Below, one piece after another: positions 1 through 64,000 of a DNA stretch of 64,000 nt. The notes under the pieces were generated by a model, which worked only from the letters and a program-made list of their open reading frames with translations, searched no databases and was not told where the DNA came from. A program made the translations under genes and the position numbers. This stretch comes from Ptychodera flava. Its lineage: Eukaryota > Hemichordata > Enteropneusta > Ptychoderidae. The stretch spans positions 21,171,632 through 21,235,631 of the forward strand of contig NC_091938.1 of assembly GCF_041260155.1 (NCBI RefSeq), read 5' to 3'. How positions within the stretch are numbered: the first letter of the stretch is position 1; each line of letters begins with the position of its first letter.

Positions 1-2279
1 GAAACTGCTGCCGTGTTATGTTTTGATTGGCGTGAAGCAGTGTTTCCTGTCTGAGAGCTCACAACGTAACTATGGTTGCTACGCGACTGGCAGTACGATG
101 CCATCTCGTCGTATTTTTCGCATAATCTCGTGTAATCATCAACCACAAACAAAGCCTCCAAAAAGTTAAACCTTTGGAGCTCATTTTAATATGAAAAGCC
201 AATAGTCTACCGAGACGACCATGGAAGAAAAGGCATGCAAGTGTTGCTACTCTGTCTATGTTACTCTTTGGTAAAATCAAGTGTCTTCATAGCGAGAAAA
301 AGTTTCAATTTCATAATTCAGATGGTTGGCGAAACAAGGGGGCGCATGCGAGCGCTGCGGATGGCAGTCGGAGACGATGTTGAAGCTACGCGATCGAAGG
401 TGGCCTCATGAAAGACGAGTTAAATGAGCACAATTTAAAACCAGGGTTACCTCCAACAAGCCAGTAACAAGAAGAGTTGAGGCAAAGAGTTGCCACAAAG
501 AATTGCCTGAGCAAAGGTATACACTGGTGAAAGCGAAAGTGGTGAAATATGCAAAGACTGACGATGTGAATTCAGTCCCCAAGAAAGTTTAGCATAGAAT
601 CCTTGATTTTGATAATTGTGAAGGACAAAAAGCGAACGTGAGTGAATATGACCAGCGTTTTCCCGCGTACACACGGCATTACAATACCTATTTAATTACT
701 GACAGTTCGTGTAGTTTAGTTAAAGATTACAAGTAGCCGTCAGACTGGGAATTTTCGTCTATTTATGATAGCGTTGCCTTTAAATAAAAAATCTTATCGC
801 TTTTGTAAACAACGTCAAGTCATCAGCGGCGGATGTAGCACAAGCTATTCAAAATACTGGATTTATGCATTCAAGGTGATTGCTCCCTACACAGAACAAC
901 AAAATCTATTTATATATAGTAACTTTTGGCCTTTACATTACCTGTTGCGATGGAGTAATATATATGAAGTAACATGCCGAGAAACACATGACACGACATC
1001 TTTCTGGGAAACATCTCGACGCACAGCTGTTGTCGTTTGAAATGTTCACTAAGCATAACATAGAACTGATTAATACTTAGCCCACGACCCATACACGGCC
1101 TCGTGACATATCAACATAAATGAATAAATAAATGATGAGTTACAGTAATGGGAGTGGTACTGAACAAGAGCTTGGGGAATCTTGTATGCATTTAGATTGA
1201 TTGATCTGTAGTTATTTCTCTGAAGATTGCACAAAAGGCTGATATCATTTATGTCTATAAGTCTATAGATGGGTGTTTAATCTGGGCGATAGTTTTTCAC
1301 GTCGGTAATCCGTAGCACCAAGTGTTAGACGAGATTGGAAATTCACAGATGTGGACTGTTTTCTATGAAATTCTCGCTAGAGATATTGTAGCAGATAAAT
1401 CGCTCAACAGCTCAGACGTATTTTCCGAACGCCAATGAGACGATGGGTAATATCAAGTAACATGCTGGACCGTATTGTTAAGATTAGACCAAATTCAATT
1501 TTAAGTGAATTCGTAGACAGCCTATTAGAATGAAAATGCAAACAAACAAACAAACAAACAAACAAACAAGCAAACAAGTTTCGTCCTTGTTATTCTCAGT
1601 TTCAGTTGCAAATAAAAATGGATATAACTCTGTTGCTTCTGTGGAAAGATTTCGGAAATCAGTTCATCATCTGATGCAAAAATGTAGTCCAAAAGTCAAT
1701 CATAGATAATAATCTATTGAGCATTTGAATTTACAGTAGCTTTTACGTAATGAGAGAGCAGGATACAGCCACCGTTAGATAATGATACATTAATGTTTGA
1801 TGAATGAGGGCCAAGGCGGCCGAAGACGACATTGCCTGCGTTATGTCATGCCCGTTGGGAATTTGAAATGTACTAATCAACTAATTAATCCCAGAAGTAC
1901 GGAGCGCTCTTTGCCTTCTCGTTCTTAAATGTGACCGAAAAGTCTACTTGTAGATTCCTCTATACCTTTGTCAGTTTTCAGTTAGGAAGGGTGCTGTTTG
2001 TGATACGAGCTAATGCGAAAAACAACCATCGCTAGGTGAAGTTTTTCTCGACATTTTCCTTTGAGTAACTATCTTCATATATTTCCTGTTGGAACTCTGT
2101 AGACTCTTTCAATTAGAGAGATGCAATCCTTGTAGGTCATTGTTCGACTACATATCCGTTGAATCATACATTTGTAACAAATGTCGCTTATAGTGTATGT
2201 CCTTTATCAGCAGGCATACTTCCCGAACCTGGCACAGTCACCAGTTCCAACAAGAGGTGGTGCATCAAACCCTTGAATT
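1..2279. other. No recognisable gene
   Basis: Both strands carry only short open frames without family motifs or convincing splice context. The only regular sequence is a short AAAC-type microsatellite near 1546-1570. I see nothing else to annotate. Confidence 0.6.
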
Positions 2280-4060
2280 TTTAATCAGTCACATGACCTG
2301 GCGGCCATATTTGATTTTATGAAACCTGGTGACCTAGGGGTCTGGTTAATTTGAAATTTGGTGTGTGGCAAGCACGTTCCTGTTCTTTAAAATTTGCAAA
2401 TAAAATCGCTGGCGGTCACGTAACCTTGGTCACCATATTGGATTTTCAAAAAAAATCCAATTTAATCTATAAAAATTGTAAACTCCAGAATCAACAGACC
2501 ATTTGAGTTGAAATTTTACACATGTCATCATAAGTGTGATTACTGTCAAATATGCAAAAGACATTTAGATCGGTCTCTTAGTTTGGTCGCCATATTGGAT
2601 TTGTCGTAAAATCCAATTTTAATCTACAAAAATCTTAAACTCCAGAACCAACTCACTATTTGAACTGAAATTTTACTCATACCATCCCTGGCGTGAGTAC
2701 TATCAAGTAAGTTTGTAAAACACATGTGAATTGGTCACGTGGTTTTGCGGCCATATTGGTTTTTGCGAAAAACATGATAATGAGCGACTTATATTCAAAT
2801 ATATATTTCTTCACAACCAATGCACGATTTGAACTGAAACTTTGCTCCTTAGTGTGTGTTCTATCCAGTTTGCGAAAGGCATACGGATGGCAGCTACATT
2901 GGTTTTCACGACACTCTAGAAATAAAACGAGATGATATTCAACATTCTTCTTTACGAGAACAAAAAGACCACTTAAGTTCAAATTTTGCACAAAATGCCA
3001 TCAGTGCAATTACTTTCAACCACTGCAACCGCTTGGGCCCGCAAACGCTGCTTGCAGCTGTAATTTGTCTTATGTTTTGCAAGGAAATGGTATTCAAAGA
3101 CCACACAACAAGGGTTCGCGGTTTAAAATGCAACTTTGTCCCTGTTGGAAACAGATAGTGTTTAGATTTCACTAGAAATTGTTCATTCGTAGAACCACGT
3201 CTGCCAGCAAGACTTGTAAAAGCATTTGCCTTCTATTGTCACACTCACGTGATGTTGAGTAAATATTTGCTTGCACGTTTTATACTTTCCGCAGTTGCAT
3301 TATCACTTCGACTTCACTCAGACATCAATTTTGTAGGGTTATTACACTATAATTTAATAGGGATTATTACGCTATAGGCTACCCGTGGGCCCCTATCGTT
3401 TTCGTATGAGTTCAACTTTCTTTATCTTCTCTAAAAACATAAAATGGCTTCTGCTGATGACCTAGGGATAAGGTCAATTGAATTTTTTTGTATAGCAAGC
3501 AAGACAAAGGTCTTTAAAATGTGGAAAGAAAATCGCGTGACCTTGGCTGCAATATTTGATTTTCGAAAAATACCAATTTAATCTTCAAAAATCTTCTTCT
3601 CCAGAACCGACACACTGTTGAACTGAAATTTAATCATACCATCTTTAGTATAAGCACTTTCGAGTTTGCGAAAGGCATTTGGATCGGGCTCGTGATATGG
3701 CCGCCATATTGGATTTTGCAAAAATGCCAATTAAATCTTTAAAAATCTTCTCCTCCAAAACCAATGCACACATTTAACTGAAATTTCACTTGTATCTATT
3801 CATTCTCAGTATAAGAACCTTCAAATTTGCGAAAAAAACGTTTGGATTGGTCACATGGTTTAGCAGCCATATCGGATTTTGCGAAATCTTCTTCTCCAGA
3901 ACCTACAATCATGAAACCTACAATGATGTTCTTCTTTACAAGATCCAAAGACCTGTTAAAGCTCAAATTTTGCACATAGAACCATCAGTACAAGTACTTG
4001 AAACCATGACAAATGCTTGGGCCCCGCCAACACTGCTTGCAGCTTTAATTTTAGCTGATC
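2280..4060. repeat. Diverged ~160-bp tandem array
   Basis: A unit containing a 'GCCATATTGGATTTT'-like core, an A-rich stretch, 'CTCCAGAACC' and 'GAACTGAAATTT' recurs with cores near 2301, 2429, 2586, 2748, 2889, 3545, 3701 and 3865. Spacing is about 130-165 bp where adjacent units are clear. Units are strongly diverged and 3050-3480 is poorly conserved. Short open frames inside it are by-products of the repeat. It is probably an old minisatellite or the inside of a dead transposon. Confidence 0.75.
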
Positions 4061-5051
4061 CCATGCAGTGTATTAATGTACACAACACATGACGACAGCA
4101 TTCTATGCACGGATCATGGTATACTGATATGAGGATTCGAGAATTAATTTTTTCATATTACTTTGTGCATGGCACCACTTGTAGGCTCAGTCATTGACAA
4201 TTAAGGTGTCTAACACGGTGTCTCTGAATGTCCACTGTCGACTGTAGAATTGTTCATAGAGTTTCGGGTTGCTTGAAACAAACTATTGAGACACGTTAAT
4301 ACCAAATCTTCGGGTACTTATATCACATCACGAAAAAATGGCAATATAATACAAGTCTTGGTCAATAATTTTGATATTTCTCGAACGAAATAGCTGCTAT
4401 TTACCAGGTATATTCGCGCATTTTTCAGCGGATACCCTGGGTTCAAAACATTCATTCATTTATGCCATCTCGGCAACGTAAATTATTGTGTAATGTACAC
4501 CTTCTGGCTAAATAGACTGCAGGATTGAACCCTTTGGACACATTTTTTTCAAGACATCTAGTAGCAAATAAATCAGTAAGAGAGTAGGGAGATGATTGGC
4601 TGGTCTTATGACAATTGCGATCATCAGTCATCACGAGTACTTGGTGATAAGCACGGCTACCTCAAGAGCCACTTAAGCTGGGCGTCAGAAAGACTTGTAA
4701 ACATATGTGGGTCACGCACTGAAAGAAGGTAAGTAACAAGGGGGAAGCTGACGGCAGTTGACTCGGAACTACAAACTGAAGCAAAGTGTTCAGCTCGAAC
4801 GCCCTTCTTCCCAGTACCAAATACATCCCTGCCGTCGATCGGAAGCAGTCGTCACGACTATATTGCGCAAATCAGGTAAAAGACTATTCAGTACAATCAA
4901 GACCTGTATTGTGATATTAAGGTTTCAGGCTTTTGAAGGAACGAAAATGTTAAATTATACCCATACAACTTTACATTTTCTTTCTATTATGTGTTCCGTA
5001 TAGTAAGACTATCTCACTTTATCGTTAGGGGATAATTATATGATTTGTGTT
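4061..5051. other. No recognisable gene
   Basis: Non-coding, AT-rich, with no repeat structure or motif that I can support. Confidence 0.5.
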
Positions 5052-5568
5052 TTACCATAGAGGGTTTTTTAACTAACCGTCCCCGGGGAGGGGGGTAGAG
5101 GTTTGGTTTCAGCACAGGTTTCGTCTTGCTATTGTTTATATTGTTGTAATATTTGACAATGAGGGTATAGCCTTGCTGATGTGTTGGTTGTTGACTTTGT
5201 CAAAGTTAATCAGTGACAGCGTCTACAGTTTAGTAACTTCCCCTTGCTCGCATTGGCGCATTAGGCAAGCAAAGCGCATCAGATAACAGACGCAACGCAG
5301 TGACAAAACTTTGTGTAAGATTTGCAAAGGGCAAATACATGACACGTGGACAGTTAAGGAGAAAAAATAATTCTTAAGAAAACCAGTGCTAACATAAGAC
5401 CAAGACACCAAAGATTGGCATTATAAATCTTTATTGGCAATACATATCATCATCAAACGTACTAAAATAAAATAAACAATAGCAGGAAGAAACCTGTGCT
5501 GAGACTAAGACACTTCCTCCCCGACCCCCACCCCTGGAGACGGACACTTGAACAACCTCCTATGGTTT
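5052..5568. repeat. Long-armed foldback element (~517 bp)
   Basis: The left arm (about 5052-5137) and right arm (about 5474-5568) are imperfect inverted copies, including 'CAGCACAGGTTTC' on the left matched by 'GAAACCTGTGCTG' on the right and C/G-rich blocks on both sides. The inside (5138-5473) has no transposase motif. Best read as a non-autonomous foldback or MITE-like DNA element. Confidence 0.6.
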
Positions 5569-5914
5569 TACCTGAGCACTCAAGCCAATTTGGTGCACTT
5601 TAAAAATCGTATTAATCTACTTGACCGTTTTTTCTTTATGAAAAGACAGAATGCATGTATGTGTAGCCTTAGCTAATCATTTCCATACACAAACCCGTTA
5701 AACATAATGTACACTTACAATATTCACACCATTATACAAAAAGCGCAAACAACCAATATATGAACTATGTGTGGAGTTGCTTTACCTTTTTAAATATACC
5801 TATTAAGCATTTATGTTGGCGCAAAGGTCAGCATTTTTTATGTGAGGAGTCTTAAAATGTGATAAATAGTCAGGAAATGACCTTGCTCCCTTTCACAGTG
5901 ACATTGAATTAATA

Positions 5915-6200
5915 CCATCGGGAAAATATATTCGGACACTCAAATTTTTACAATTCTCTCATTTTCTACCACTCATTTAGTAGCACTTTAAGTGAGAAAA
6001 GTTTTAGTTTTTTGAAAATCTAATTTTTACTTTGCCATGGAGTTCAAACAGCGATTTTAAATTTTAGGTAATTCGTTTCCCTAGTACAACCATTCCCTCG
6101 GTCACCCCTGATTTTTATTCTTGTTTGTTGATAAAATTGAATATTTCGATAAGGAAAGATACAGCAAAAGTTTTAGTCTTTCAATTTCTGACTAAATAGA
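5915..6200 (+). repeat. Degenerate copy of the TTAA MITE family
   Basis: It shares the family's 'ATATTCGGAC' plus 'CTCAAATTT' start, a central 'AAGTTTTAGTTTTT'-like block, and 'TCACCCCTGATTTTTAT' further in, as seen in the clear copies at 31.3, 42.8, 56.1 and 62.7 kb. The ends are not recognisable, so the limits are approximate. Confidence 0.5.
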
Positions 6201-6769
6201 AGTAATATTTGAGTATACTGATTTGATCCGTGCAAAGTGACCTACATATATTATATTTTGATGCAATTATATTTATTGCCTAGCAACAATCAACACATGT
6301 CGGGGCACAGTAATTTCAAAGCAATACATTGTTTTATTTCTGTAATATGGTCTCTCATAAATAGTTTAAATTTACTGCGTTCTGTGTAGTTATCTTTTAC
6401 ACGATCACGATAGACCCAACAAGTCTCTCGAAGTTTTCGTCCCAGTTCTGTGTTCATCAAGCGAATAGGGGTTATAATTTATAAATTAATAGAGGGTCGT
6501 GATTGACCCCATGACCCTAGTAAAGCAACTAACATTCTATCGATTTATAAGTAGCTTTTCGTGTCTTTAACTAGGTCAATGATGTTAAATTTACAGCATC
6601 TGTACTTTTTGAACGGTCGCATGCAGTTGGTTCCTCTTCGAAATATTTCACCAGGCTTTTGATTTAGTTTCAACAGGAAGGTAAAAAGGACAGGCAAGGA
6701 CAGAATTTAAGCCACTCTAACCGTGATTTATAACTGATTTGTCGTGTATTCTGCTCAAAACTGCAAAAA

Positions 6770-7033
6770 ATCACCAGGGTACCAAATTACTTTTCGAAAA
6801 GTGGTCGTTCCAAAGATAGTAACATAATTTCCTTGGCGTGCTGATTCGTCCTTACGAATAACAATGAGTGTTATCATGATTGGTACCTCTCCAGGACTGG
6901 CACTGATGTCACATGCAATCATGTCATCAGTTACTTCCCCATTCAAATACAGAACAACTGCTGAAATTCCTTCACTTTGTCTTAAGCCATCGCTAGGTCT
7001 ACTCATTATACGGAAACGGGCCGATGACGTCAA
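6770..7033 (-). CDS. Possible Calx-beta-like exon
   Basis: An open minus-strand frame reads roughly 'SEGISAVVLYLNGEV' then 'ARQGNYVTIFGTTTF' then 'VIWYPGD'. This recalls the early strand pattern, the A..G.(D)Y turn and the late PG of Calx-beta repeats found in large adhesion proteins. No flanking exon was found and the splice sites are only weak guesses. It could be an isolated exon of a gene extending elsewhere, a gene relic, or chance. Confidence 0.22.
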
Positions 7034-7626
7034 TTACTGACCCCAAAACTCATCCGTGTGAGTTTATTGACGGAAAGGGCGAACCTCTTGTTTTGCGTTT
7101 GTGCTAATGCAAAGAAGCATACTAGACTATCCAATCTCCCTGTCAGCTAGTTGAGGTTTAGTCAGTGGAAGTGCTTTGTGTTTGCTGAGAAAACACGCAC
7201 GAACTACTTAGGTGCCTAGTGACAACAGTAGGAGTCGTTTCTGCCTTTCTAACCTCCATTCATGGTACAATAGTCCATGGTTTCAAGTGTTGTCTGCCTG
7301 ACAAAATTTGCCAGCATGTTGCATTTAGTGTCGGCGAGTCAACTCAAGTTCCAGGTCATTTATCCTTAGACCAAATGTTCATTAGCCTAAGGAACAATTC
7401 TTCTATCGAATCAACAAGGGTTTGTAATGATACACATAAGTGTCAATATTAGATAGCTCACAATTACTTTTTTGCGACATTACAGATCTGACGTGAAAGA
7501 GTCAAATGGAATTATTTTCTATCAATGCCCGGTGTCCCAATAGATTCGTTAAACACGCAACACAATGCGCGATATTGTTGAAATCATTTCGCAAATGATA
7601 TGATCATATAACTAGGAAGCATTAAA

Positions 7627-7778
7627 GTTTATTACCCAATATCGATTGTTCCTGCGTCATATCAGCATGCGTGTCATTTGTACTGCGTCAGACGCGAGAC
7701 GAAGGCGAGTGTCTGACGCAGCACAAATGGCACAAATGCTGATAAGATGTTAGGAACAAGCAATAAAGGGTAATAACC
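7627..7778. repeat. ~150-bp foldback MITE
   Basis: The two halves are imperfect inverted copies around a short loop at about 7691-7710. The inner stem 'TGCGTCAGAC' / 'GTCTGACGCA' is perfect and pairing continues outward to 'GTTTATTACC' / 'GGTAATAACC'. No coding content. Confidence 0.7.
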
Positions 7779-9137
7779 GATTTATCATATACCCATGCCC
7801 AGAAATTTACAAATGGTGCGAAAAACCGTAAAGTTTTAGGCTTTATTTCATTCTGCCATGCACATAAATATATAAATCTTGTGTAAACATGTTTCATTCA
7901 CAAACGTACACGAAGAAGACACGTGCGCGACAAATCCTCCGTAACTCAATGAATACTAATGAAAAAGATACCGAGATTCCAATATAGTCGTACGGCCGCG
8001 GGAAGAACTTTTTAAGGTGCAATATGTTATTACAATCAATACCGATCAAAAACTTTCCTCTGCTTTAAATTTCTGCTGATATCGATCGCGCTCCATGGTC
8101 GTAAGGAGCAGAGTCAGGAGTATAGGAGTATAGGAGTTTGTTTGTTTACACTAAAGTTGCCATGTCAAGGTGTTGAAATAGCTGTCACTCCGCTAACTGT
8201 TCGGACACTGACCGTGCCGCATGCAATGTGAAAGGTAGAATATTTGCCAGAGCTAGCCTAAAATATCATAAGAACTTTAAAGGAATATCCACGGGTTAAC
8301 TTTACAAGATTTAAAATATTATTTCCGTGTTTACCTACCCGAAATATCCTTGTTCCTCATAGCTGTTCATTTTGTTTATATCGGCAGAGCTGCAGCCACT
8401 ATCTTGTTTGCTTAATTTGTTAACCATAAAATTGCAAATGTAGTTCGGGACACTCCAAAACTGGTGACGTTTTTCATGAAAATCTCGACGATATTTTACT
8501 ATGAACGTCACCATGATGAAACGATATGGACATGGGTAGGCCTATATGATAATAGTGATTGTCCAGTCAATCAACGCATTCGTTTAGAGAAAGATGTCCA
8601 CGCGTGAGACATCTTCCAGTCGTCTAATTGTTACCATGGACAAAATTAATTTGTTACAAAAAGTATGAGCAGATATTTTATTAGCATACGGCGTATCGAG
8701 GGACAAGTCTGATTGGTGCTTGAGATTTATGTCTGTCAAAAATATTCTGTCGGTCGACCTCGGTGAATTAATTACAGTCACTCTTAAACCAATGCATATT
8801 GAGCATTATATGATCTAGTCTCCAGAAGATAATTGAAATAAAACAGTCACGCTACTAAGTAGAACCATTGCCACCTGTTTCAAATGATGTAAAACTGACA
8901 CCGGATATCCCAGAGAAGCCTCGCTCCTCGCAGCTTTCATTACGTAAAACAGATTCGACTTGAGGGACATTTCGAACTAAACTTTTGATTTTAAGCATGA
9001 TTTTGGGTTAATTTGATCTATTCATTGCTTCGCTTGTTAAAGTTTGTGTACGATGTGCGCATACGAGGGTCAGTGCTTCAAGAACTCTACAGCTTGTAAA
9101 ATTGTAACTTGGTTATTGAACCAATCTTTTTGAGATT
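7779..9137. other. No recognisable gene
   Basis: Upstream region of the LRR-Ig receptor. It may contain its promoter and first 5' UTR exon, but I cannot place a start site. Confidence 0.45.
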
Positions 9138-9213
9138 GGGAATTTGGCCGAACGGTTTTGTCTGTGGCTTCTCCGCTAGTTGACTGGATACCGTACGTTG
9201 TGAGTTCGAACCC
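9138..9213 (+). repeat. tRNA-like sequence, probably a SINE head relic
   Basis: It contains an A-box-like 'TGGCCGAACGG' and a B-box-like 'GAGTTCGAACCC' about 60 bases apart, as in a tRNA with a long variable arm. The flanks do not form an acceptor stem, so a functional tRNA gene is unlikely. Confidence 0.35.
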
Positions 9214-9415
9214 GATTGAAACCGCCGTTTGTTCGCAATCGTTGCTGTAGATATGGTCGTCTTTGTTTCATTTTGTAAAATTTAGCTCAATCACTGACTT
9301 CGTTAACGACATCTATGTTAATCGCATTAAAAAATTATTTACGCACCGGTATTTAACACATTTTCTCGATGTTTTGTTATTGTATTTCACAGTTTCGTCC
9401 GAACTTGTTGGAAGA

Positions 9416-11269
9416 ATGAAAAAACGAAGATCTCACATTTTGATGATATCGATATTGCTAGAAATTTACCTAATGAGCGTGGCTCAAACGCAAGCATGCC
9501 CCTCATCATGTGCCTGTTTCGAAACGACTACCGATTGTAGAAATCGTGGACTGACGGAAGTTCCACAAGGCGTTCCTCCGAGCACGACGATTCTAAGACT
9601 TTCCGGAAATAGGTTTCAATATCTTGGGAACAGTTCCTTTGAAGGACTGCCAGACATCGAGACACTGAATCTCGCTCGAAGCAACATAGAAATCATTTCT
9701 GAACAAGCTTTCTATGGACTAAACAAGCTGAGAGAGCTATATCTTGAGGCAAACAAACTGAAATCATTACCCGCATCAGTCTTCGAGGGGTTACAAGAGT
9801 TGCGATATTTGTACCTCCAGGCGAATCAACTAGAACACCTACCAAACGACCTCTTAAACGGATTGAATGAGCTTCGAATTCTCAACTTGGGATCAAACAA
9901 AGTCTCGTCGATTCCTTCTGAGCTGTTCAATGAGACTGGTAAGCTTCAAGCGTTTCATATTTACTCTAACCAAGTATCTTCGTTGCCTGTTGCACTATTC
10001 CGAGGTCTCACAGAACTTACAGGTCTATACTTTCAAAGCAACGCTCTGACACGCTTGCCGGGCGGCATATTTGACGGACTTACCAAGCTCCGTACGTTGT
10101 TGTTAAGTCTAAACTCTCTTCAATCATTACCTGTCAATGCTTTCCAGGGATTATCAGAGTTACGTATTTTGCGCATGTTTGCAAACAATTTAGCTTCCCT
10201 GCAAATGGACATTTTCGATGACTTAAGCAATTTAGAACAACTGGATTTATACGCAAACGTCCTTACGTATCTACCGGACAAAATATTTGACAAACTAACC
10301 ACGTTGCGTGCACTTCGCATGTATAATAATCCCTGGATATGTGACTGTCGCCTGCGTGACGTCAGAAGTTGGCTTGAGGATAACAGTGAGGGTCTTGATT
10401 TAGGACTGGGTACGATACAATGTTTATCACCAAATCATTTGGCTGGAAGAAGTTTATTGTCCCTTTCCATGGAAGATCTGGTATGTACTTCACCACCAGC
10501 CTTCTACGCACCACGTATTGAACAGCTTGCAAGTGAAGGTGACGACGTCATACTAGAATGCAATGTTACCGGAGTCCCTCCTCCACTTGTTTATTGGCTC
10601 CTCCCATGCGGCAATATCATATCAGCGAATACGAGCGAATTAGAGGCCTGCTCTCACAAGTCATTATTCCTCACAAAAGCAGGCAGTTTGCAACTAACAT
10701 CAGTGACAACGGAAGATGAAGGCACGTATTACTGTGCTGCGATGAACGCTGAGGGAACGTCCCTGGGAGTACGGACACTGGAGGTACTCACGATAACTCA
10801 TACTACATCTTCTAGTCCCAAAATTACATCAGACGAAGGGACATCAACAATTCAATCAACGGTTCCAGAGGTTAGAAGCAGCCAAACATCTCTGTTGAAT
10901 GTTTCGTCCATAGTTGCCTTCATCATTGGCGTCATCTCAGCAATCCTGGTGTGTGTTATTTCTTTTGTGGTCATCCGGTATTCTTGCCTTTGCAAGCCTT
11001 CTAGAACTGCAAAAGATGGTGGTCACTACGACGACGCCGAACTCTGTGATGTTAGCCAACCGGGAAGTAAAAACAAGGGTCTCACTCCGCCTACAGCAAA
11101 TTCGTTCCACGGTCACTATGAAGACGTAGAAAACAGATACGTCTCTCAGGAAGAGGCGAACACCCAGTCAGGTTATGTAAACAGGCATGTCATCCAAGAA
11201 CTGGACTCTGGGTACACATCCCTATCGCCGGAAACTTCCCCAAAAACCATATATGATGTAGTTGTGTGA
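9416..11269 (+). CDS. LRR-Ig single-pass receptor with ITIM/ITSM-like tail
   Basis: The product is 617 aa. The start at 9416 is preferred over the upstream open frame because it opens a clean signal peptide (residues 1-27) and lies just after a good 3' splice site (pyrimidine tract ending in CAG near 9392), which suggests an intron in the 5' UTR. Domains in order: LRRNT with 'CPSSCACF'; ten 24-residue LRRs (about 52-304); LRRCT starting 'NPWICDCRL'; one Ig domain (about 363-458) with the 'DEGTYYC' signature; a Ser/Thr-rich stalk; a transmembrane helix (about 495-521); and a ~95-residue tail. The tail has two related acidic tyrosine motifs ('GHYDDAELCDV' and 'GHYEDVENRYV'), a Grb2-type 'YVNR', an ITIM-like 'SGYTSL' and an ITSM-like 'TIYDVV' at the C-terminus. 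The LRRs, with 'LPGGIFDGLTKL'-type units, resemble LRRIG and lamprey VLR-type repeats. Likely a plasma-membrane adhesion or immune-type receptor; the ligand is unknown. All coding sequence lies in one exon. Confidence 0.9.
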   Translation: MKKRRSHILMISILLEIYLMSVAQTQACPSSCACFETTTDCRNRGLTEVPQGVPPSTTILRLSGNRFQYLGNSSFEGLPDIETLNLARSNIEIISEQAFYGLNKLRELYLEANKLKSLPASVFEGLQELRYLYLQANQLEHLPNDLLNGLNELRILNLGSNKVSSIPSELFNETGKLQAFHIYSNQVSSLPVALFRGLTELTGLYFQSNALTRLPGGIFDGLTKLRTLLLSLNSLQSLPVNAFQGLSELRILRMFANNLASLQMDIFDDLSNLEQLDLYANVLTYLPDKIFDKLTTLRALRMYNNPWICDCRLRDVRSWLEDNSEGLDLGLGTIQCLSPNHLAGRSLLSLSMEDLVCTSPPAFYAPRIEQLASEGDDVILECNVTGVPPPLVYWLLPCGNIISANTSELEACSHKSLFLTKAGSLQLTSVTTEDEGTYYCAAMNAEGTSLGVRTLEVLTITHTTSSSPKITSDEGTSTIQSTVPEVRSSQTSLLNVSSIVAFIIGVISAILVCVISFVVIRYSCLCKPSRTAKDGGHYDDAELCDVSQPGSKNKGLTPPTANSFHGHYEDVENRYVSQEEANTQSGYVNRHVIQELDSGYTSLSPETSPKTIYDVVV

Positions 11270-12048
11270 ATAGCTTTTCGTCATGCATTGTTGTTAATAT
11301 TGTACCAATAGTTACCATTTTCTGTGTGTCTTCCACATACGGTAATACGGGACCCACTACCATCAAAGTGATTTTAACCATGTACTGAATATTTTAATCA
11401 CAGTCGATTGTGCCACTTTCATCCGTATTCTCTTACACTGTATATTCTCTTCGAAATTTTAAGACAAAATTACGAGTGTTTTGATCCTTAATTGTAAATT
11501 ATTTGCAAGCCTCATCGGACAAGTTGAAAATAATTGCAATTGTGAGTAAAATAATTGTTATTTCTTGGTCGAAAGGAGCTTAAAACTGATCAGTCGTCCC
11601 ATGATTTAAAGAGAGGGGATCGTCGAAACCGCGCCTCTGTTACTTTCTTGTTTACGTCAACATAGCTGCAACATTGATCTTTTAGGATATACATGATGGC
11701 AAACATGTTTTAAGTTTCAATCACCAACGTACCTTAGATACAGTGTTTAAACTGGTCTTATGGGACCCATGCGACCTTTTAGCGCACCTCCGACGACCCC
11801 TCCCTTTTAATATCTAAATCTAAATAATTCACCCTTTGATAGAGTATAGGTTGAAATGGTCTAAAATAACATGCTTTCTGTCAAAAGAATTTTAACATTC
11901 CAATACACATGTCAGCCTAAGGATTAAAATTTGATGTCATATGTATATTTAGACATTTGAACTGCATGCTGTAAGTGTGACAGATATGTATTTGATGAAA
12001 ACGTTTCTTTGTGAATGCGTAGTTGTGCGGTAGAAGAAAATGTGTGTA
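11270..12048. other. 3' flank of the LRR-Ig gene, no gene seen
   Basis: Probably contains the receptor's 3' UTR. I cannot fix a polyadenylation site, and there are no coding motifs. Confidence 0.4.
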
Positions 12049-12316
12049 AGGCCAAAGTAATTAAATTCTTTGTTTTGCGTCCACTCTAAATGGGAAAAGG
12101 TACGCGTCTAAGCGGCTGAAAAACACACACAAGAAAATTAACACAGTGTAATTTGATTGCAGCAAATAAAAAATTGTAACAAAATTTTAGTTCAGAAAAG
12201 CTAAGCGGTCATGTCCTAAAATTTCCTATTCAAATACATTGTGTGTGTTTTTCATGAAAACCTTAAAAACCTACGCGGGTGGGGACGCAAAACAAAGAAT
12301 TTAATTACTTTGGCCT
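12049..12316. mobile_element. 268-bp MITE with perfect 34-bp TIRs
   Basis: The first 34 bases (12049-12082, starting 'AGGCCAAAGTAATTAAATTC') are the exact reverse complement of 12283-12316. A second internal inverted pair, a GTGTGTTTTTCA-type block near 12118 and 12241, lets most of the element fold back. There is no coding capacity, so it is a non-autonomous DNA transposon. The perfect TIRs suggest a fairly recent insertion or gene conversion. Confidence 0.85.
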
Positions 12317-14600
12317 AATTGATTTATGTTGGTTTCATGCATTATATAGATTGACAATGTTGATTGGTGCAAATGCAAGGAAGCAATTATATAAGTATGT
12401 AACACAGTAACTAAAACAGCAACTAGTAAACAAGTAAAGAAGTTAGCGATGAGTATTTTCACTCGTTTTCTCAAAGAAATGAGAAGAAAACGCATTACAT
12501 AAGTATAATTCGACTAGAGATACTTTTACTTCATATAAAAAAAGGTTAATCAAGAACTTTGACACTATTTACAAAATATATCGAGAACTGGTTTAGCTGT
12601 AATTATGATTTGGTCCGATGCGTATCAGGTACAATCACGCAAATTGCGAATATTGCCATAGCTTAATTTGTTAACAAACGTAGAATTTTACCCGAATTAT
12701 GACATTGGCTGGCGATATATATATTGCCCTAATTTTTCCTACACTGCATAAATATCGTTGGACCAGACCGGTTTCAACACATACAAATTGATTTGGTTTG
12801 CTCGACGACATAATGAGGCACGATAGATGCAAATAAAGGTATTAATTAAAATTTGTTTGTGTGAAGTCCGTTTTTTCATTCAAATCATTCAAATGTTTTA
12901 CTTTTTAAGATAGAGATTGCCGGAACTGCTCCTGTGCAACTTTCTTATTCGCGAATAATGCATTTCAGGGATCATGTCAACAAAGCTACAATATTTTAAT
13001 ATTACGATGATGTCCATGTAAATTATGACAAAGCTCTTTAAATTTTCAGCAATCTCAAATGTACCTTGGTTATAGTGTTAATATTGGTCTATGGATCTCA
13101 CACTGCCTTTAATCGCCGTTTCGACAACCCCCCCAATTTAAATTATACTCTGTTGTATGTAAACCATTTTCTCCACTTTTTAAATTTAACTTTTAAGTTA
13201 ACTCACGTCCTTGAATTACACTATCAACTTGCTTAAAAGTTTGCTACTCAAATTGAACCGCAACCGTTCACAATTCCCTACCGGCATACCTTAACCGTCG
13301 TACAAGGCAGTGTGCCTTCCTTGGTAGTCTGGTTCCCTGACCCATTTTCCCCGGTAGAGGGCGTGGGGAAAATAGGGACTACCTTCCTTGGGTGCCCCTA
13401 AAATTCAATCCAGTGGTTCATAAGAAAGGACACATCATATTATGTATACAAGTATAGTAGGGATTCTCGCCAAAGGGATTGGAAGATTTCATTTGTATCT
13501 TATCTAGGGTTCAAACGAAGTGATAAACATGACGTAAATGGAAGTGAAAAACAAAAAAACGTAAGCATTGAAATTCAAAAATTAATACATATGGCAAAAA
13601 ATTCAGGGCAAGTAGATTTAAAAATGAAGGTGAAAAAAATGCAATGAAAGAAAGTGTAGAATAAGCTAGGTTGAAAATATCCACTGTGGGCAAAATGGCC
13701 TCTATATTGTTCACTCAAAGTGTGACAATTTTTTGCCGCACATACGCTGAATGAGCGTAAAGAGAGCCAAATCAAGCTTCCGCGTAATGTTGAAAACTTC
13801 GCCAAATTTCCTAGCCGCACAGCTAAATATTCAGGAAAGAGATTCAGATTCCATTTCTTCATATGTTCCTCTGTCCATTATGATATTTCGGCAATAATTT
13901 CATGAATTTATTCTTAAAATACCGAAGCGAAAATACTCTATGCAAAAATAGGCGAAAACACGGCCAACAGCACAAACGATCGTAAACTCGTCATTTCATA
14001 AAAATAAGAGGGAAATTTAAAAAACTAAAACCATAGAGTTTGAGTTAACCTTCATGAGATGCTTAATCTCAAATATTGTGAGAAATAACAGCGAAATGAA
14101 AAATTTAAACCGGCGGGTTTTTTCAGATGTATTTTTCATTTTACGATGTGCCGAATAATCTCGATTCCCATAGAAAACAATGGCGTTTATGCGCGTCCGA
14201 TCGACCGAACACATTGCAAATTTCTCGCCGGTTCAATTTTTTTAATTCTGAACCAATGATAATGAAAATTGGCACGGTGATCCTTTGACTAATAAGCAAA
14301 AATCGTATCGTTTTAGATTTTTGAATTTCTTCGTAAAATTTGTTTTATTGCCATTCTATTTATTCTGATCACTGAAATATACTGTTGCCGTCAACAATAT
14401 GGCGATCTGACGGCGTTTACATGTGCAGAACAAGGGTCTGAAATTGACGCAAAATAATCAGCAAGTGTCTCCTAAATTGTACAGATCAAATACCTGTCAG
14501 GTTGTTGTCTTTTATACAAAATTTGGGTGAATATGAACCATGAACATCGCAGTAAATTGGTAAAAATAACACGAAACGGAAGCGAACTGGTGTAGAGTCT
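12317..14600. other. No recognisable gene
   Basis: AT-rich. Open frames on the minus strand at 13.5-13.9 kb have no recognisable family features. The last few hundred bases may be the LINE's 5' UTR, but the 5' boundary cannot be seen. Confidence 0.45.
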
Positions 14601-14750
14601 CCACTGTGAACGTGTAGTGAACGTTATCGATCGATATTTTTGGTACATGGCGGCGGTGTAGAGTGTACACGTGTTTCATCAGCTCTGCATTCTGACAGTG
14701 ATTTTAGCAGATTTAGTTCATTGCACAAGTCAATTTTTGTTGGATTGAAA

Positions 14751-15281
14751 ATGCATACGCCAGAGAAGCGAGAGAGAAAGTTAAATAACAGTGAGGACTT
14801 TATATACGGTGAAGAATTCGACAATTTACTTTCGGAAGATGAAGATGTTGTACGAGATGAAGCTACAGTGGTGAAGCTGACGATGAAGCGACCAATGCGT
14901 ACGCGTGGAAGGAAGAAAAAGTTCTATGCCGTAACTGTCGGGAGGTCGACTGGTATTTTTTGTGACTGGAAGTCATGTCATGAAGTTACCAACGGATACC
15001 CTGGAAACTGCTTCAAAGGTTTTGACACAGAAGCTGAAGCACAACAATTCTACGATCAGTTTCAGGTAACGGATTGCGCTTCCGACTGCGACGTAGATTC
15101 TCTCGATGGCGGCCATGATGACTGTACGGATACAGATACGACGCGTGTCACATCTGATGACTTTGAAAGTTTATCAGAATCCGAAACGACTGACACTGTT
15201 GTGAAAAGGTTGTTCATAAATGATGAAGATATAAACACCAAGTGTTTTGATAGTGTACAGCTTAGTCGACGGAGAGAGTAA
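14751..15281 (+). CDS. LINE ORF1 first part: RNase H1-type hybrid-binding domain
   Basis: 176 aa from the ATG at 14751, after a basic and acidic leader. Residues about 54-104 read 'KKKFYAVTVGRSTGIFCDW', then 'NGYPGNCFKGFDTEAEAQQF'. This matches the RNase H1 N-terminal hybrid-binding (Cauli_VI) fold pattern: FYAV..GR..GI...W..C...V.GYPG..FK.F.T..EA. The fold binds RNA/DNA hybrids. The C-terminal third is very acidic (Asp/Glu/Ser). It overlaps the next frame by about 35 bases, so the two may be one ORF1 split by a shift, or separate coupled frames. Such a domain in LINE ORF1 could hold the RNA-DNA intermediate during target-primed reverse transcription (inference). Confidence 0.75.
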   Translation: MHTPEKRERKLNNSEDFIYGEEFDNLLSEDEDVVRDEATVVKLTMKRPMRTRGRKKKFYAVTVGRSTGIFCDWKSCHEVTNGYPGNCFKGFDTEAEAQQFYDQFQVTDCASDCDVDSLDGGHDDCTDTDTTRVTSDDFESLSESETTDTVVKRLFINDEDINTKCFDSVQLSRRRE

Positions 15282-16287
15282 AGAAAAGTTGTCAACAGCT
15301 GATGAGGGGCTTACTCGACCCTGTACTGATGCGACAGTACCGATATGCAGGGAAAACCATGAAAGTACCAATGCCAAAGATGTTCGCGTTAAAGAGATTT
15401 CGGGTACAACTGAAAGTGCGGACAGGTTAGATTGTACGATAGCTGCGTTGGAAGAAAAGATCATAGAATCTACGGTTGTTCTGAACTACGTACAACAGGA
15501 AGTACACACGTGTAAAAATGACTTGGACAGTGTGAAATGTACTGTACAAAAAGTGGGTCGTCTTGAAGACGAACTGTGTAGACTTAGATCGGAAAATCGC
15601 GCGCTGAAAACTGAACTTCAAGAATCAAACAAGAACTGGTCGGACAAATTAGTAGAAATGCAAAGAGTCTTTGATGTGAATTTACAAGAGAAATTAAGTT
15701 TAATTGTGTCTGAGTGGGAGAGAAAATTTGAGAGCTTCATCAGCACAAATGTACGTGTGCACGAGATTGAGAGTGGCGTTTCACAGTCTCGTGCTGAGAT
15801 AAATTCAAAAGACCAGGTGCAGGTGTTTGACATTGTAGATGAAGAACAAAAAGTCAATGAATACAATGTAACAAATATTCACAAAGATGAATTACAAAGT
15901 GTTAGACAAACAGAGGGTGAACAAAAGAATGATGAACATAATATTCTGGGTGAGTCTCAAAATGCTGTTGATAATATTGTACACAAGACAAAGTCAAGCT
16001 TGTTAAACTGTGGTAACATTATAGACTGTAGTGGTATAGATACCGTTGTGATTGGTGACTCTATTCTACAAAAACTGTCTCCAACTAAGATATATCCTTA
16101 TAGACGTGTTAAGAAGGTGTTTACTCCAACCTTGGCTGGTGCACAAGTATTTGTAGATAGTGTAGAGAATTGTGATGATGTAAGGACAGTTATTATTCAT
16201 GTTGGTATAAATGACCTTATAAATGACTCAGATGTCAAATCATGTCACACCAGTTTTGATACTCTATTGAACAAAGGTGTTCTATAA
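15247..16287 (+). CDS. LINE ORF1 second part: coiled coil plus SGNH-esterase start
   Basis: This frame overlaps the end of the hybrid-binding ORF and opens without an ATG. It codes for a long charged helical region (about 15430-15760) rich in heptad Leu/Val, then an SGNH-hydrolase N-terminus. Block I is 'TVVIGDSIL' (catalytic Ser context) and the later 'IIHVGINDLI' is the G-x-N-D block. The rest of the esterase lies in other frames downstream: 'VSSVLPRLDGRI' near 16315, and 'DLIHINYWG' near 16470, which supplies the D-x-x-H catalytic pair. Esterase domains of this kind are known in ORF1 of CR1/L2-like LINEs. Confidence 0.75.
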   Translation: MIVYSLVDGESKEKLSTADEGLTRPCTDATVPICRENHESTNAKDVRVKEISGTTESADRLDCTIAALEEKIIESTVVLNYVQQEVHTCKNDLDSVKCTVQKVGRLEDELCRLRSENRALKTELQESNKNWSDKLVEMQRVFDVNLQEKLSLIVSEWERKFESFISTNVRVHEIESGVSQSRAEINSKDQVQVFDIVDEEQKVNEYNVTNIHKDELQSVRQTEGEQKNDEHNILGESQNAVDNIVHKTKSSLLNCGNIIDCSGIDTVVIGDSILQKLSPTKIYPYRRVKKVFTPTLAGAQVFVDSVENCDDVRTVIIHVGINDLINDSDVKSCHTSFDTLLNKGVL

Positions 16288-17113
16288 ATTCCAAAAGCAT
16301 TTGTTGCTGTGTCAAGTGTTCTACCGAGATTGGATGGACGCATTTCTGGTATAAATGCCAAAATTGAAAGTTATAATGAAGCAGTTCATATACCTGTTCT
16401 AAATTGAGGGGTTGTGTATTTGTTATACATGATAGGCTTTCTAAAAGCAGACACCTATTCAACCCTGATTTGATACACATCAATTATTGGGGCACCAGTC
16501 TGCTTGTATCTGATATAAAGAAAACTATATCTGGAGTGTTCAATGGAGGGAGGAAGTACCATGGTGTTAAAAAAAATATCATAATGTACAACCACGTGAA
16601 TACCATGGCAGGTCAAATAGTTCTGGTAGCCGGTATGGCTCTAGTGTTGATCCAGTAACGGATATGACAACCACAGAAGTGGGTTTGATGGGGCAAATGG
16701 TAGTCATTATGACTTCCACAGAAGTGAGTTTGACAGGGCAAATGGTAGTCGTGGGTATTACAGAAATAGATATGAAATAGAAACCAATATGGTAACAGGT
16801 ATGGGTAGTCATGGAAACTACAGAAATGGTTATGGTAGCATGTCAAGCTATGACACTTTCAAACCAAGAAATACGTATAATTCTGGTAATAATAGATATG
16901 AGAAGTCATACATGTATAACAGAAATAGACCATGGAAACCTAATGGCAATGCCTTGATACTCTATTGAACAAAGTGTTCAATAAATTCCCGAAAGCATTT
17001 GTTGCTGTGTCAAGTGTTCTACCGAGATTGGTTGAACGCATTACTGATATAAATGCCAAAAGTTATAATGAAGCAGTTCATATGACCTGTTCTAAATCGA
17101 GGGGTTGTGTATT
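16257..17113 (+). repeat. Two direct ~160-bp copies inside LINE ORF1
   Basis: 16257-16423 and 16957-17113 are about 90% alike: both start 'GATACTCTATTGAACAAA' and end 'GGGGTTGTGTATTT'. They flank the G/Y/R-rich stretch. The repeated part is the middle of the esterase domain, so the element has suffered an internal duplication or template switch about 700 bp apart. Confidence 0.85.
16590..16970 (+). pseudogene. LINE ORF1 tail rich in Gly/Tyr/Arg/Asn
   Basis: In one frame this stretch reads as an imperfect repeat of aromatic, Gly, Asn and Arg residues (for example 'GSHGNYRNGYGSMSSYD' followed by 'RYEKSYMYNRNRPWKPNG'), and the DNA has matching short imperfect repeats of GGTAGTCATGG type. The composition resembles RGG/YG-type low-complexity RNA-binding tails. 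It follows the esterase domain, so it is probably the C-terminus of ORF1. Minus-strand open frames here are shadows. Confidence 0.55.
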
Positions 17114-17211
17114 TACTTAAAGTTAGACAAGTAAGTCTCTTTTTCCCCTTCCATTCATTTATCCATTCATTGATCAGAAATGGACATTATTCTCAGAGTT
17201 TGTAGTGTAGA

Positions 17212-18587
17212 GTGTACTTGATCTTAATTTGCAAAAATCACTGTCTTTCAGACATTTTTTACCATTTCATGTGTAAATTTGCTGGCAAGTATTTTCCAAA
17301 GCTTAAAACATGTCAAGATAAAACCTCAGTTTCTTGTCAAAGTAATATCACTATCTGTTCTTGGAATGTGCATGGTCTTACCAATAAAACCTTTTTCGGA
17401 CGAGTTTTTAGATTTTATCAAACAGTTTGATGTAGCTTGTTCACAAGAAACCTGGGTGACTTGTAGTAAGGAGTTTTTCCATATCAAGGGTTATAGTGTT
17501 TTTCGTTCTGAAAGAAGTTGTAATGTTAAAAAAAGAGGTAGAGCTGCTGGAGGGTCAGCAATCATGTTCAGATCATCACTGAAAAAAGGTATTTCAAAGT
17601 TAAAATCTAGTGTTTCTGATTTTTTGTGGTGTAAACTTGATAAGCAGTTCTTTTCTTTGAACAGTGATGTGTACATTTGCTGTGTGTATATTCCACCTGA
17701 AAATTCTTCTGTACATGTGAAATATGATTATTTTGATGCATTAGAGAGGGAAATAGCTCAATACTCTTTGAGAGGTGATATTGTTGTAATGGGTGATTTA
17801 ATAGTAGAGTTGGATTTCTAACAGACTTTATCCAGAACGATGATATAGTATATACTCCAGTTCCCAATTTTATACATCTGATAATTTTAGAGTAAGAAAT
17901 TCTCAAGATTCCTCGCTACCAAAAGGTAATAGATTTGGTAAACAATTGATTGATCTTTGTCTGAATAACAACCTGTTAATTGCTAATGGGAGAACTGTTG
18001 GAGACTTATCTGGAAAATATACCTATCATCATCCAATGGGATCTAGTGCTGTTGATTATTGTATCACTTCTAAGTCAAATTATAAGAATTTGCAATACTT
18101 TAAAGTGCATGATTTTAATGCCATGTCTGATCATTGTGCCATAAGTACTTCATTGAGTTGTAATTACAGAGTAGTTCATGACTCTCCTCCAAATAAGCTT
18201 CCGCCAAAATATGTTTGGGAAAGTAGTAGTGCTGATGCTTTCAATAGTGTGATGAGTAATCAAGATTTTACAAATACATTTGATAAGTTTTTGAAATATA
18301 ATGAAGGTCTTGTTGATACGAACTCAGCAGCTATCACGTTAACTAAAATTTTTTCTAAAGGAGCCCGAGAAAGTTTAAAAATTAAGTACAGCAATCCTGG
18401 AAAAAAGAAGAAAAGAAATCAGTGGTTTGACCAAGATTGTAATAATTTACGCAAAGAACTAAAGATCGCTATGAAAGCCTTTGATAAGAATCCCAATGAT
18501 TATTTTTTAAGATGCAATTATTTCAGCTTGAGGAAAAAATATAGAAAACTTCTGAATTTAATAAAAAGCAGTATAGCAGATGTTTAA
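17212..18587 (+). pseudogene. LINE ORF2 N-terminal APE-type endonuclease (broken)
   Basis: The pieces in order are 'ITICSWNVHGL' (strand 1 with the catalytic Asn), 'DVACSQETWV' (catalytic Glu in the QET motif), 'IVVMGDL' (start of the GDFN block, interrupted there), 'HPMGSSAVDYC', and 'AMSDHCAIS' (catalytic Asp-His). They lie in three frames, so at least two shifts break the domain. It would nick target DNA for target-primed reverse transcription. Confidence 0.85.
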
Positions 18588-19482
18588 TAGACAGATTAGA
18601 ATCAACAAATAATAACTCAACTGAGTATTGGAATATTTTGAAGAATCTTCGTTCCAAATCAGGGGCATCTGTAGATGAGGCTATACATTGTAAGGACTGG
18701 GTAAAATATTTTAAGTCACTTTACAATTCATCAACAACTGTCAATGAAAATGGTATTTCACATGAACTAAATGATCTTGAAAAAATAAAGAGATTGAATA
18801 CGTATCTAAATATGCCAATAAAACACAATGAGTTATTGCTTGCTATAAAACAATTAAAAAATCATAAAGCGCCAGGAGAAGACTCAGTTATAAATGAAAT
18901 GATTAAAGTCAGTAATAGTCTTTGTATAAGTAGCATTCTTAAGTTATTTAATCACATTTTAGAAAGCGGCAATTTTCCAGCAGTTTGGAAATCCACTTTA
19001 TTAGTTCCACTTCACAAGTCAGGGGATAAGTGTGATCCGAATAATTATAGAGCAATTGCTCTTTCAAGTTGTTTCTCAAAACTTTTTACATCAGTGATGA
19101 ATAGGAGGCTTATTAAGTATCTTGAGGATAATAATCTTTTTTCTAACTTCCAGTTTGGTTTTCGAAAAAACAGACGTACATCAGACTGTTTTTCTGTTAA
19201 AGACTGCTATTGATAAGATGTTCTCCATGAAAGATTGAAAAATTCATCAAACAATCTTTATGTGGCATTTGTAGACTTTAGAAAAGCATTTGACAGTGTT
19301 TGGAGAAAAGGCCTCTTTTTAAAAATGCAGAGGTTGGGTATATCTGGTAGCTTTTACAATGTTGTTAAGTCTATGTATGATGATACTCAGTACAAAATGA
19401 AACTGTCCAGTGGTATTTCAGATGGGTTTATTTCCTCATGTGGCGTGAAACAAGGTTGCAATATGTCACCAACATTATTTAA

Positions 19483-19825
19483 TATTTTCCTAAATGATCT
19501 TCCACACGAGTTTGTGGTATTTCTGATTCTCCTATCGAAATTGGAGATCAGAAGTTAAATTGTATATTATATGCAGATGATTTGATACTTATGTCAAAAT
19601 CAGCTGATGGTTTACAAATTGTTTAGATAAGTTGCATGCTTACAGTAAAATATTATTTTCCTAAATGATCTTCCACACGAGTTTTGTGGTATTTCTGATT
19701 CTCCTATCGAAATTGGAGATCAGAAGTTAAATTGTATATTATATGCAGATGATTTGATACTTATGTCAAAATCAGCTGATGGTTTACAAAATTGTTTAGA
19801 TAAGTTGCATGCTTACAGTAAAATA
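19483..19825 (+). repeat. ~171-bp tandem duplication covering the YADD motif
   Basis: 19483-19653 and 19654-19825 are nearly identical apart from a few single-base length differences. Each copy runs from 'TATTTTCCTAAATGATCT' to 'CTTACAGTAAAATAT' and encodes the YADD catalytic block, so the element carries this RT motif twice. Confidence 0.92.
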
Positions 19826-20284
19826 TGGGGCCTTTCAATCAATATCAATAAGACAAAAACAATGATATTTAATAGAGGTAACCGTTTCATAAAGAACCGG
19901 CAATTTTTTATTGAGAAAAGTGTGATTGAAGCAGTGAATCAGTACACATATGTTGGTGTTGTTTTTACACCTAATGGAAAGTTCAAACAAAATATGATTA
20001 ATCTTAAAAATAAGGCTATGAAAGCTTTATTCAGCATTAAAAAGTCTATATTGTGTGAAAAAATGCTGAATCCAAAGCTGTGTTTAAACTATTTGATTGT
20101 TTGATTGTCCCAATTCTTTCATATTGTTCTGAAATATGGGGGACAGAAATTACAAGTGTTGATAACTGCCTTGAAAGTCTTTGTATATCATATCTCAGCT
20201 TTATTTTAGGAGTAAGTAAACGCACCCCTTTTGAGGGTATTAGATCTGAGCTAGGTAGATTTCCTTGTAAAATTAAGCTCAATA

Positions 20285-20480
20285 TTTTTTTTTCAGTCCA
20301 TCATCCAACGGGCGTTAGCCCAATTACAGGATGAGGTATGCATAACCCATTAACCCCCAATGGAGCACTGAGGAGTAAAGTGCCTTGCTCAAGGGCACAA
20401 CACCGTGCTGGAGTCTCGAACTCACCGTCCTCCGACAGTGAGTCCGTTACTCTGGACCTATACTGGGTCTTGAACCGGGT
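20285..20480 (-). mobile_element. tRNA-derived SINE inserted antisense in the LINE
   Basis: Read on the minus strand it has tRNA-like heads with B-box 'GAGTTCGAGACCC', a core 'TTGAGCAAGGCACTTTACTC', and a 3' end 'GATGATGGACTG' followed by an A-run. The second copy at 54.4 kb has the same order. The core resembles the widely shared SINE central domain with 'CCTTGAGCAAGGCACTT' (from memory of V-type SINEs). It splits the LINE RT thumb region. A short direct repeat cluster ('ATATTGGTGTAGATTAAATA') lies just beyond it. Confidence 0.85.
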
Positions 20481-21390
20481 CTCGAACTCACCAATATGTC
20501 TGTGATAAGATATTGGTGTAGATTAAATAATTAAATAAGATTAAATAAGATATTGGTGTAGATTAAATAATTTACCAGGAGACCATATTTTGAAAAATGC
20601 ACTCAGAGAAAATGTACAAATCAATTCTCCATTGGCAAAATTTGTTCATCACGTTTTGGGAAGTTACAATCACAGTCGTGTTTTCAGTGAATTTAGAGTA
20701 AAATCTTATTCTCAGTTATGTAAAAAGTTAAAACATGAGTATGAAAATCAATACTTAGAAACTTGGAAGAGAACCCTTTTCAATGATTCAAGGAAGAATG
20801 GAAGTGGTAACAAACTGTGCACTTATAGAATCTTCAAGACCGAGTTTGGTTTTGAAAAATATTTAAGAGATATTTCAGATTTCAGGTTACGTAGAAGTTT
20901 AACAAAATATAGACTGAGTGATCATAATTTGCGTGCTGAAATTGGTAGGAAATGTAAACCTCATTTACCTTTAAATGAAAGAATTTGCTTGAGATGTGAT
21001 AGTAATGTAATAGATGATGAGTTTCACTTTTTATTCACATGCAAGTGTCATATTTCTGAGAGATTGATTTTGTGCCAGAAAAGCGGAACAGATTTTTCTA
21101 TCACTATGAGTGTCGAAGAAAAAGTAGAAGAGATGAAAAAGATCATGGAACAGAATTTTCTAAACCTTGCTATATTTGTAAGGAATTCTGGTGTTTGCTG
21201 ACCCCTCCAGTAGCTACCTACAGTTAGCTGTTTACAGGCAGAGTTATAAATTGTACTTCAATTCAATTTACTTGGATTTTAATATCCATTTGATGGTGTT
21301 CAGTTTTGGACATGTTGTTCTTTCATCTGAAATGTACCATACCACACTCTCTGTCAGTGTGTGTTGAGTAATAAAAGATTGATTGATATT

Positions 21391-22170
21391 CTTTTCTTGC
21401 GAATTGATACAATGTCGTGTTGCATACCCGCGGATGGCATGGCGCCAAACTTGTCCAAAGAGCGCCAAAATATGCTGAGACATAAAAGTATCACCAAAAC
21501 TAAACAAATTGTCTTCGATTCAATTTGACTGGAAGAAAACAACCGATACGTTGATTTTATGGTACATAAGTCAATATATACGGGCTGTCATGGAAAAATT
21601 CATGGCGTAACCTGAAAATACGAGCGACAGGCGAGCAGATTTCGATCGATATTTTATTGAAATGAAATTGATACAATGTTCGCTGTCGTCACCAGTAACC
21701 AGCCCAAAGCGTTGTCCGGCGGGGGCGCTGTACCCCGCTGTACTGAAAAATTTAGGGCCCTTTTTGCCCATAGTGATCTATGACATTTACCCAATCGGCG
21801 ATTCATCGATAACAGTTACACTGAAGGAACATTTGACTGGCCGCAGTTATTGCCAATAATGTATTCGTTAGTTCATTCAGCTTGAAAAGAACGGCACGAG
21901 AATGTGTTTCAATATTTACGACGCTCATAATCTCATTCCTGGTGCATGGTATCCCGGGGTGGCGAATAATTAAAAACATCATTGTATACACTGTGACCGC
22001 AATGCTTCGTTCAGAAACTGTGCATGAGCTATGCTATCACACAGATAGTTGTGTGATACGAGATCTAACTAAATCTTACAACAACAATTTGTTTTTGGTT
22101 ATCCTTGCGGACTTTAACAATTACTAATTAGGTATACTCAATTCCGCCCTGACCTATTTTGTGTGTGCTA
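21391..22170. other. Region between LINE and first acyltransferase gene
   Basis: No coding family or clear repeat is seen. Confidence 0.4.
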
Positions 22171-22306
22171 ACATTCTCTGAATGACCAATCAGCGAATAG
22201 CTGGTTCAGAGCGAAGGACTGCCTTGACAGGAAACATGTGACGTGCTGACCCTGACTGCTCTAGTTGTACTTCGCACTCTTTAAGGTCATTACACCACCT
22301 TTAAAC
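22171..22306 (+). promoter_or_regulatory. Conserved promoter-proximal block of acyltransferase gene 1
   Basis: A ~85-bp block with a CCAAT element ('TGACCAAT') and 'AGGAAACATGTGACGTGCTGAC' (an E-box/CRE-like CATGTGACGTG core) is conserved with 30721-30846 upstream of gene 2, although the sequence beyond it is not. That suggests regulatory constraint, or simply the edge of the duplication. Confidence 0.45.
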
Positions 22307-25300
22307 ATGATGGAACTCAACTCACAGAATTATCGCGCTTTGGAAAGAAACGAGGTCGCTGAGAAATTGACAGCTTTCAAAATGCGGCTCGCGAAAGGAA
22401 CCCAAGTTGCGATAAAGGTAAGTCACTATCATTCGAAGGCATATAATGAACTTCTGCATTGGACTATATATGAACGTTTTAACAAGGTATATAAATAAAC
22501 AAACGTTGCATTCAACATGGACATGGTGCATATACTCTACCTATTGACATATTCATAAGTACAACCTATATGTCGTGTTTTTATTGATAAGGGTAACATT
22601 CTGTGTTTTGACTTGTGGAATGTTTTGATAGTACGGCTGTTCATATCCGAATGTCCCTTCATATCCCGAATGTCCCCATGGATTTTTTTAATCGCAGATG
22701 ACCTACTTGATGAAACACGTCCTAGAAGGTAAATGGACCAATTACGAATTTGTTGTTGATTCCCGGAAGGAGCTCGAAGACATCTCAATTATTGGACGAC
22801 CTTCAAAAGAGGTAAATCTATACCTGTCCCAGTGTTCTCTCTATGTGTCTCCGTCTGTCTCGAAAACGCAGAATTCTTCATGTAAATTGGGCAGGGAATG
22901 AAATAATTTAATTATGGGATATAGCGATTGAAGTTTTCGTCTTTACCGTTTAGCTGTGACTAGAACGAAAGACGCGATATATTTTAAAGTAACTAAAAAC
23001 TTAAAGTAACCACAGTGTTTACACCATCCTTTATCATTACTGAAAAAGGGTCTATAACCCATGGGTGATCTCCTCTTTCAGTGGTGACATGGGGTTAATC
23101 CATCTTCTAACAGTGCGCCTTGAATTGAAACTATGTCAAAACCCTTGCCCATTGAAACATTCTTTAAACTACCACAATACATGGCCCATCAAAGCGATTA
23201 TGCCGCGATTTACTATTCATGTCAGTCAGACCCTTTGTCCCTGTCTCTTTGAACTTTGAAAAGTCGGTGTTTTTCCCACCGGCTTTGGTCTCGTGTCCCA
23301 TGGTCTATTTATGTCTGACTCACACTTAGGAATTTGTGCACATCGTATCTCTACAATAATTCAATCTTGTCTGCTGAAATAATCTGTTTGCTCGAATAAT
23401 TCAACGGCCGATTCCTGTGGCCTGTCGTATATGATGTCCTTTTCTGCCTTTCTTAAATAGTATGATCTAGGCATCAGTAATGTAGTCATATATTCATCAG
23501 ACGAAGACCACCTGAGATATCTCCTGAGGCTACCAGGAATCATCGATTGGGCTAATCCAAGACTTGAGATCGTACGTAAGTGTTCCCATAACTGTAGTCT
23601 AGGACCTCTCCTCGGTTGCAGCATACACTACTCTTCAATTAAGTTGCTTCCGGTGAAAGTGTAGTCTACTGTGTCCCAGGAGAATTCCCAGACTACCATC
23701 GTTTAGAACTTAAAAGTTATTTCAAAAGGACACGATCACACATCTATTACACGATTGTCTGTATCAACCGCACATCAATGTCTTGCTTAGCTGCATGAGG
23801 CAAGTCATTAAAGCCGGTATATAAGACGTATATCAAACGTCGTGCGCTTCATAGGATTCAATGGTAACTCGTTGATGACGTCGTGGACCGCATAGTCATC
23901 GTTTGACTGGAAATGAACCGGATAATTTTTAACTTGACAAGTTCGGGATTTAAAATTGAAATTACGTATTCACATAGAAAATCCGGTTTTTAAAAAATTA
24001 TACACAATTAATTTGATAATCTGTAAAGAGAGCGATTTATAGCTCAAACAAGGGACAATGTGCGAAAAGGAAGGTGACCGATTGCCCAACGTCAGGAAGG
24101 CAAATGGTCTCCTGCTTTGAGGGTATATACTATCTTGTTTAGGCTATATAATGTTTTATTACATGCCTCGCTTACATAGTTTGCACTCAATGACAACCAT
24201 ATGCTTAATATACTTTTAGACAAAAATTCGTTTTAACCGAACGATTTTCAGTATCCAATGGCACATTGATTTATTTAAATCACTATTATCAGTTTATCGG
24301 TTTGTCATGCATACTTTTCTAAAAAGCGAATTTCTTATATGAACATGTAATTCGAACAGTTTTAAACCATAAATTTGTCGAGTTGAAAGATAGTTCCAGT
24401 TCACTTTTAGTCAAACGATGACTATTCGGCCCGTGACGTCATTAGACGACTTGTCATTGAAACCTAACGAGCCCACGACGTTCGACATACGAGGCATGTA
24501 ATAATCAATGCGCCATTCGATGATTAAAATCATTGCATTTTTTAACAAAATATCATATAAAATGGAAATAAAGCATATAATTGCCATTGCAGATAAACTT
24601 AAAACATTTGGTATGAAAACTATATAGGAGAGGCATGTGATAAAAACACTATAGCCCAAACGAAGGACTATGTACCCTCGAGGCAGGACACCATTTGCCC
24701 TCCTGACGTCGGGTACATGGTCACCTACCCTCGGGTACATAGTCTTGTTTGGCGTATAATACATATAGCCGACAGATCAGTATCTGTAAAACACGTCCAT
24801 GGACATTAAAATGAGCATTTAATGTACATACATAGTTGTTTTACCACACCAAACACTGGTCATGTCAGTATGCTTCATCTGATGTAGAGAAAGTGCCCGA
24901 AGCCTGTACAGAGGCAGAAAAACAACGATGTGTGTAATGAACAGTTTTGTTGCCCTTGCCGGCAACCATGTTCTTGTCCTACCGCGGACAGTGGACATTA
25001 ATGAAATCGGAAAGTTAAGATTGTGCCTGTTCGTTATTTATGTACACTGAGTACCCAAACGCATAAGGTGGTAAATATCGAAGCGGAGAGACAAAAAGGA
25101 GCCTAAGCACGGGAAGGCGTTCATAATAGGTGCAAAGTCAGGAGAAAAAATAATTTAACACGATTGGAACTAATTTGAGATAATTCGATGGTTAAGGAAG
25201 GTCGTTTTAACCTGCAAATGTAACCTCATCCGCTTTTCTTTTTTAAGTTGCACACTTGTTTTAATGAGTAATTTGGAATATCGCAACATTCAGCTATATG

Positions 25301-26890
25301 GCACCTAGCACTTTTGAGAAATTTGAAAAATATGAAGATCCAATTATTCCAAATGAGTTCCAATCGTGTTAGTTGTAGGTAGGGCAGTTGTGACAAGTAT
25401 TAAAGCAAACTTTCAATCAGTCTCTTCCATTACCAAGAATAAAAATCGGTAAAAGCAGAGGTGACTGTGTAATTTTCTCACTAGAAAAAACTTACCCAAT
25501 ATTTTCCGATATTACCGATTTGAGATTAAGATGGTGAAAACTTAGTTCTCTCTAAGCTTGAAAATGAGCCCCAACAACTGATAGGGCTAAGTAAAAGGTT
25601 GAGAGCCCGAATATCTGTCAGAATTGATGCAAAATACTATTAGTAGGGCATATACAATTTGGAATGAATGTTGCTCTTATGAAGTAAACATAATTTTACA
25701 ACGCTTTCTTATACCAAGTTCTGTTCGTTTTGTTATTTTGCAGCCAACTGTGCAGAGATTGAACCAATTCTACGCGAGATAATTATCGAGAATGGATATT
25801 CTTTCAAAGACTCTACGATGGCTGATATAATGGTCCTGGAAAATGTCGATTGTCTTCGGGAAAGGTGATTTGCTAAATCTTAAAATCTATTTTTTGTCAC
25901 TGCCTGGCTTTTCCGAAAACTGACCTAAGGCTTTTTGAGTGCATATTTGTTTCATTCGTATGTACACACTTTTAGAATAGGGATCCATTCGAGAGATTAA
26001 AAATCAACAGGTACTAAGTTTCCTATATTTTCATCGATTGATGAAATTGAATGTATTCAACATGATATTTTGGCGTTTCTTATCATCCCAATAACTGTAA
26101 CTGTGCAGTGTGATACATTCCTCCTCAACTATTCTCTTAGTCTCTGTGTCACCCTATTTCCCCTTGTGGGGTTGTCTATCTGGCCACCCGTCCTTACGTA
26201 TGTATCTTTCCATCCTACCCCAATGCCCGTCTTTGTGAATTTATCTAATACAAGTTATCTTCTGAGTGAATGACTTCTTCTGTAATTTTTCTTGGCGTGC
26301 CATTATGTCTCCACCAAACTATGAAGTGTTCCTCTTTTTTACTGGTTCCCAAAGAATTTTCGTTTTATTTCCCGCTTGGTGTTAAACGACAATCGCTATA
26401 TTTCCGGACCCGAAAGTATAAATAGTAATGAAATTGACATTATAGATCCCGGAACATAAGACTCCCAGAAGATATGACTCTGTCAGCGGTTAGGCAAGAA
26501 CAGCATATCGAAGAAATTTCAAGAGCTTGGCCCTTTGGTGATCCTACTTGTTCCCCGGAATACATACGCTATATGAAAACACAAATCCTGAACTTACCAA
26601 ACATCTGCGTGCAGAAAAATGATGAACTAATCGCCTGGTCACTGCAACAATTCCACGGTGCCATTGGTAATACTTTTGTAAAGCCTGAATATCGTGGACA
26701 AGGCTTAGGAAGCCTTGTGACCACTGAGTTAGCTAAAAAGGTACTAGCCAATGGTATGGCGGCATATATCGAATGTGAATCTGGGGACGACGTGTCCAAA
26801 AATATGCACATCGGTGTTGGCTTTAAGTACATTCCAACATCAACGCAAGTATATTTAACATCATATAAGTGCCCTGCTCATACCAATTAA
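22307..26890 (+). CDS. Glycine N-acyltransferase-like gene 1 (five exons)
   Basis: Exons: 22307-22417, 22698-22811, 23461-23575, 25744-25864, 26446-26890, all with GT-AG borders and phases 0,0,1,2. They give 301 aa, close to the ~296 aa of vertebrate GLYAT. The start could also be 22310, which matches gene 2. The C-terminal half is the GNAT acyl-CoA-binding fold: 'AWPFGDPTCSPEYI' corresponds to the vertebrate FW.FGG region, and 'VKPEYRGQGLG' is the acyl-CoA pyrophosphate loop (R-G-x-G-L-G). 'HIGVGFKYIP' lies near the end. Expected reaction: acyl-CoA plus glycine (or a related amine) to N-acylglycine plus CoA, for detoxification or fatty-acid conjugation, in mitochondria or cytosol. It is a tandem paralogue of the gene at 30.8 kb. 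Intron 3 is large and carries several MITEs. Confidence 0.9.
24038..24150. mobile_element. Palindromic MITE, CAAGGGAC family (copy 1)
   Basis: Ends read 'TATAGCTCAAACAAGGGAC' and, inverted, 'TTGTTTAGGCTATATA'. The middle 'CATTTGCCC'-type blocks are also inverted copies. The matching element at 32642-32752 sits in the same intron position in gene 2, so this copy predates the gene duplication. Confidence 0.75.
24650..24758. mobile_element. Palindromic MITE, CAAGGGAC family (copy 2)
   Basis: Inverted ends 'TATAGCCCAAACGAAGGACT' and 'AGTCTTGTTTGGCGTATA', with 'GTACCCTCGAGG' / 'CCCTCGGGTAC' inside. It lies in intron 3 of acyltransferase gene 1 and corresponds to the copy at 34690-34985 in gene 2. 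Confidence 0.75.
25157..25370. mobile_element. 214-bp MITE, AACACGATTGGAAC family (copy 1)
   Basis: About 30-bp TIRs: 'AACACGATTGGAACTAATTT' at the left and its near reverse complement at the right, ending 'CAATCGTGTT'. A second copy lies at 37516-37726. Non-coding, in intron 3 of gene 1. Confidence 0.8.
25395..25625 (-). mobile_element. Partial copy of the TTAA MITE family
   Basis: In reverse orientation it shows 'GAGAGCCCGAATATCTG', 'AAAATGAGCCCCAACAACT' and 'AAAATCGG'-type blocks of the family seen complete at 62.7 kb. Both ends are eroded. Confidence 0.55.
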
Positions 26891-27850
26891 GAGAAGAAAC
26901 GCCAATGCCGAGTCCACATTAGTGACGACTTACTTGGGCATGGAAGAATAATACATAGAAAGATATTATTCGTTAAAAGTCAGGTTTTTATCTTTATGGA
27001 GATCCGATATATCTTTTCAGATCACATGAATTACTTACTTTAACGAGACAATTACGAAAAATATGTACACATGATTCTGACTCCATTTATTTAAGAGTCA
27101 TTATTGAGAGATATTTGTCACATATAATGACACGCTTTCATTATCTCATATCAGAAACCCAATCTTGGAATGCAACAAGTCATCGTTGATGACACAGTCC
27201 CCACTTGTTAATGGGTACTTTAATTACAAGTCCTTGGAGAGAATAGAGTCCTGTTCATTAATTAGGTCTGTGATTAAAAATACTGCGATACAGATGGGGC
27301 TTAATGGCCGAGAATGATCGAGTTCTATGGTGGTGAAAACATAAAACCAATGTAGGCCGCCATCCTAATTACAAAAGGTCATTAAATGAGTCAATTAGTA
27401 ATTAATCGACAGGATGTTGCCAAACATTGTTGCATCCTATCATAATTAACACTGACAGATTATCACTGGTACCATATTTCATAAAGTTTGATGCAGTGCT
27501 TCTGGACATTCACCCTAAAACAAAAATTCATCATGTAAATGCAAATTAGCAATTAATTTAAACGATACTGCTAAGTGTCATTGAGATCAACATCTGTGCC
27601 AAGTTTCATCAAATTTGATGCAGTATTTGTGACATATCACTCTAATTAGGAAAGCTCATTATACCTATGCAATTACAAATTAATTACCATGACACTGATA
27701 AATGTCTTTATTCACTGTTTAAGTAATGTAACCTGTCACGTGATAGTTATATAAATAATGGTGACACTATGGAAACCAAAATATTCCCTATATCTAGGCT
27801 TTCCGAAAATATATAATTTACGGGGTTCTAAGCTTATTAACCACTAGATA
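26891..27850. other. 3' flank of acyltransferase gene 1 with diverged repeats
   Basis: The first ~100 bp align with the flank of gene 2 (3' UTR). 27380-27720 contains weak tandem similarity ('TCATAAAGTTTGATGCAGT' then 'TCATCAAATTTGATGCAGT', about 130 bp apart). No gene. Confidence 0.45.
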
Positions 27851-27884
27851 ATTCTTTGCTTAAAAAGGTTAATTTCCTGTGTTG

Positions 27885-28550
27885 GAACCTTAACTGGACT
27901 TCTGCTAACGCCATACGATCGTCCTCGTCACCACATATACGAATTCTCATAGCAACTAAAACTGAAATTACACGTGGTACAAATGTGAAATTGTTTTTAA
28001 AATCTCAATTTACGGTTCTAAGTTCTCAAAACTTAGCTTCAATCAAGAGATAACCTTTGTGATGAATTATTCTCAGTCGTAAGCTTATGATCAGTAAGAC
28101 AAAACAAGCAGATGATATATAGTTATTTTGAAGCGAGAATCGCTTATTTTAACAAGCGACTACAATAAAGATTAGGAAAACAACCAAAAGTTGACGTTTT
28201 AAAGGACAATAATATTAGTAGAAACAGATTGGAGAAAAAAAGTTACTACTTTTATGTTTCTCTCGTACATTGATTTAGTGTTGTTGACTAGAGGATGCGT
28301 ACATTGGCCAGTGTTTTCGAGGACATAAACTTATAGAATGAACCGTGTACCAAAGTCACGTCTAAAGAACTTAGAACAAGCTTGATATTCATCGTATTAC
28401 GATGTAACATGACAATGAGTGACATGCATATTATGATTTGACGAATGCCTACCTTGCGGATGAAATCATGACTACGGCTATCAGCATAAGCAGTGTCGAC
28501 ACACCGTTGAGAATTGCCATCTCGGGTTTGTTAGCGGACTCCAAGAAAGG
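27885..28550 (-). pseudogene. Collapsed partial copy of the adhesion-GPCR 3' end
   Basis: 28453-28550 copies the TM1 exon at 44113-44210 (98 bp, still open, same splice dinucleotides, several substitutions including a V-to-E and an L-to-S in the helix). 27.88-27.95 kb copies the cytoplasmic-tail exon at 39.75-39.81 kb. The intron next to TM1 is also copied (28.08-28.45 kb matches 43.71-44.11 kb). Everything between, exons TM2-TM7 (about 3.8 kb in the intact gene), is missing, so the remnant cannot encode a receptor. It sits downstream of acyltransferase gene 1 in the position the intact gene holds relative to gene 2. Confidence 0.88.
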
Positions 28551-28620
28551 CTTAAGAAGAACAAGAAAAAAACAAACATTATTATTACTCGGTAGCTAGC
28601 ATAATTCTTGATTTTACTTG

Positions 28621-29415
28621 AAAGTTGGAACACATGACACGATTCAATTAACTATACATATTCTAGAAAAAGTCACATTAATAATGCAGAACGTGTTCTC
28701 CCTGCTCTTGTAGTATGCCAACTTAAAGTAAAACACCTCAGAGGGTTCTTGAGTACAGCATTTTCATTACCAGTCTGTTCCTCATGAGGTTGTTATCCAC
28801 TTTTAAATGCTGTGCTGAAAACTGAAGTATCAGAAATATTTTTTGTAAACTTCTACTCACTGAAACCGGAAGTGAACACTTGGTGTTATAGGTGCAGTTG
28901 TGGACTTGTGACATACTGGTGTAGTTGTTAACCTTGCACTACACAATCCGTAACAAGGGAAATACTTTCATCATGATTGTTTCTGCGTATCGAAAACAGT
29001 TATTCTGATGCAAGACTGATAAAAGTGCCGTCAAGGTGGCCGGGAGATTTGCTGTCATATTCATTCCCTCCACCCCGAGAAATAAAATGGTTCTCACCTT
29101 AGAATATTTTGCAGGTACCCTACCGAGGTTTGACCTTTGTACAGTGACCGCGAACTGAAAGAAGTGTGAATACATTGACCTTCAACATCACACCGAGTGC
29201 CTCATAGACTGTTACCGCCGCGAGACATTTTCATCCAAGGTCAAGTTGCACAGTGTTAGCAGTGTTGACGCTGACTGATATTTTGTGGCCACATATAAGC
29301 ATGGTTTGTTGTCGCATTTGAAGTTGACGGCGTCGCTAAATGTTATGTTGTAGCCGGGTGGTATTTTTTGCTATATTTCGACGGAAAACTTTTGTTTTAT
29401 ACCTATGCATTTTCA
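28621..29415. other. No recognisable gene
   Basis: Beyond the edge of the duplicated block. No motif found. Confidence 0.4.
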
Positions 29416-29613
29416 ATGGGGAAAGAGTTGTCGCCGAAGAAATACATTGCTTCTTTTAAATACATGTACACATTATCGACAAGCTTCACAAGCAAAGAAG
29501 ATGCAGTGGTATCCTACATTAAACACATTGATCAGTCAATACCGATGAAAGACAAAAGACAAAAACATATGGGACGGATGGCAAAGTGTATATCAATTAT
29601 CAAAAGTCTGTAA
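29416..29613 (+). CDS. Hypothetical small ORF (65 aa)
   Basis: From an ATG at 29416: a basic, helix-prone peptide starting 'MGKELSPKKYIASFKYMYTL'. I recognise no family. It ends at the start of a tandem array, which weakens the case; it could be a lone exon or chance. Confidence 0.18.
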   Translation: MGKELSPKKYIASFKYMYTLSTSFTSKEDAVVSYIKHIDQSIPMKDKRQKHMGRMAKCISIIKSL

Positions 29614-30250
29614 ATACACAGATATTGTCAGTTTTACATTTTATATTGGCAAAAAATTGATCATCGTTCTCTCATAGACTACCGTGTATAGTGAATCAAC
29701 ATTTCAGTGAAATTCCAAAATCCAATTTCTTGCACATAAAGCCATTTGAAACCACTTTAATCTAATCAAGTACAGTAATATGAATAATCAAACGTACAGA
29801 AATACATAGATTTACGAACTTTGTATTGGAAAAAACATATTCATAGTTTCCTCATAGACTACCATGTATAGTGAATTAACATTTCGGTGAAATTCCAAAA
29901 TCCAATTGCAATTTCTTGTATACAAATCCATTTGTAACCACTCCAGTCCAATCAAGTACATTAATATAAATAATCAAGAGTACATAAATACACAGATTTA
30001 CCTATTTTTGCATTGGGAAAAAATATTCATAGTTTTGTCATAGACTACCATGTATAGTAAATCAACATTTTCAATGAAATCCAAAAATCAAATTTCTTGT
30101 ACACACATGCACGTTTTACTTCCCACTTCAAGCAAAGTACATTTACATATTATTATCAAACATATATAAACGTACAGATAGCTTGTTGTGTGGGGAAAAT
30201 TGTCGGTAGTTTGCCTGATAGACTCCCATGTATTATGATTTGATATTGTG
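29610..30250. repeat. ~180-bp tandem array, about four units
   Basis: The block 'TCATAGACTACCATGTATAGTGAAT' (trimmed here to 'TAGACTACCATGTATAGT') recurs near 29675, 29855, 30040 and, weaker, 30219, each followed by 'CAACATTTC' and 'ATCCAATTTCTTG'. Homogeneity falls toward the right end. Confidence 0.85.
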
Positions 30251-30259
30251 GGGTGTAGC

Positions 30260-30640
30260 ACATTATTAGCCACATCTTGCCGGCTAATACTTGTGCAAAA
30301 TATGGTGACCCTCCCGCAAATACATGATCCTTCAAAAATGCTTACGTGTCATGATAAATTGCAGCCCTCCCTCCCAAAAGGCCAACCCTCCCCCTGTAAT
30401 TTCTGTCCATAACTTACATAACAATTAAACTAATGGTTATGTAAATTAGCAGTTATTCCTAGGGAGAATATTGCGATGATTGCGGAGGGTCAAGTTTTAG
30501 ACTGCCGGGTGAGGGGGAGGGTCACATTTTAGACACAAGGATAGGGGGAGGGTCGGTACAGGTGCGCATGGAATTCCCCCTGCCCACCCCTTGTAATAAC
30601 TCAAGGCTCCCTTAGCGATACTGTTGTCGGCTAATCACTT
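30260..30640. other. Purine/pyrimidine-biased low-complexity stretch
   Basis: C/T-rich 'CCCTCCCGC' and 'CCCTCCCTCCC' blocks on the left and G/A-rich 'GAGGGGGAGGGTCAC' blocks on the right are roughly complementary around 30440, so the stretch may be another foldback relic. No gene. Confidence 0.4.
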
Positions 30641-30720
30641 GTCCATATACTGACATTCTCAGCGATTTCCCAATTATGTATGAGGACTTCGTTGTTCCAA
30701 GCTCTATTACGCCAGCAATG

Positions 30721-30846
30721 GCATTCTCTGAATGACCAATCATTGAATAGTTCGTTCAGTGCGAGGGATTGCCAACACAGGAAACATGTGACGTGCTGAC
30801 CTTATAGCCTCCAGTGGTATTTCTCAGTAAACTAGCCGTCAACATA
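30721..30846 (+). promoter_or_regulatory. Conserved promoter-proximal block of acyltransferase gene 2
   Basis: Carries 'TGACCAAT' and 'AGGAAACATGTGACGTGCTG' as in gene 1, within 130 bp of the start codon. Confidence 0.45.
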
Positions 30847-33800
30847 ATGGACGTGAAGTCACACAATTATCGCGCTTTGGAGAGAAAAGAGGTCGCTGAG
30901 AAATTCACAGCTTTCCAAATGCAGTTGGCGAAAGGAACCCTCGTTGCGATAAAGGTAAGTTATCATTCGAAGGCATAAATGAGTACTCTACCTATTGAAA
31001 TCTTCATAATGACAGTCTTAATATAGCGTTGTATTGATAATTAAACATCTTGTGCTTCGAATACTTTGATAATACGGTACTTCACGTCTGAAAGCCTCTC
31101 CAAACTCCTGACCTAGAATTTACCACCGTGGGTACTTTGAATCGCAGATGACCTACCTGATGAAACACGTACTAGAAGGTAAATGGATCCATTTCGAATT
31201 TATTGTTGATTCCCGGAAGGAGTTCGAAGACACCTCAATTATTGGACGACCGTCAATAGAGGTAAATCTATGAAAGAAACCATTAACTTAAGGTAGAATG
31301 TGTCTCGGGGACACATATTCGGACTCTCAAACCTTTTCAATTCCTCTCTGCTGACCTAACTTCTCTGCTGACCTAACTCTTGTTGGGCTCATTCTGAAGT
31401 CGTTGAAGCAAGAAAAGCTTTCATGCTCTTAGTTTTTTTTGACAATCTATTTTTTTCTTCATAGAGTTAACACAGGGATGGGACCCATTTCAAATTCAAA
31501 GTATCGGTAAATCTAGGACTATTTGTTTCTCTAGTACCAAATTTTGGACAGTGAACCCCAATTTTTTATCTTGATTTGAAAAGTTAATGGTCGAAAGATT
31601 CCTTGGGGAGTTCGAGCGGAAGTTTAAATCTTTTTCTCTCGAGGCGCATACTACCTAATAACTGCAGTGTGAGTCACCCTTTCTAATTACCGAAAAACGG
31701 GTCTGAAACCGATGAATGACCTCTTATTTCAATCGTGACATGGGGTGGTATGCAAACATCTAGCATTGCACATTGAATGGAAACTAGGTCAAAACATTGA
31801 CCCTGAAAACGTTTTTAAGAGTCTTGAAATATACAAGCCTATTAAAGCGATTATGATACAATGTGCTGTTCATGTCGATCACTCTTTTGCCTTTGTCTTT
31901 TTGTGCATTAAAGTCGGTGTTTTTCTTCGTGCTTTGGTCTCGTGTCACTTGGTCTATTTTTGTCTTAACTCACATTAAGGAGTAGCTGAGAATCCTGTTT
32001 AAACTATATGGACCGTCTTCAACCCTGGCTGCCAACATAATCTGTTTGTTCAAATAAGTTGACAGGCATCGATTCACGTGACCTGTCAGTTAAATGTCTT
32101 TTTTGCCTTTCTTCAAAAGTATGATCTAGGCATCAGTAACATAGTCATATATTCATCAGAAAAGAACCATCTGAGATATCTCTTGAGGCAACCAGGAATC
32201 ATCGACTGGGCTAATCCAACACTTGAGTTCGCGCGTAAGTATTCCCATCATCGTTGCCTGGGTGGTACCTCTCCTTGGGTTATGCTATACGGTATTCTTC
32301 CGCTAAGTAGGTTACGGTGGAATGTATCCTAGGAGAGGTCCTAGTCTAGACTAACATCACAAACAATTAAACAGACATCGTTCTCTGTGTAAATCGCAAG
32401 CCACTGTCATGCGAAGCTATAGGAAGCAAGTCATTGCATGCCTCATGATCGTACTTTGAACTTCGCGCGCTCCATATAATTTAATGACAGCTCATTGATG
32501 ACGTCGCGGATGGTATAGTCATCATTAAACAATTTTAGGACTTAAAAATGTTCAAATTGCATGTTTTACACAGAAAATCCGGTTTAAAGAAAATTACGCA
32601 TAAAATCATAAACCAAAAAACAGTGAATTAATACTTTATATTATAGCCTAAACAAGGGACTGTGTTCGCGATGGTAGATGGTCATTTGCCCAGTGACAGA
32701 AGGGTAAATTATCTCCTGCCTAGAGGGTACATAGTCCCTTGTTTGGGCTAATATGATTTTATTACATGCCTCTTTACATTGTTTTCATTCCAACTATTTG
32801 AGTTTATTGCAAATGACAATCATATGCTTCGGATGAAAATCCGTTAAAATACATCGATTTTCGTTAACGAACGGCGCATTGATATATTGAAAACCATTAT
32901 GTGGCGTATCGATTTTCATGCAATTTTTTTCAAAACGTGGATTACATATGTAACATGTAATCCCAAAGTTGTCAAGCGGGAAAAATAGTGATGAATATGC
33001 GGCTCGCGACGTCATCGATGAGTGAACGGTGGAGCGTGTGACATTCTATATTCGGGGCATGTAATAAATCAATACCCCATTCGATGATAAAAATAATTCT
33101 TTTTCTCGCAGATTGCCATCTAACATGAAAATAAAACATATAAGTGTCATTTTTTGCTCACGTGTTGACACACGTGAGCATATGTCGCAGCGATGTCTGT
33201 CTGTCTGTGTGTCTCTGTGTGTGTGTGTGTCGTCTGTCTGTCTGTCTGTCTGTGTACTCAATATCTCAAAAACGGCTCATCAGATCAGAATCAAATCTGG
33301 TACATAGATTCAGTTTGCAAATGGCAAGAACTGATTAGTTTTTGGTGGGTGTGGCTTGCTTACTTTTTGCTCATTTGCATAATTAATGATTTTAGAAAAA
33401 ATAGATATATATTGACAACGACTGCACACAATTTGATGAGATTCGCTACAAATGTTGATCACACCAAGATATATCAGCTTTGAAAGATATTAAGGGTGAC
33501 GTGAAAGATAATTACTAATTTGCATGTTTAAGAACTTTCCTCATTAGGGATATATATCTGATTTGACTTGATCAAAATTGACAAAACTTGGTATGTATAT
33601 TGAAGATACTATGATTTTACATTATTGAAAGTCATTAAGCATTTTTACTTCATCAAACTCTTAATTTGCATATTTAATGAACTTTTGAAATTAGGGATAT
33701 TTATTTGAATTGACTTGACCAAAATTGATGAAACTTGCTATGTACATTAAAGATACTATGATCTAACATTTTTGAAAGTCATTAAGCATTTTTACTTCAG

Positions 33801-36636
33801 CCAAATACTTATTTGCAAATTTAATAAACTTTCCTAATTAGATATATATATCTGAATTGACTTGACCAAAGTTGATGAAACTTGCTATGTACATTGAAGA
33901 TACCATGATATAACATTATTGAAAATCATTAAGCAGTTTTACTTCAGCCAATTCCCTATTTACATATTTAATGAACTTCACTAATTAGGGATATATATCT
34001 GAATTGACTCAACTGAGGTTGATGAATCTTGCTACATATATTGAAGATACTATAAAACAACATTATTGAAAGTCATTAAACTTTTTTACTTCAGCCAATT
34101 TCTAATTTGCATATTTAATGAACTTTCCTAATTAGGGATGTTTATCTGTATTGACTTGACCAAATTTGACGAAACTTGCTATGTACATTACAGATACTAT
34201 GATACAACATTGAAAGTCATTAAGAATTTTTACTTTAGCCAATTCCTTATTTGCAAGTTTAATGAACTTTCCTAATTAAGGGTATTTATATGTCTTGACT
34301 AGACAAAAGTTGACGAATTGCTTTTTACATTAAAGATGTTATGATACGAGATTATTGAGAGTCATTTAACATTTTTACTTCAGCCAATTCCTAATTTGCA
34401 TTTTAATGAGAACATTTCAGTCAATAACTAATTTGCATATTTTAATGAACTTTCCTGATTGGGGATATGTAAATTTGGCTTAAGAATCAATCTGTGGTGA
34501 ATATTATTCATTATGTTGATCATAACACTTTCAATGAAGTTGCAAACATGTGGCGAAGGTTCAAATTTACACATAACTGCAATATATAATGAAACACGTG
34601 AGCATTTACAGTTCATATCTGGTCAAATAAACGAAAACACTAATGTCTTGGCGTGAATATTAGCTAAGAGACGCATTTAATAAAAGCATTATAGCTCAAA
34701 CAGGAAACCATTTGCCCGTTAGGTCTAGTAAATGATCACCTACATTTACCCCCGGCTCATAGTTTATTTATTTTATTTATCTACACTTTTAAGGAGCGAC
34801 CAAGTTACTCAAAGAGTAATATTCATTGGGGTTCACGTATACAGAGAAAAAAGCAGCAGAATATAAATACAAAAATCAACAATTCCAATACAAAGAACAA
34901 AAATAATTAGAGGAACGTTTTCTTTTCTTTTATGAATTAGGAATATTTTCTTTTATGAATTATAGTCCCTTGTTTGAGCTATAATATACATTATATCATA
35001 TCAGTATATTGATGGCGCAAATACAGCGTTCTGATTGGTCGAGACGCGAAAAGGAGCATGGTATATTCGCGATACACAACGGCTGGCATATACGCATGAG
35101 CCCTCCAACTTAGGCAAAAATCCGTTTTTGACGTTCCATGTCAGAATTTAAATATACTGTTATGATATAATAGCAATAAAAATCACACCCAGCGACGTTA
35201 TATCACTCGAATTTTGCTATCGCTCGTGCATATATGTCGTGAACTGGTCAAAATCTTGTGGTATACTATCGCTGGGTTTGCTTTATGCTTTAATATAGTA
35301 TCATAATAGGCCCAAATAAAATAAAAAAGTTTGAGAGTCCGAATATCTAACTTCGAGGCGGTATTATACCTTGACACCAACAATTCTAGCAAAATATTGT
35401 ATTGCAAATACGATTTTGAATTGATGTTGCTTGTATGAAGGAAACATAATTTTACAACGCCGTCTAATTCAAAGTTTTGCTCGCTTTGTTATTTTACAGC
35501 TAACTGTTCAGAGTTTGAACCTATTCTACGCGAGATAATGATAAAGAACGGATATTCTATCAAAGAATCTGTGATAGCTGATGTAATGGTCCTCGAAAAT
35601 GTCGGTGATCTTCGCGACAGGTGATTTGCCAAATCTTATTATTTATTTTCGCTTAGCGGCTTTTCCGCAAGTTGCCCTATTTGCCCTTTTATCCGTGTGG
35701 ACACACATTTAAACATATGATCGTACTTGGGAGAGCAAATTTATACGGCCAAATTTTCCTTATTTTCATCGATCGATAAAATTAATACATGTATGCTGTT
35801 CTAATGTTTCTGGTCATTTTCTCTTCGTAACTGTGCAGTGTGATACATTCCTCCTCAACTCTTCTCTTTCTCTCTATGTCACCTATCTTCCTGCTTTCTA
35901 TGTCACCTATATCGCCCTTCGAGTGGTTTTCTGCCTGTCAGTTCGTCCTTTCGTACATCTATCTATCTTATTCAGGTACTCATCCTTGTGATTTCATCAA
36001 ATACAAATAATCTTCAAAATGTTTTCTTGTACTGTTTGGCAAGGCTCGCAAGTACGTCTCCATCAAACTAGTAGTGTACCGGTCTCTATCTGGTTTCCTG
36101 AGAATTATTGTCAAACGACTGTCGCTATATTTCCGAACCAGAAAGTATGATAAGAAAGATTATATATTAATAAAGAAATTGCTGCACCTTACAGATCCCG
36201 GGACCTAAGACTCCATGAAGGCATGACTCTGTCAGGAATAAGGAAAGAAAAGCATATCGAAGAAATTGCAAGAACTTGGCCCTTTGGTGATCCCGCTTGT
36301 TCCCCGGAATACATACGCTTTATTAAAACACAAATCTTGAACTTCCCAAACATCTGCGTGCAGAAAAATGACGAACTAATCGCCTGGTCACTGCAACAAT
36401 ACCACGGCGCCATTGGTAATACTTTTGTAAAGCCTGAATATCGTGGGCAAGGCTTAGGAAGCCTTGTGACCACTGAGTTAGCTAAAAAGGTACTAGCCAA
36501 TGGTATGGCGGCGTATACCGAATGTGAATGTGGGAACGACGCGTCCGCAAATATGCACATCGGTATTGGCTTTAAACACAGTCAAATATCAAAGCAAGTA
36601 TATCTGGCATCTTTTAAGTGGCCTTCTCAATGCTAA
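30847..36636 (+). CDS. Glycine N-acyltransferase-like gene 2 (five exons)
   Basis: Exons: 30847-30954, 31148-31261, 32120-32234, 35500-35620, 36195-36636, giving 299 aa with the same intron phases (0,0,1,2) as gene 1. The GNAT loop 'VKPEYRGQGLG' and 'AWSLQQYHGAIGNTFVKP' are conserved, so both copies look functional. Differences cluster in the N-terminal part and the last 30 residues ('HIGIGFKHSQIS' against 'HIGVGFKYIPTS'), so acyl or amine preference could differ (inference). The expected role is conjugation of acyl-CoA with glycine or a similar amine. Intron 3 holds the large TIR element. Confidence 0.9.
31288..31658 (+). mobile_element. TTAA MITE family, complete copy
   Basis: Starts 'TTAAGGTAGAATGTGTCTCG' and ends 'CGAGGCGCATACTACCTAA', imperfect TIRs of about 20 bp at a TTAA-like target. 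It lies only 26 bp past exon 2 of acyltransferase gene 2 and has no counterpart at that place in gene 1. Confidence 0.78.
32642..32752. mobile_element. Palindromic MITE, CAAGGGAC family (copy 3)
   Basis: Ends 'TATAGCCTAAACAAGGGACT' and 'AGTCCCTTGTTTGGGCTAAT'. Same intron site as 24038-24150 in gene 1. Confidence 0.78.
33155..34604. mobile_element. 1.45-kb TIR element with internal ~146-bp satellite
   Basis: The left end 'TGCTCACGTG' and right end 'CACGTGAGCA' are perfect 10-bp inverted repeats. The left end also forms its own hairpin (33155-33180, 10-bp stem, 6-base loop). Next come TCTG/TGTG microsatellite and a unique 'CTCAATATCTCAAAAACGG' segment, then about eight units of ~146 bp built on 'AATTTGCATATTTAATGAAC' (near 33370, 33518, 33664, 33811, 33957, 34108, 34248, 34392). 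No transposase. Gene 1's intron lacks it at the matching site (about 24585), so it inserted after the duplication. Confidence 0.78.
34690..34985. mobile_element. Palindromic MITE, CAAGGGAC family (copy 4), split by an insert
   Basis: The outer parts (34690-34745 and about 34965-34985, ending 'AGTCCCTTGTTTGAGCTATA') belong to the family. About 200 bp from 34750 interrupt it, with a T-rich start and AATA-rich inside that look like a short retroelement tail; I could not classify the insert. Confidence 0.65.
34986..35470. other. Intron 3 of acyltransferase gene 2, last part
   Basis: Contains a degenerate inverted pair ('ATATCATATCAGTATATTGA' region at 34985 against 'TTTAATATAGTATCATAATA' near 35290), suggesting a foldback relic, and a small fragment of the TTAA MITE family near 35318-35350. 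No exon seen. Confidence 0.4.
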
Positions 36637-37425
36637 TTAAGAGAAGAAACACCATTGCCGTTTCTTTATTCAATGACGATTTAATTCGGCAAAGGAAGAA
36701 TTCAAATAATACATAGAAAGAAACAATGAGTTAAAAGTCGTCTGTAAGAAAGGGAGTATGTATGCACGGGTGCCTCATGAACCCTACAGCGTTTGGAGGG
36801 CCGTAGTCTGAAAAGTTGTAACAAGCTAGGCTCGCTTCTTGAACCATCCTGTTAATGTGTGGGAAAGTCGAGCGGTGTTGACTGCCGATGTCTTCGCCAG
36901 GCCATGTGTTGTCGTTGTGAATACACAATTAATGTATACTTTCCTAATGTTGATATGACACTAGCACTTTGTGTGTATAATCTTTGTTCGCAAAATGAGG
37001 GGATAGTATCGCATGTACAGGGTATTGAGAATCGGTAGTTATGCCAACAGTATTAAAAATCGTAACAGTTCTCTTTTAAATATTGTAAAATATAGCGCTA
37101 TTTATACTTCATTGTTTTACTGCTTCTCTGTCACCGTAATAACGAGTGCTTAAACATTACATATTAGTGTTATTAGGTTCAAAATATACACTGTATATAA
37201 ACTTTATGGTTCTGACCATGCAGTACACACTTTATTAAACGTCACCATTCAAACATACTTTATAGTAAGTGCAGGACATAAGTTGACAGTTTCCGAATTT
37301 TTTTCTGTCTCGATAAATGAATGAATTTCAAATAGTAACACCATGTCTGTTTGTGTAAATCTGTATTGTTGATGACATGTGTATTATTTATGTCTCAGTA
37401 AATGTTATTTTGCTCACATGTGTTT

Positions 37426-37431
37426 AATAAA
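37426..37431 (+). terminator. Candidate polyadenylation signal AATAAA
   Basis: AATAAA about 790 bases after the stop of acyltransferase gene 2, followed by a T-rich stretch. Position only; not proven. Confidence 0.3.
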
Positions 37432-37515
37432 CTCTTTTATAAGCACATTGTCAGTAAACCAAACATTAGACTTTTTTATACAAATATTTTATAAGGATAC
37501 AAACAATACCATAAA

Positions 37516-37726
37516 AACACGATAGGAACCAGTTCGGGATAATTGGTTGGTGAAGTAATGTCGTTTTAATCGGCCAATGTAAGCTCATCTGCTTTTCTTA
37601 ATAAGTTAATCACTTGTTTTATGAGAATTTTGTAATATTGGAACATTCAGCTATAGGGCAGCTTACACTTTTCAGAAATTAAAAAAGATTAAATCCCAAT
37701 TATCCAAAATTAGTTCAAATCGTGTT
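37516..37726. mobile_element. 211-bp MITE, AACACGATTGGAAC family (copy 2)
   Basis: TIRs 'AACACGATAGGAACCAGTTC' and, inverted, ending 'TCAAATCGTGTT'. The interior aligns along its length with 25157-25370, with more substitutions. Confidence 0.78.
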
Positions 37727-39630
37727 TGTATTAGATATATCATCGATGCCAAGGTATATCAGGCCAGTCTGTCCACTCCAAGCAGGCAACAAGAATCATT
37801 GTCAAAATCAAATGTTTACAGAGTCAAGGGAAAGACCTCTCGGCTACACCCCAGAGTATTTTTTCACTATAGTACAATAACGGGGCCAAACTGTATCAGC
37901 TTTGAGCCCAATAAACCAATGGAAGCTTCAGGAATGCAAAGGCGACTCGCGTGATTTATCCGTGTTGAAAAATTACAGAAATAGAATTATTACTCACTCA
38001 CTCGCCCATTTCAACCCCATTCTGCAATACTGAAAAAACGAGCGACGATACATGACATTAGTGAAACATCATAAAATTGAGGGAAACGGATGGAGTCAAT
38101 ATTTAATTATAAAGTTCAGTGTTAACATTCAGTGTTAAAATTCCAGCTTGTAAATTTGTACCCCGTTTTATAATTATTGTTCTTTTGTCTAAACGACTAA
38201 AACTAAAAGTAAACGAATTTAATTACAAAGTAAAATAAATCATGGATGAACGTTAACGTTCTGACCATGCTGTGCCCGTATTAGTAAAACTCATCATTAT
38301 AACATCCATATACTTGATAGTTAGTAGTGCAATAGACTCAACCTGTCGCCCTTTCCAGTGGCAACAATGTTTTACATAATGGAGATTAATCTCGCCTGAA
38401 TTTGTGAAGTTGATAAGGCACTTGGATTTTGAAATCACGAAAACCTTAGTTTCAAAGGACAAGCACAAAATGTATTTTATTTATTCCATTTGAAATTGAC
38501 TAATGACAATGCATGTTAACCTTTGTAACTTAGCAAATCTAATACATAAACTCAATCTTCCCATCCGGAAGAACAGTTAATCCAGTGATCGTTATAGTTT
38601 TAATCAAATGTCCTAAGGTGGCTTTTTGTGGTAAATATATGGAAGAGACTACATGCTATTTAATACTTTAGAAATATAACATGGTTCCATGTGGAAAGAG
38701 TACTGGTCACTAATGGATTGCAAATTTCCATATGGATATCACTCGATGGTTTAACATCTTTAATTGACTCCGTCTTTCACTTACATTAACGATAACATAA
38801 TTTGTAATTTTTTGAATCTTATTTAATAGGTGGGTTCGAATAGGTGAATCTCAAAGTTGTCTAATCATTATGGCGAACGCTTAAGCGCAATATCAAGGAG
38901 AGATCATAATCATCAAAACGTCACAGAACAGTGTTTGCGAGCTTGTACAACTGTAGAGGTTTTGTTCAACTGCAGCACACCTTGCCACTTTCGATGTACT
39001 AAGGTGCTGGATGGAATAGATTTCTCAGTGACGACATACAGGTATCATAAATCCACGCTTTGTAAGTTAGGCGTTTGGCAAAAGATTATCGTGACGTAAT
39101 ACGTCGACTTCAAATAGATATTTTAGACACCGCCTTTATCGGTTTCACAATTACACGATTGACTACTCGATTCATCAACAAAACTTTTCTTTGTACTGGA
39201 AACACTTCACTGCATCTACAAACATATTCTCAGTAATTTGTTTCCCGTACGGCAGTCACTTGACGTGAACGCGGTGGGAACTTTGGGCCTGAAAAACAAA
39301 CAAGAATATTAAGGTCGTGAAAACAGTATTGTTCTTGCGATTTCATATGATTAAAAACTTGAGTGAAATTACCTTGACCAATGAATGTTTTCCAAATCCC
39401 TGTATCCATGGAATACAACAAAATTTGGTTGCACAGCAAACAACGTCAAGATCAAAACTGTCATACTCATATGAAGTACATTACTAAACGTTTACGTTGC
39501 CAATCTTGTCTCCTGTTGAACAAACAGGAGTCGACTGCGTTTTTGTGATGTTTACATTCTTATAATGAACCCGAATTTCTCAAAAACAGTGGTAATACTA
39601 TAGGTTAGATTTGCAGTACGATTATACAAC

Positions 39631-39813
39631 TTACGGCTTGGAATAGATACTGAATTCTGCGTGACTTTTCTTCTCTCTCCTGTTTCTTTTTCTAATTCCT
39701 TGTATATCTTCTCTTGTATTGTTCAAGATTCCTCTTTCGTTCAACTGAACTTCTGTTAACGCCATGCGATCGTCCTTGTCACCACATATACGAATTCTCA
39801 TAGCAACTAAAAC
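39631..39813 (-). CDS. aGPCR cytoplasmic tail exon
   Basis: The open frame begins '[19 protein letters not shown]' and continues through a very basic stretch ('[13 protein letters not shown]') to a stop at 39631. Its copy in unit A supports it being a real exon. Direct joining to the TM7 exon is out of frame, so an intermediate exon in 39814-40303, or another acceptor, is required. Confidence 0.6.
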   Translation of the reverse strand, partial: VLVAMRIRICGDKDDRMALTEVQLNERGILNNTREDIQGIRKRNRREKKSHAEFSIYSKP

Positions 39814-40902
39814 CTGAAATTACACGTGGTACAAATGGTAAATTGTAGTACGTTTTCAAAAGAAGTTTTCAAAAGTCCTCAAAACTTAGCTTCAATCAAG
39901 AGATGACCTTTGCGATGAATTATTCTCGATTTTAAAAAAAATATTAATCTGTTTGTCGGCATTACCTCTTAATTGCTGATTATTACACATCTGCTATTGC
40001 TGTTGTTAGCGAGAATCATCATTGATATGATAGTTTAGAAAGAAATAGCAACATTCGAGTTGCTGACATAAACGCCGCACGAGTATGGCAAGTCGACCAT
40101 TGTAAAGGAAAACAAGTCGCACACACAGTAGAACAGGAGTCGATAGAATATTGATGTATTGGCATGTACACTTGTACAAATAATCAAAATTTAAAAATAT
40201 TCTTCAACAAACTATGGTCTCCAACAATAAATACGAGAACATGCTAAGGGCAGGCAAGTGCCGAGTGAAACTAAGAGACTGACACTCAAGTCTTTGAAGT
40301 TACCTCATGGTAGTTGCAAGAAAGCTAAGGAAAATGACCGATCCCTGAAAAATTAAAAAAAAACCTTTATGCAGAAAGTTATAGGCAATTTGTCGATATA
40401 ATTCGCAACCTACAAACAATTGTCCGGGCATGTGTATACCAACATCACACGAAACGTAATGTACACAATGATTGCATACGTATGAAACTTGAATATTCAG
40501 CGTCTTAAAATGTCACTCGTAAAAATACACATAAAAAGCTAGCTATAATTAGTATAGTCAACAGGAATCACAGTTTGTAAGGTTTTTTTTAGAAAGGGGT
40601 TCGCAAACGATATGAAACATGATCACCATTTTAAGTAAGAAAATAAGAACATTCACACTTACCTCAAAGAGTATCGCTAATGCGAAAAAGTAGCTGCCGT
40701 ACAGAGACCTAGCGAGAGTTGCTGCATAACCAATGATACGAGCACAACCAAATACAACATATAGGAGGACTAGGGAAAACATATGTTCCCTGAAAGAGCA
40801 GAGGTTGTCCTTTTAATGTTTGGAAAGAAATAAAGAGACTTCAAGCATTCCAGAAAAAATTCTTAGCACACATAGGCGATGTTTTATCCCTTCTCTGTTA
40901 TG

Positions 40903-40988
<86 letters not shown>

Positions 40989-43900
40989 CTAGAAACGTTT
41001 GTGTAATCACGTTTTTGTAACCATCATTTTGTTATATTAGTAATGCTAATGCACTTACAACAACTCTTCGATGTCGTCTGTTTCAAATTTGTGTACGTAG
41101 ATTGAGTATATGTAGCAACCACGGGATATTGTGGCAAGGGTAACCTTAAAAGAAATAGAAAGTCTTTAAGTGCAAACGTTCAAACAATGAAAGCAGATGT
41201 AGGATGAGGTAAATTTTGAAAATAATAGGAGAAATCAAATGGTATTATCAAAGTGATTCGTTCATTTCAGCGGCTAACGTTGTTGCCCAGAGAGACTAGT
41301 GCTCAAAGTAAACCATCCAAAGTATGTAGGGAGCTTATCAAGCAATATACTTTTTTAAGTTCGAGTTTATGCAGCTAATGTGAGCTTCTTTCAGCCTAAA
41401 TCTTACCTAAGAAAGTTAATCTTTTGCAAACCATCACATAAACAATAAAGTCACAAGCTGGAAACTTCAGGTGTTGTTGTCATATTCAACCTGTCATATT
41501 ATGTATGTAAGACTTGAAAAATGCACAGACATGAATTTCCCTTGCTTTATATAATCATTGTTTCAAAGTCAAGAAAGTTAGCGTAACTATGATTCTCACA
41601 TGCATAAATCATAGCACTAACCAGTACGATCAGCAACTCGATTGTTATTGAGATTTTCAGAACAGATGCCGATGTATTAAGCCAGCAACTGAAAAGAACC
41701 GGAAATAGACCTATGTCAAGTCGTTGCGCAATATAATAAAAAAATAGTTATATTAAGGTAAAGTTATTTTTTGCTGAGGCTAGTGGGAATTGTGAATGAC
41801 TAAATATATTTTAAAGAGAGTTGAACTTATTTCATTGCCTTACAGATGATAATAGTTGTAGAAAGCTCAAATTTGACAGAAATTCTGTTTTATAATGGGA
41901 TAGTTTGATAATATCTCTTAGATAGGTTGAGGATACGCGATTTGGTAAAGTGCCAAGAAGGTATTACCTGACTGTAAAAATTGTATTTTTGAAGTGTCTC
42001 AGCTATTCTACATTCTTTTTCTTTATTCTACAACTGGTCTCATAATGACACTTCTATATTGGATAAATTTGATAAAGAGCTTGTGCTACATGCAAGTGAT
42101 CATCTCAACTAAGAATACTTGAAGTCCAAGGGCATTGAGCCTAAAGGTTATTCGGGACAAATGAATTCGAAAAACTACTTTCTATGAATGAAAAATGTCA
42201 ACCTTAATATGTCTTCAGAATCCGGTAACTGACTGCCGTATAAGGAGGCAACGACAACCAATGGTAACAACCATCCATCTACCATATACAATATCCTGGA
42301 AAAGCGACACACAAATCATACAGATACATATGATGTTTATAAAGATATACAACTTATGACTGGGAACATCGTATGTTACTTCCCATTGGTTCATTAAAGG
42401 AAACATTTGCATGTTTATACTTGAAACCTGTTTGTCACTTAATTCATTTAATCAAACACATATATTTTTCGGTGTACATACCTGGCAACAACCCTACGAT
42501 CGATGAATGCCAAACGCAGTAACTGTTGAATGCTCATGTTCATTATCCAACAACAGCTGCTCAGCAATGAATAGTTCATAGCCACGGCTAAGACTTGGCA
42601 AGTATTCTACCGAATAATTAAACATTAAATATGCAAAAAGTTATTGTCACACAGCCTCATTATACTAACCCAGTCTTTGAAGAGTAATACAATTATGGCG
42701 GATGTTGCAATTTGAAAGCATTAACACTTTTAGAGAAATATCTTGAAGAACCTTTTTAAGGTAGAACGCGTCCCGGGGACAGATAATCGGACTCTCAAAT
42801 TTCTACTGTTCTTTTCCGATATACCACTTGTGATAGCTCATTTTTGACGCTCTTGGTGTAAGAAAAATTTTCACAATCTTAGTTTTTCGAAAACCGAAAA
42901 TTTTATTTTTCTCTATAGTGTTAACACAGGGATAGCGGCCATCTTGTATTTCAAATATCAGTAAGTCTTGGGTAATTTGTTTCTCCAGAACCAAAATTTG
43001 CGAGGTGACCTTCTTGATTTTGAAAGACAATGACTAAAAGATTCCGTGCGGAAAGTTTCAATAAACGCTGAAGTCCTTCACTTTCGAGACCCATACTACC
43101 GTAAATGGACTGACAACATACCTGCTGTTGGCTGTCCGTGGCTTCCATTGCTGACACAATGCATATAATAAGTGAAAAGGAAGCAAGGGAAAGTATTGCT
43201 TGACAGAGCACAAAATAACGGTCCGATGGTAACCTGTGTGAAATTCAATGAAACACAGGTAACATAAATAAGCCTAATCTATAAAACAGTCTTAAAGTTG
43301 AATGCGTTCCGGGAAAATATTTTCTGCCTCTCAATTTTTTTCTCCAACACTTTGCTTTTCTATTGCTTTTGTAGACTCATTTTGAAGCCCGTGGATCAAC
43401 TGAAGTTTTCGCAGTCTTCTTGAGTTCTTCAAAGTCGAAAATTCAATTTTCAATACAGTGTTAACGAAAGAAAATAGCGGCCATTTTGAATTTCCAGTGT
43501 CGATAATTTTATGTGATTTGTTTTTCTTGCACCATAATTGACACCGTGACCTACAGTAACTACTCGTGGTCATGAACAAGATAAAGTAGCATAGTTTTGT
43601 TTCAAAAAATTGAAATTGTTTGAAAATTTTAAGCTTTCAAGGAGCGTATTACAATAATGACACGTAATAATCGATGTATTGGGATAGAACAGTAGCGGTA
43701 GGATCGTATGATCAGTGAGACAAAACAAGTAGATGATATATAGTTATTTTAAAAGTGAGAATCGCTTATTTCAACAAGCGACTACAATGAAGACTAAGAA
43801 AAAAAACCCAAAAGTTAGCGTATTAAAGGACAATAATGTAAGTAGAAACAGATTGGAGAAACAAATGTATTTATTTATTTATTTATAAAAATGTATGTAT

Positions 43901-45129
43901 TACTTTAATGATTCTCACATACATTGATTTAGTGTTATGCTGTTGACTAAGGGATGCGTCCATTGGCCAGTGTTTTCGAGGACATAAATTAATAGAAATG
44001 AACCGTGTACCAAAGTCACGTCTACAGAATTCAGAACAAGCTTGATATTCATCGTATAACGATGCAACATGACAATGAGTGACATGCGTATGTTGATTTG
44101 ACGAATGCCTACCTTGCGGATAAAATCATGACTACGGCTATCAGCATAAGTAGTGTCGACACGCCGCTGAGAATTGCCATCACGGGTTTGTTAGCGGACT
44201 CCAAGAAAGGCTTAATAACAACAACAAGAAAGAAACCATTGTTATTGCTTTGTGGCATACTTCTTAATTTTTCGACAGCATTAAGATATTAAGATGCGCG
44301 GCTATGAACGAAACGTGAACGGATACGTCACCACTTTCTGCGCACTCTCATCATCTTCTCATGATGTCACGCGTTTTCTTGTAGATTAGCATTCGTTTTC
44401 AACGTGGAATGGTCTTTTTGCACAAACATATTTTCCCAATTTTTACGATCGCTTGTGAAATTACCACATACATTTGTTTAACCACAATCATGTACACTTA
44501 TTCGAACACGCATTAAAACTTTTAAGATTCAGGTGTTTATCGCTGTGTTCTGACTGATATCAAAGCAAATTCCTCCGGCCAATGCGACTCTTTGAGTCGG
44601 GTGTGTCAGTCTTAACCGAAGGTGGAAACCGGTACACGCACGGAACACGTATGTAGGTAGCTCTGCGTTCAACTTGTTTCTCGCTATCTGTGCAATCTAA
44701 AACTCTCTAGCAATCGTAACCTCTACTTTCGATGTAGATAATCGAGTTTATGAAACTTAAATTCTGGAATCTGTGCAATACCATAGTGTATACGTAGATT
44801 TGCTGTAGCGAACATGTTTTGATTTCACGACCAAGGTTATCAGCTTCCACACCAGAACTTACGCAATAGAGGGACTGTGTGCAAACTTTTAACTCACCAC
44901 GGGCTTTTCTCCCAAATTCATTATGGCGCACATTGTCCCCAGTTGGTCACAACCACATTCAACATATTTGCCAAATCCATCTATCCCTTGACGAAGTAAG
45001 CGACAGACAGAGGTATCCCAAATGCTACGATATTTAAAGGATTGAGGCAGAATGATAGTTTATTTCATACTATTTACTACTTTTTTAAAAATTGACTAGT
45101 TCTTGAAATTTATTTCGACAACGGCAAAA

Positions 45130-45207
<78 letters not shown>

Positions 45208-45404
45208 CGGCAAAAAGTACTTTTCGTGTAGTATGTATGTATGTATGTATGTATGTATGTATGTATGTATGTATGTATGTATGTATGTATGTATGTATGT
45301 ATGTATGTATGTATGTATGTATGTATGTATGTATGTATGTATGTATGTATGTATGTATGTATGTATGAGTGTATAAGTTAAGCTAAAAATACTAACACGT
45401 TTGT

Positions 45405-45479
<75 letters not shown>

Positions 45480-48400
45480 ACGGCAAAAAGTACTTTTCGT
45501 GTATGTATGTATGTATGTATGTATGTATGTATGTATGTATGTATGTATGTATGTATGTATGTATGTATGTATGTATGTATGTGTGTATGTATGTATGTAT
45601 GTATGTATGTATGTATGTATGTATGAGTGCATAAGTTAACCTAAAAATACTAACACGTTTGTCAAAAAGAAAGTTTCGCTCTTACCCAGTATGTGGGCCA
45701 ATGTCCGCAAATGAACAGCGTGGGTTATACCCTTCCTGTAATATATATCACCGTTATATTGAATTAGTATGATGCCGCAGCCCCACTTGCATGCGTTGAC
45801 GTGACCGTCACATACGGATAAAACGTAGTATGGTATAACAAATCTATTGTACATTTTTTATAAAAGCACAAAACTTGATAGTAATACTTCCAATGAAAGA
45901 GCTCCCTTACAATTAAGTGTCGTCTGCTAAACATTATATAGCAGAGTCATACAAAATGCTCTATGTGCATATTGTTTAAATAATTATTCATAAGCACCTC
46001 TAAACAAGGGGATATTTTGGAAGTTTCATACAATGAAATTTGTGCGTTGTTTTGGTGAGTACCTGAAATGACTCGAACAGATTCGTTTCATTGAAAATAG
46101 TAATTTTGCACAAATGTTCAGGCTTACTTAACCATTTTTAAATGATGTCAGTGCTTTCGGATCGATCAGAAATATAATATTTCATTATAATAAAGTATTC
46201 TTACACGACAGAGACAAATCTGACTCTGATTTAGAATATCCTTTATACAAACGAGATGTTTACCTAAAGTAAATAACATAACCAAAATGTAATGGAATCT
46301 GTTGCCATTGAACAAAGCTACCAAGTAAACTAGCTTCAGGTAGCGGGTACACAGGGATGATGATTTTAATATTGTACAGCCATAATGTAAATACCTTTAT
46401 CTTATACAATCGAATCATAGCGAAGTCGTCTAAGCTATATAAGACATTTTCTAACTTTGGATGGACTGACACTGCCAGAGCAACTGTGTTCACTCTCTTC
46501 ACAATCCTCGTTGACGTGATGCTTTTCACCCAGGTCCGTTTGGCTTGATGTTGTCTGAAGTCTGCAGGTAACATTTTACCAGTATTCCGGCAAGCAAACA
46601 TCACCGTGGCAACCGGTAAGTCTACGACAGGGACAATTCGTTGAAAAAGAAACCTGATTATCTCCTAGGAGATAACACAAAAAGAGTACGATCAGAGTAC
46701 GGCTTTACTAGTGTAATACCCTTTATATATTGTACGCAATTATAAAACTGTCAATCAGTCTTCACACAGAAGCTGCATTTACAAATTTCTTATTTAAGTT
46801 TTCTTTAATGCAAGGCTCTTTTGTAAATGCGCTGAAAGTTTCCTGTTGCAGTTTCCTTTCATTTTGCCGTATGTGTTAGTTACTGTTACCTGTAATGTTC
46901 GTTTGAAATTGCTCGATGAACTCGCTGGACAATGCCACAGTATCATGTATCGCAAAGGTGTCGTTGCTATCAAGAGTGCGTTTCTTTCGTCTGTTCGCAG
47001 TAGCATGTCTAGACAGAGCGAAAGAGCCAACAAGATCTGTGGATGAAAAGCAGTCATATTGTAATCAGGAAGTGTACCAAACTCACATTGATATTTTGTA
47101 TACCATAAAAACCATCTACCATAAAAAGTGTTTAAGTAACACTGATGTACATGCTTCTAAAGTACATTATTGCTTCAAGATCATTAAATAATACATATTT
47201 AAATTTACCCCTGAATTTTCGGTTGTAAGTAATCCAGGTAAATATAATCGGAGGAATCATTTTTTCTAGATTGAACCACACAATCTGATTAAAGAATCGT
47301 ATCATTACAAATAATCAACTGAAACAATTACCAATGTTAGTGCTCCGCAGGAAGAGATCTCTGCCAGTCTGTATCATATATAAATACACGGTAGCACCGA
47401 AGTGCTCCATTGATGATAGTATAGACACAGCACTGCCATCAGGTCCATGATTCTGTGCGAACATAAAGACAATAATTGACGTTTTTTGTGGTTGACCCTC
47501 GACATAACGCATTTTCCCTTTGATTAAAGTAAAGATGTAAACGGACAAGATGATAAGGTAGGCATGGCAAATTTCATTAATACTTCGGATGAATTGACAT
47601 GTCATTTCACACAATAATTCAGTTTTAACCGAAAAAGATTTTTCATCAGAATAATACTCAATTATAGACACCAACGTTACCCTTGGCTCACAGGCTCAAA
47701 TCTTAATACAAGATGTCACCTTAGAAGTGACTTTGAAAAAGACTTTTCAAAAACGAAATAATCGCATAATCGAACGATACATAAATTACTGTCAATTGAA
47801 CTTTTCATCTTAATTCGCTAGATTGTTAGTCACTGAAACTTTTGGCTGCAGCACTACAACCTTCGTCAGCGGAATAACCCGATCTCAATGTCGTAACCTT
47901 TCGGACACGAGACATCAAAATCGGGTTGTAGACTTTTTTTAATTTACATTTTCCACATTTAACACGGATATATATCGCCTCCTTAACACCTCTTCCGAAG
48001 TATCGGGGATCCCTATCAATAATTTCTACATTTTCCAAGTCCACAAAATGGTCTGGTGATTCAATTTGGATATGTTTGGAAACCTCCGATGCTGTAGGGC
48101 TGGGACGCCGGTGTCCAAGAAATCTTGTTTTTAGAGTTCTCTCCGTTTCACTGATGTAAAATTGTGTGCAGGGGCCCTTATCGGTCTGACCTTGACTTGG
48201 AATCATGTAAACAGGACCAGTGATGTCTTTCTTGACAGTTTTGTCTTTGAGTGCAACCGGTAACTGGCGTAGTTTGAGTAGGCTTGAAGAAACCGTTACG
48301 CCGTAGGAGTTGAATGTCCTCTCCAGGGCCTCTGAAATACCCTTCACATAAGATAGAACAATCTGTCCTTTGCGAACGATTTTTTTCGTTCTTTTGAGAT

Positions 48401-51400
48401 GGTCTCTTTCGGTTTACTGACCCTATTGAACGTCAATGACGGATACCCACATTTCGCGAGAGCGCGAGCCTGCGTGATGTGTTACTTTTCTTCTACACAA
48501 CCAGTCACATCGGTAATAACGGACTCTGCCCGATAGAAGCGGGTTTGTATCACTCCAAGTGTATGTTGTAACGAGTGATTAGACGTGAAATTCAATACTG
48601 ATCTGTATGAGTAGGTTTGCGGTAGATTTTAAGATTTATGGAGCCGTCTTCTTGGACTACCGATAAGGTATCCAAGAAGCGAGCGACCTGTTCTCTCCAC
48701 CTTCAGTTGTGAATTTAATATTAGGGTCAAGAGTATTCTGATGGTCTGTGAATTTCTGAGCATGACACTTCTTGAGGTGTAATAAAGGGAAAGTGGCTTC
48801 ACAAATCACTCATCTCGTCTTGTATGTGCTTTGGTGTGTTTAGTGTCCGAAATGTTTTGGCTGTTAGTGTGAAAATTAACAAACGAATCGTTAATTTTAA
48901 AATAAGCCATGGTTCTATATACAAAATGCAAACAATAGGCGACACGGGTGAACCCATTGCTGCTCCATGACTTTGTAAGTAATATACTCCGTTGTATACA
49001 AAATATGTGCAACGTAAGAAGACATCCTATAGTTTGACAACTTGCGTTACTGACAGGTGAATTTTTTGTCAAGAGTATTGTCTTTCTCCAGTTTATGATG
49101 AACAACTCCAAGGGCTCTGTCTATTGGAATCGATGTAAACAGTGCACTTACGTCATGGGATCGTCATCACGCAGGCTCTCGCGAATTGTGGGTATCTATC
49201 ATGGACGTTCAATCGGGTCAGTAAACCGAAAGAGACCTACACAAACACTACGCCAGTTACCACTTGCACAGAAAGACAAAACTGCCAAGAAAGACATCAC
49301 TGGTCCTGTTTACACGATTCCGTGTCAAGGTCAGACCGATAAGGGCCCCTGCACACAATTTTACAACGGCGAAACGTAGAGAACTCTAAAAACTTGATTT
49401 CTTGAACACCGGCGTCCCAGCTCTACAACATCGGAGGTTTCCCAACATATCCACATTGAATCACCAGACCACTTTGTGGACTTGGAAAATGTAGAAATTC
49501 CTTAAAGGGATCCCCGATACTTCGAAAGAGGTGTTAAGGAGGCGATATATATCCGTGGTTACCAGCCATCTCTTAATAGAGACAGTGCATAAGTTACCAA
49601 AAGTCTATAACCCGATTTTGATGTCACGTGTCCGAAAGGTTACGACATTGAGATCGGGTTATTCTGCTGACGAAGGTTGTAGTGCTGCAGCCGAAAATTT
49701 CAGTGACTAAAAATCTAGCGTGTTGGGATCAAAGTTCAATAGACAGTAATTAGCTACCAACACAGATGAATTTCCCTGCAAAAAGATAAACAAATTAGTT
49801 TCGTCGGACTTCTTGACTTTAATCATTTCACCGAATCCATTCACAACATCGTTTAGGTCAAGCATATTTACTTCATGTGCCTACTAGCCACAGATTGACA
49901 GATCCACTCTACGTCCAACTCCTAATAAAGGCCAGTCGATCTTGAATTCATTATGACAACTTCGGTGTATATATCAAAGCTTACCCCGTATGTTTGCTTC
50001 CACTGTACTTCAACTTGTAAGTTAAGACTGTTACTGCTGGCCTCCAAAAAGTGCTAAAATGAGGAACAAGTATAAGGCGAAACTTAGACGTGATAAGCGT
50101 GTAAGCGTAAATTTTCATTTGTCTATTTTCTGTAACAGTTGCTCGAGAAAACCAAATGACAGCGCCCTCTATCACAATGCACTTTGCAGCTGTCATTGGA
50201 TCATATAGATATGGCATACTCTAGGCAGGAATTACTCGATTGGACTTTTAAACCGTAACTGGTAACGTCATTTGCTAATAACCTCACTTCCTACTGTAAG
50301 AGTTAAAACGACGCTAAAGGAAATAATCATACCTTGATAAGTGCTAGCAGATCCGTCCAACTTTCGTTCTGGTTCAAGAATTTATTTTGAGCAATGGTAG
50401 ATAAAATATCTTTGGCCACTAAGAGGTCACCACCAGTTATTGTTTCCCCAGGTTTCAAGGAATCGCCCAACCGTTTCAGAAGATCTGTGGTCTTGACAAT
50501 GTCTTGCAAAACGCTTTCCTGGAACATGCGGCCGCAAAACGCAGTACGCAGAAAAAGGGGTGATAGGTGTGTGAAGTTAGAAACTTAAAGGTCGTAATCA
50601 TGGCTTTATCTAATCAAGGGACGCTACAGTATGCAGAGGATACCCGACACAAATATTACACAGGACGTCACTGTCCCCTTCACGTCTGCATAAGTAATGT
50701 ATAATTTTGTAATTTCTGAATAGATATTCGAAAACAAACGTTACTAGATTTTTTGCGGCTCAATGTGTATTCATTCAACAAACTGAATGCGATAAGGCTT
50801 GCCTATCCGTTTCAGGGCCTGATGAATTGAAATCTGATGGGTTGTAAATTTCATTCGCGTTTTACTTCATATAAACGTTACTGATCATACATATTACGGT
50901 ATTACAAATCTTTACACTCACATTCAATGACCTCTCAAGTTCTGACATGACCTCCCTTACACAGTATGTTGTGTCCGGTACAGCCCATACACCGTGCTCA
51001 TCACAATATCGTCTCATTATTCCTGAAAAGAACGGATTGCTGTTATTGTTTTGGTCCAAATTTCTTGCGCACCAGGAAAGAGTCACTTCCTCAGTATCGT
51101 AACAAAAATGTCTTCTCGAATGTAACGTGCCGTACAATGTTTGAAAAGAAAATTTACCGTGGGAATTTCTCATTTTGCAAACACTAACAGTACTCCCGTC
51201 CCATATAGAGAAATACAAATCGGTCAAAAATGTGCATGGAACGATAAACCAAATTTCATGGAAGCCTCTATCTCTCCGTGGACAATTTGGGTAGGGCTGA
51301 CATTTATTACAAATGTATCATATCCTTCATAAAAATAGAAAGGGTTTAGGAGCGGCTCTTATATACAATGTAGGTGGTCTTTACAGTTGGTATGTATCTG

Positions 51401-54400
51401 ACTGCTGTTGGTACTTAGGATGTACATAGGATTTTGCTCTTTGCCAAATGAACTTAAAATAGAGAACACGAATGGCAAAACTGCATCATAGTATTGCTAT
51501 ATAGTATTTGATTTCAAGCATTGATTGTTCCTCAAAACTCGGTCGGATGTTTATCTTAACTTTCAGCGCTCGTGACTGAAACAGAGGCATATGAGGAATG
51601 CTCATAGCAACGCTAAACAATTAGCTCTCACATCACGGACCTTTATTCGTAGAAAATTGCAGTTACACAAATCAAACCATGTGAAATCCTAGCAATTTCA
51701 CAAAAGCACAATCCCTCATGTGAATCATATTTTACATAAATCTAAGCAGTAGTCAGTTTAATCACTGTGGCGTTTTATGATTTGATCATTGCGCAATGGC
51801 GATTGCTTGGAGTTTTCTATACGATGTCAAACAAGAATTGTAATATATTTACCGTGTGCATTTGGACACTTAAACCACTCAGTATACGTGTTGGCCGGCG
51901 TCCCCATCCATTCGACACCCCAAACTTCATCGTGATCTAAAACGCAACTTTTACCTAAAATGAACGAAACGCACTTACTTTTAAACGCACCCGTAACTAT
52001 ATTTGAACTCTTGCTAACGCTGTACACGTATTTCAGAGCTGGTGCGATTGAACATTACCGCTTCTCGGTAAGTTTGTTTGTTTCTTGACAAACAAGATTA
52101 TTGTCACAATTACAATTCCTTGAGAGTCAGCGTAAGCTTTCTGTGATCGATCTATCGACCAACCTCTATTTATAATAATCTGACTAAGAGCATTTTTATT
52201 TGTTTTCGTCAGCGTACAGTTCTAGTTTTTATATTTCTATATTTCAAAGAGCTCATGAATTGGTAAGACTAAAATGATAAGACCTGTCTTTATACTAAGT
52301 TTCACTTTGTCGTCATCAGGTCGCTACTGATGTATCAAATCAATAGTTTTGCAGTACAAACGGGCGTAACAATGATTTGCCTGTCCTAGAATTCTTTATG
52401 CCAACAGTTGTTGTTATCAATATTCAACACTGACAGCAGAATTTTTCCCTACTTACCAGTATATTCTGGTTTACTTGAACTTCCTGTTGTGGTCAGGGTA
52501 GAAACGCAGAATCCGAATTCCATCTCTTTAACAAACCCAGTCTTACATACGTACTCGAAACTGCCCAATGTATTGATACAAACTGCATTGTGATCGGAAA
52601 TCGGAGCCTCTTGCGTTTGTGTTTCACATTCGTTTATATCTGAAATGTAAATTGATGTTACTAAGTGTGCACGTTGTTATTACATGTATGCCAGTTAGTT
52701 CCCTTAGGCTTGATACAATGCCCACAGCGTGCGTCGATTTTGTTGAAATATAATTTTGCAAATGGCATAAACTTACGCTGCAGTAGTGCTATGCCAGCTA
52801 TAAAATGCTTAAATCACGGCCTGGAAAACGTTTACTTCCTTTGGGTGCTTCATCGTGCCGTAAATTAAAAAAGAATTTGACCAGCTACGGAATGGTATAG
52901 AAGATACAATGTATTTTGTACACTATATTCAATTATTTTGATTAGCTATGAGTCAGCTGCCAATAAAGTGAACAGTCGAGCCAATTTATACGTGAAGAGC
53001 AACACAATAATTTTCATTTGTGCAAATTAATTTCTACTACTACTACTTTACTTTATTGCCAATTCAAAATATAAGTATAAGTATACAAGGTATACAAAGT
53101 ATACAATGGCGAGGAAAGAGGCAATTTGGTGCCAGGAATAATAGCTTATAGCTAATCGAGCCTGGCCCCATTTTCATGAAATTACATTGCAATATTTGTT
53201 TTAAGGGCTAATTATGTTAATTATCAAAATTCTATATTTTAAATGAAAAAAAAGATAGATAAATATTCACACATCTTGGTATTCACTTAAGAGATGCTGT
53301 CTTAATGAGTTTATAAATAAATCTCTTGTTGCACTTTGTTTGACAATATTGGGTAGGCTGTTCCAGACTTTGGCACCCATATATGAAATTGCAAATTGTC
53401 CTGCAGTTGTACGTATACGTACTTTCGGTAAAGGCAAGTTTTGACCCAGTTTAAATCGAATGTCGTAGCAATGATCAGCTTATCTAAAGTAATCACTCAA
53501 ATTATGTGGTATATTTTTATGATGCAAATCAAACATGAATTTTCCAGAAGTAATTTATGAAGTTTATAGACATTCAGTATACCTAGTCTGAAGAATAAAG
53601 GTGCAATAGATTCTCGAAATCTTGAAAACGTAATTATTCGTACCAGCATTTTTTGGGTGATAAAAATCTGATGTAAATATGATGGATATGTACTTCCCCA
53701 TACCTCAAGACCATACATAATATTTGGTTCAATAAAAGCTTTGTAGAGCAGTACTAGAATTTGCTGTGGTACATAATTTCTTAGCCTAAATATATTTCCT
53801 ACTTTTTTTCTTATACTATTATTTATCTCATTATTATGAAATTTCAATGTCAAATGTTTATCAAAAACAACCCCAACAAACATGCTTGTAGAACTTCTTC
53901 TATGATAGCATTCTTTACAGATAAATTGCCTTGTAGTGTTACAGAGTTATGATTGCTGTGAAAAAGTACATACTTTGTTTTACTTATATTAACTGTCAGT
54001 TGATTAGCATCGCACATTGAACAACGTCTTGTAAATGTACATCCACAAAAGAAAGATTTACAGAGCGTGTTTCATTCGAAAATAAAATCATCAAAATAAT
54101 AGTAACAATAGAGATAACAGTAACAATTATTACAGTCATCAAAAACATCATTCAAACAATTTTTTATACAAAATTAAACATCATAAGAATATTCACCAAG
54201 GCACTACGAAATGTATACACCGATGCAACCCCTACGGTGTTTTAAGTTATCAAAAAGAGAAAATGACGATTTTGATGAGTATCACTTGGAGAATTCAACT
54301 GGCGTCAGATAAACTACAGAAGTATGAGGAAAGGTATGTCTAAATACATGTAGCTACGATTTTCGAATTTCCCTAGGTCGATGCGATGGTACTAATGATC

Positions 54401-57400
54401 GCGTAAGACACCGTGAGGCACCGTGGACCAGTGGGTAGGGCAACGGACTCACTATCAGAGGATGGTGGGTTCGAGACCCGGTTCAAGACCCGGTATGACC
54501 AGAGTAATGGACTCACTGTCGGAGGACGGTGAGTTCAAGACTCTAGCACGGTGTTGTGCCCTTGAGCAAGGCACTTTACTCCTCAGTGCTCCATTGGGGG
54601 TTAGTGGGTTATGCGTACCTCATCCTGTAATTGGGCTAACGCCCGTTGGATGATGGACTGATTAAAAAAAAAGACGACAAGAACAAGCTGCTTAGATATT
54701 TCTACTTGGCTTTTTAAGAAGACGGTCTTACAGGCGTAAGATCTTACAAGTCTTAGTTCGTCTTTCTGTTATTCTCGCCCGATACCCATGCCTATTGTCG
54801 AGATATGACGCCATAAACAATACATTAAAGGGGACTGCTTCATCTAATGCACGTACACTTGAATTAAACATAAAAGAATAACCCAATCAAAATATCGAAA
54901 CACAACTCTACTAAGTGTAAAGGCAAATAACATATCAAAATGCTATATTCATAATTTACATGTTGTAAAACCGTCACGGGAATTGTCTATTCATTTCACC
55001 TAATAATAGAGTTTGTTAGTTGTAATTCATCTAAACGTCATTTTTAGCGTTCGTAATTAACTACATAATAGTTGTTTGGTTAATGTTCACAGTGAAAAAA
55101 GACTTAAAATTAACTCGCGGTGAGTTAATTTAAAATGTCGTTATTGATGATAGAGTCAACATCCGCTACGATAATCGACATTTATGTAAGAATAAAGGAA
55201 TGACCTCGAGTGATTTGGACACCTAAGGACACAACTTTTGAGTTTAATAATTAAAAGCAGACTACTAGGGTGAGCGGCAACTTCTCTTAGAGGTGAAAAT
55301 GTAAAGCGAAAGTAAGTCAAGCGTGCATCTAATTACTGAGGTTCAGTACTCTGCCATGCCAACCTGATCACAGACAAAAGCGTGCAGGCTGATATACTCT
55401 TTCTCCTATAAATAATTAATTTCAGATAGCAATTTCCCGTCCTGCATGGCTGGCAAACAAGTACAATTTTATGTTTTGGACCTAGTTCTAATAATTAATA
55501 TTTAACTGTCTACTCTTTGCACACCTGTGCAGTGGAACATGAGCATAATAGAATACCACACCAAAACGGTCGAAATGGAATGCCTCACTTCAGGTCAGAA
55601 GTGAATATCTGTTTCACACACTCTGGGAGGGCGGGGTGTAAACTACACAGACATTCCATTTCAGCTTATTTGGCACCGGGTGGTCACATCCTTCATTGCT
55701 TTTTGAGAAATTGCCATGTATGGCATCTGATTGGCACAAAACGCCATAAGCATTAATATCCTAGTAGAGAAAATTATATCGTTTTGTTAACATTTATCTC
55801 AATCAAACATGATGTGAAACAACTTTACAATTATAAAGATTAATTATCAAGTATAGCTCTCATGTTAAATGAAAATACGGGTTTCCCGTTTTGAATTTGC
55901 CACTAACGTTACTTATATTGTATGAACAAACAAGCAAAACAAATACTCCGGCTGCCCAGCGCAGTCATCTTTCTACCTTAATTCTAGTTTTAAAAAAACG
56001 CGACACCGCCGTATTCTTCAATTCATTACATTCTTCTAAGAGGTGGCAGGGAGCAGCTTAAGGTAGTAAGGGTAGAATGCCCCTCGAGGACAAATATTTG
56101 GACTGTCAAATTTGTACAATACTTTGCTAGTCTACCGCTTGTTGCGGATATTGTAACGCTCTTGGATCCAGAAAATTTCCACCACCGAAGTTTTTCGAAA
56201 GAGAAAAAATTGTATTTTTCCCCACAGTAGTTGACAGAGAGATGGCGGCCATTTTGAATTTCAAATATCAGTAAAGATAAGGTAATTTGTGACCCCTGAT
56301 TTTTATACTTGATTTAGTAAGAGAATGGTTGAACGTTTCATTGAGGAAGTTTGGGCAAACGTTTAAGTCTTTCACTTTCGAGGCGCATACCACATTAATT
56401 GCCAATTTTCTTAAAGGTATACTGTCACCTGTTCCAATTTAGCCAGAGTTACCGTGGAAAGAGGAAATCTAACCAATCACAGATTTTAAGCGGGTGGCCA
56501 CTTTTAAAACAGCGCCCTCACATGGGCATTTTCAATACCAAAGAACGCCCCTTTGACCATATATGGGCATATTTAGATTACATGTGACTGTATACCTTCA
56601 ATTGCTAGTTACATTTCGTTCGCGCAATACTATAGAGTATGCTCGAGAGAAATTCAGTTCAACTCTGGCCTTCTTACCCATCTCAGCCTACTGAAGATGT
56701 AAGAATGTATCTTAGATTCGATTGTGCTTGTTGTCTTACTGGTTGGCAGAAATAACTTGGCAAAATATTTCGTCTTTTTATAAACAAGGGCGTATTCCGT
56801 AATTCGGAATCTTAAAATTAGTCTTGATATCTAAAATCGGTATACGATAATTCATACCTCGGCACATTGGCGGAGATGGCAACCATATTCCATGGTCACA
56901 AGTAGCAAGATTGTGATCTTTCCGATAACCGATTCCACAGCTGATAACAATATGCCCACCATGCATTACCTCCAAGCGCATTGCATGACCACGGCGTGCT
57001 GTACTCGGAAAAGAAAGTGTTCCAGTGTCTCTCTTTGTTTCGTAGAAGCATGACTGTCTCTTTAATTGACTAGCAGTTGATAATTGAATGGAAGATAAAG
57101 ACTGGTCCGGATCTGATATGGTGGACGCTCCTTCCGTTAATGCTGGGCTTGTCAAACCGAATGACGTCATTTTGACTCCTTCTGACGCTCCTTCCGTTAC
57201 TGCTGGGCTTGTCAAACCGAATGACGTCATTTTGACTCCTTCAGACGCTCCTTCTGTTACTGCTGGACTTGTCAAACCGAACGAACTCATTTTGACTTCT
57301 TCTGACGCTCCTTCCGTTACTGCTGGGCTTGTCAAACCGAATGAGGTCATTTTGACACCTTCTGTTGTCGTATCAGTCTGGGCAGATGTGGTATCTAGTG

Positions 57401-60400
57401 TTAAAAAGGATAACAAGTCCTAAATCATAGGTAATAATAGTCCGGTAAGTAAATGCTTAGGGGTAAATGTCATTGAACATATCATCTGAACTGAAACCAT
57501 TCTTCAATGCTGAAATTGATCTAATATTACTAATCAAATTTGATATTGACTTAAATCAATTAATGAATGAATTAATTATTAATTTATTCATTCATTCATT
57601 CATTGAACTTCATTCATTCATTCATTCATTGAAATTCATTCATTCATTCCTTCATAGCTAATTAATTGATTAATTGAAGTCAATGTAAAAGTCGGCAAAG
57701 CTACCCTTATACTCACTCAGTTTTTTTGCACATGCGAATTCATACAGATCATTGCAGCGCATATTATACCAGTTGAAAGCGTTGTTCTCATTTCTCTGTA
57801 TTGTAACACATAAACTCCACCACTCCGTTTCGCCATAATACTGCAACTAAATTGCTTTCATAATTTAATTTATAGAATAGAATAAGAAGCGCGGGGCATT
57901 ATCGACATATTTAATTTGTTTCACAGCAATAAGTCCAAATTGCGACATCAAAGTATCTGCTGCAGAAAACTTATGACCCGTTTTGTATATGCAACACATG
58001 TACGAGGGCCGGATGAAAAATTCGGAGCCTAACTATGAAGGAGTAATGCCAGATCAATAAAGCTTGGTTTGCATTTATTTCAACCATTCAGATGACTGAC
58101 TGGTTTATTTTCAGTTCGCTGTGTATTTGACTGCTGATACAAGATATACGGGAGGCTTTTAAAAAAATGAAAGGTGGCTTGTTCCATCAGGACAATGATC
58201 AACCCCATAAGTCAGTCATTGCCATGGCAACAGTGCGTGACTGCGGCTTCAAACTCATTCCACACCCATCATACTCTCCTGACCTATTTAACACCCTCAG
58301 ACTTGCATCTGTTAGCTGGAGAGCATTTTGACAATGATGATGACGTCATATCCTCCGTTCAGGACTTTTTGACGACCAACATGAAACCTCCTACAAAGCA
58401 GGGACCCAAGCGCTGCAGCACCGCTGGTAGAAGTGTGTGGACTGCAAGGGGACTATGTTGAAAAATAAATAGGACAGAAATTCATGCAGTAGTTAGACTA
58501 AAAACTTGTCATCCAACCCTCGTAGAAAAGATTTTACACATGTACATGATGAGATACACATCAAGCTACCGAAGCTATACTTTCGCAAAGCAGATCGAAA
58601 TCTACAGGGCTATTTTATTTTAGGCGCGGATATTAGTGTTTAACAAAGGGTATGAAGTAAACAAGGAGGCTCCATAATCAAGAGTTTCCAATGGCGTTGC
58701 CTACTGCGCATGACAGAAGACGCTTGCTCCGCTCACAGCAATTTCGGCAACAAACTGAGAAAAGCTCTCATTTGTAGCCGTCATAATAACGCAACATTAC
58801 TGGAACGATAATCCTATCCGGGGACAGCAGCTGGATAGTGGTAGTTTGTTAAGTAGACTTAACTTACTGCTAACTGATTCAAACAGTCATTTTCGTCAAC
58901 AAATGGGACAAATCATTGAATGGTACGCAGATTTATCTTACGTTGGGTTACGGCAGTTTGATTGATATGCTATTTGCTCATGATATGTCGATAGGGCTTA
59001 TGATTGTAAGAATATGAATTGCCAGTGTCATGACGACGGTATTGCCGTCTATGTCATTACTTACATTCCCAATATACCAACGACCAATCTTGTTCTCCTG
59101 CCGCAAGGCTTCCTCCATACGATCACTTGATACATTACTGCTCAATATCGGTAGACGTGACGCTAAGTTGACCTCGCAGTGCTTTTTAGCGTCTGCCCAC
59201 GTTCTTTTTTCTTCGTTTAAGAAATAACACATGTCCTGGGTTTCCGAGATCATCCAACCGGCGGGACAATCTTTTGAAGGAGAAAGTCAAAGAGAACGTG
59301 AGAAAAACTGCAGGTATATTTTTGTCGGATCTACGCACAAGATAAAAACACAACTTGTTTTGGGGTTTTCTCAAAGGTCATGGCAGCCTATTGGAGAAGG
59401 CCCAATAAAATTACTTATAGGAGTGGAATATTTGCATATTAACATCTAATTGAAACTTTCAGTACACAAATTTTGTGTCAGTCTAAACAAAGTCTGCCGG
59501 TCACATTTATTATGTGCTACTGAAAATAATATCAATGCTGATTTATATAATGTGAAATTCCTTGCAGGACATCTTGCTCCACAAAATATCTCTGCGGGCT
59601 TTGTCTCTCGACCGTTCCCTGTAGTTGGAAAAAGTGCTTGCAATTTTTGTGACTGACGACCAGTACGTATTTTTAAACGCACTATTATTTGTACCGTTAA
59701 CGATATAAGATGACCCTTGAACTCACCTGGACTAGCCTCTTTCTCACAAATGAAGGAGTGGTTGCCATCACAACGGGCAATCGCAACAACTGTTTTCTGA
59801 GACCATCTAATATATAACACGCAGTTTATGACTGGGTGAGGCCAAGCTTCTTCCGTTTCCTCTGACGGTAACGAATATACAGTCTCATCGACCCAGCGCC
59901 ATTTTGACTGATGTAAAGATGACATCACCAAATGAATTAATTACGGTATTCTACGGCATTGTGCATTGTCTATTACAATTACTAAAGTGTCACGGTTGCC
60001 AGTGGTATATTACTGTATGGTGCGCCAATATGCCCCATTACGCATATGGAATATGGCGTATAAGAAGACATCAGAATGAGATTCAGGCCTTCAATCAAAG
60101 TAATTCTCCTCAATTTTAAACAGTTAGTGAAATAGGGTTCCTTGAATTTCTCTATAAATTTCCTTATTTCCTTATCTTTAATACTACTACAGGCGAAAAT
60201 TCTTGCGAATGTTTTTTATATATCAGTCATTTTACGTTGTATTCAAGAGTCTTTTTCAGTCTGACAGATATTGCCTAACTTACGGATGCTTGTGATCATG
60301 GTCGCAATCTCGAATGTTCATCTATGACGTCATCGTAAATTGTTCATACATGATCGATTGAACCTGGCAAGCACTAACTGCAGGAAGAACGTTTCGGTCT

Positions 60401-62090
60401 GGCATATAACTTTGAAAACTCTTTGTTACATGAATCTGTACGTCTTGAATGTACTTTCCGGTATGTTTGTCCAGTTTTTATAATGCACCCCGTTCTGCTC
60501 CATAACGATTTTGAAATACCGATTCTTCAACTTGTCAACACAGCCTATACATGTGAAATGTTTAATGATGCTTATGTTGACAACGGAATGTTAGCCTACG
60601 TTAGTTTACTTGTTAATGTTGATAACATCGCATAGTGCACGAAATGCGTCGTATTTTCCAGGCTTATGCTTTGTTTGTCGACATGCCTTAGGGAGTAGAA
60701 GAAGGGGAAATGTACTGAAAAATATTACAAACAATTACAAATATTATCCCTTTGAATATTTTGTACCCTTCAAGTTTCGGATACAAGCTCAAGGGAACAT
60801 CATTACTTACACTACCCATATTGTACTTTAATCCAATAAACAATGGCCCTGACTTATTCTCCCGACGCAGGATATCTTCAAATTGAATATATTCATCGTG
60901 GCTCTTAAACATAACCAAAGTCGATCCAAAGGACTCGCAATGTGAGATGGCGGCTGTTTGAGTTGCATATTCTGTGCTCAAGAAATAGCACGTGTACGTG
61001 TCGTTCGAGTTCGCCAACAGCCATCCTTCAGGACACCTGTCATCTGGAGAAATCAGACGAAACAAAAAAGTGAAATATGAATACCATCGTGTTATTCCAG
61101 CTATCAATTAACCTTTTGTGCATGAGTATCCGTCTTAAATTTGGGTACAGAAATAGCAGGAAAATATAGGGAAGCATTTTTCATTATCATAATCATTATC
61201 ATAATCATGTCTTTTTTTGTAAAACTAATTTCAGACGAAGGAGGGTTAACTGCAAAGCTGTGAACAATAACTACCATGGCGAGCCAAAACTTGAAGTATA
61301 GGTGTGCCAGCGGAAGACTATGTCAGTAATTTGGTTGACTCGATCGTGTGACGGTTGCCTTGGAGACAGTCATTGTTTTCCTTAAATTAATCGAGACAAT
61401 TAAACGCGTCCCATCCTCCGTTTCTGACAGACAGCACAGTCGATTACTGTGTGGCTGAGTTGGTGTCTTTCCCGGGGCCGAGGGACAACAAGCTTAGTAA
61501 AATATCATGCGAAAGCAGTGTGAAAGCAAGCCAAAAGGGCATTGTTCCTGAAAAGTAATTAATGATTAAATATCCAATGGCAGATCCAAAGGCAAATGTA
61601 CCATACGTCCTATTTTATCTATCGTTCACTCGTCAGTTTTTAAACAGTGTTTCAAAATTGAAAATGCCAGGTAAAACAGCGATGCCCCTTTATGGGTGGG
61701 CCGCTGTACAACCGATAGCCTGTGGTGTTCAAGTGTGGACTGCTGCCATGAATAGAACAAAGAGCGTATCCAAGCAATCGTGCTTTTATATCAATGCAAG
61801 CAAAGTGTGTCATATAATTCTTTAATAATACGCACTCGCCACAGGATAATTTGAACCAAGAAAATCAAGGTATCAAATACAGCATTATTGCGAACAATAA
61901 GCATATTCAGTTTTGTACAAGAGTGTTATTGAACAGTCCTCATTGTTTCCTTATAAACATCAACCAACGAGGACAACCAAAAAGTGAGTAGAAAACAACA
62001 AAACATACCAACATTTTGTGGTTTGGATAAGTGAACCAAAATCAGCAAGCAGCATGTAATCCGGATGAAATCCATCTTTCTCTTTAACAT
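39631..62090 (-). CDS. Adhesion GPCR with lectin, Sushi, EGF, HRM and GAIN ectodomain
   Basis: Exons read on the minus strand (high to low): 62090-62009, 61043-60811, 59907-59727, 59270-59065, 57840-57717, 57394-56858, 52639-52457, 51954-51853, 51114-50922, 50518-50333, 50053-49985, 47452-47332, 47036-46890, 46621-46395, 45735-45686, 45024-44898, 44210-44113, 43233-43122, 42606-42482, 42295-42203, 41688-41622, 41144-41059, 40789-40663, 40344-40304, 39813-39631. GT-AG borders fit and phases match except between 51853 and 51114 and between 40304 and 39813, where a small exon is probably unplaced. Order: signal peptide, CTLD1, CTLD2, S/T-rich repeats, Sushi, EGF, HRM, GAIN, GPS, 7TM, basic tail. 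It is an adhesion-class (B2) cell-surface receptor, presumably sensing a ligand through its lectin and Sushi arms. The one-gene model rests on continuous phases, one signal peptide and one tail. Two neighbouring genes remain possible but less likely. Confidence 0.85.
40304..44210 (-). CDS. aGPCR seven-transmembrane exons
   Basis: TM1 44210-44113 ('[20 protein letters not shown]'); TM2 43233-43122 ('[20 protein letters not shown]'); TM3 42606-42482 ('[20 protein letters not shown]', with the conserved Cys at its start and Trp); TM4 42295-42203 ('[15 protein letters not shown]'); ECL2/TM5 41688-41622 ('[20 protein letters not shown]', with the conserved CW pair); TM5/6 41144-41059; TM6/7 40789-40663; end of TM7 40344-40304 ('[13 protein letters not shown]'). 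Each helix is nearly one exon. Splice sites and phases match throughout. Confidence 0.88.
40904..40987. repeat. (AT)n microsatellite
   Basis: About 84 bp of pure AT in the intron between the TM5/6 and TM6/7 exons. Both-strand open frames here are artefacts. Confidence 0.97.
42756..43104 (+). mobile_element. TTAA MITE family, complete copy
   Basis: TTAAGG...CTACCGTAA ends. The interior has 'CGGACTCTCAAATTTCTAC', a 'GCGGCCATCTTGTATTTCAA' core and 'CTTTCGAGACCCATACTACC' near the end. It lies 17 bp past the TM2 exon donor. Confidence 0.8.
43292..43660 (+). mobile_element. TTAA MITE family, eroded copy
   Basis: Starts 'TTAAAGTTGAATGCGTTCCG' and keeps 'GCGGCCATTTTGAATTTCC'. The right end is degenerate. 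It lies just upstream of the TM2 exon, so two family copies flank that exon. Confidence 0.7.
44898..45735 (-). CDS. aGPCR GPS motif, non-canonical
   Basis: Two exons (45735-45686 and 45024-44898, joined in phase 2) give '[20 protein letters not shown]', then 'VCRLL', then '[20 protein letters not shown]'. The four GPS cysteines and the Trp are kept, but the autocleavage triplet H-L-[TS] is Q-L-G, lacking both the general base and the nucleophile. The receptor is predicted not to self-cleave. The intron between carries ~500 bp of AT and GTAT microsatellites. Confidence 0.85.
45130..45640. repeat. Duplicated AT plus GTAT microsatellite blocks
   Basis: (AT)n 45130-45206, (GTAT)n about 45232-45366, (AT)n 45409-45478, (GTAT)n about 45500-45625. 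The joining sequences 'AACGGCAAAAAGTACTTTTC' and 'ACTAACACGTTTGTCAA' occur twice, so the whole ~275-bp block was duplicated. It lies in the intron inside the GPS motif. Confidence 0.97.
46395..50518 (-). CDS. aGPCR GAIN domain exons
   Basis: 50518-50333: helical subdomain A ('[20 protein letters not shown]'). 50053-49985: '[20 protein letters not shown]'. 47452-47332: '[20 protein letters not shown]'. 47036-46890: contains a basic run '[10 protein letters not shown]', a possible furin-type site. 46621-46395: subdomain B strands with '[20 protein letters not shown]'. All phases match. The 2.5-kb intron between 49984 and 47453 carries the Penelope-like fragments. Confidence 0.85.
47784..49160 (-). 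mobile_element. Penelope-like element fragment (RT plus GIY-YIG), left arm
   Basis: Read on the minus strand: RT motif A '[15 protein letters not shown]' near 49145-49100, a later RT block recognisable as Gly-Ala-rich 'MGSPVSP'-type sequence near 48950, then a C-terminal GIY-YIG endonuclease region ('[19 protein letters not shown]', with '[13 protein letters not shown]' beyond it). RT followed by GIY-YIG marks Penelope-like retroelements. It is 5'-truncated and broken by several interruptions. Located in a GAIN intron of the aGPCR. Confidence 0.85.
49161..49751 (+). mobile_element. Penelope-like element fragment (GIY-YIG end), right arm, inverted
   Basis: A plus-strand copy of the last ~590 bp of the same element, joined head to head with the left arm at about 49160. 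Both arms share the 3' end 'AATCTAGCG' and ~30 bp beyond ('AAGTTCAAT' then 'GACAGTAATT'). Partly inverted partial copies are a known arrangement of Penelope-like insertions. Broken. Confidence 0.83.
50922..51954 (-). CDS. aGPCR hormone-receptor-motif (HRM) region
   Basis: 51954-51853 encodes '[20 protein letters not shown]' and 'KCPNAHG' (C..e..W.G..W..TP.....CP). 51114-50922 encodes '[20 protein letters not shown]' (R.C...G.W..PD...C). The two halves fit one HRM with an insert containing '[16 protein letters not shown]'. Phases do not match between these exons, so an extra exon or another acceptor is needed within 51115-51852. Confidence 0.72.
52457..52639 (-). CDS. aGPCR calcium-binding-type EGF domain lacking one disulfide
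   Basis: '[20 protein letters not shown]' then '[15 protein letters not shown]': the D-I-N-E-C and C-x-N-T-x-G-S-F motifs of EGF-CA are present. Only four of six cysteines remain; C2 is absent and C4 is replaced by Tyr in 'SFEYVC'. C2 and C4 pair in this fold, so the loss is of a whole disulfide. Phase 1-1. Confidence 0.85.
53031..54030 (-). mobile_element. 5'-truncated LINE (RT C-terminal part)
   Basis: The minus strand reads '[19 protein letters not shown]', then '[15 protein letters not shown]', '[20 protein letters not shown]' and '[12 protein letters not shown]'. These are the RT palm/thumb blocks after YADD, as in CR1/jockey-like LINEs. The 3' end is at the left, with 'TACTACTACTTTACTTTATT' as inverted tail sequence. 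Different in sequence from the 14.6-21.4 kb LINE. Lies in the intron between the Sushi and EGF exons. Confidence 0.85.
54410..54674 (+). mobile_element. tRNA-derived SINE with two tRNA-like heads
   Basis: Two similar tRNA-like segments in tandem ('GGACTCACTATCAGAGG' with 'GGTTCGAGACCC', then 'GGACTCACTGTCGGAGG' with 'GAGTTCAAGACTC'), the core 'CCCTTGAGCAAGGCACTT', and the end 'GATGATGGACTG' with an A-run. Same family as the antisense copy at 20.3 kb. Confidence 0.87.
54675..56050. other. aGPCR intron, no further feature seen
   Basis: AT-rich. An open frame at 55517-55756 has no motif. No exon of the receptor was recognised here, though an additional small ectodomain exon cannot be excluded. 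Confidence 0.4.
56058..56398 (+). mobile_element. TTAA MITE family, complete copy
   Basis: Begins 'TTAAGGTAGTAAGGGTAGAA', contains 'GATGGCGGCCATTTTGAATT', ends 'CGAGGCGCATACCACATTAA'. Confidence 0.78.
56414..56598. mobile_element. 185-bp MITE with 15-bp perfect TIRs
   Basis: 'AAGGTATACTGTCAC' at 56414 and its exact reverse complement 'GTGACTGTATACCTT' at 56584-56598. A CCAATCACAG block lies inside. It is 15 bp past the previous MITE. Confidence 0.82.
56858..57394 (-). CDS. aGPCR Ser/Thr-rich 20-aa repeats plus Sushi domain
   Basis: The exon is 537 bp, phase 1-1. It opens with four near-identical 20-residue repeats ('[20 protein letters not shown]' type), rich in Ser/Thr and likely O-glycosylated. 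A four-cysteine Sushi/CCP module follows: 'SCFYETK', '[19 protein letters not shown]', '[12 protein letters not shown]'. The DNA repeats are 60 bp long, an in-frame minisatellite. The plus-strand open frame over the same bases is a shadow of the repeats. Confidence 0.88.
57181..57360. repeat. Coding 60-bp minisatellite, core units
   Basis: Units of 60 bp beginning 'TCTGACGCTCCTTCCGTTAC' on the plus strand repeat with one to five differences. With the flanking partial units they cover about 57121-57368. Number of units is likely to vary between alleles (inference). Confidence 0.88.
57575..57655. repeat. (ATTC)n microsatellite
   Basis: Interrupted ATTC repeats in the intron between the CTLD2 C-terminal exon and the repeat/Sushi exon. 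Confidence 0.93.
57717..57840 (-). CDS. aGPCR CTLD2, C-terminal exon (short)
   Basis: '[19 protein letters not shown]', then '[13 protein letters not shown]' supplies the last three lectin cysteines, phase 0 to 1. It is about 19 codons shorter than its CTLD1 counterpart and lacks the W.W.D strand, so a small exon may be unseen or the domain may be reduced. Confidence 0.7.
58001..58524 (+). mobile_element. Internally deleted mariner-like element
   Basis: TIRs 'TACGAGGGCCGGATGAAAAA' at the left and the inverted 'ATCCAACCCTCGTA' at the right, starting and ending in TA, the mariner target. The inside retains transposase C-terminal sequence: '[20 protein letters not shown]' and 'PSYSPDL' (the third catalytic Asp context), followed by '[16 protein letters not shown]'. 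About 524 bp against ~1.3 kb for a full element, with stops, so non-autonomous. It lies between the two CTLD2 exons. Confidence 0.88.
58525..59064. other. aGPCR intron inside CTLD2
   Basis: No repeat or exon recognised. If CTLD2 has a missing W.W.D exon it should lie here or at 57841-58000. Confidence 0.35.
59065..59270 (-). CDS. aGPCR CTLD2, N-terminal exon
   Basis: '[20 protein letters not shown]', then '[19 protein letters not shown]' and 'WYIGN'. Same phase pattern (1 to 0) as the CTLD1 exon, consistent with module duplication. Confidence 0.87.
59727..59907 (-). CDS. aGPCR CTLD1, C-terminal exon
   Basis: '[20 protein letters not shown]', then '[10 protein letters not shown]' and '[13 protein letters not shown]': W.W.D, C, and C...F.C of the lectin fold, phase 0 to 1. 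The EPN/QPD and WND calcium-site motifs are absent, so calcium-dependent sugar binding is not predicted. Confidence 0.88.
60811..61043 (-). CDS. aGPCR CTLD1, N-terminal exon
   Basis: '[20 protein letters not shown]' then '[18 protein letters not shown]' and 'FIGLKY': the C..GW...... CY and A...C...G..L standard start of a C-type lectin domain, phase 1 to 0. Confidence 0.88.
61044..62008. other. aGPCR intron 1, nothing recognised
   Basis: Contains a short ATTATCATAATC repeat near 61184-61208. An 87-aa open frame at 61562-61825 on the plus strand has no recognisable motif. Confidence 0.45.
62009..62090 (-). CDS. aGPCR exon 1: signal peptide
   Basis: The ATG at 62090 (or the in-frame ATG at 62075) opens '[20 protein letters not shown]', a basic N-terminus followed by a hydrophobic core, ending in phase 1 at 'KPQNV'. 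A possible 5' UTR splice acceptor (TTGCAG) lies just upstream at about 62117-62122. Confidence 0.75.
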
Positions 62091-62731
62091 GTCGAAGTAC
62101 GGGAACTCTCCAATCGCTGCAAATAAGTGTAAATGTATAATTATTGTAGCACGTGAAAAGGTTACACCGCTAGTGTTCAGTGGATTTTCTATTCCTCCTA
62201 TTAACCAGTGATAATAAAATTAATAACGCTCTTGTATGATGAACAAATTTTGTTTTACAAGCAAACTGGACTGCAGTTCAAGTCAAAAGTGGTCCGTGGG
62301 CCGCCAAATACTGGATGAATTGCTACACTTCACACATGAAAGCTCTTGGATCTAATACATAATGCACATCAAACATGTTATTGTGCATTGAGAGTCACGG
62401 TATTCGCAAAGAAATGACTACGATGAAAGATACATCTGAATGGATGTTTCATTAATAATAAATAAAAAGGCGATTGCTTATTTGTTTTCACAACTATCAA
62501 CAAGTGAAACGTTGAAGTGCGCTCTACACATAATAAAAGTAGTTATAATCCAGCACATACATGTTCAAATTCGTATACGAATGTATTCAACTCTAATCAC
62601 AAAGCTCACACAAAAGTAGTCCTCGCTGTTAAGCATCTGCTCAATTCGATTTCTTCCGAATAAACGCAACTCGTCAGAATAGGTAGCAAATTGGCCGATA
62701 ATTAAATAAGCATGATCAGCCTTACTTACAT
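62091..62731. other. Upstream region of the aGPCR
   Basis: Should hold a 5' UTR exon and promoter on the minus strand, but no start site can be placed. Confidence 0.35.
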
Positions 62732-63085
62732 TTAAGGTAGTATGCGCCTCGAAAGTGAAAGACTTAAACTTTTGCTCAAACTTTCCTGAATGACACTCAA
62801 TCATTCTCCTACTAAATCAGCAATAAAAATCAGGGGTCACCGTGCAAAGTTTGGAACTAGCGAAACAAATTACCCAACATTTCGAGATATTTGAAATTCA
62901 AAATGGCCGCCATTCAGGTGTTAACTCTTTTGGGGGTATTTTTTTTTGATATTCGCAAAACTAAGTTGCTAGAAGTTTTTCTTTCTCCAAGAGCTTTAAA
63001 ATGAACCCCCATAAGTGGTAGATCAGAAAAGAATTATAGAAATGGGGAGTCCGGCCATCTGTCCCCTAAGCGCGTTCTACCTTAA
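62732..63085 (-). mobile_element. TTAA MITE family, best-preserved copy
   Basis: TTAA at both ends; TIRs 'TTAAGGTAGTATGCGCCTCG' and, inverted, 'CGCGTTCTACCTTAA'. It has the family's internal 'ATCAGGGGTCACCGTGC' and 'AAAATGGCCGCCATTC' blocks. The TTAA target suggests piggyBac-type mobilisation (inference). Confidence 0.83.
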
Positions 63086-64000
63086 ACCTCGATCTAGGAG
63101 AAAGGTTCCAGTTTCCGACCGGCTTAGTAAGCATGTCCCCGGAGGATAGCCACACGGTTCCAGACTTCAAAAATGTCGACCATGATAGTGAAATTAAGAT
63201 TCAAGAATACATAATATTAAATTTGTGTTCAGTAGTTCGTTGCAACGGTCTCCTTTCTTTTCAAAATTCGAAAATTGAACGAATGCCGTTACAATGAACA
63301 AGGAAAGTCCAATATGCTCTCTTCATGAGATATTTAGCAAGTTGCAGGCATATTTTTGTATTAAATGCAGCAGACATTTACCACACAGTAGGTGGAGTAA
63401 CTTTGTATTTGTATCACTGGTGAACTTTTCATCGTCTTTATCATTTACACTGAAAAAAGGTTGTAAGAGTTCTCTTATATAGCACCTATGTTATCCAAGC
63501 CTTGCGGCAGCAACAGAGCTAAAGGCGAGGTAATGTTGACTTCTTTCATAAAATTAACGAAAACATTGTCTAAAATGGTTCAATTTACCACGCGTTGATC
63601 TTTGCAGAAATATGTGTTACGCGTACAGTATCCGTTGAGCATTATCATACTTGGCGAACAAAATACGCTATTTAAAAAAAACTACATTAATAAATACTTT
63701 GGTATCATTGCATCGCATTATCGTTATTGTACTTCTTTTGACATAAGACAAAGCATCTTAACACTCCTATATTGCGTACTTACACTTTTCTCAGACGAAC
63801 GACACATAAATCATATTAACAACAGCAGAATACTTTTCAACGATATGGAAACGATACTCCGTCAACCGATGTAAAACATATACGACTAAATATCATACCT
63901 GGCTTGAAACACGGGTAATTACAGGACGAGGAAAACAACCAACATATCGATGCGACGTCCTTGAGCATCTACGATACACTTGGCCTACGATACTCTCCTA
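63086..64000. other. No recognisable gene
   Basis: Short motif-less open frames only (for example 63602-63874 +). Confidence 0.45.

What the first reader, a model, noticed from the sequence alone, without database searches (positions are those of the whole stretch)
14751..16970. LINE ORF1 joining an RNase H1 hybrid-binding domain, coiled coil, SGNH esterase and G/Y/R-rich tail
The sequence shows an FYAV..GR..GI...W...GYPG..FK.F.T..EA pattern typical of the RNase H1 N-terminal hybrid-binding domain, upstream of a coiled coil and an esterase with GDSIL, GIND and DLIH blocks. Esterase ORF1 proteins are known in CR1/L2-like LINEs. I do not know of one with an N-terminal RNA/DNA-hybrid-binding domain. 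Such a domain would fit target-primed reverse transcription, where hybrids form, and could replace or assist the usual RRM/zinc-knuckle nucleic-acid binding.
Basis: partly seen in the sequence, partly recalled or inferred. Interest (0 to 1): 0.85.

Follow-up and report, generated by a model that had tools for sequence, protein, structure and literature searches.

The report
LINE ORF1 with RNase-H1 hybrid-binding domain

Summary
Window 14751-15278 encodes a clear RNase H1 hybrid-binding domain (HBD; PF01693, E=2.4e-17, whole model). Its single-sequence AF2 model has the HBD order of strands and helices, and the top PDB match is human HBD. Collinear downstream lie a heptad region, an SGNH esterase with its catalytic blocks (PF13472, 8.7e-6, below Pfam's cut-off), a basic N/G/Y/S/R-rich tail, and APE/RT ORF2 pieces. 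This copy is dead.

P0001, an ENA-sourced protein of unnamed origin, shares the start and basic run, and its own frameshifted stretch still encodes the HBD (31 of 37 residues compared are permitted; shuffles reach 18). That HBD and esterase formed one ORF is inferred: coding phases abut, and the esterase frame has no ATG before 15658. No second copy spanning both was found.

A 2013 survey reported no structural RNA-binding domain in RepBase esterase-type ORF1ps; what I read of a 448-element survey lists no HBD. Verdict: a new variant of esterase-type LINE ORF1. Hybrid binding in target-primed reverse transcription is plausible, not shown; one contact lysine is glycine here.

The parts
14751..15278 (+). 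N-terminal part of ORF1: acidic leader, basic run, HBD, acidic linker (176 aa, stop at 15279-15281)
   Evidence: open frame; start Met and leader shared with P0001, 55 of 73 aligned positions identical
14886..14921 (+). basic run KRPMRTRGRKKK just before the HBD, NLS-like (inference)
   Evidence: sequence; TRGRKKK kept in P0001
14919..15050 (+). RNase H1-type hybrid-binding domain (PF01693)
   Evidence: E=2.4e-17; AF2 beta-beta-alpha-beta-alpha at pLDDT 68; Foldseek top 3bsu_H prob 0.98, E 0.17
15235..15281 (+). overlap in which the coding phase moves from the frame of 14751 to that of 14752
   Evidence: coding-phase scan
15418..15627 (+). heptad-repeat region, possible coiled coil
   Evidence: 13 of 16 a/d hydrophobic in the best 56 aa, 6 of 300 shuffles as good
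16036..16545 (+). SGNH esterase domain, broken by a stop at 16285-16287 and a frame change near 16390
   Evidence: PF13472 E=8.7e-6 on the read-through, below Pfam's cut-off; catalytic blocks
16651..16968 (+). N/G/Y/S/R-rich basic tail of ORF1, with a 45-bp tandem repeat
16953..17114 (+). second, 90% identical copy of the middle of the esterase coding stretch (16256-16421)
17228..18584 (+). ORF2 endonuclease (APE) pieces
   Evidence: PF03372 6.3e-5 and PF14529 1.5e-4, both below cut-off
18545..20104 (+). ORF2 reverse transcriptase pieces, with a 172-bp tandem duplication at 19483-19826
   Evidence: PF00078 3.3e-5 (below cut-off) and 2.1e-10 (above); P0002 2e-48; TRF
20285..20493 (+). repeat inserted inside ORF2; 94% match to 54671-54463 on the other strand
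20545..21201 (+). ORF2 C-terminal region, no Pfam hit
21367..21390 (+). putative 3' end with an AATAAA-type signal and a short GATTGATTGAT tail
   Evidence: sequence; no shared word of 9-16 bases between 21361-21430 and 12801-14760

Best explanation
A degenerate copy of an animal non-LTR retrotransposon whose ORF1 protein was, in the active ancestor, HBD - coiled coil - SGNH esterase - basic low-complexity tail. Proposed working: the coiled coil multimerises ORF1p; the basic tail (and the basic run before the HBD) binds element RNA; the esterase gives lipid or membrane contact, as shown for zebrafish ZfL2-1; the HBD grips RNA/DNA duplex, most likely the cDNA:RNA hybrid made in target-primed reverse transcription, holding the RNP at the target or shielding the hybrid. 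Shown here: presence and fold-level likeness of the HBD, catalytic blocks of the esterase, order of parts, and recurrence of the HBD with its leader in another copy. Inferred: one continuous ancestral ORF, hybrid binding, and every step of its use. The confidence given is for the element and its fused ORF1; hybrid binding in reverse transcription itself is put at 0.42 (the section on the most novel reading).
For: PF01693 E=2.4e-17 over the full model; PDB sequence matches; AF2 fold order and Foldseek top match 3bsu. P0001 shares the start and TRGRKKKFYAVTVGRST (40% of the query covered); its shifted tail aligns with the window's frame of 14752 at score 88 against a maximum of 51 in 2000 shuffles, and 31 of the 37 HBD residues compared are permitted in its hidden frame (best of 17 offsets, next best 10; shuffle mean 7.2, max 18 of 5000; 37 of 52 positions were compared). 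The best coding phase passes without a gap from the frame of 14751 to that of 14752 between steps 15180 and 15240, and the coil/esterase frame has its only ATG at 15658, after the heptad region. Esterase blocks complete. Related RT elsewhere: P0002, 87% over 44% of the query. Fly HBD alone binds hybrid (KD 140 nM) with no detected dsRNA or dsDNA binding (passages of PMC7657459).
Against: No second copy holding both HBD and esterase: the read-through ORF1 found 0 of the 7995 best-ranked candidates scored at E<=0.01; ORF1 scans of viral contigs found none, nor did ORF2 scans, nor the HBD scan of prokaryote genome contigs. HBD and esterase are in different frames here. K60, a DNA-backbone contact in human HBD, is G here. 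The yeast 'HBD' prefers dsRNA, so the ligand cannot be read from the fold. The esterase score is under Pfam's cut-off and its AF2 model failed (pLDDT 31.9). The AF2 HBD model is of moderate confidence (five models 38.2 to 68.3) and no Foldseek match reaches E 0.001. The phase scan also scores positive just upstream of the ATG, and it leans on stop codons.
Confidence: 0.72

Rival explanations
1. Same element, but the HBD is used mainly for structured (double-stranded) element RNA or for protein contacts, so it stands in for the missing RRM/zinc knuckle as an RNP-assembly domain and does not act on the cDNA:RNA hybrid.
For: [quoted passage not shown] human HBD binds protein P32 (PMC3750045 passages); K60 is G here; RepBase esterase ORF1ps lacked other structural RNA-binding domains.
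Against: The fly enzyme variants tested bound hybrid at least one to two orders of magnitude more tightly than dsRNA or dsDNA, and human HBD binds dsRNA only weakly; Y29, W43, F58 and K59 equivalents are kept.
Confidence: 0.35
2. The HBD is encoded by a separate small ORF of the same element (an ORF0), or joined to the esterase ORF by programmed frameshifting, so no fused protein is made by simple translation.
For: The two frames differ in this copy and overlap by 47 bases, 15235-15281; no second copy spanning the junction was found.
Against: The coil/esterase frame has no ATG between 15235 and 15657; the junction lies at a GAGAGA run where slippage is common (sequence; inference); the other frame changes and the stop in this copy look like decay.
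Confidence: 0.2
3. The HBD stretch is a host gene or a different mobile element that happens to lie next to a 5'-truncated LINE.
For: Higher G+C in the HBD ORF (43%) than in the esterase (36%) and ORF2 (33%) stretches; linker and coil are between (40%). P0001 does not reach the esterase, so it does not tie the HBD to the LINE.
Against: Coding phases abut with no non-coding gap; the P0001 copy is itself frameshifted, as in a dead transposon copy, though a sequencing error could do the same.
Confidence: 0.07
4. The HBD match is chance likeness in a short 44-residue stretch.
For: Small domain; Foldseek E only 0.17.
Against: E=2.4e-17 in Pfam; three RNase H1 sequences at 7.4e-6 or better in the PDB.
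Confidence: 0.01

Closest known systems
Esterase-type (Type IV) LINE ORF1p, for example zebrafish ZfL2-1 and CR1 elements
   Same: Probable coiled coil before an SGNH esterase with Ser, Gly, Asn, Asp, His blocks, the His four residues before the Asn, a basic stretch, APE/RT ORF2 downstream
   Different: Adds an N-terminal HBD; Schneider et al. 2013 reported no RRM or other structural RNA-binding domain in the esterase-containing ORF1ps of RepBase (PMC3905857)
RNase H1 N-terminal hybrid-binding domain (human 3bsu, yeast 1qhk)
   Same: PF01693 over full length, 20 of 44 and 18 of 43 identical, Y29/W43/F58/K59 kept
   Different: No RNase H catalytic domain found with it; K60 is G; sits in a LINE ORF1
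Caulimovirus TAV/viroplasmin (P6)
   Same: Carries the same Pfam domain (PF01693; PMC7102451 passages)
   Different: Plant pararetrovirus protein with a different role (translation of polycistronic RNA); no esterase known to me (recalled)
Fungal Helitron capE carrying a viroplasmin domain
   Same: PF01693 carried by a mobile element (PMC4289320 passages)
   Different: Captured gene of a DNA transposon in a mushroom, not a LINE ORF1
GDSL-esterase ORF3 of rotifer LTR and Penelope-like elements
   Same: SGNH esterase recruited by a retroelement (PMC5408684 passages)
   Different: Separate ORF3 said to lack coiled-coil domains; reported as captured independently of the LINE esterases; no HBD mentioned in the passages seen

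Membership tests
Esterase-type LINE ORF1p (Type IV) | SGNH esterase domain | tested here: met
   PF13472 8.7e-6, below the curated cut-off; catalytic blocks all found; AF2 model unusable
Esterase-type LINE ORF1p (Type IV) | coiled coil upstream of the esterase | tested here: inconclusive
   13 of 16 a/d hydrophobic in 56 aa, 6 of 300 shuffles as good; 42-residue register 30 of 300
Esterase-type LINE ORF1p (Type IV) | transposon-specific His191 and Ser228 (ZfL2-1 numbers) | tested here: inconclusive
   His four residues before the oxyanion Asn is present (16198); Ser228 was not aligned, no ZfL2-1 sequence was in hand
Esterase-type LINE ORF1p (Type IV) | no structural RNA-binding domain (an observed regularity in the 2013 survey, not a definition) | tested here: not met
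   HBD present; regularity stated in PMC3905857
Esterase-type LINE ORF1p (Type IV) | downstream ORF2 with APE endonuclease and RT | tested here: met
   PF03372, PF14529 and PF00078 pieces in order; only one RT piece is above its cut-off; P0002 RT relative
CR1, L2 or RTEX clade | position in an RT phylogeny | not tested
   no reference set of LINE RTs was at hand
PF01693 hybrid-binding domain | profile match and beta-beta-alpha-beta-alpha fold | tested here: met
   AF2 pLDDT 68; Foldseek 3bsu_H
PF01693 hybrid-binding domain | binding to RNA/DNA hybrid | not testable with these tools
   contact residues mixed: Y, W, F, K kept, K60 to G
RNase H1 enzyme | RNase H catalytic domain | tested here: not met
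   no RNase H Pfam hit (E<=1) in the 10 pieces scanned; the piece 19217-19558 was not scanned

The most novel reading that the evidence does not exclude
An animal LINE lineage captured the RNase H1 hybrid-binding domain into its esterase-type ORF1p, giving it a reader of the cDNA:RNA hybrid that holds or shields the product of target-primed reverse transcription, so that one protein links membrane lipids, element RNA and the integration intermediate.
Probability: 0.42. Interest if true: 0.78.

Novelty: new variant of a known kind. Interest (0 to 1): 0.62.

Why it matters
How esterase-type ORF1 proteins meet nucleic acid was raised as an open question in 2013 (PMC3905857). A member with a known hybrid-binding fold makes a role of ORF1p at the integration intermediate directly testable: one small domain, known contact residues, and a clear in vitro assay. 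If it holds, it adds the HBD to the domains that LINEs shuffle in ORF1.

Tried and rejected
Looking for more copies: read-through ORF1 in the protein collection, 0 of the 7995 best-ranked candidates at E<=0.01 (its length filter excludes fragments as short as P0001). HBD piece: 1 of 34 candidates. RT piece: 2 of 176. Viral contigs: five scans, no confirmed relative (with ORF1 pieces; 20, 21 and 31 with ORF2). Prokaryote genome contigs: HBD, none of 22 stretches; P0002, one of 24, a 25% RT relative on a SAR86-labelled contig, L001, not pursued. Phage records, blastn of 14600-22000: no match. No further copy of the 11 coding pieces elsewhere in the window by tblastn at E<=0.01; the only other hits were the internal duplication. 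No shared word of 9-16 bases at the two ends compared. Esterase AF2 model unusable, pLDDT 31.9. Chance HBD match rejected. No RNase H hit in the pieces scanned. Clade assignment not attempted for want of references; the host organism is not identified. Herpes_BLRF2 match (0.0011, under its cut-off) in the coil piece taken as coiled-coil likeness.

Full report
What is there. No prokaryote genome is held for the window, and it carries an LRR/Ig coding stretch and LINE pieces (a C-type-lectin match is weak, 0.0041, below cut-off), so I take it as animal DNA; the host is not identified. At 14751-15278 an open frame starts MHTPEKRERKLNN, has an acidic leader, a basic run and then FYAVTVGRSTGIFCDWKSCHEVTNGYPGNCFKGFDTEAEAQQFY. 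Pfam gives PF01693, the RNase H1 N-terminal domain, at E=2.4e-17 over the whole model. By sequence the PDB hits at E<=1e-5 are RNase H1 entries 3bsu, 1qhk and 6vrd. AF2 on 67 residues alone gives strand-strand-helix-strand-helix at mean pLDDT 68.3, with five models from 38.2 to 68.3. Foldseek's first match is the human HBD, 3bsu_H, probability 0.98, TM 0.71 by target length and 0.53 by query length, but E is 0.17 and no match is under 0.001. PMC7657459 describes the fold as beta-beta-alpha-beta-alpha (passages).

Contact residues. Human numbers mapped on the ungapped alignment: Y29 is Y, W43 is W, F58 is F, K59 is K, K60 is G; R52 and A55, which contact through main-chain amides, are G and G. 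The roles of Y29, K60, R52 and A55 are from passages of PMC7657459, which also notes that the fly protein has G and N at the latter two. The role of one tryptophan and two lysines is from a reference title seen in PMC3750045; that these are W43, K59 and K60, and the role of F58, are recalled. So the hybrid-binding surface is mostly but not wholly kept.

The rest of ORF1. From 15235 the frame of 14752 is open to 16284. It holds a heptad region (13 of 16 a/d positions in 56 aa, 6 of 300 shuffles as good; 30 of 300 for the best 42 aa) and the first half of an SGNH esterase, which then runs through a stop and a frame change. The read-through esterase hits PF13472 at 8.7e-6, 26.8 bits against a cut-off of 32.9, and the blocks are in place: Ser 16060, Gly 16138, His 16198, Asn 16210, Asp 16467, His 16476. 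The His four residues before the oxyanion Asn fits the transposon-specific His191 of ZfL2-1 (H191, N195). A basic N/G/Y/S/R-rich tail follows, then a 90% repeat of the esterase middle, then APE and RT pieces of ORF2, of which one RT piece is above its Pfam cut-off and the others below. ORF2 bears a 172-bp tandem duplication and an inserted repeat that also lies at 54671-54463. The copy is dead.

One element, one protein? Three facts favour it. First, codon-usage scores trained on six ORF2 stretches put the best phase at that of 14751 in nine of ten steps from 14640 to 15180 (at 14940 the phase of 14752 is a hair better, 0.8 to 0.1) and at that of 14752 in every step from 15240 to 16320, with no non-coding gap. 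Limits: scores in the HBD part are low in absolute terms, the measure leans on stop codons, and it is already positive about 100 bases before the ATG. Second, the frame of coil and esterase has only one ATG, at 15658, after the heptad region. Third, P0001, a 118-aa ENA-sourced protein on a 964-base contig, has the same start and leader, 55 of 73 aligned positions identical. It departs inside the HBD because that copy is frameshifted, or was misread: its tail matches the window's frame of 14752 (score 88; best of 2000 shuffles 51). Reading which residues its hidden frame allows gives 31 of 37 HBD residues at the best of 17 offsets (next best 10); shuffles at that offset gave a mean of 7.2 and a maximum of 18 of 5000; 37 of 52 positions were compared. 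So the HBD with this leader recurs in another copy. P0001 does not reach the esterase, so the HBD-esterase link rests on the window copy alone. P0002, an RT 87% identical over 44% of the query, shows the ORF2 family elsewhere.

Against. Searches for further copies found nothing spanning the junction (0 of 7995 best-ranked candidates; ORF1 scans 19, 30, 32; ORF2 scans 20, 21, 31). The frames differ at the junction in the one copy that has both. The esterase AF2 model failed. The HBD ORF is richer in G+C (43%) than esterase (36%) and ORF2 (33%), with linker and coil between at 40%.

How it may work. Of zebrafish ZfL2-1 ORF1p, the coiled-coil part dimerises and the esterase hydrolyses esters and binds anionic lipids, while neither part alone binds oligo-A RNA (PMC3905857, parts 1 to 3 of 6 of the text and passages read). 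That paper asked how such proteins meet RNA, reported that none in RepBase had a structural RNA-binding domain, and proposed basic peptides instead. The present element offers another answer for its lineage: an HBD, beside basic stretches. The fly HBD alone binds RNA/DNA hybrid at 140 nM with no detected dsRNA or dsDNA binding; the yeast 'HBD' prefers dsRNA. A LINE makes an RNA/DNA hybrid at its target during reverse transcription (established knowledge), and no RNase H domain was found in the ORF2 pieces scanned (19217-19558 not scanned), so a hybrid-holding ORF1p is reasonable; this step is inference. The chief rival is that the HBD serves RNP assembly on structured RNA, or protein contacts.

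Novelty. Metcalfe and Casane 2014 (PMC4120745; parts 1 and 2 of 6 read, plus a term search of the main text) classify 448 Jockey-superfamily elements; their Table 1 names RRM, CCHC, PHD, Tnp22, coiled coil, zinc finger/leucine zipper and esterase domains, with the esterase only in two vertebrate groups. The term search found no 'RNase H' or 'ribonuclease', and 'hybrid' once, of a hybrid element. Ten literature searches showed no title or abstract start describing a LINE ORF1 with this domain; four lists were capped (20 of 115, 12 of 16, 10 of 8241, 15 of 137), the library lacks most subscription papers, and RepBase was not searched. PF01693 in mobile DNA is known from a fungal Helitron and in a plant pararetrovirus protein. 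Hence a new variant of a known kind, interest 0.62.

Noticed in passing
9251-11266 (+): Single open frame for an LRR-Ig protein (LRR_8 2.1e-45, Ig_3 7.5e-13), by eye with a transmembrane stretch.
   Followed up: partly
26438-26887 and 36154-36633 (+): Two closely alike GNAT/FR47-type acetyltransferase open frames, probably a local duplication.
   Followed up: partly
16953-17114: A 90% identical second copy of the esterase middle sits between the ORF1 tail and ORF2, open in the frame of 14751; origin (tandem duplication or template switch) unclear.
   Followed up: partly
20285-20493 and 54671-54463: The same short repeat, 94% identical, lies in ORF2 and elsewhere in the window.
   Followed up: no
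33510-34409: 147-bp satellite-like array, 6.2 copies.
   Followed up: no
57124-57364: 60-bp tandem array (4 copies) inside open frames on both strands; on the minus strand it reads by eye as a 20-residue repeat.
   Followed up: no
53500-53946 (-): Open frame that looks by eye like the C-terminal part of another LINE reverse transcriptase; no Pfam hit at E<=0.01.
   Followed up: no
L001:2186-2800: A SAR86-labelled MAG contig encodes a 25% relative of P0002, this family's RT; perhaps eukaryotic DNA in the bin.
   Followed up: no
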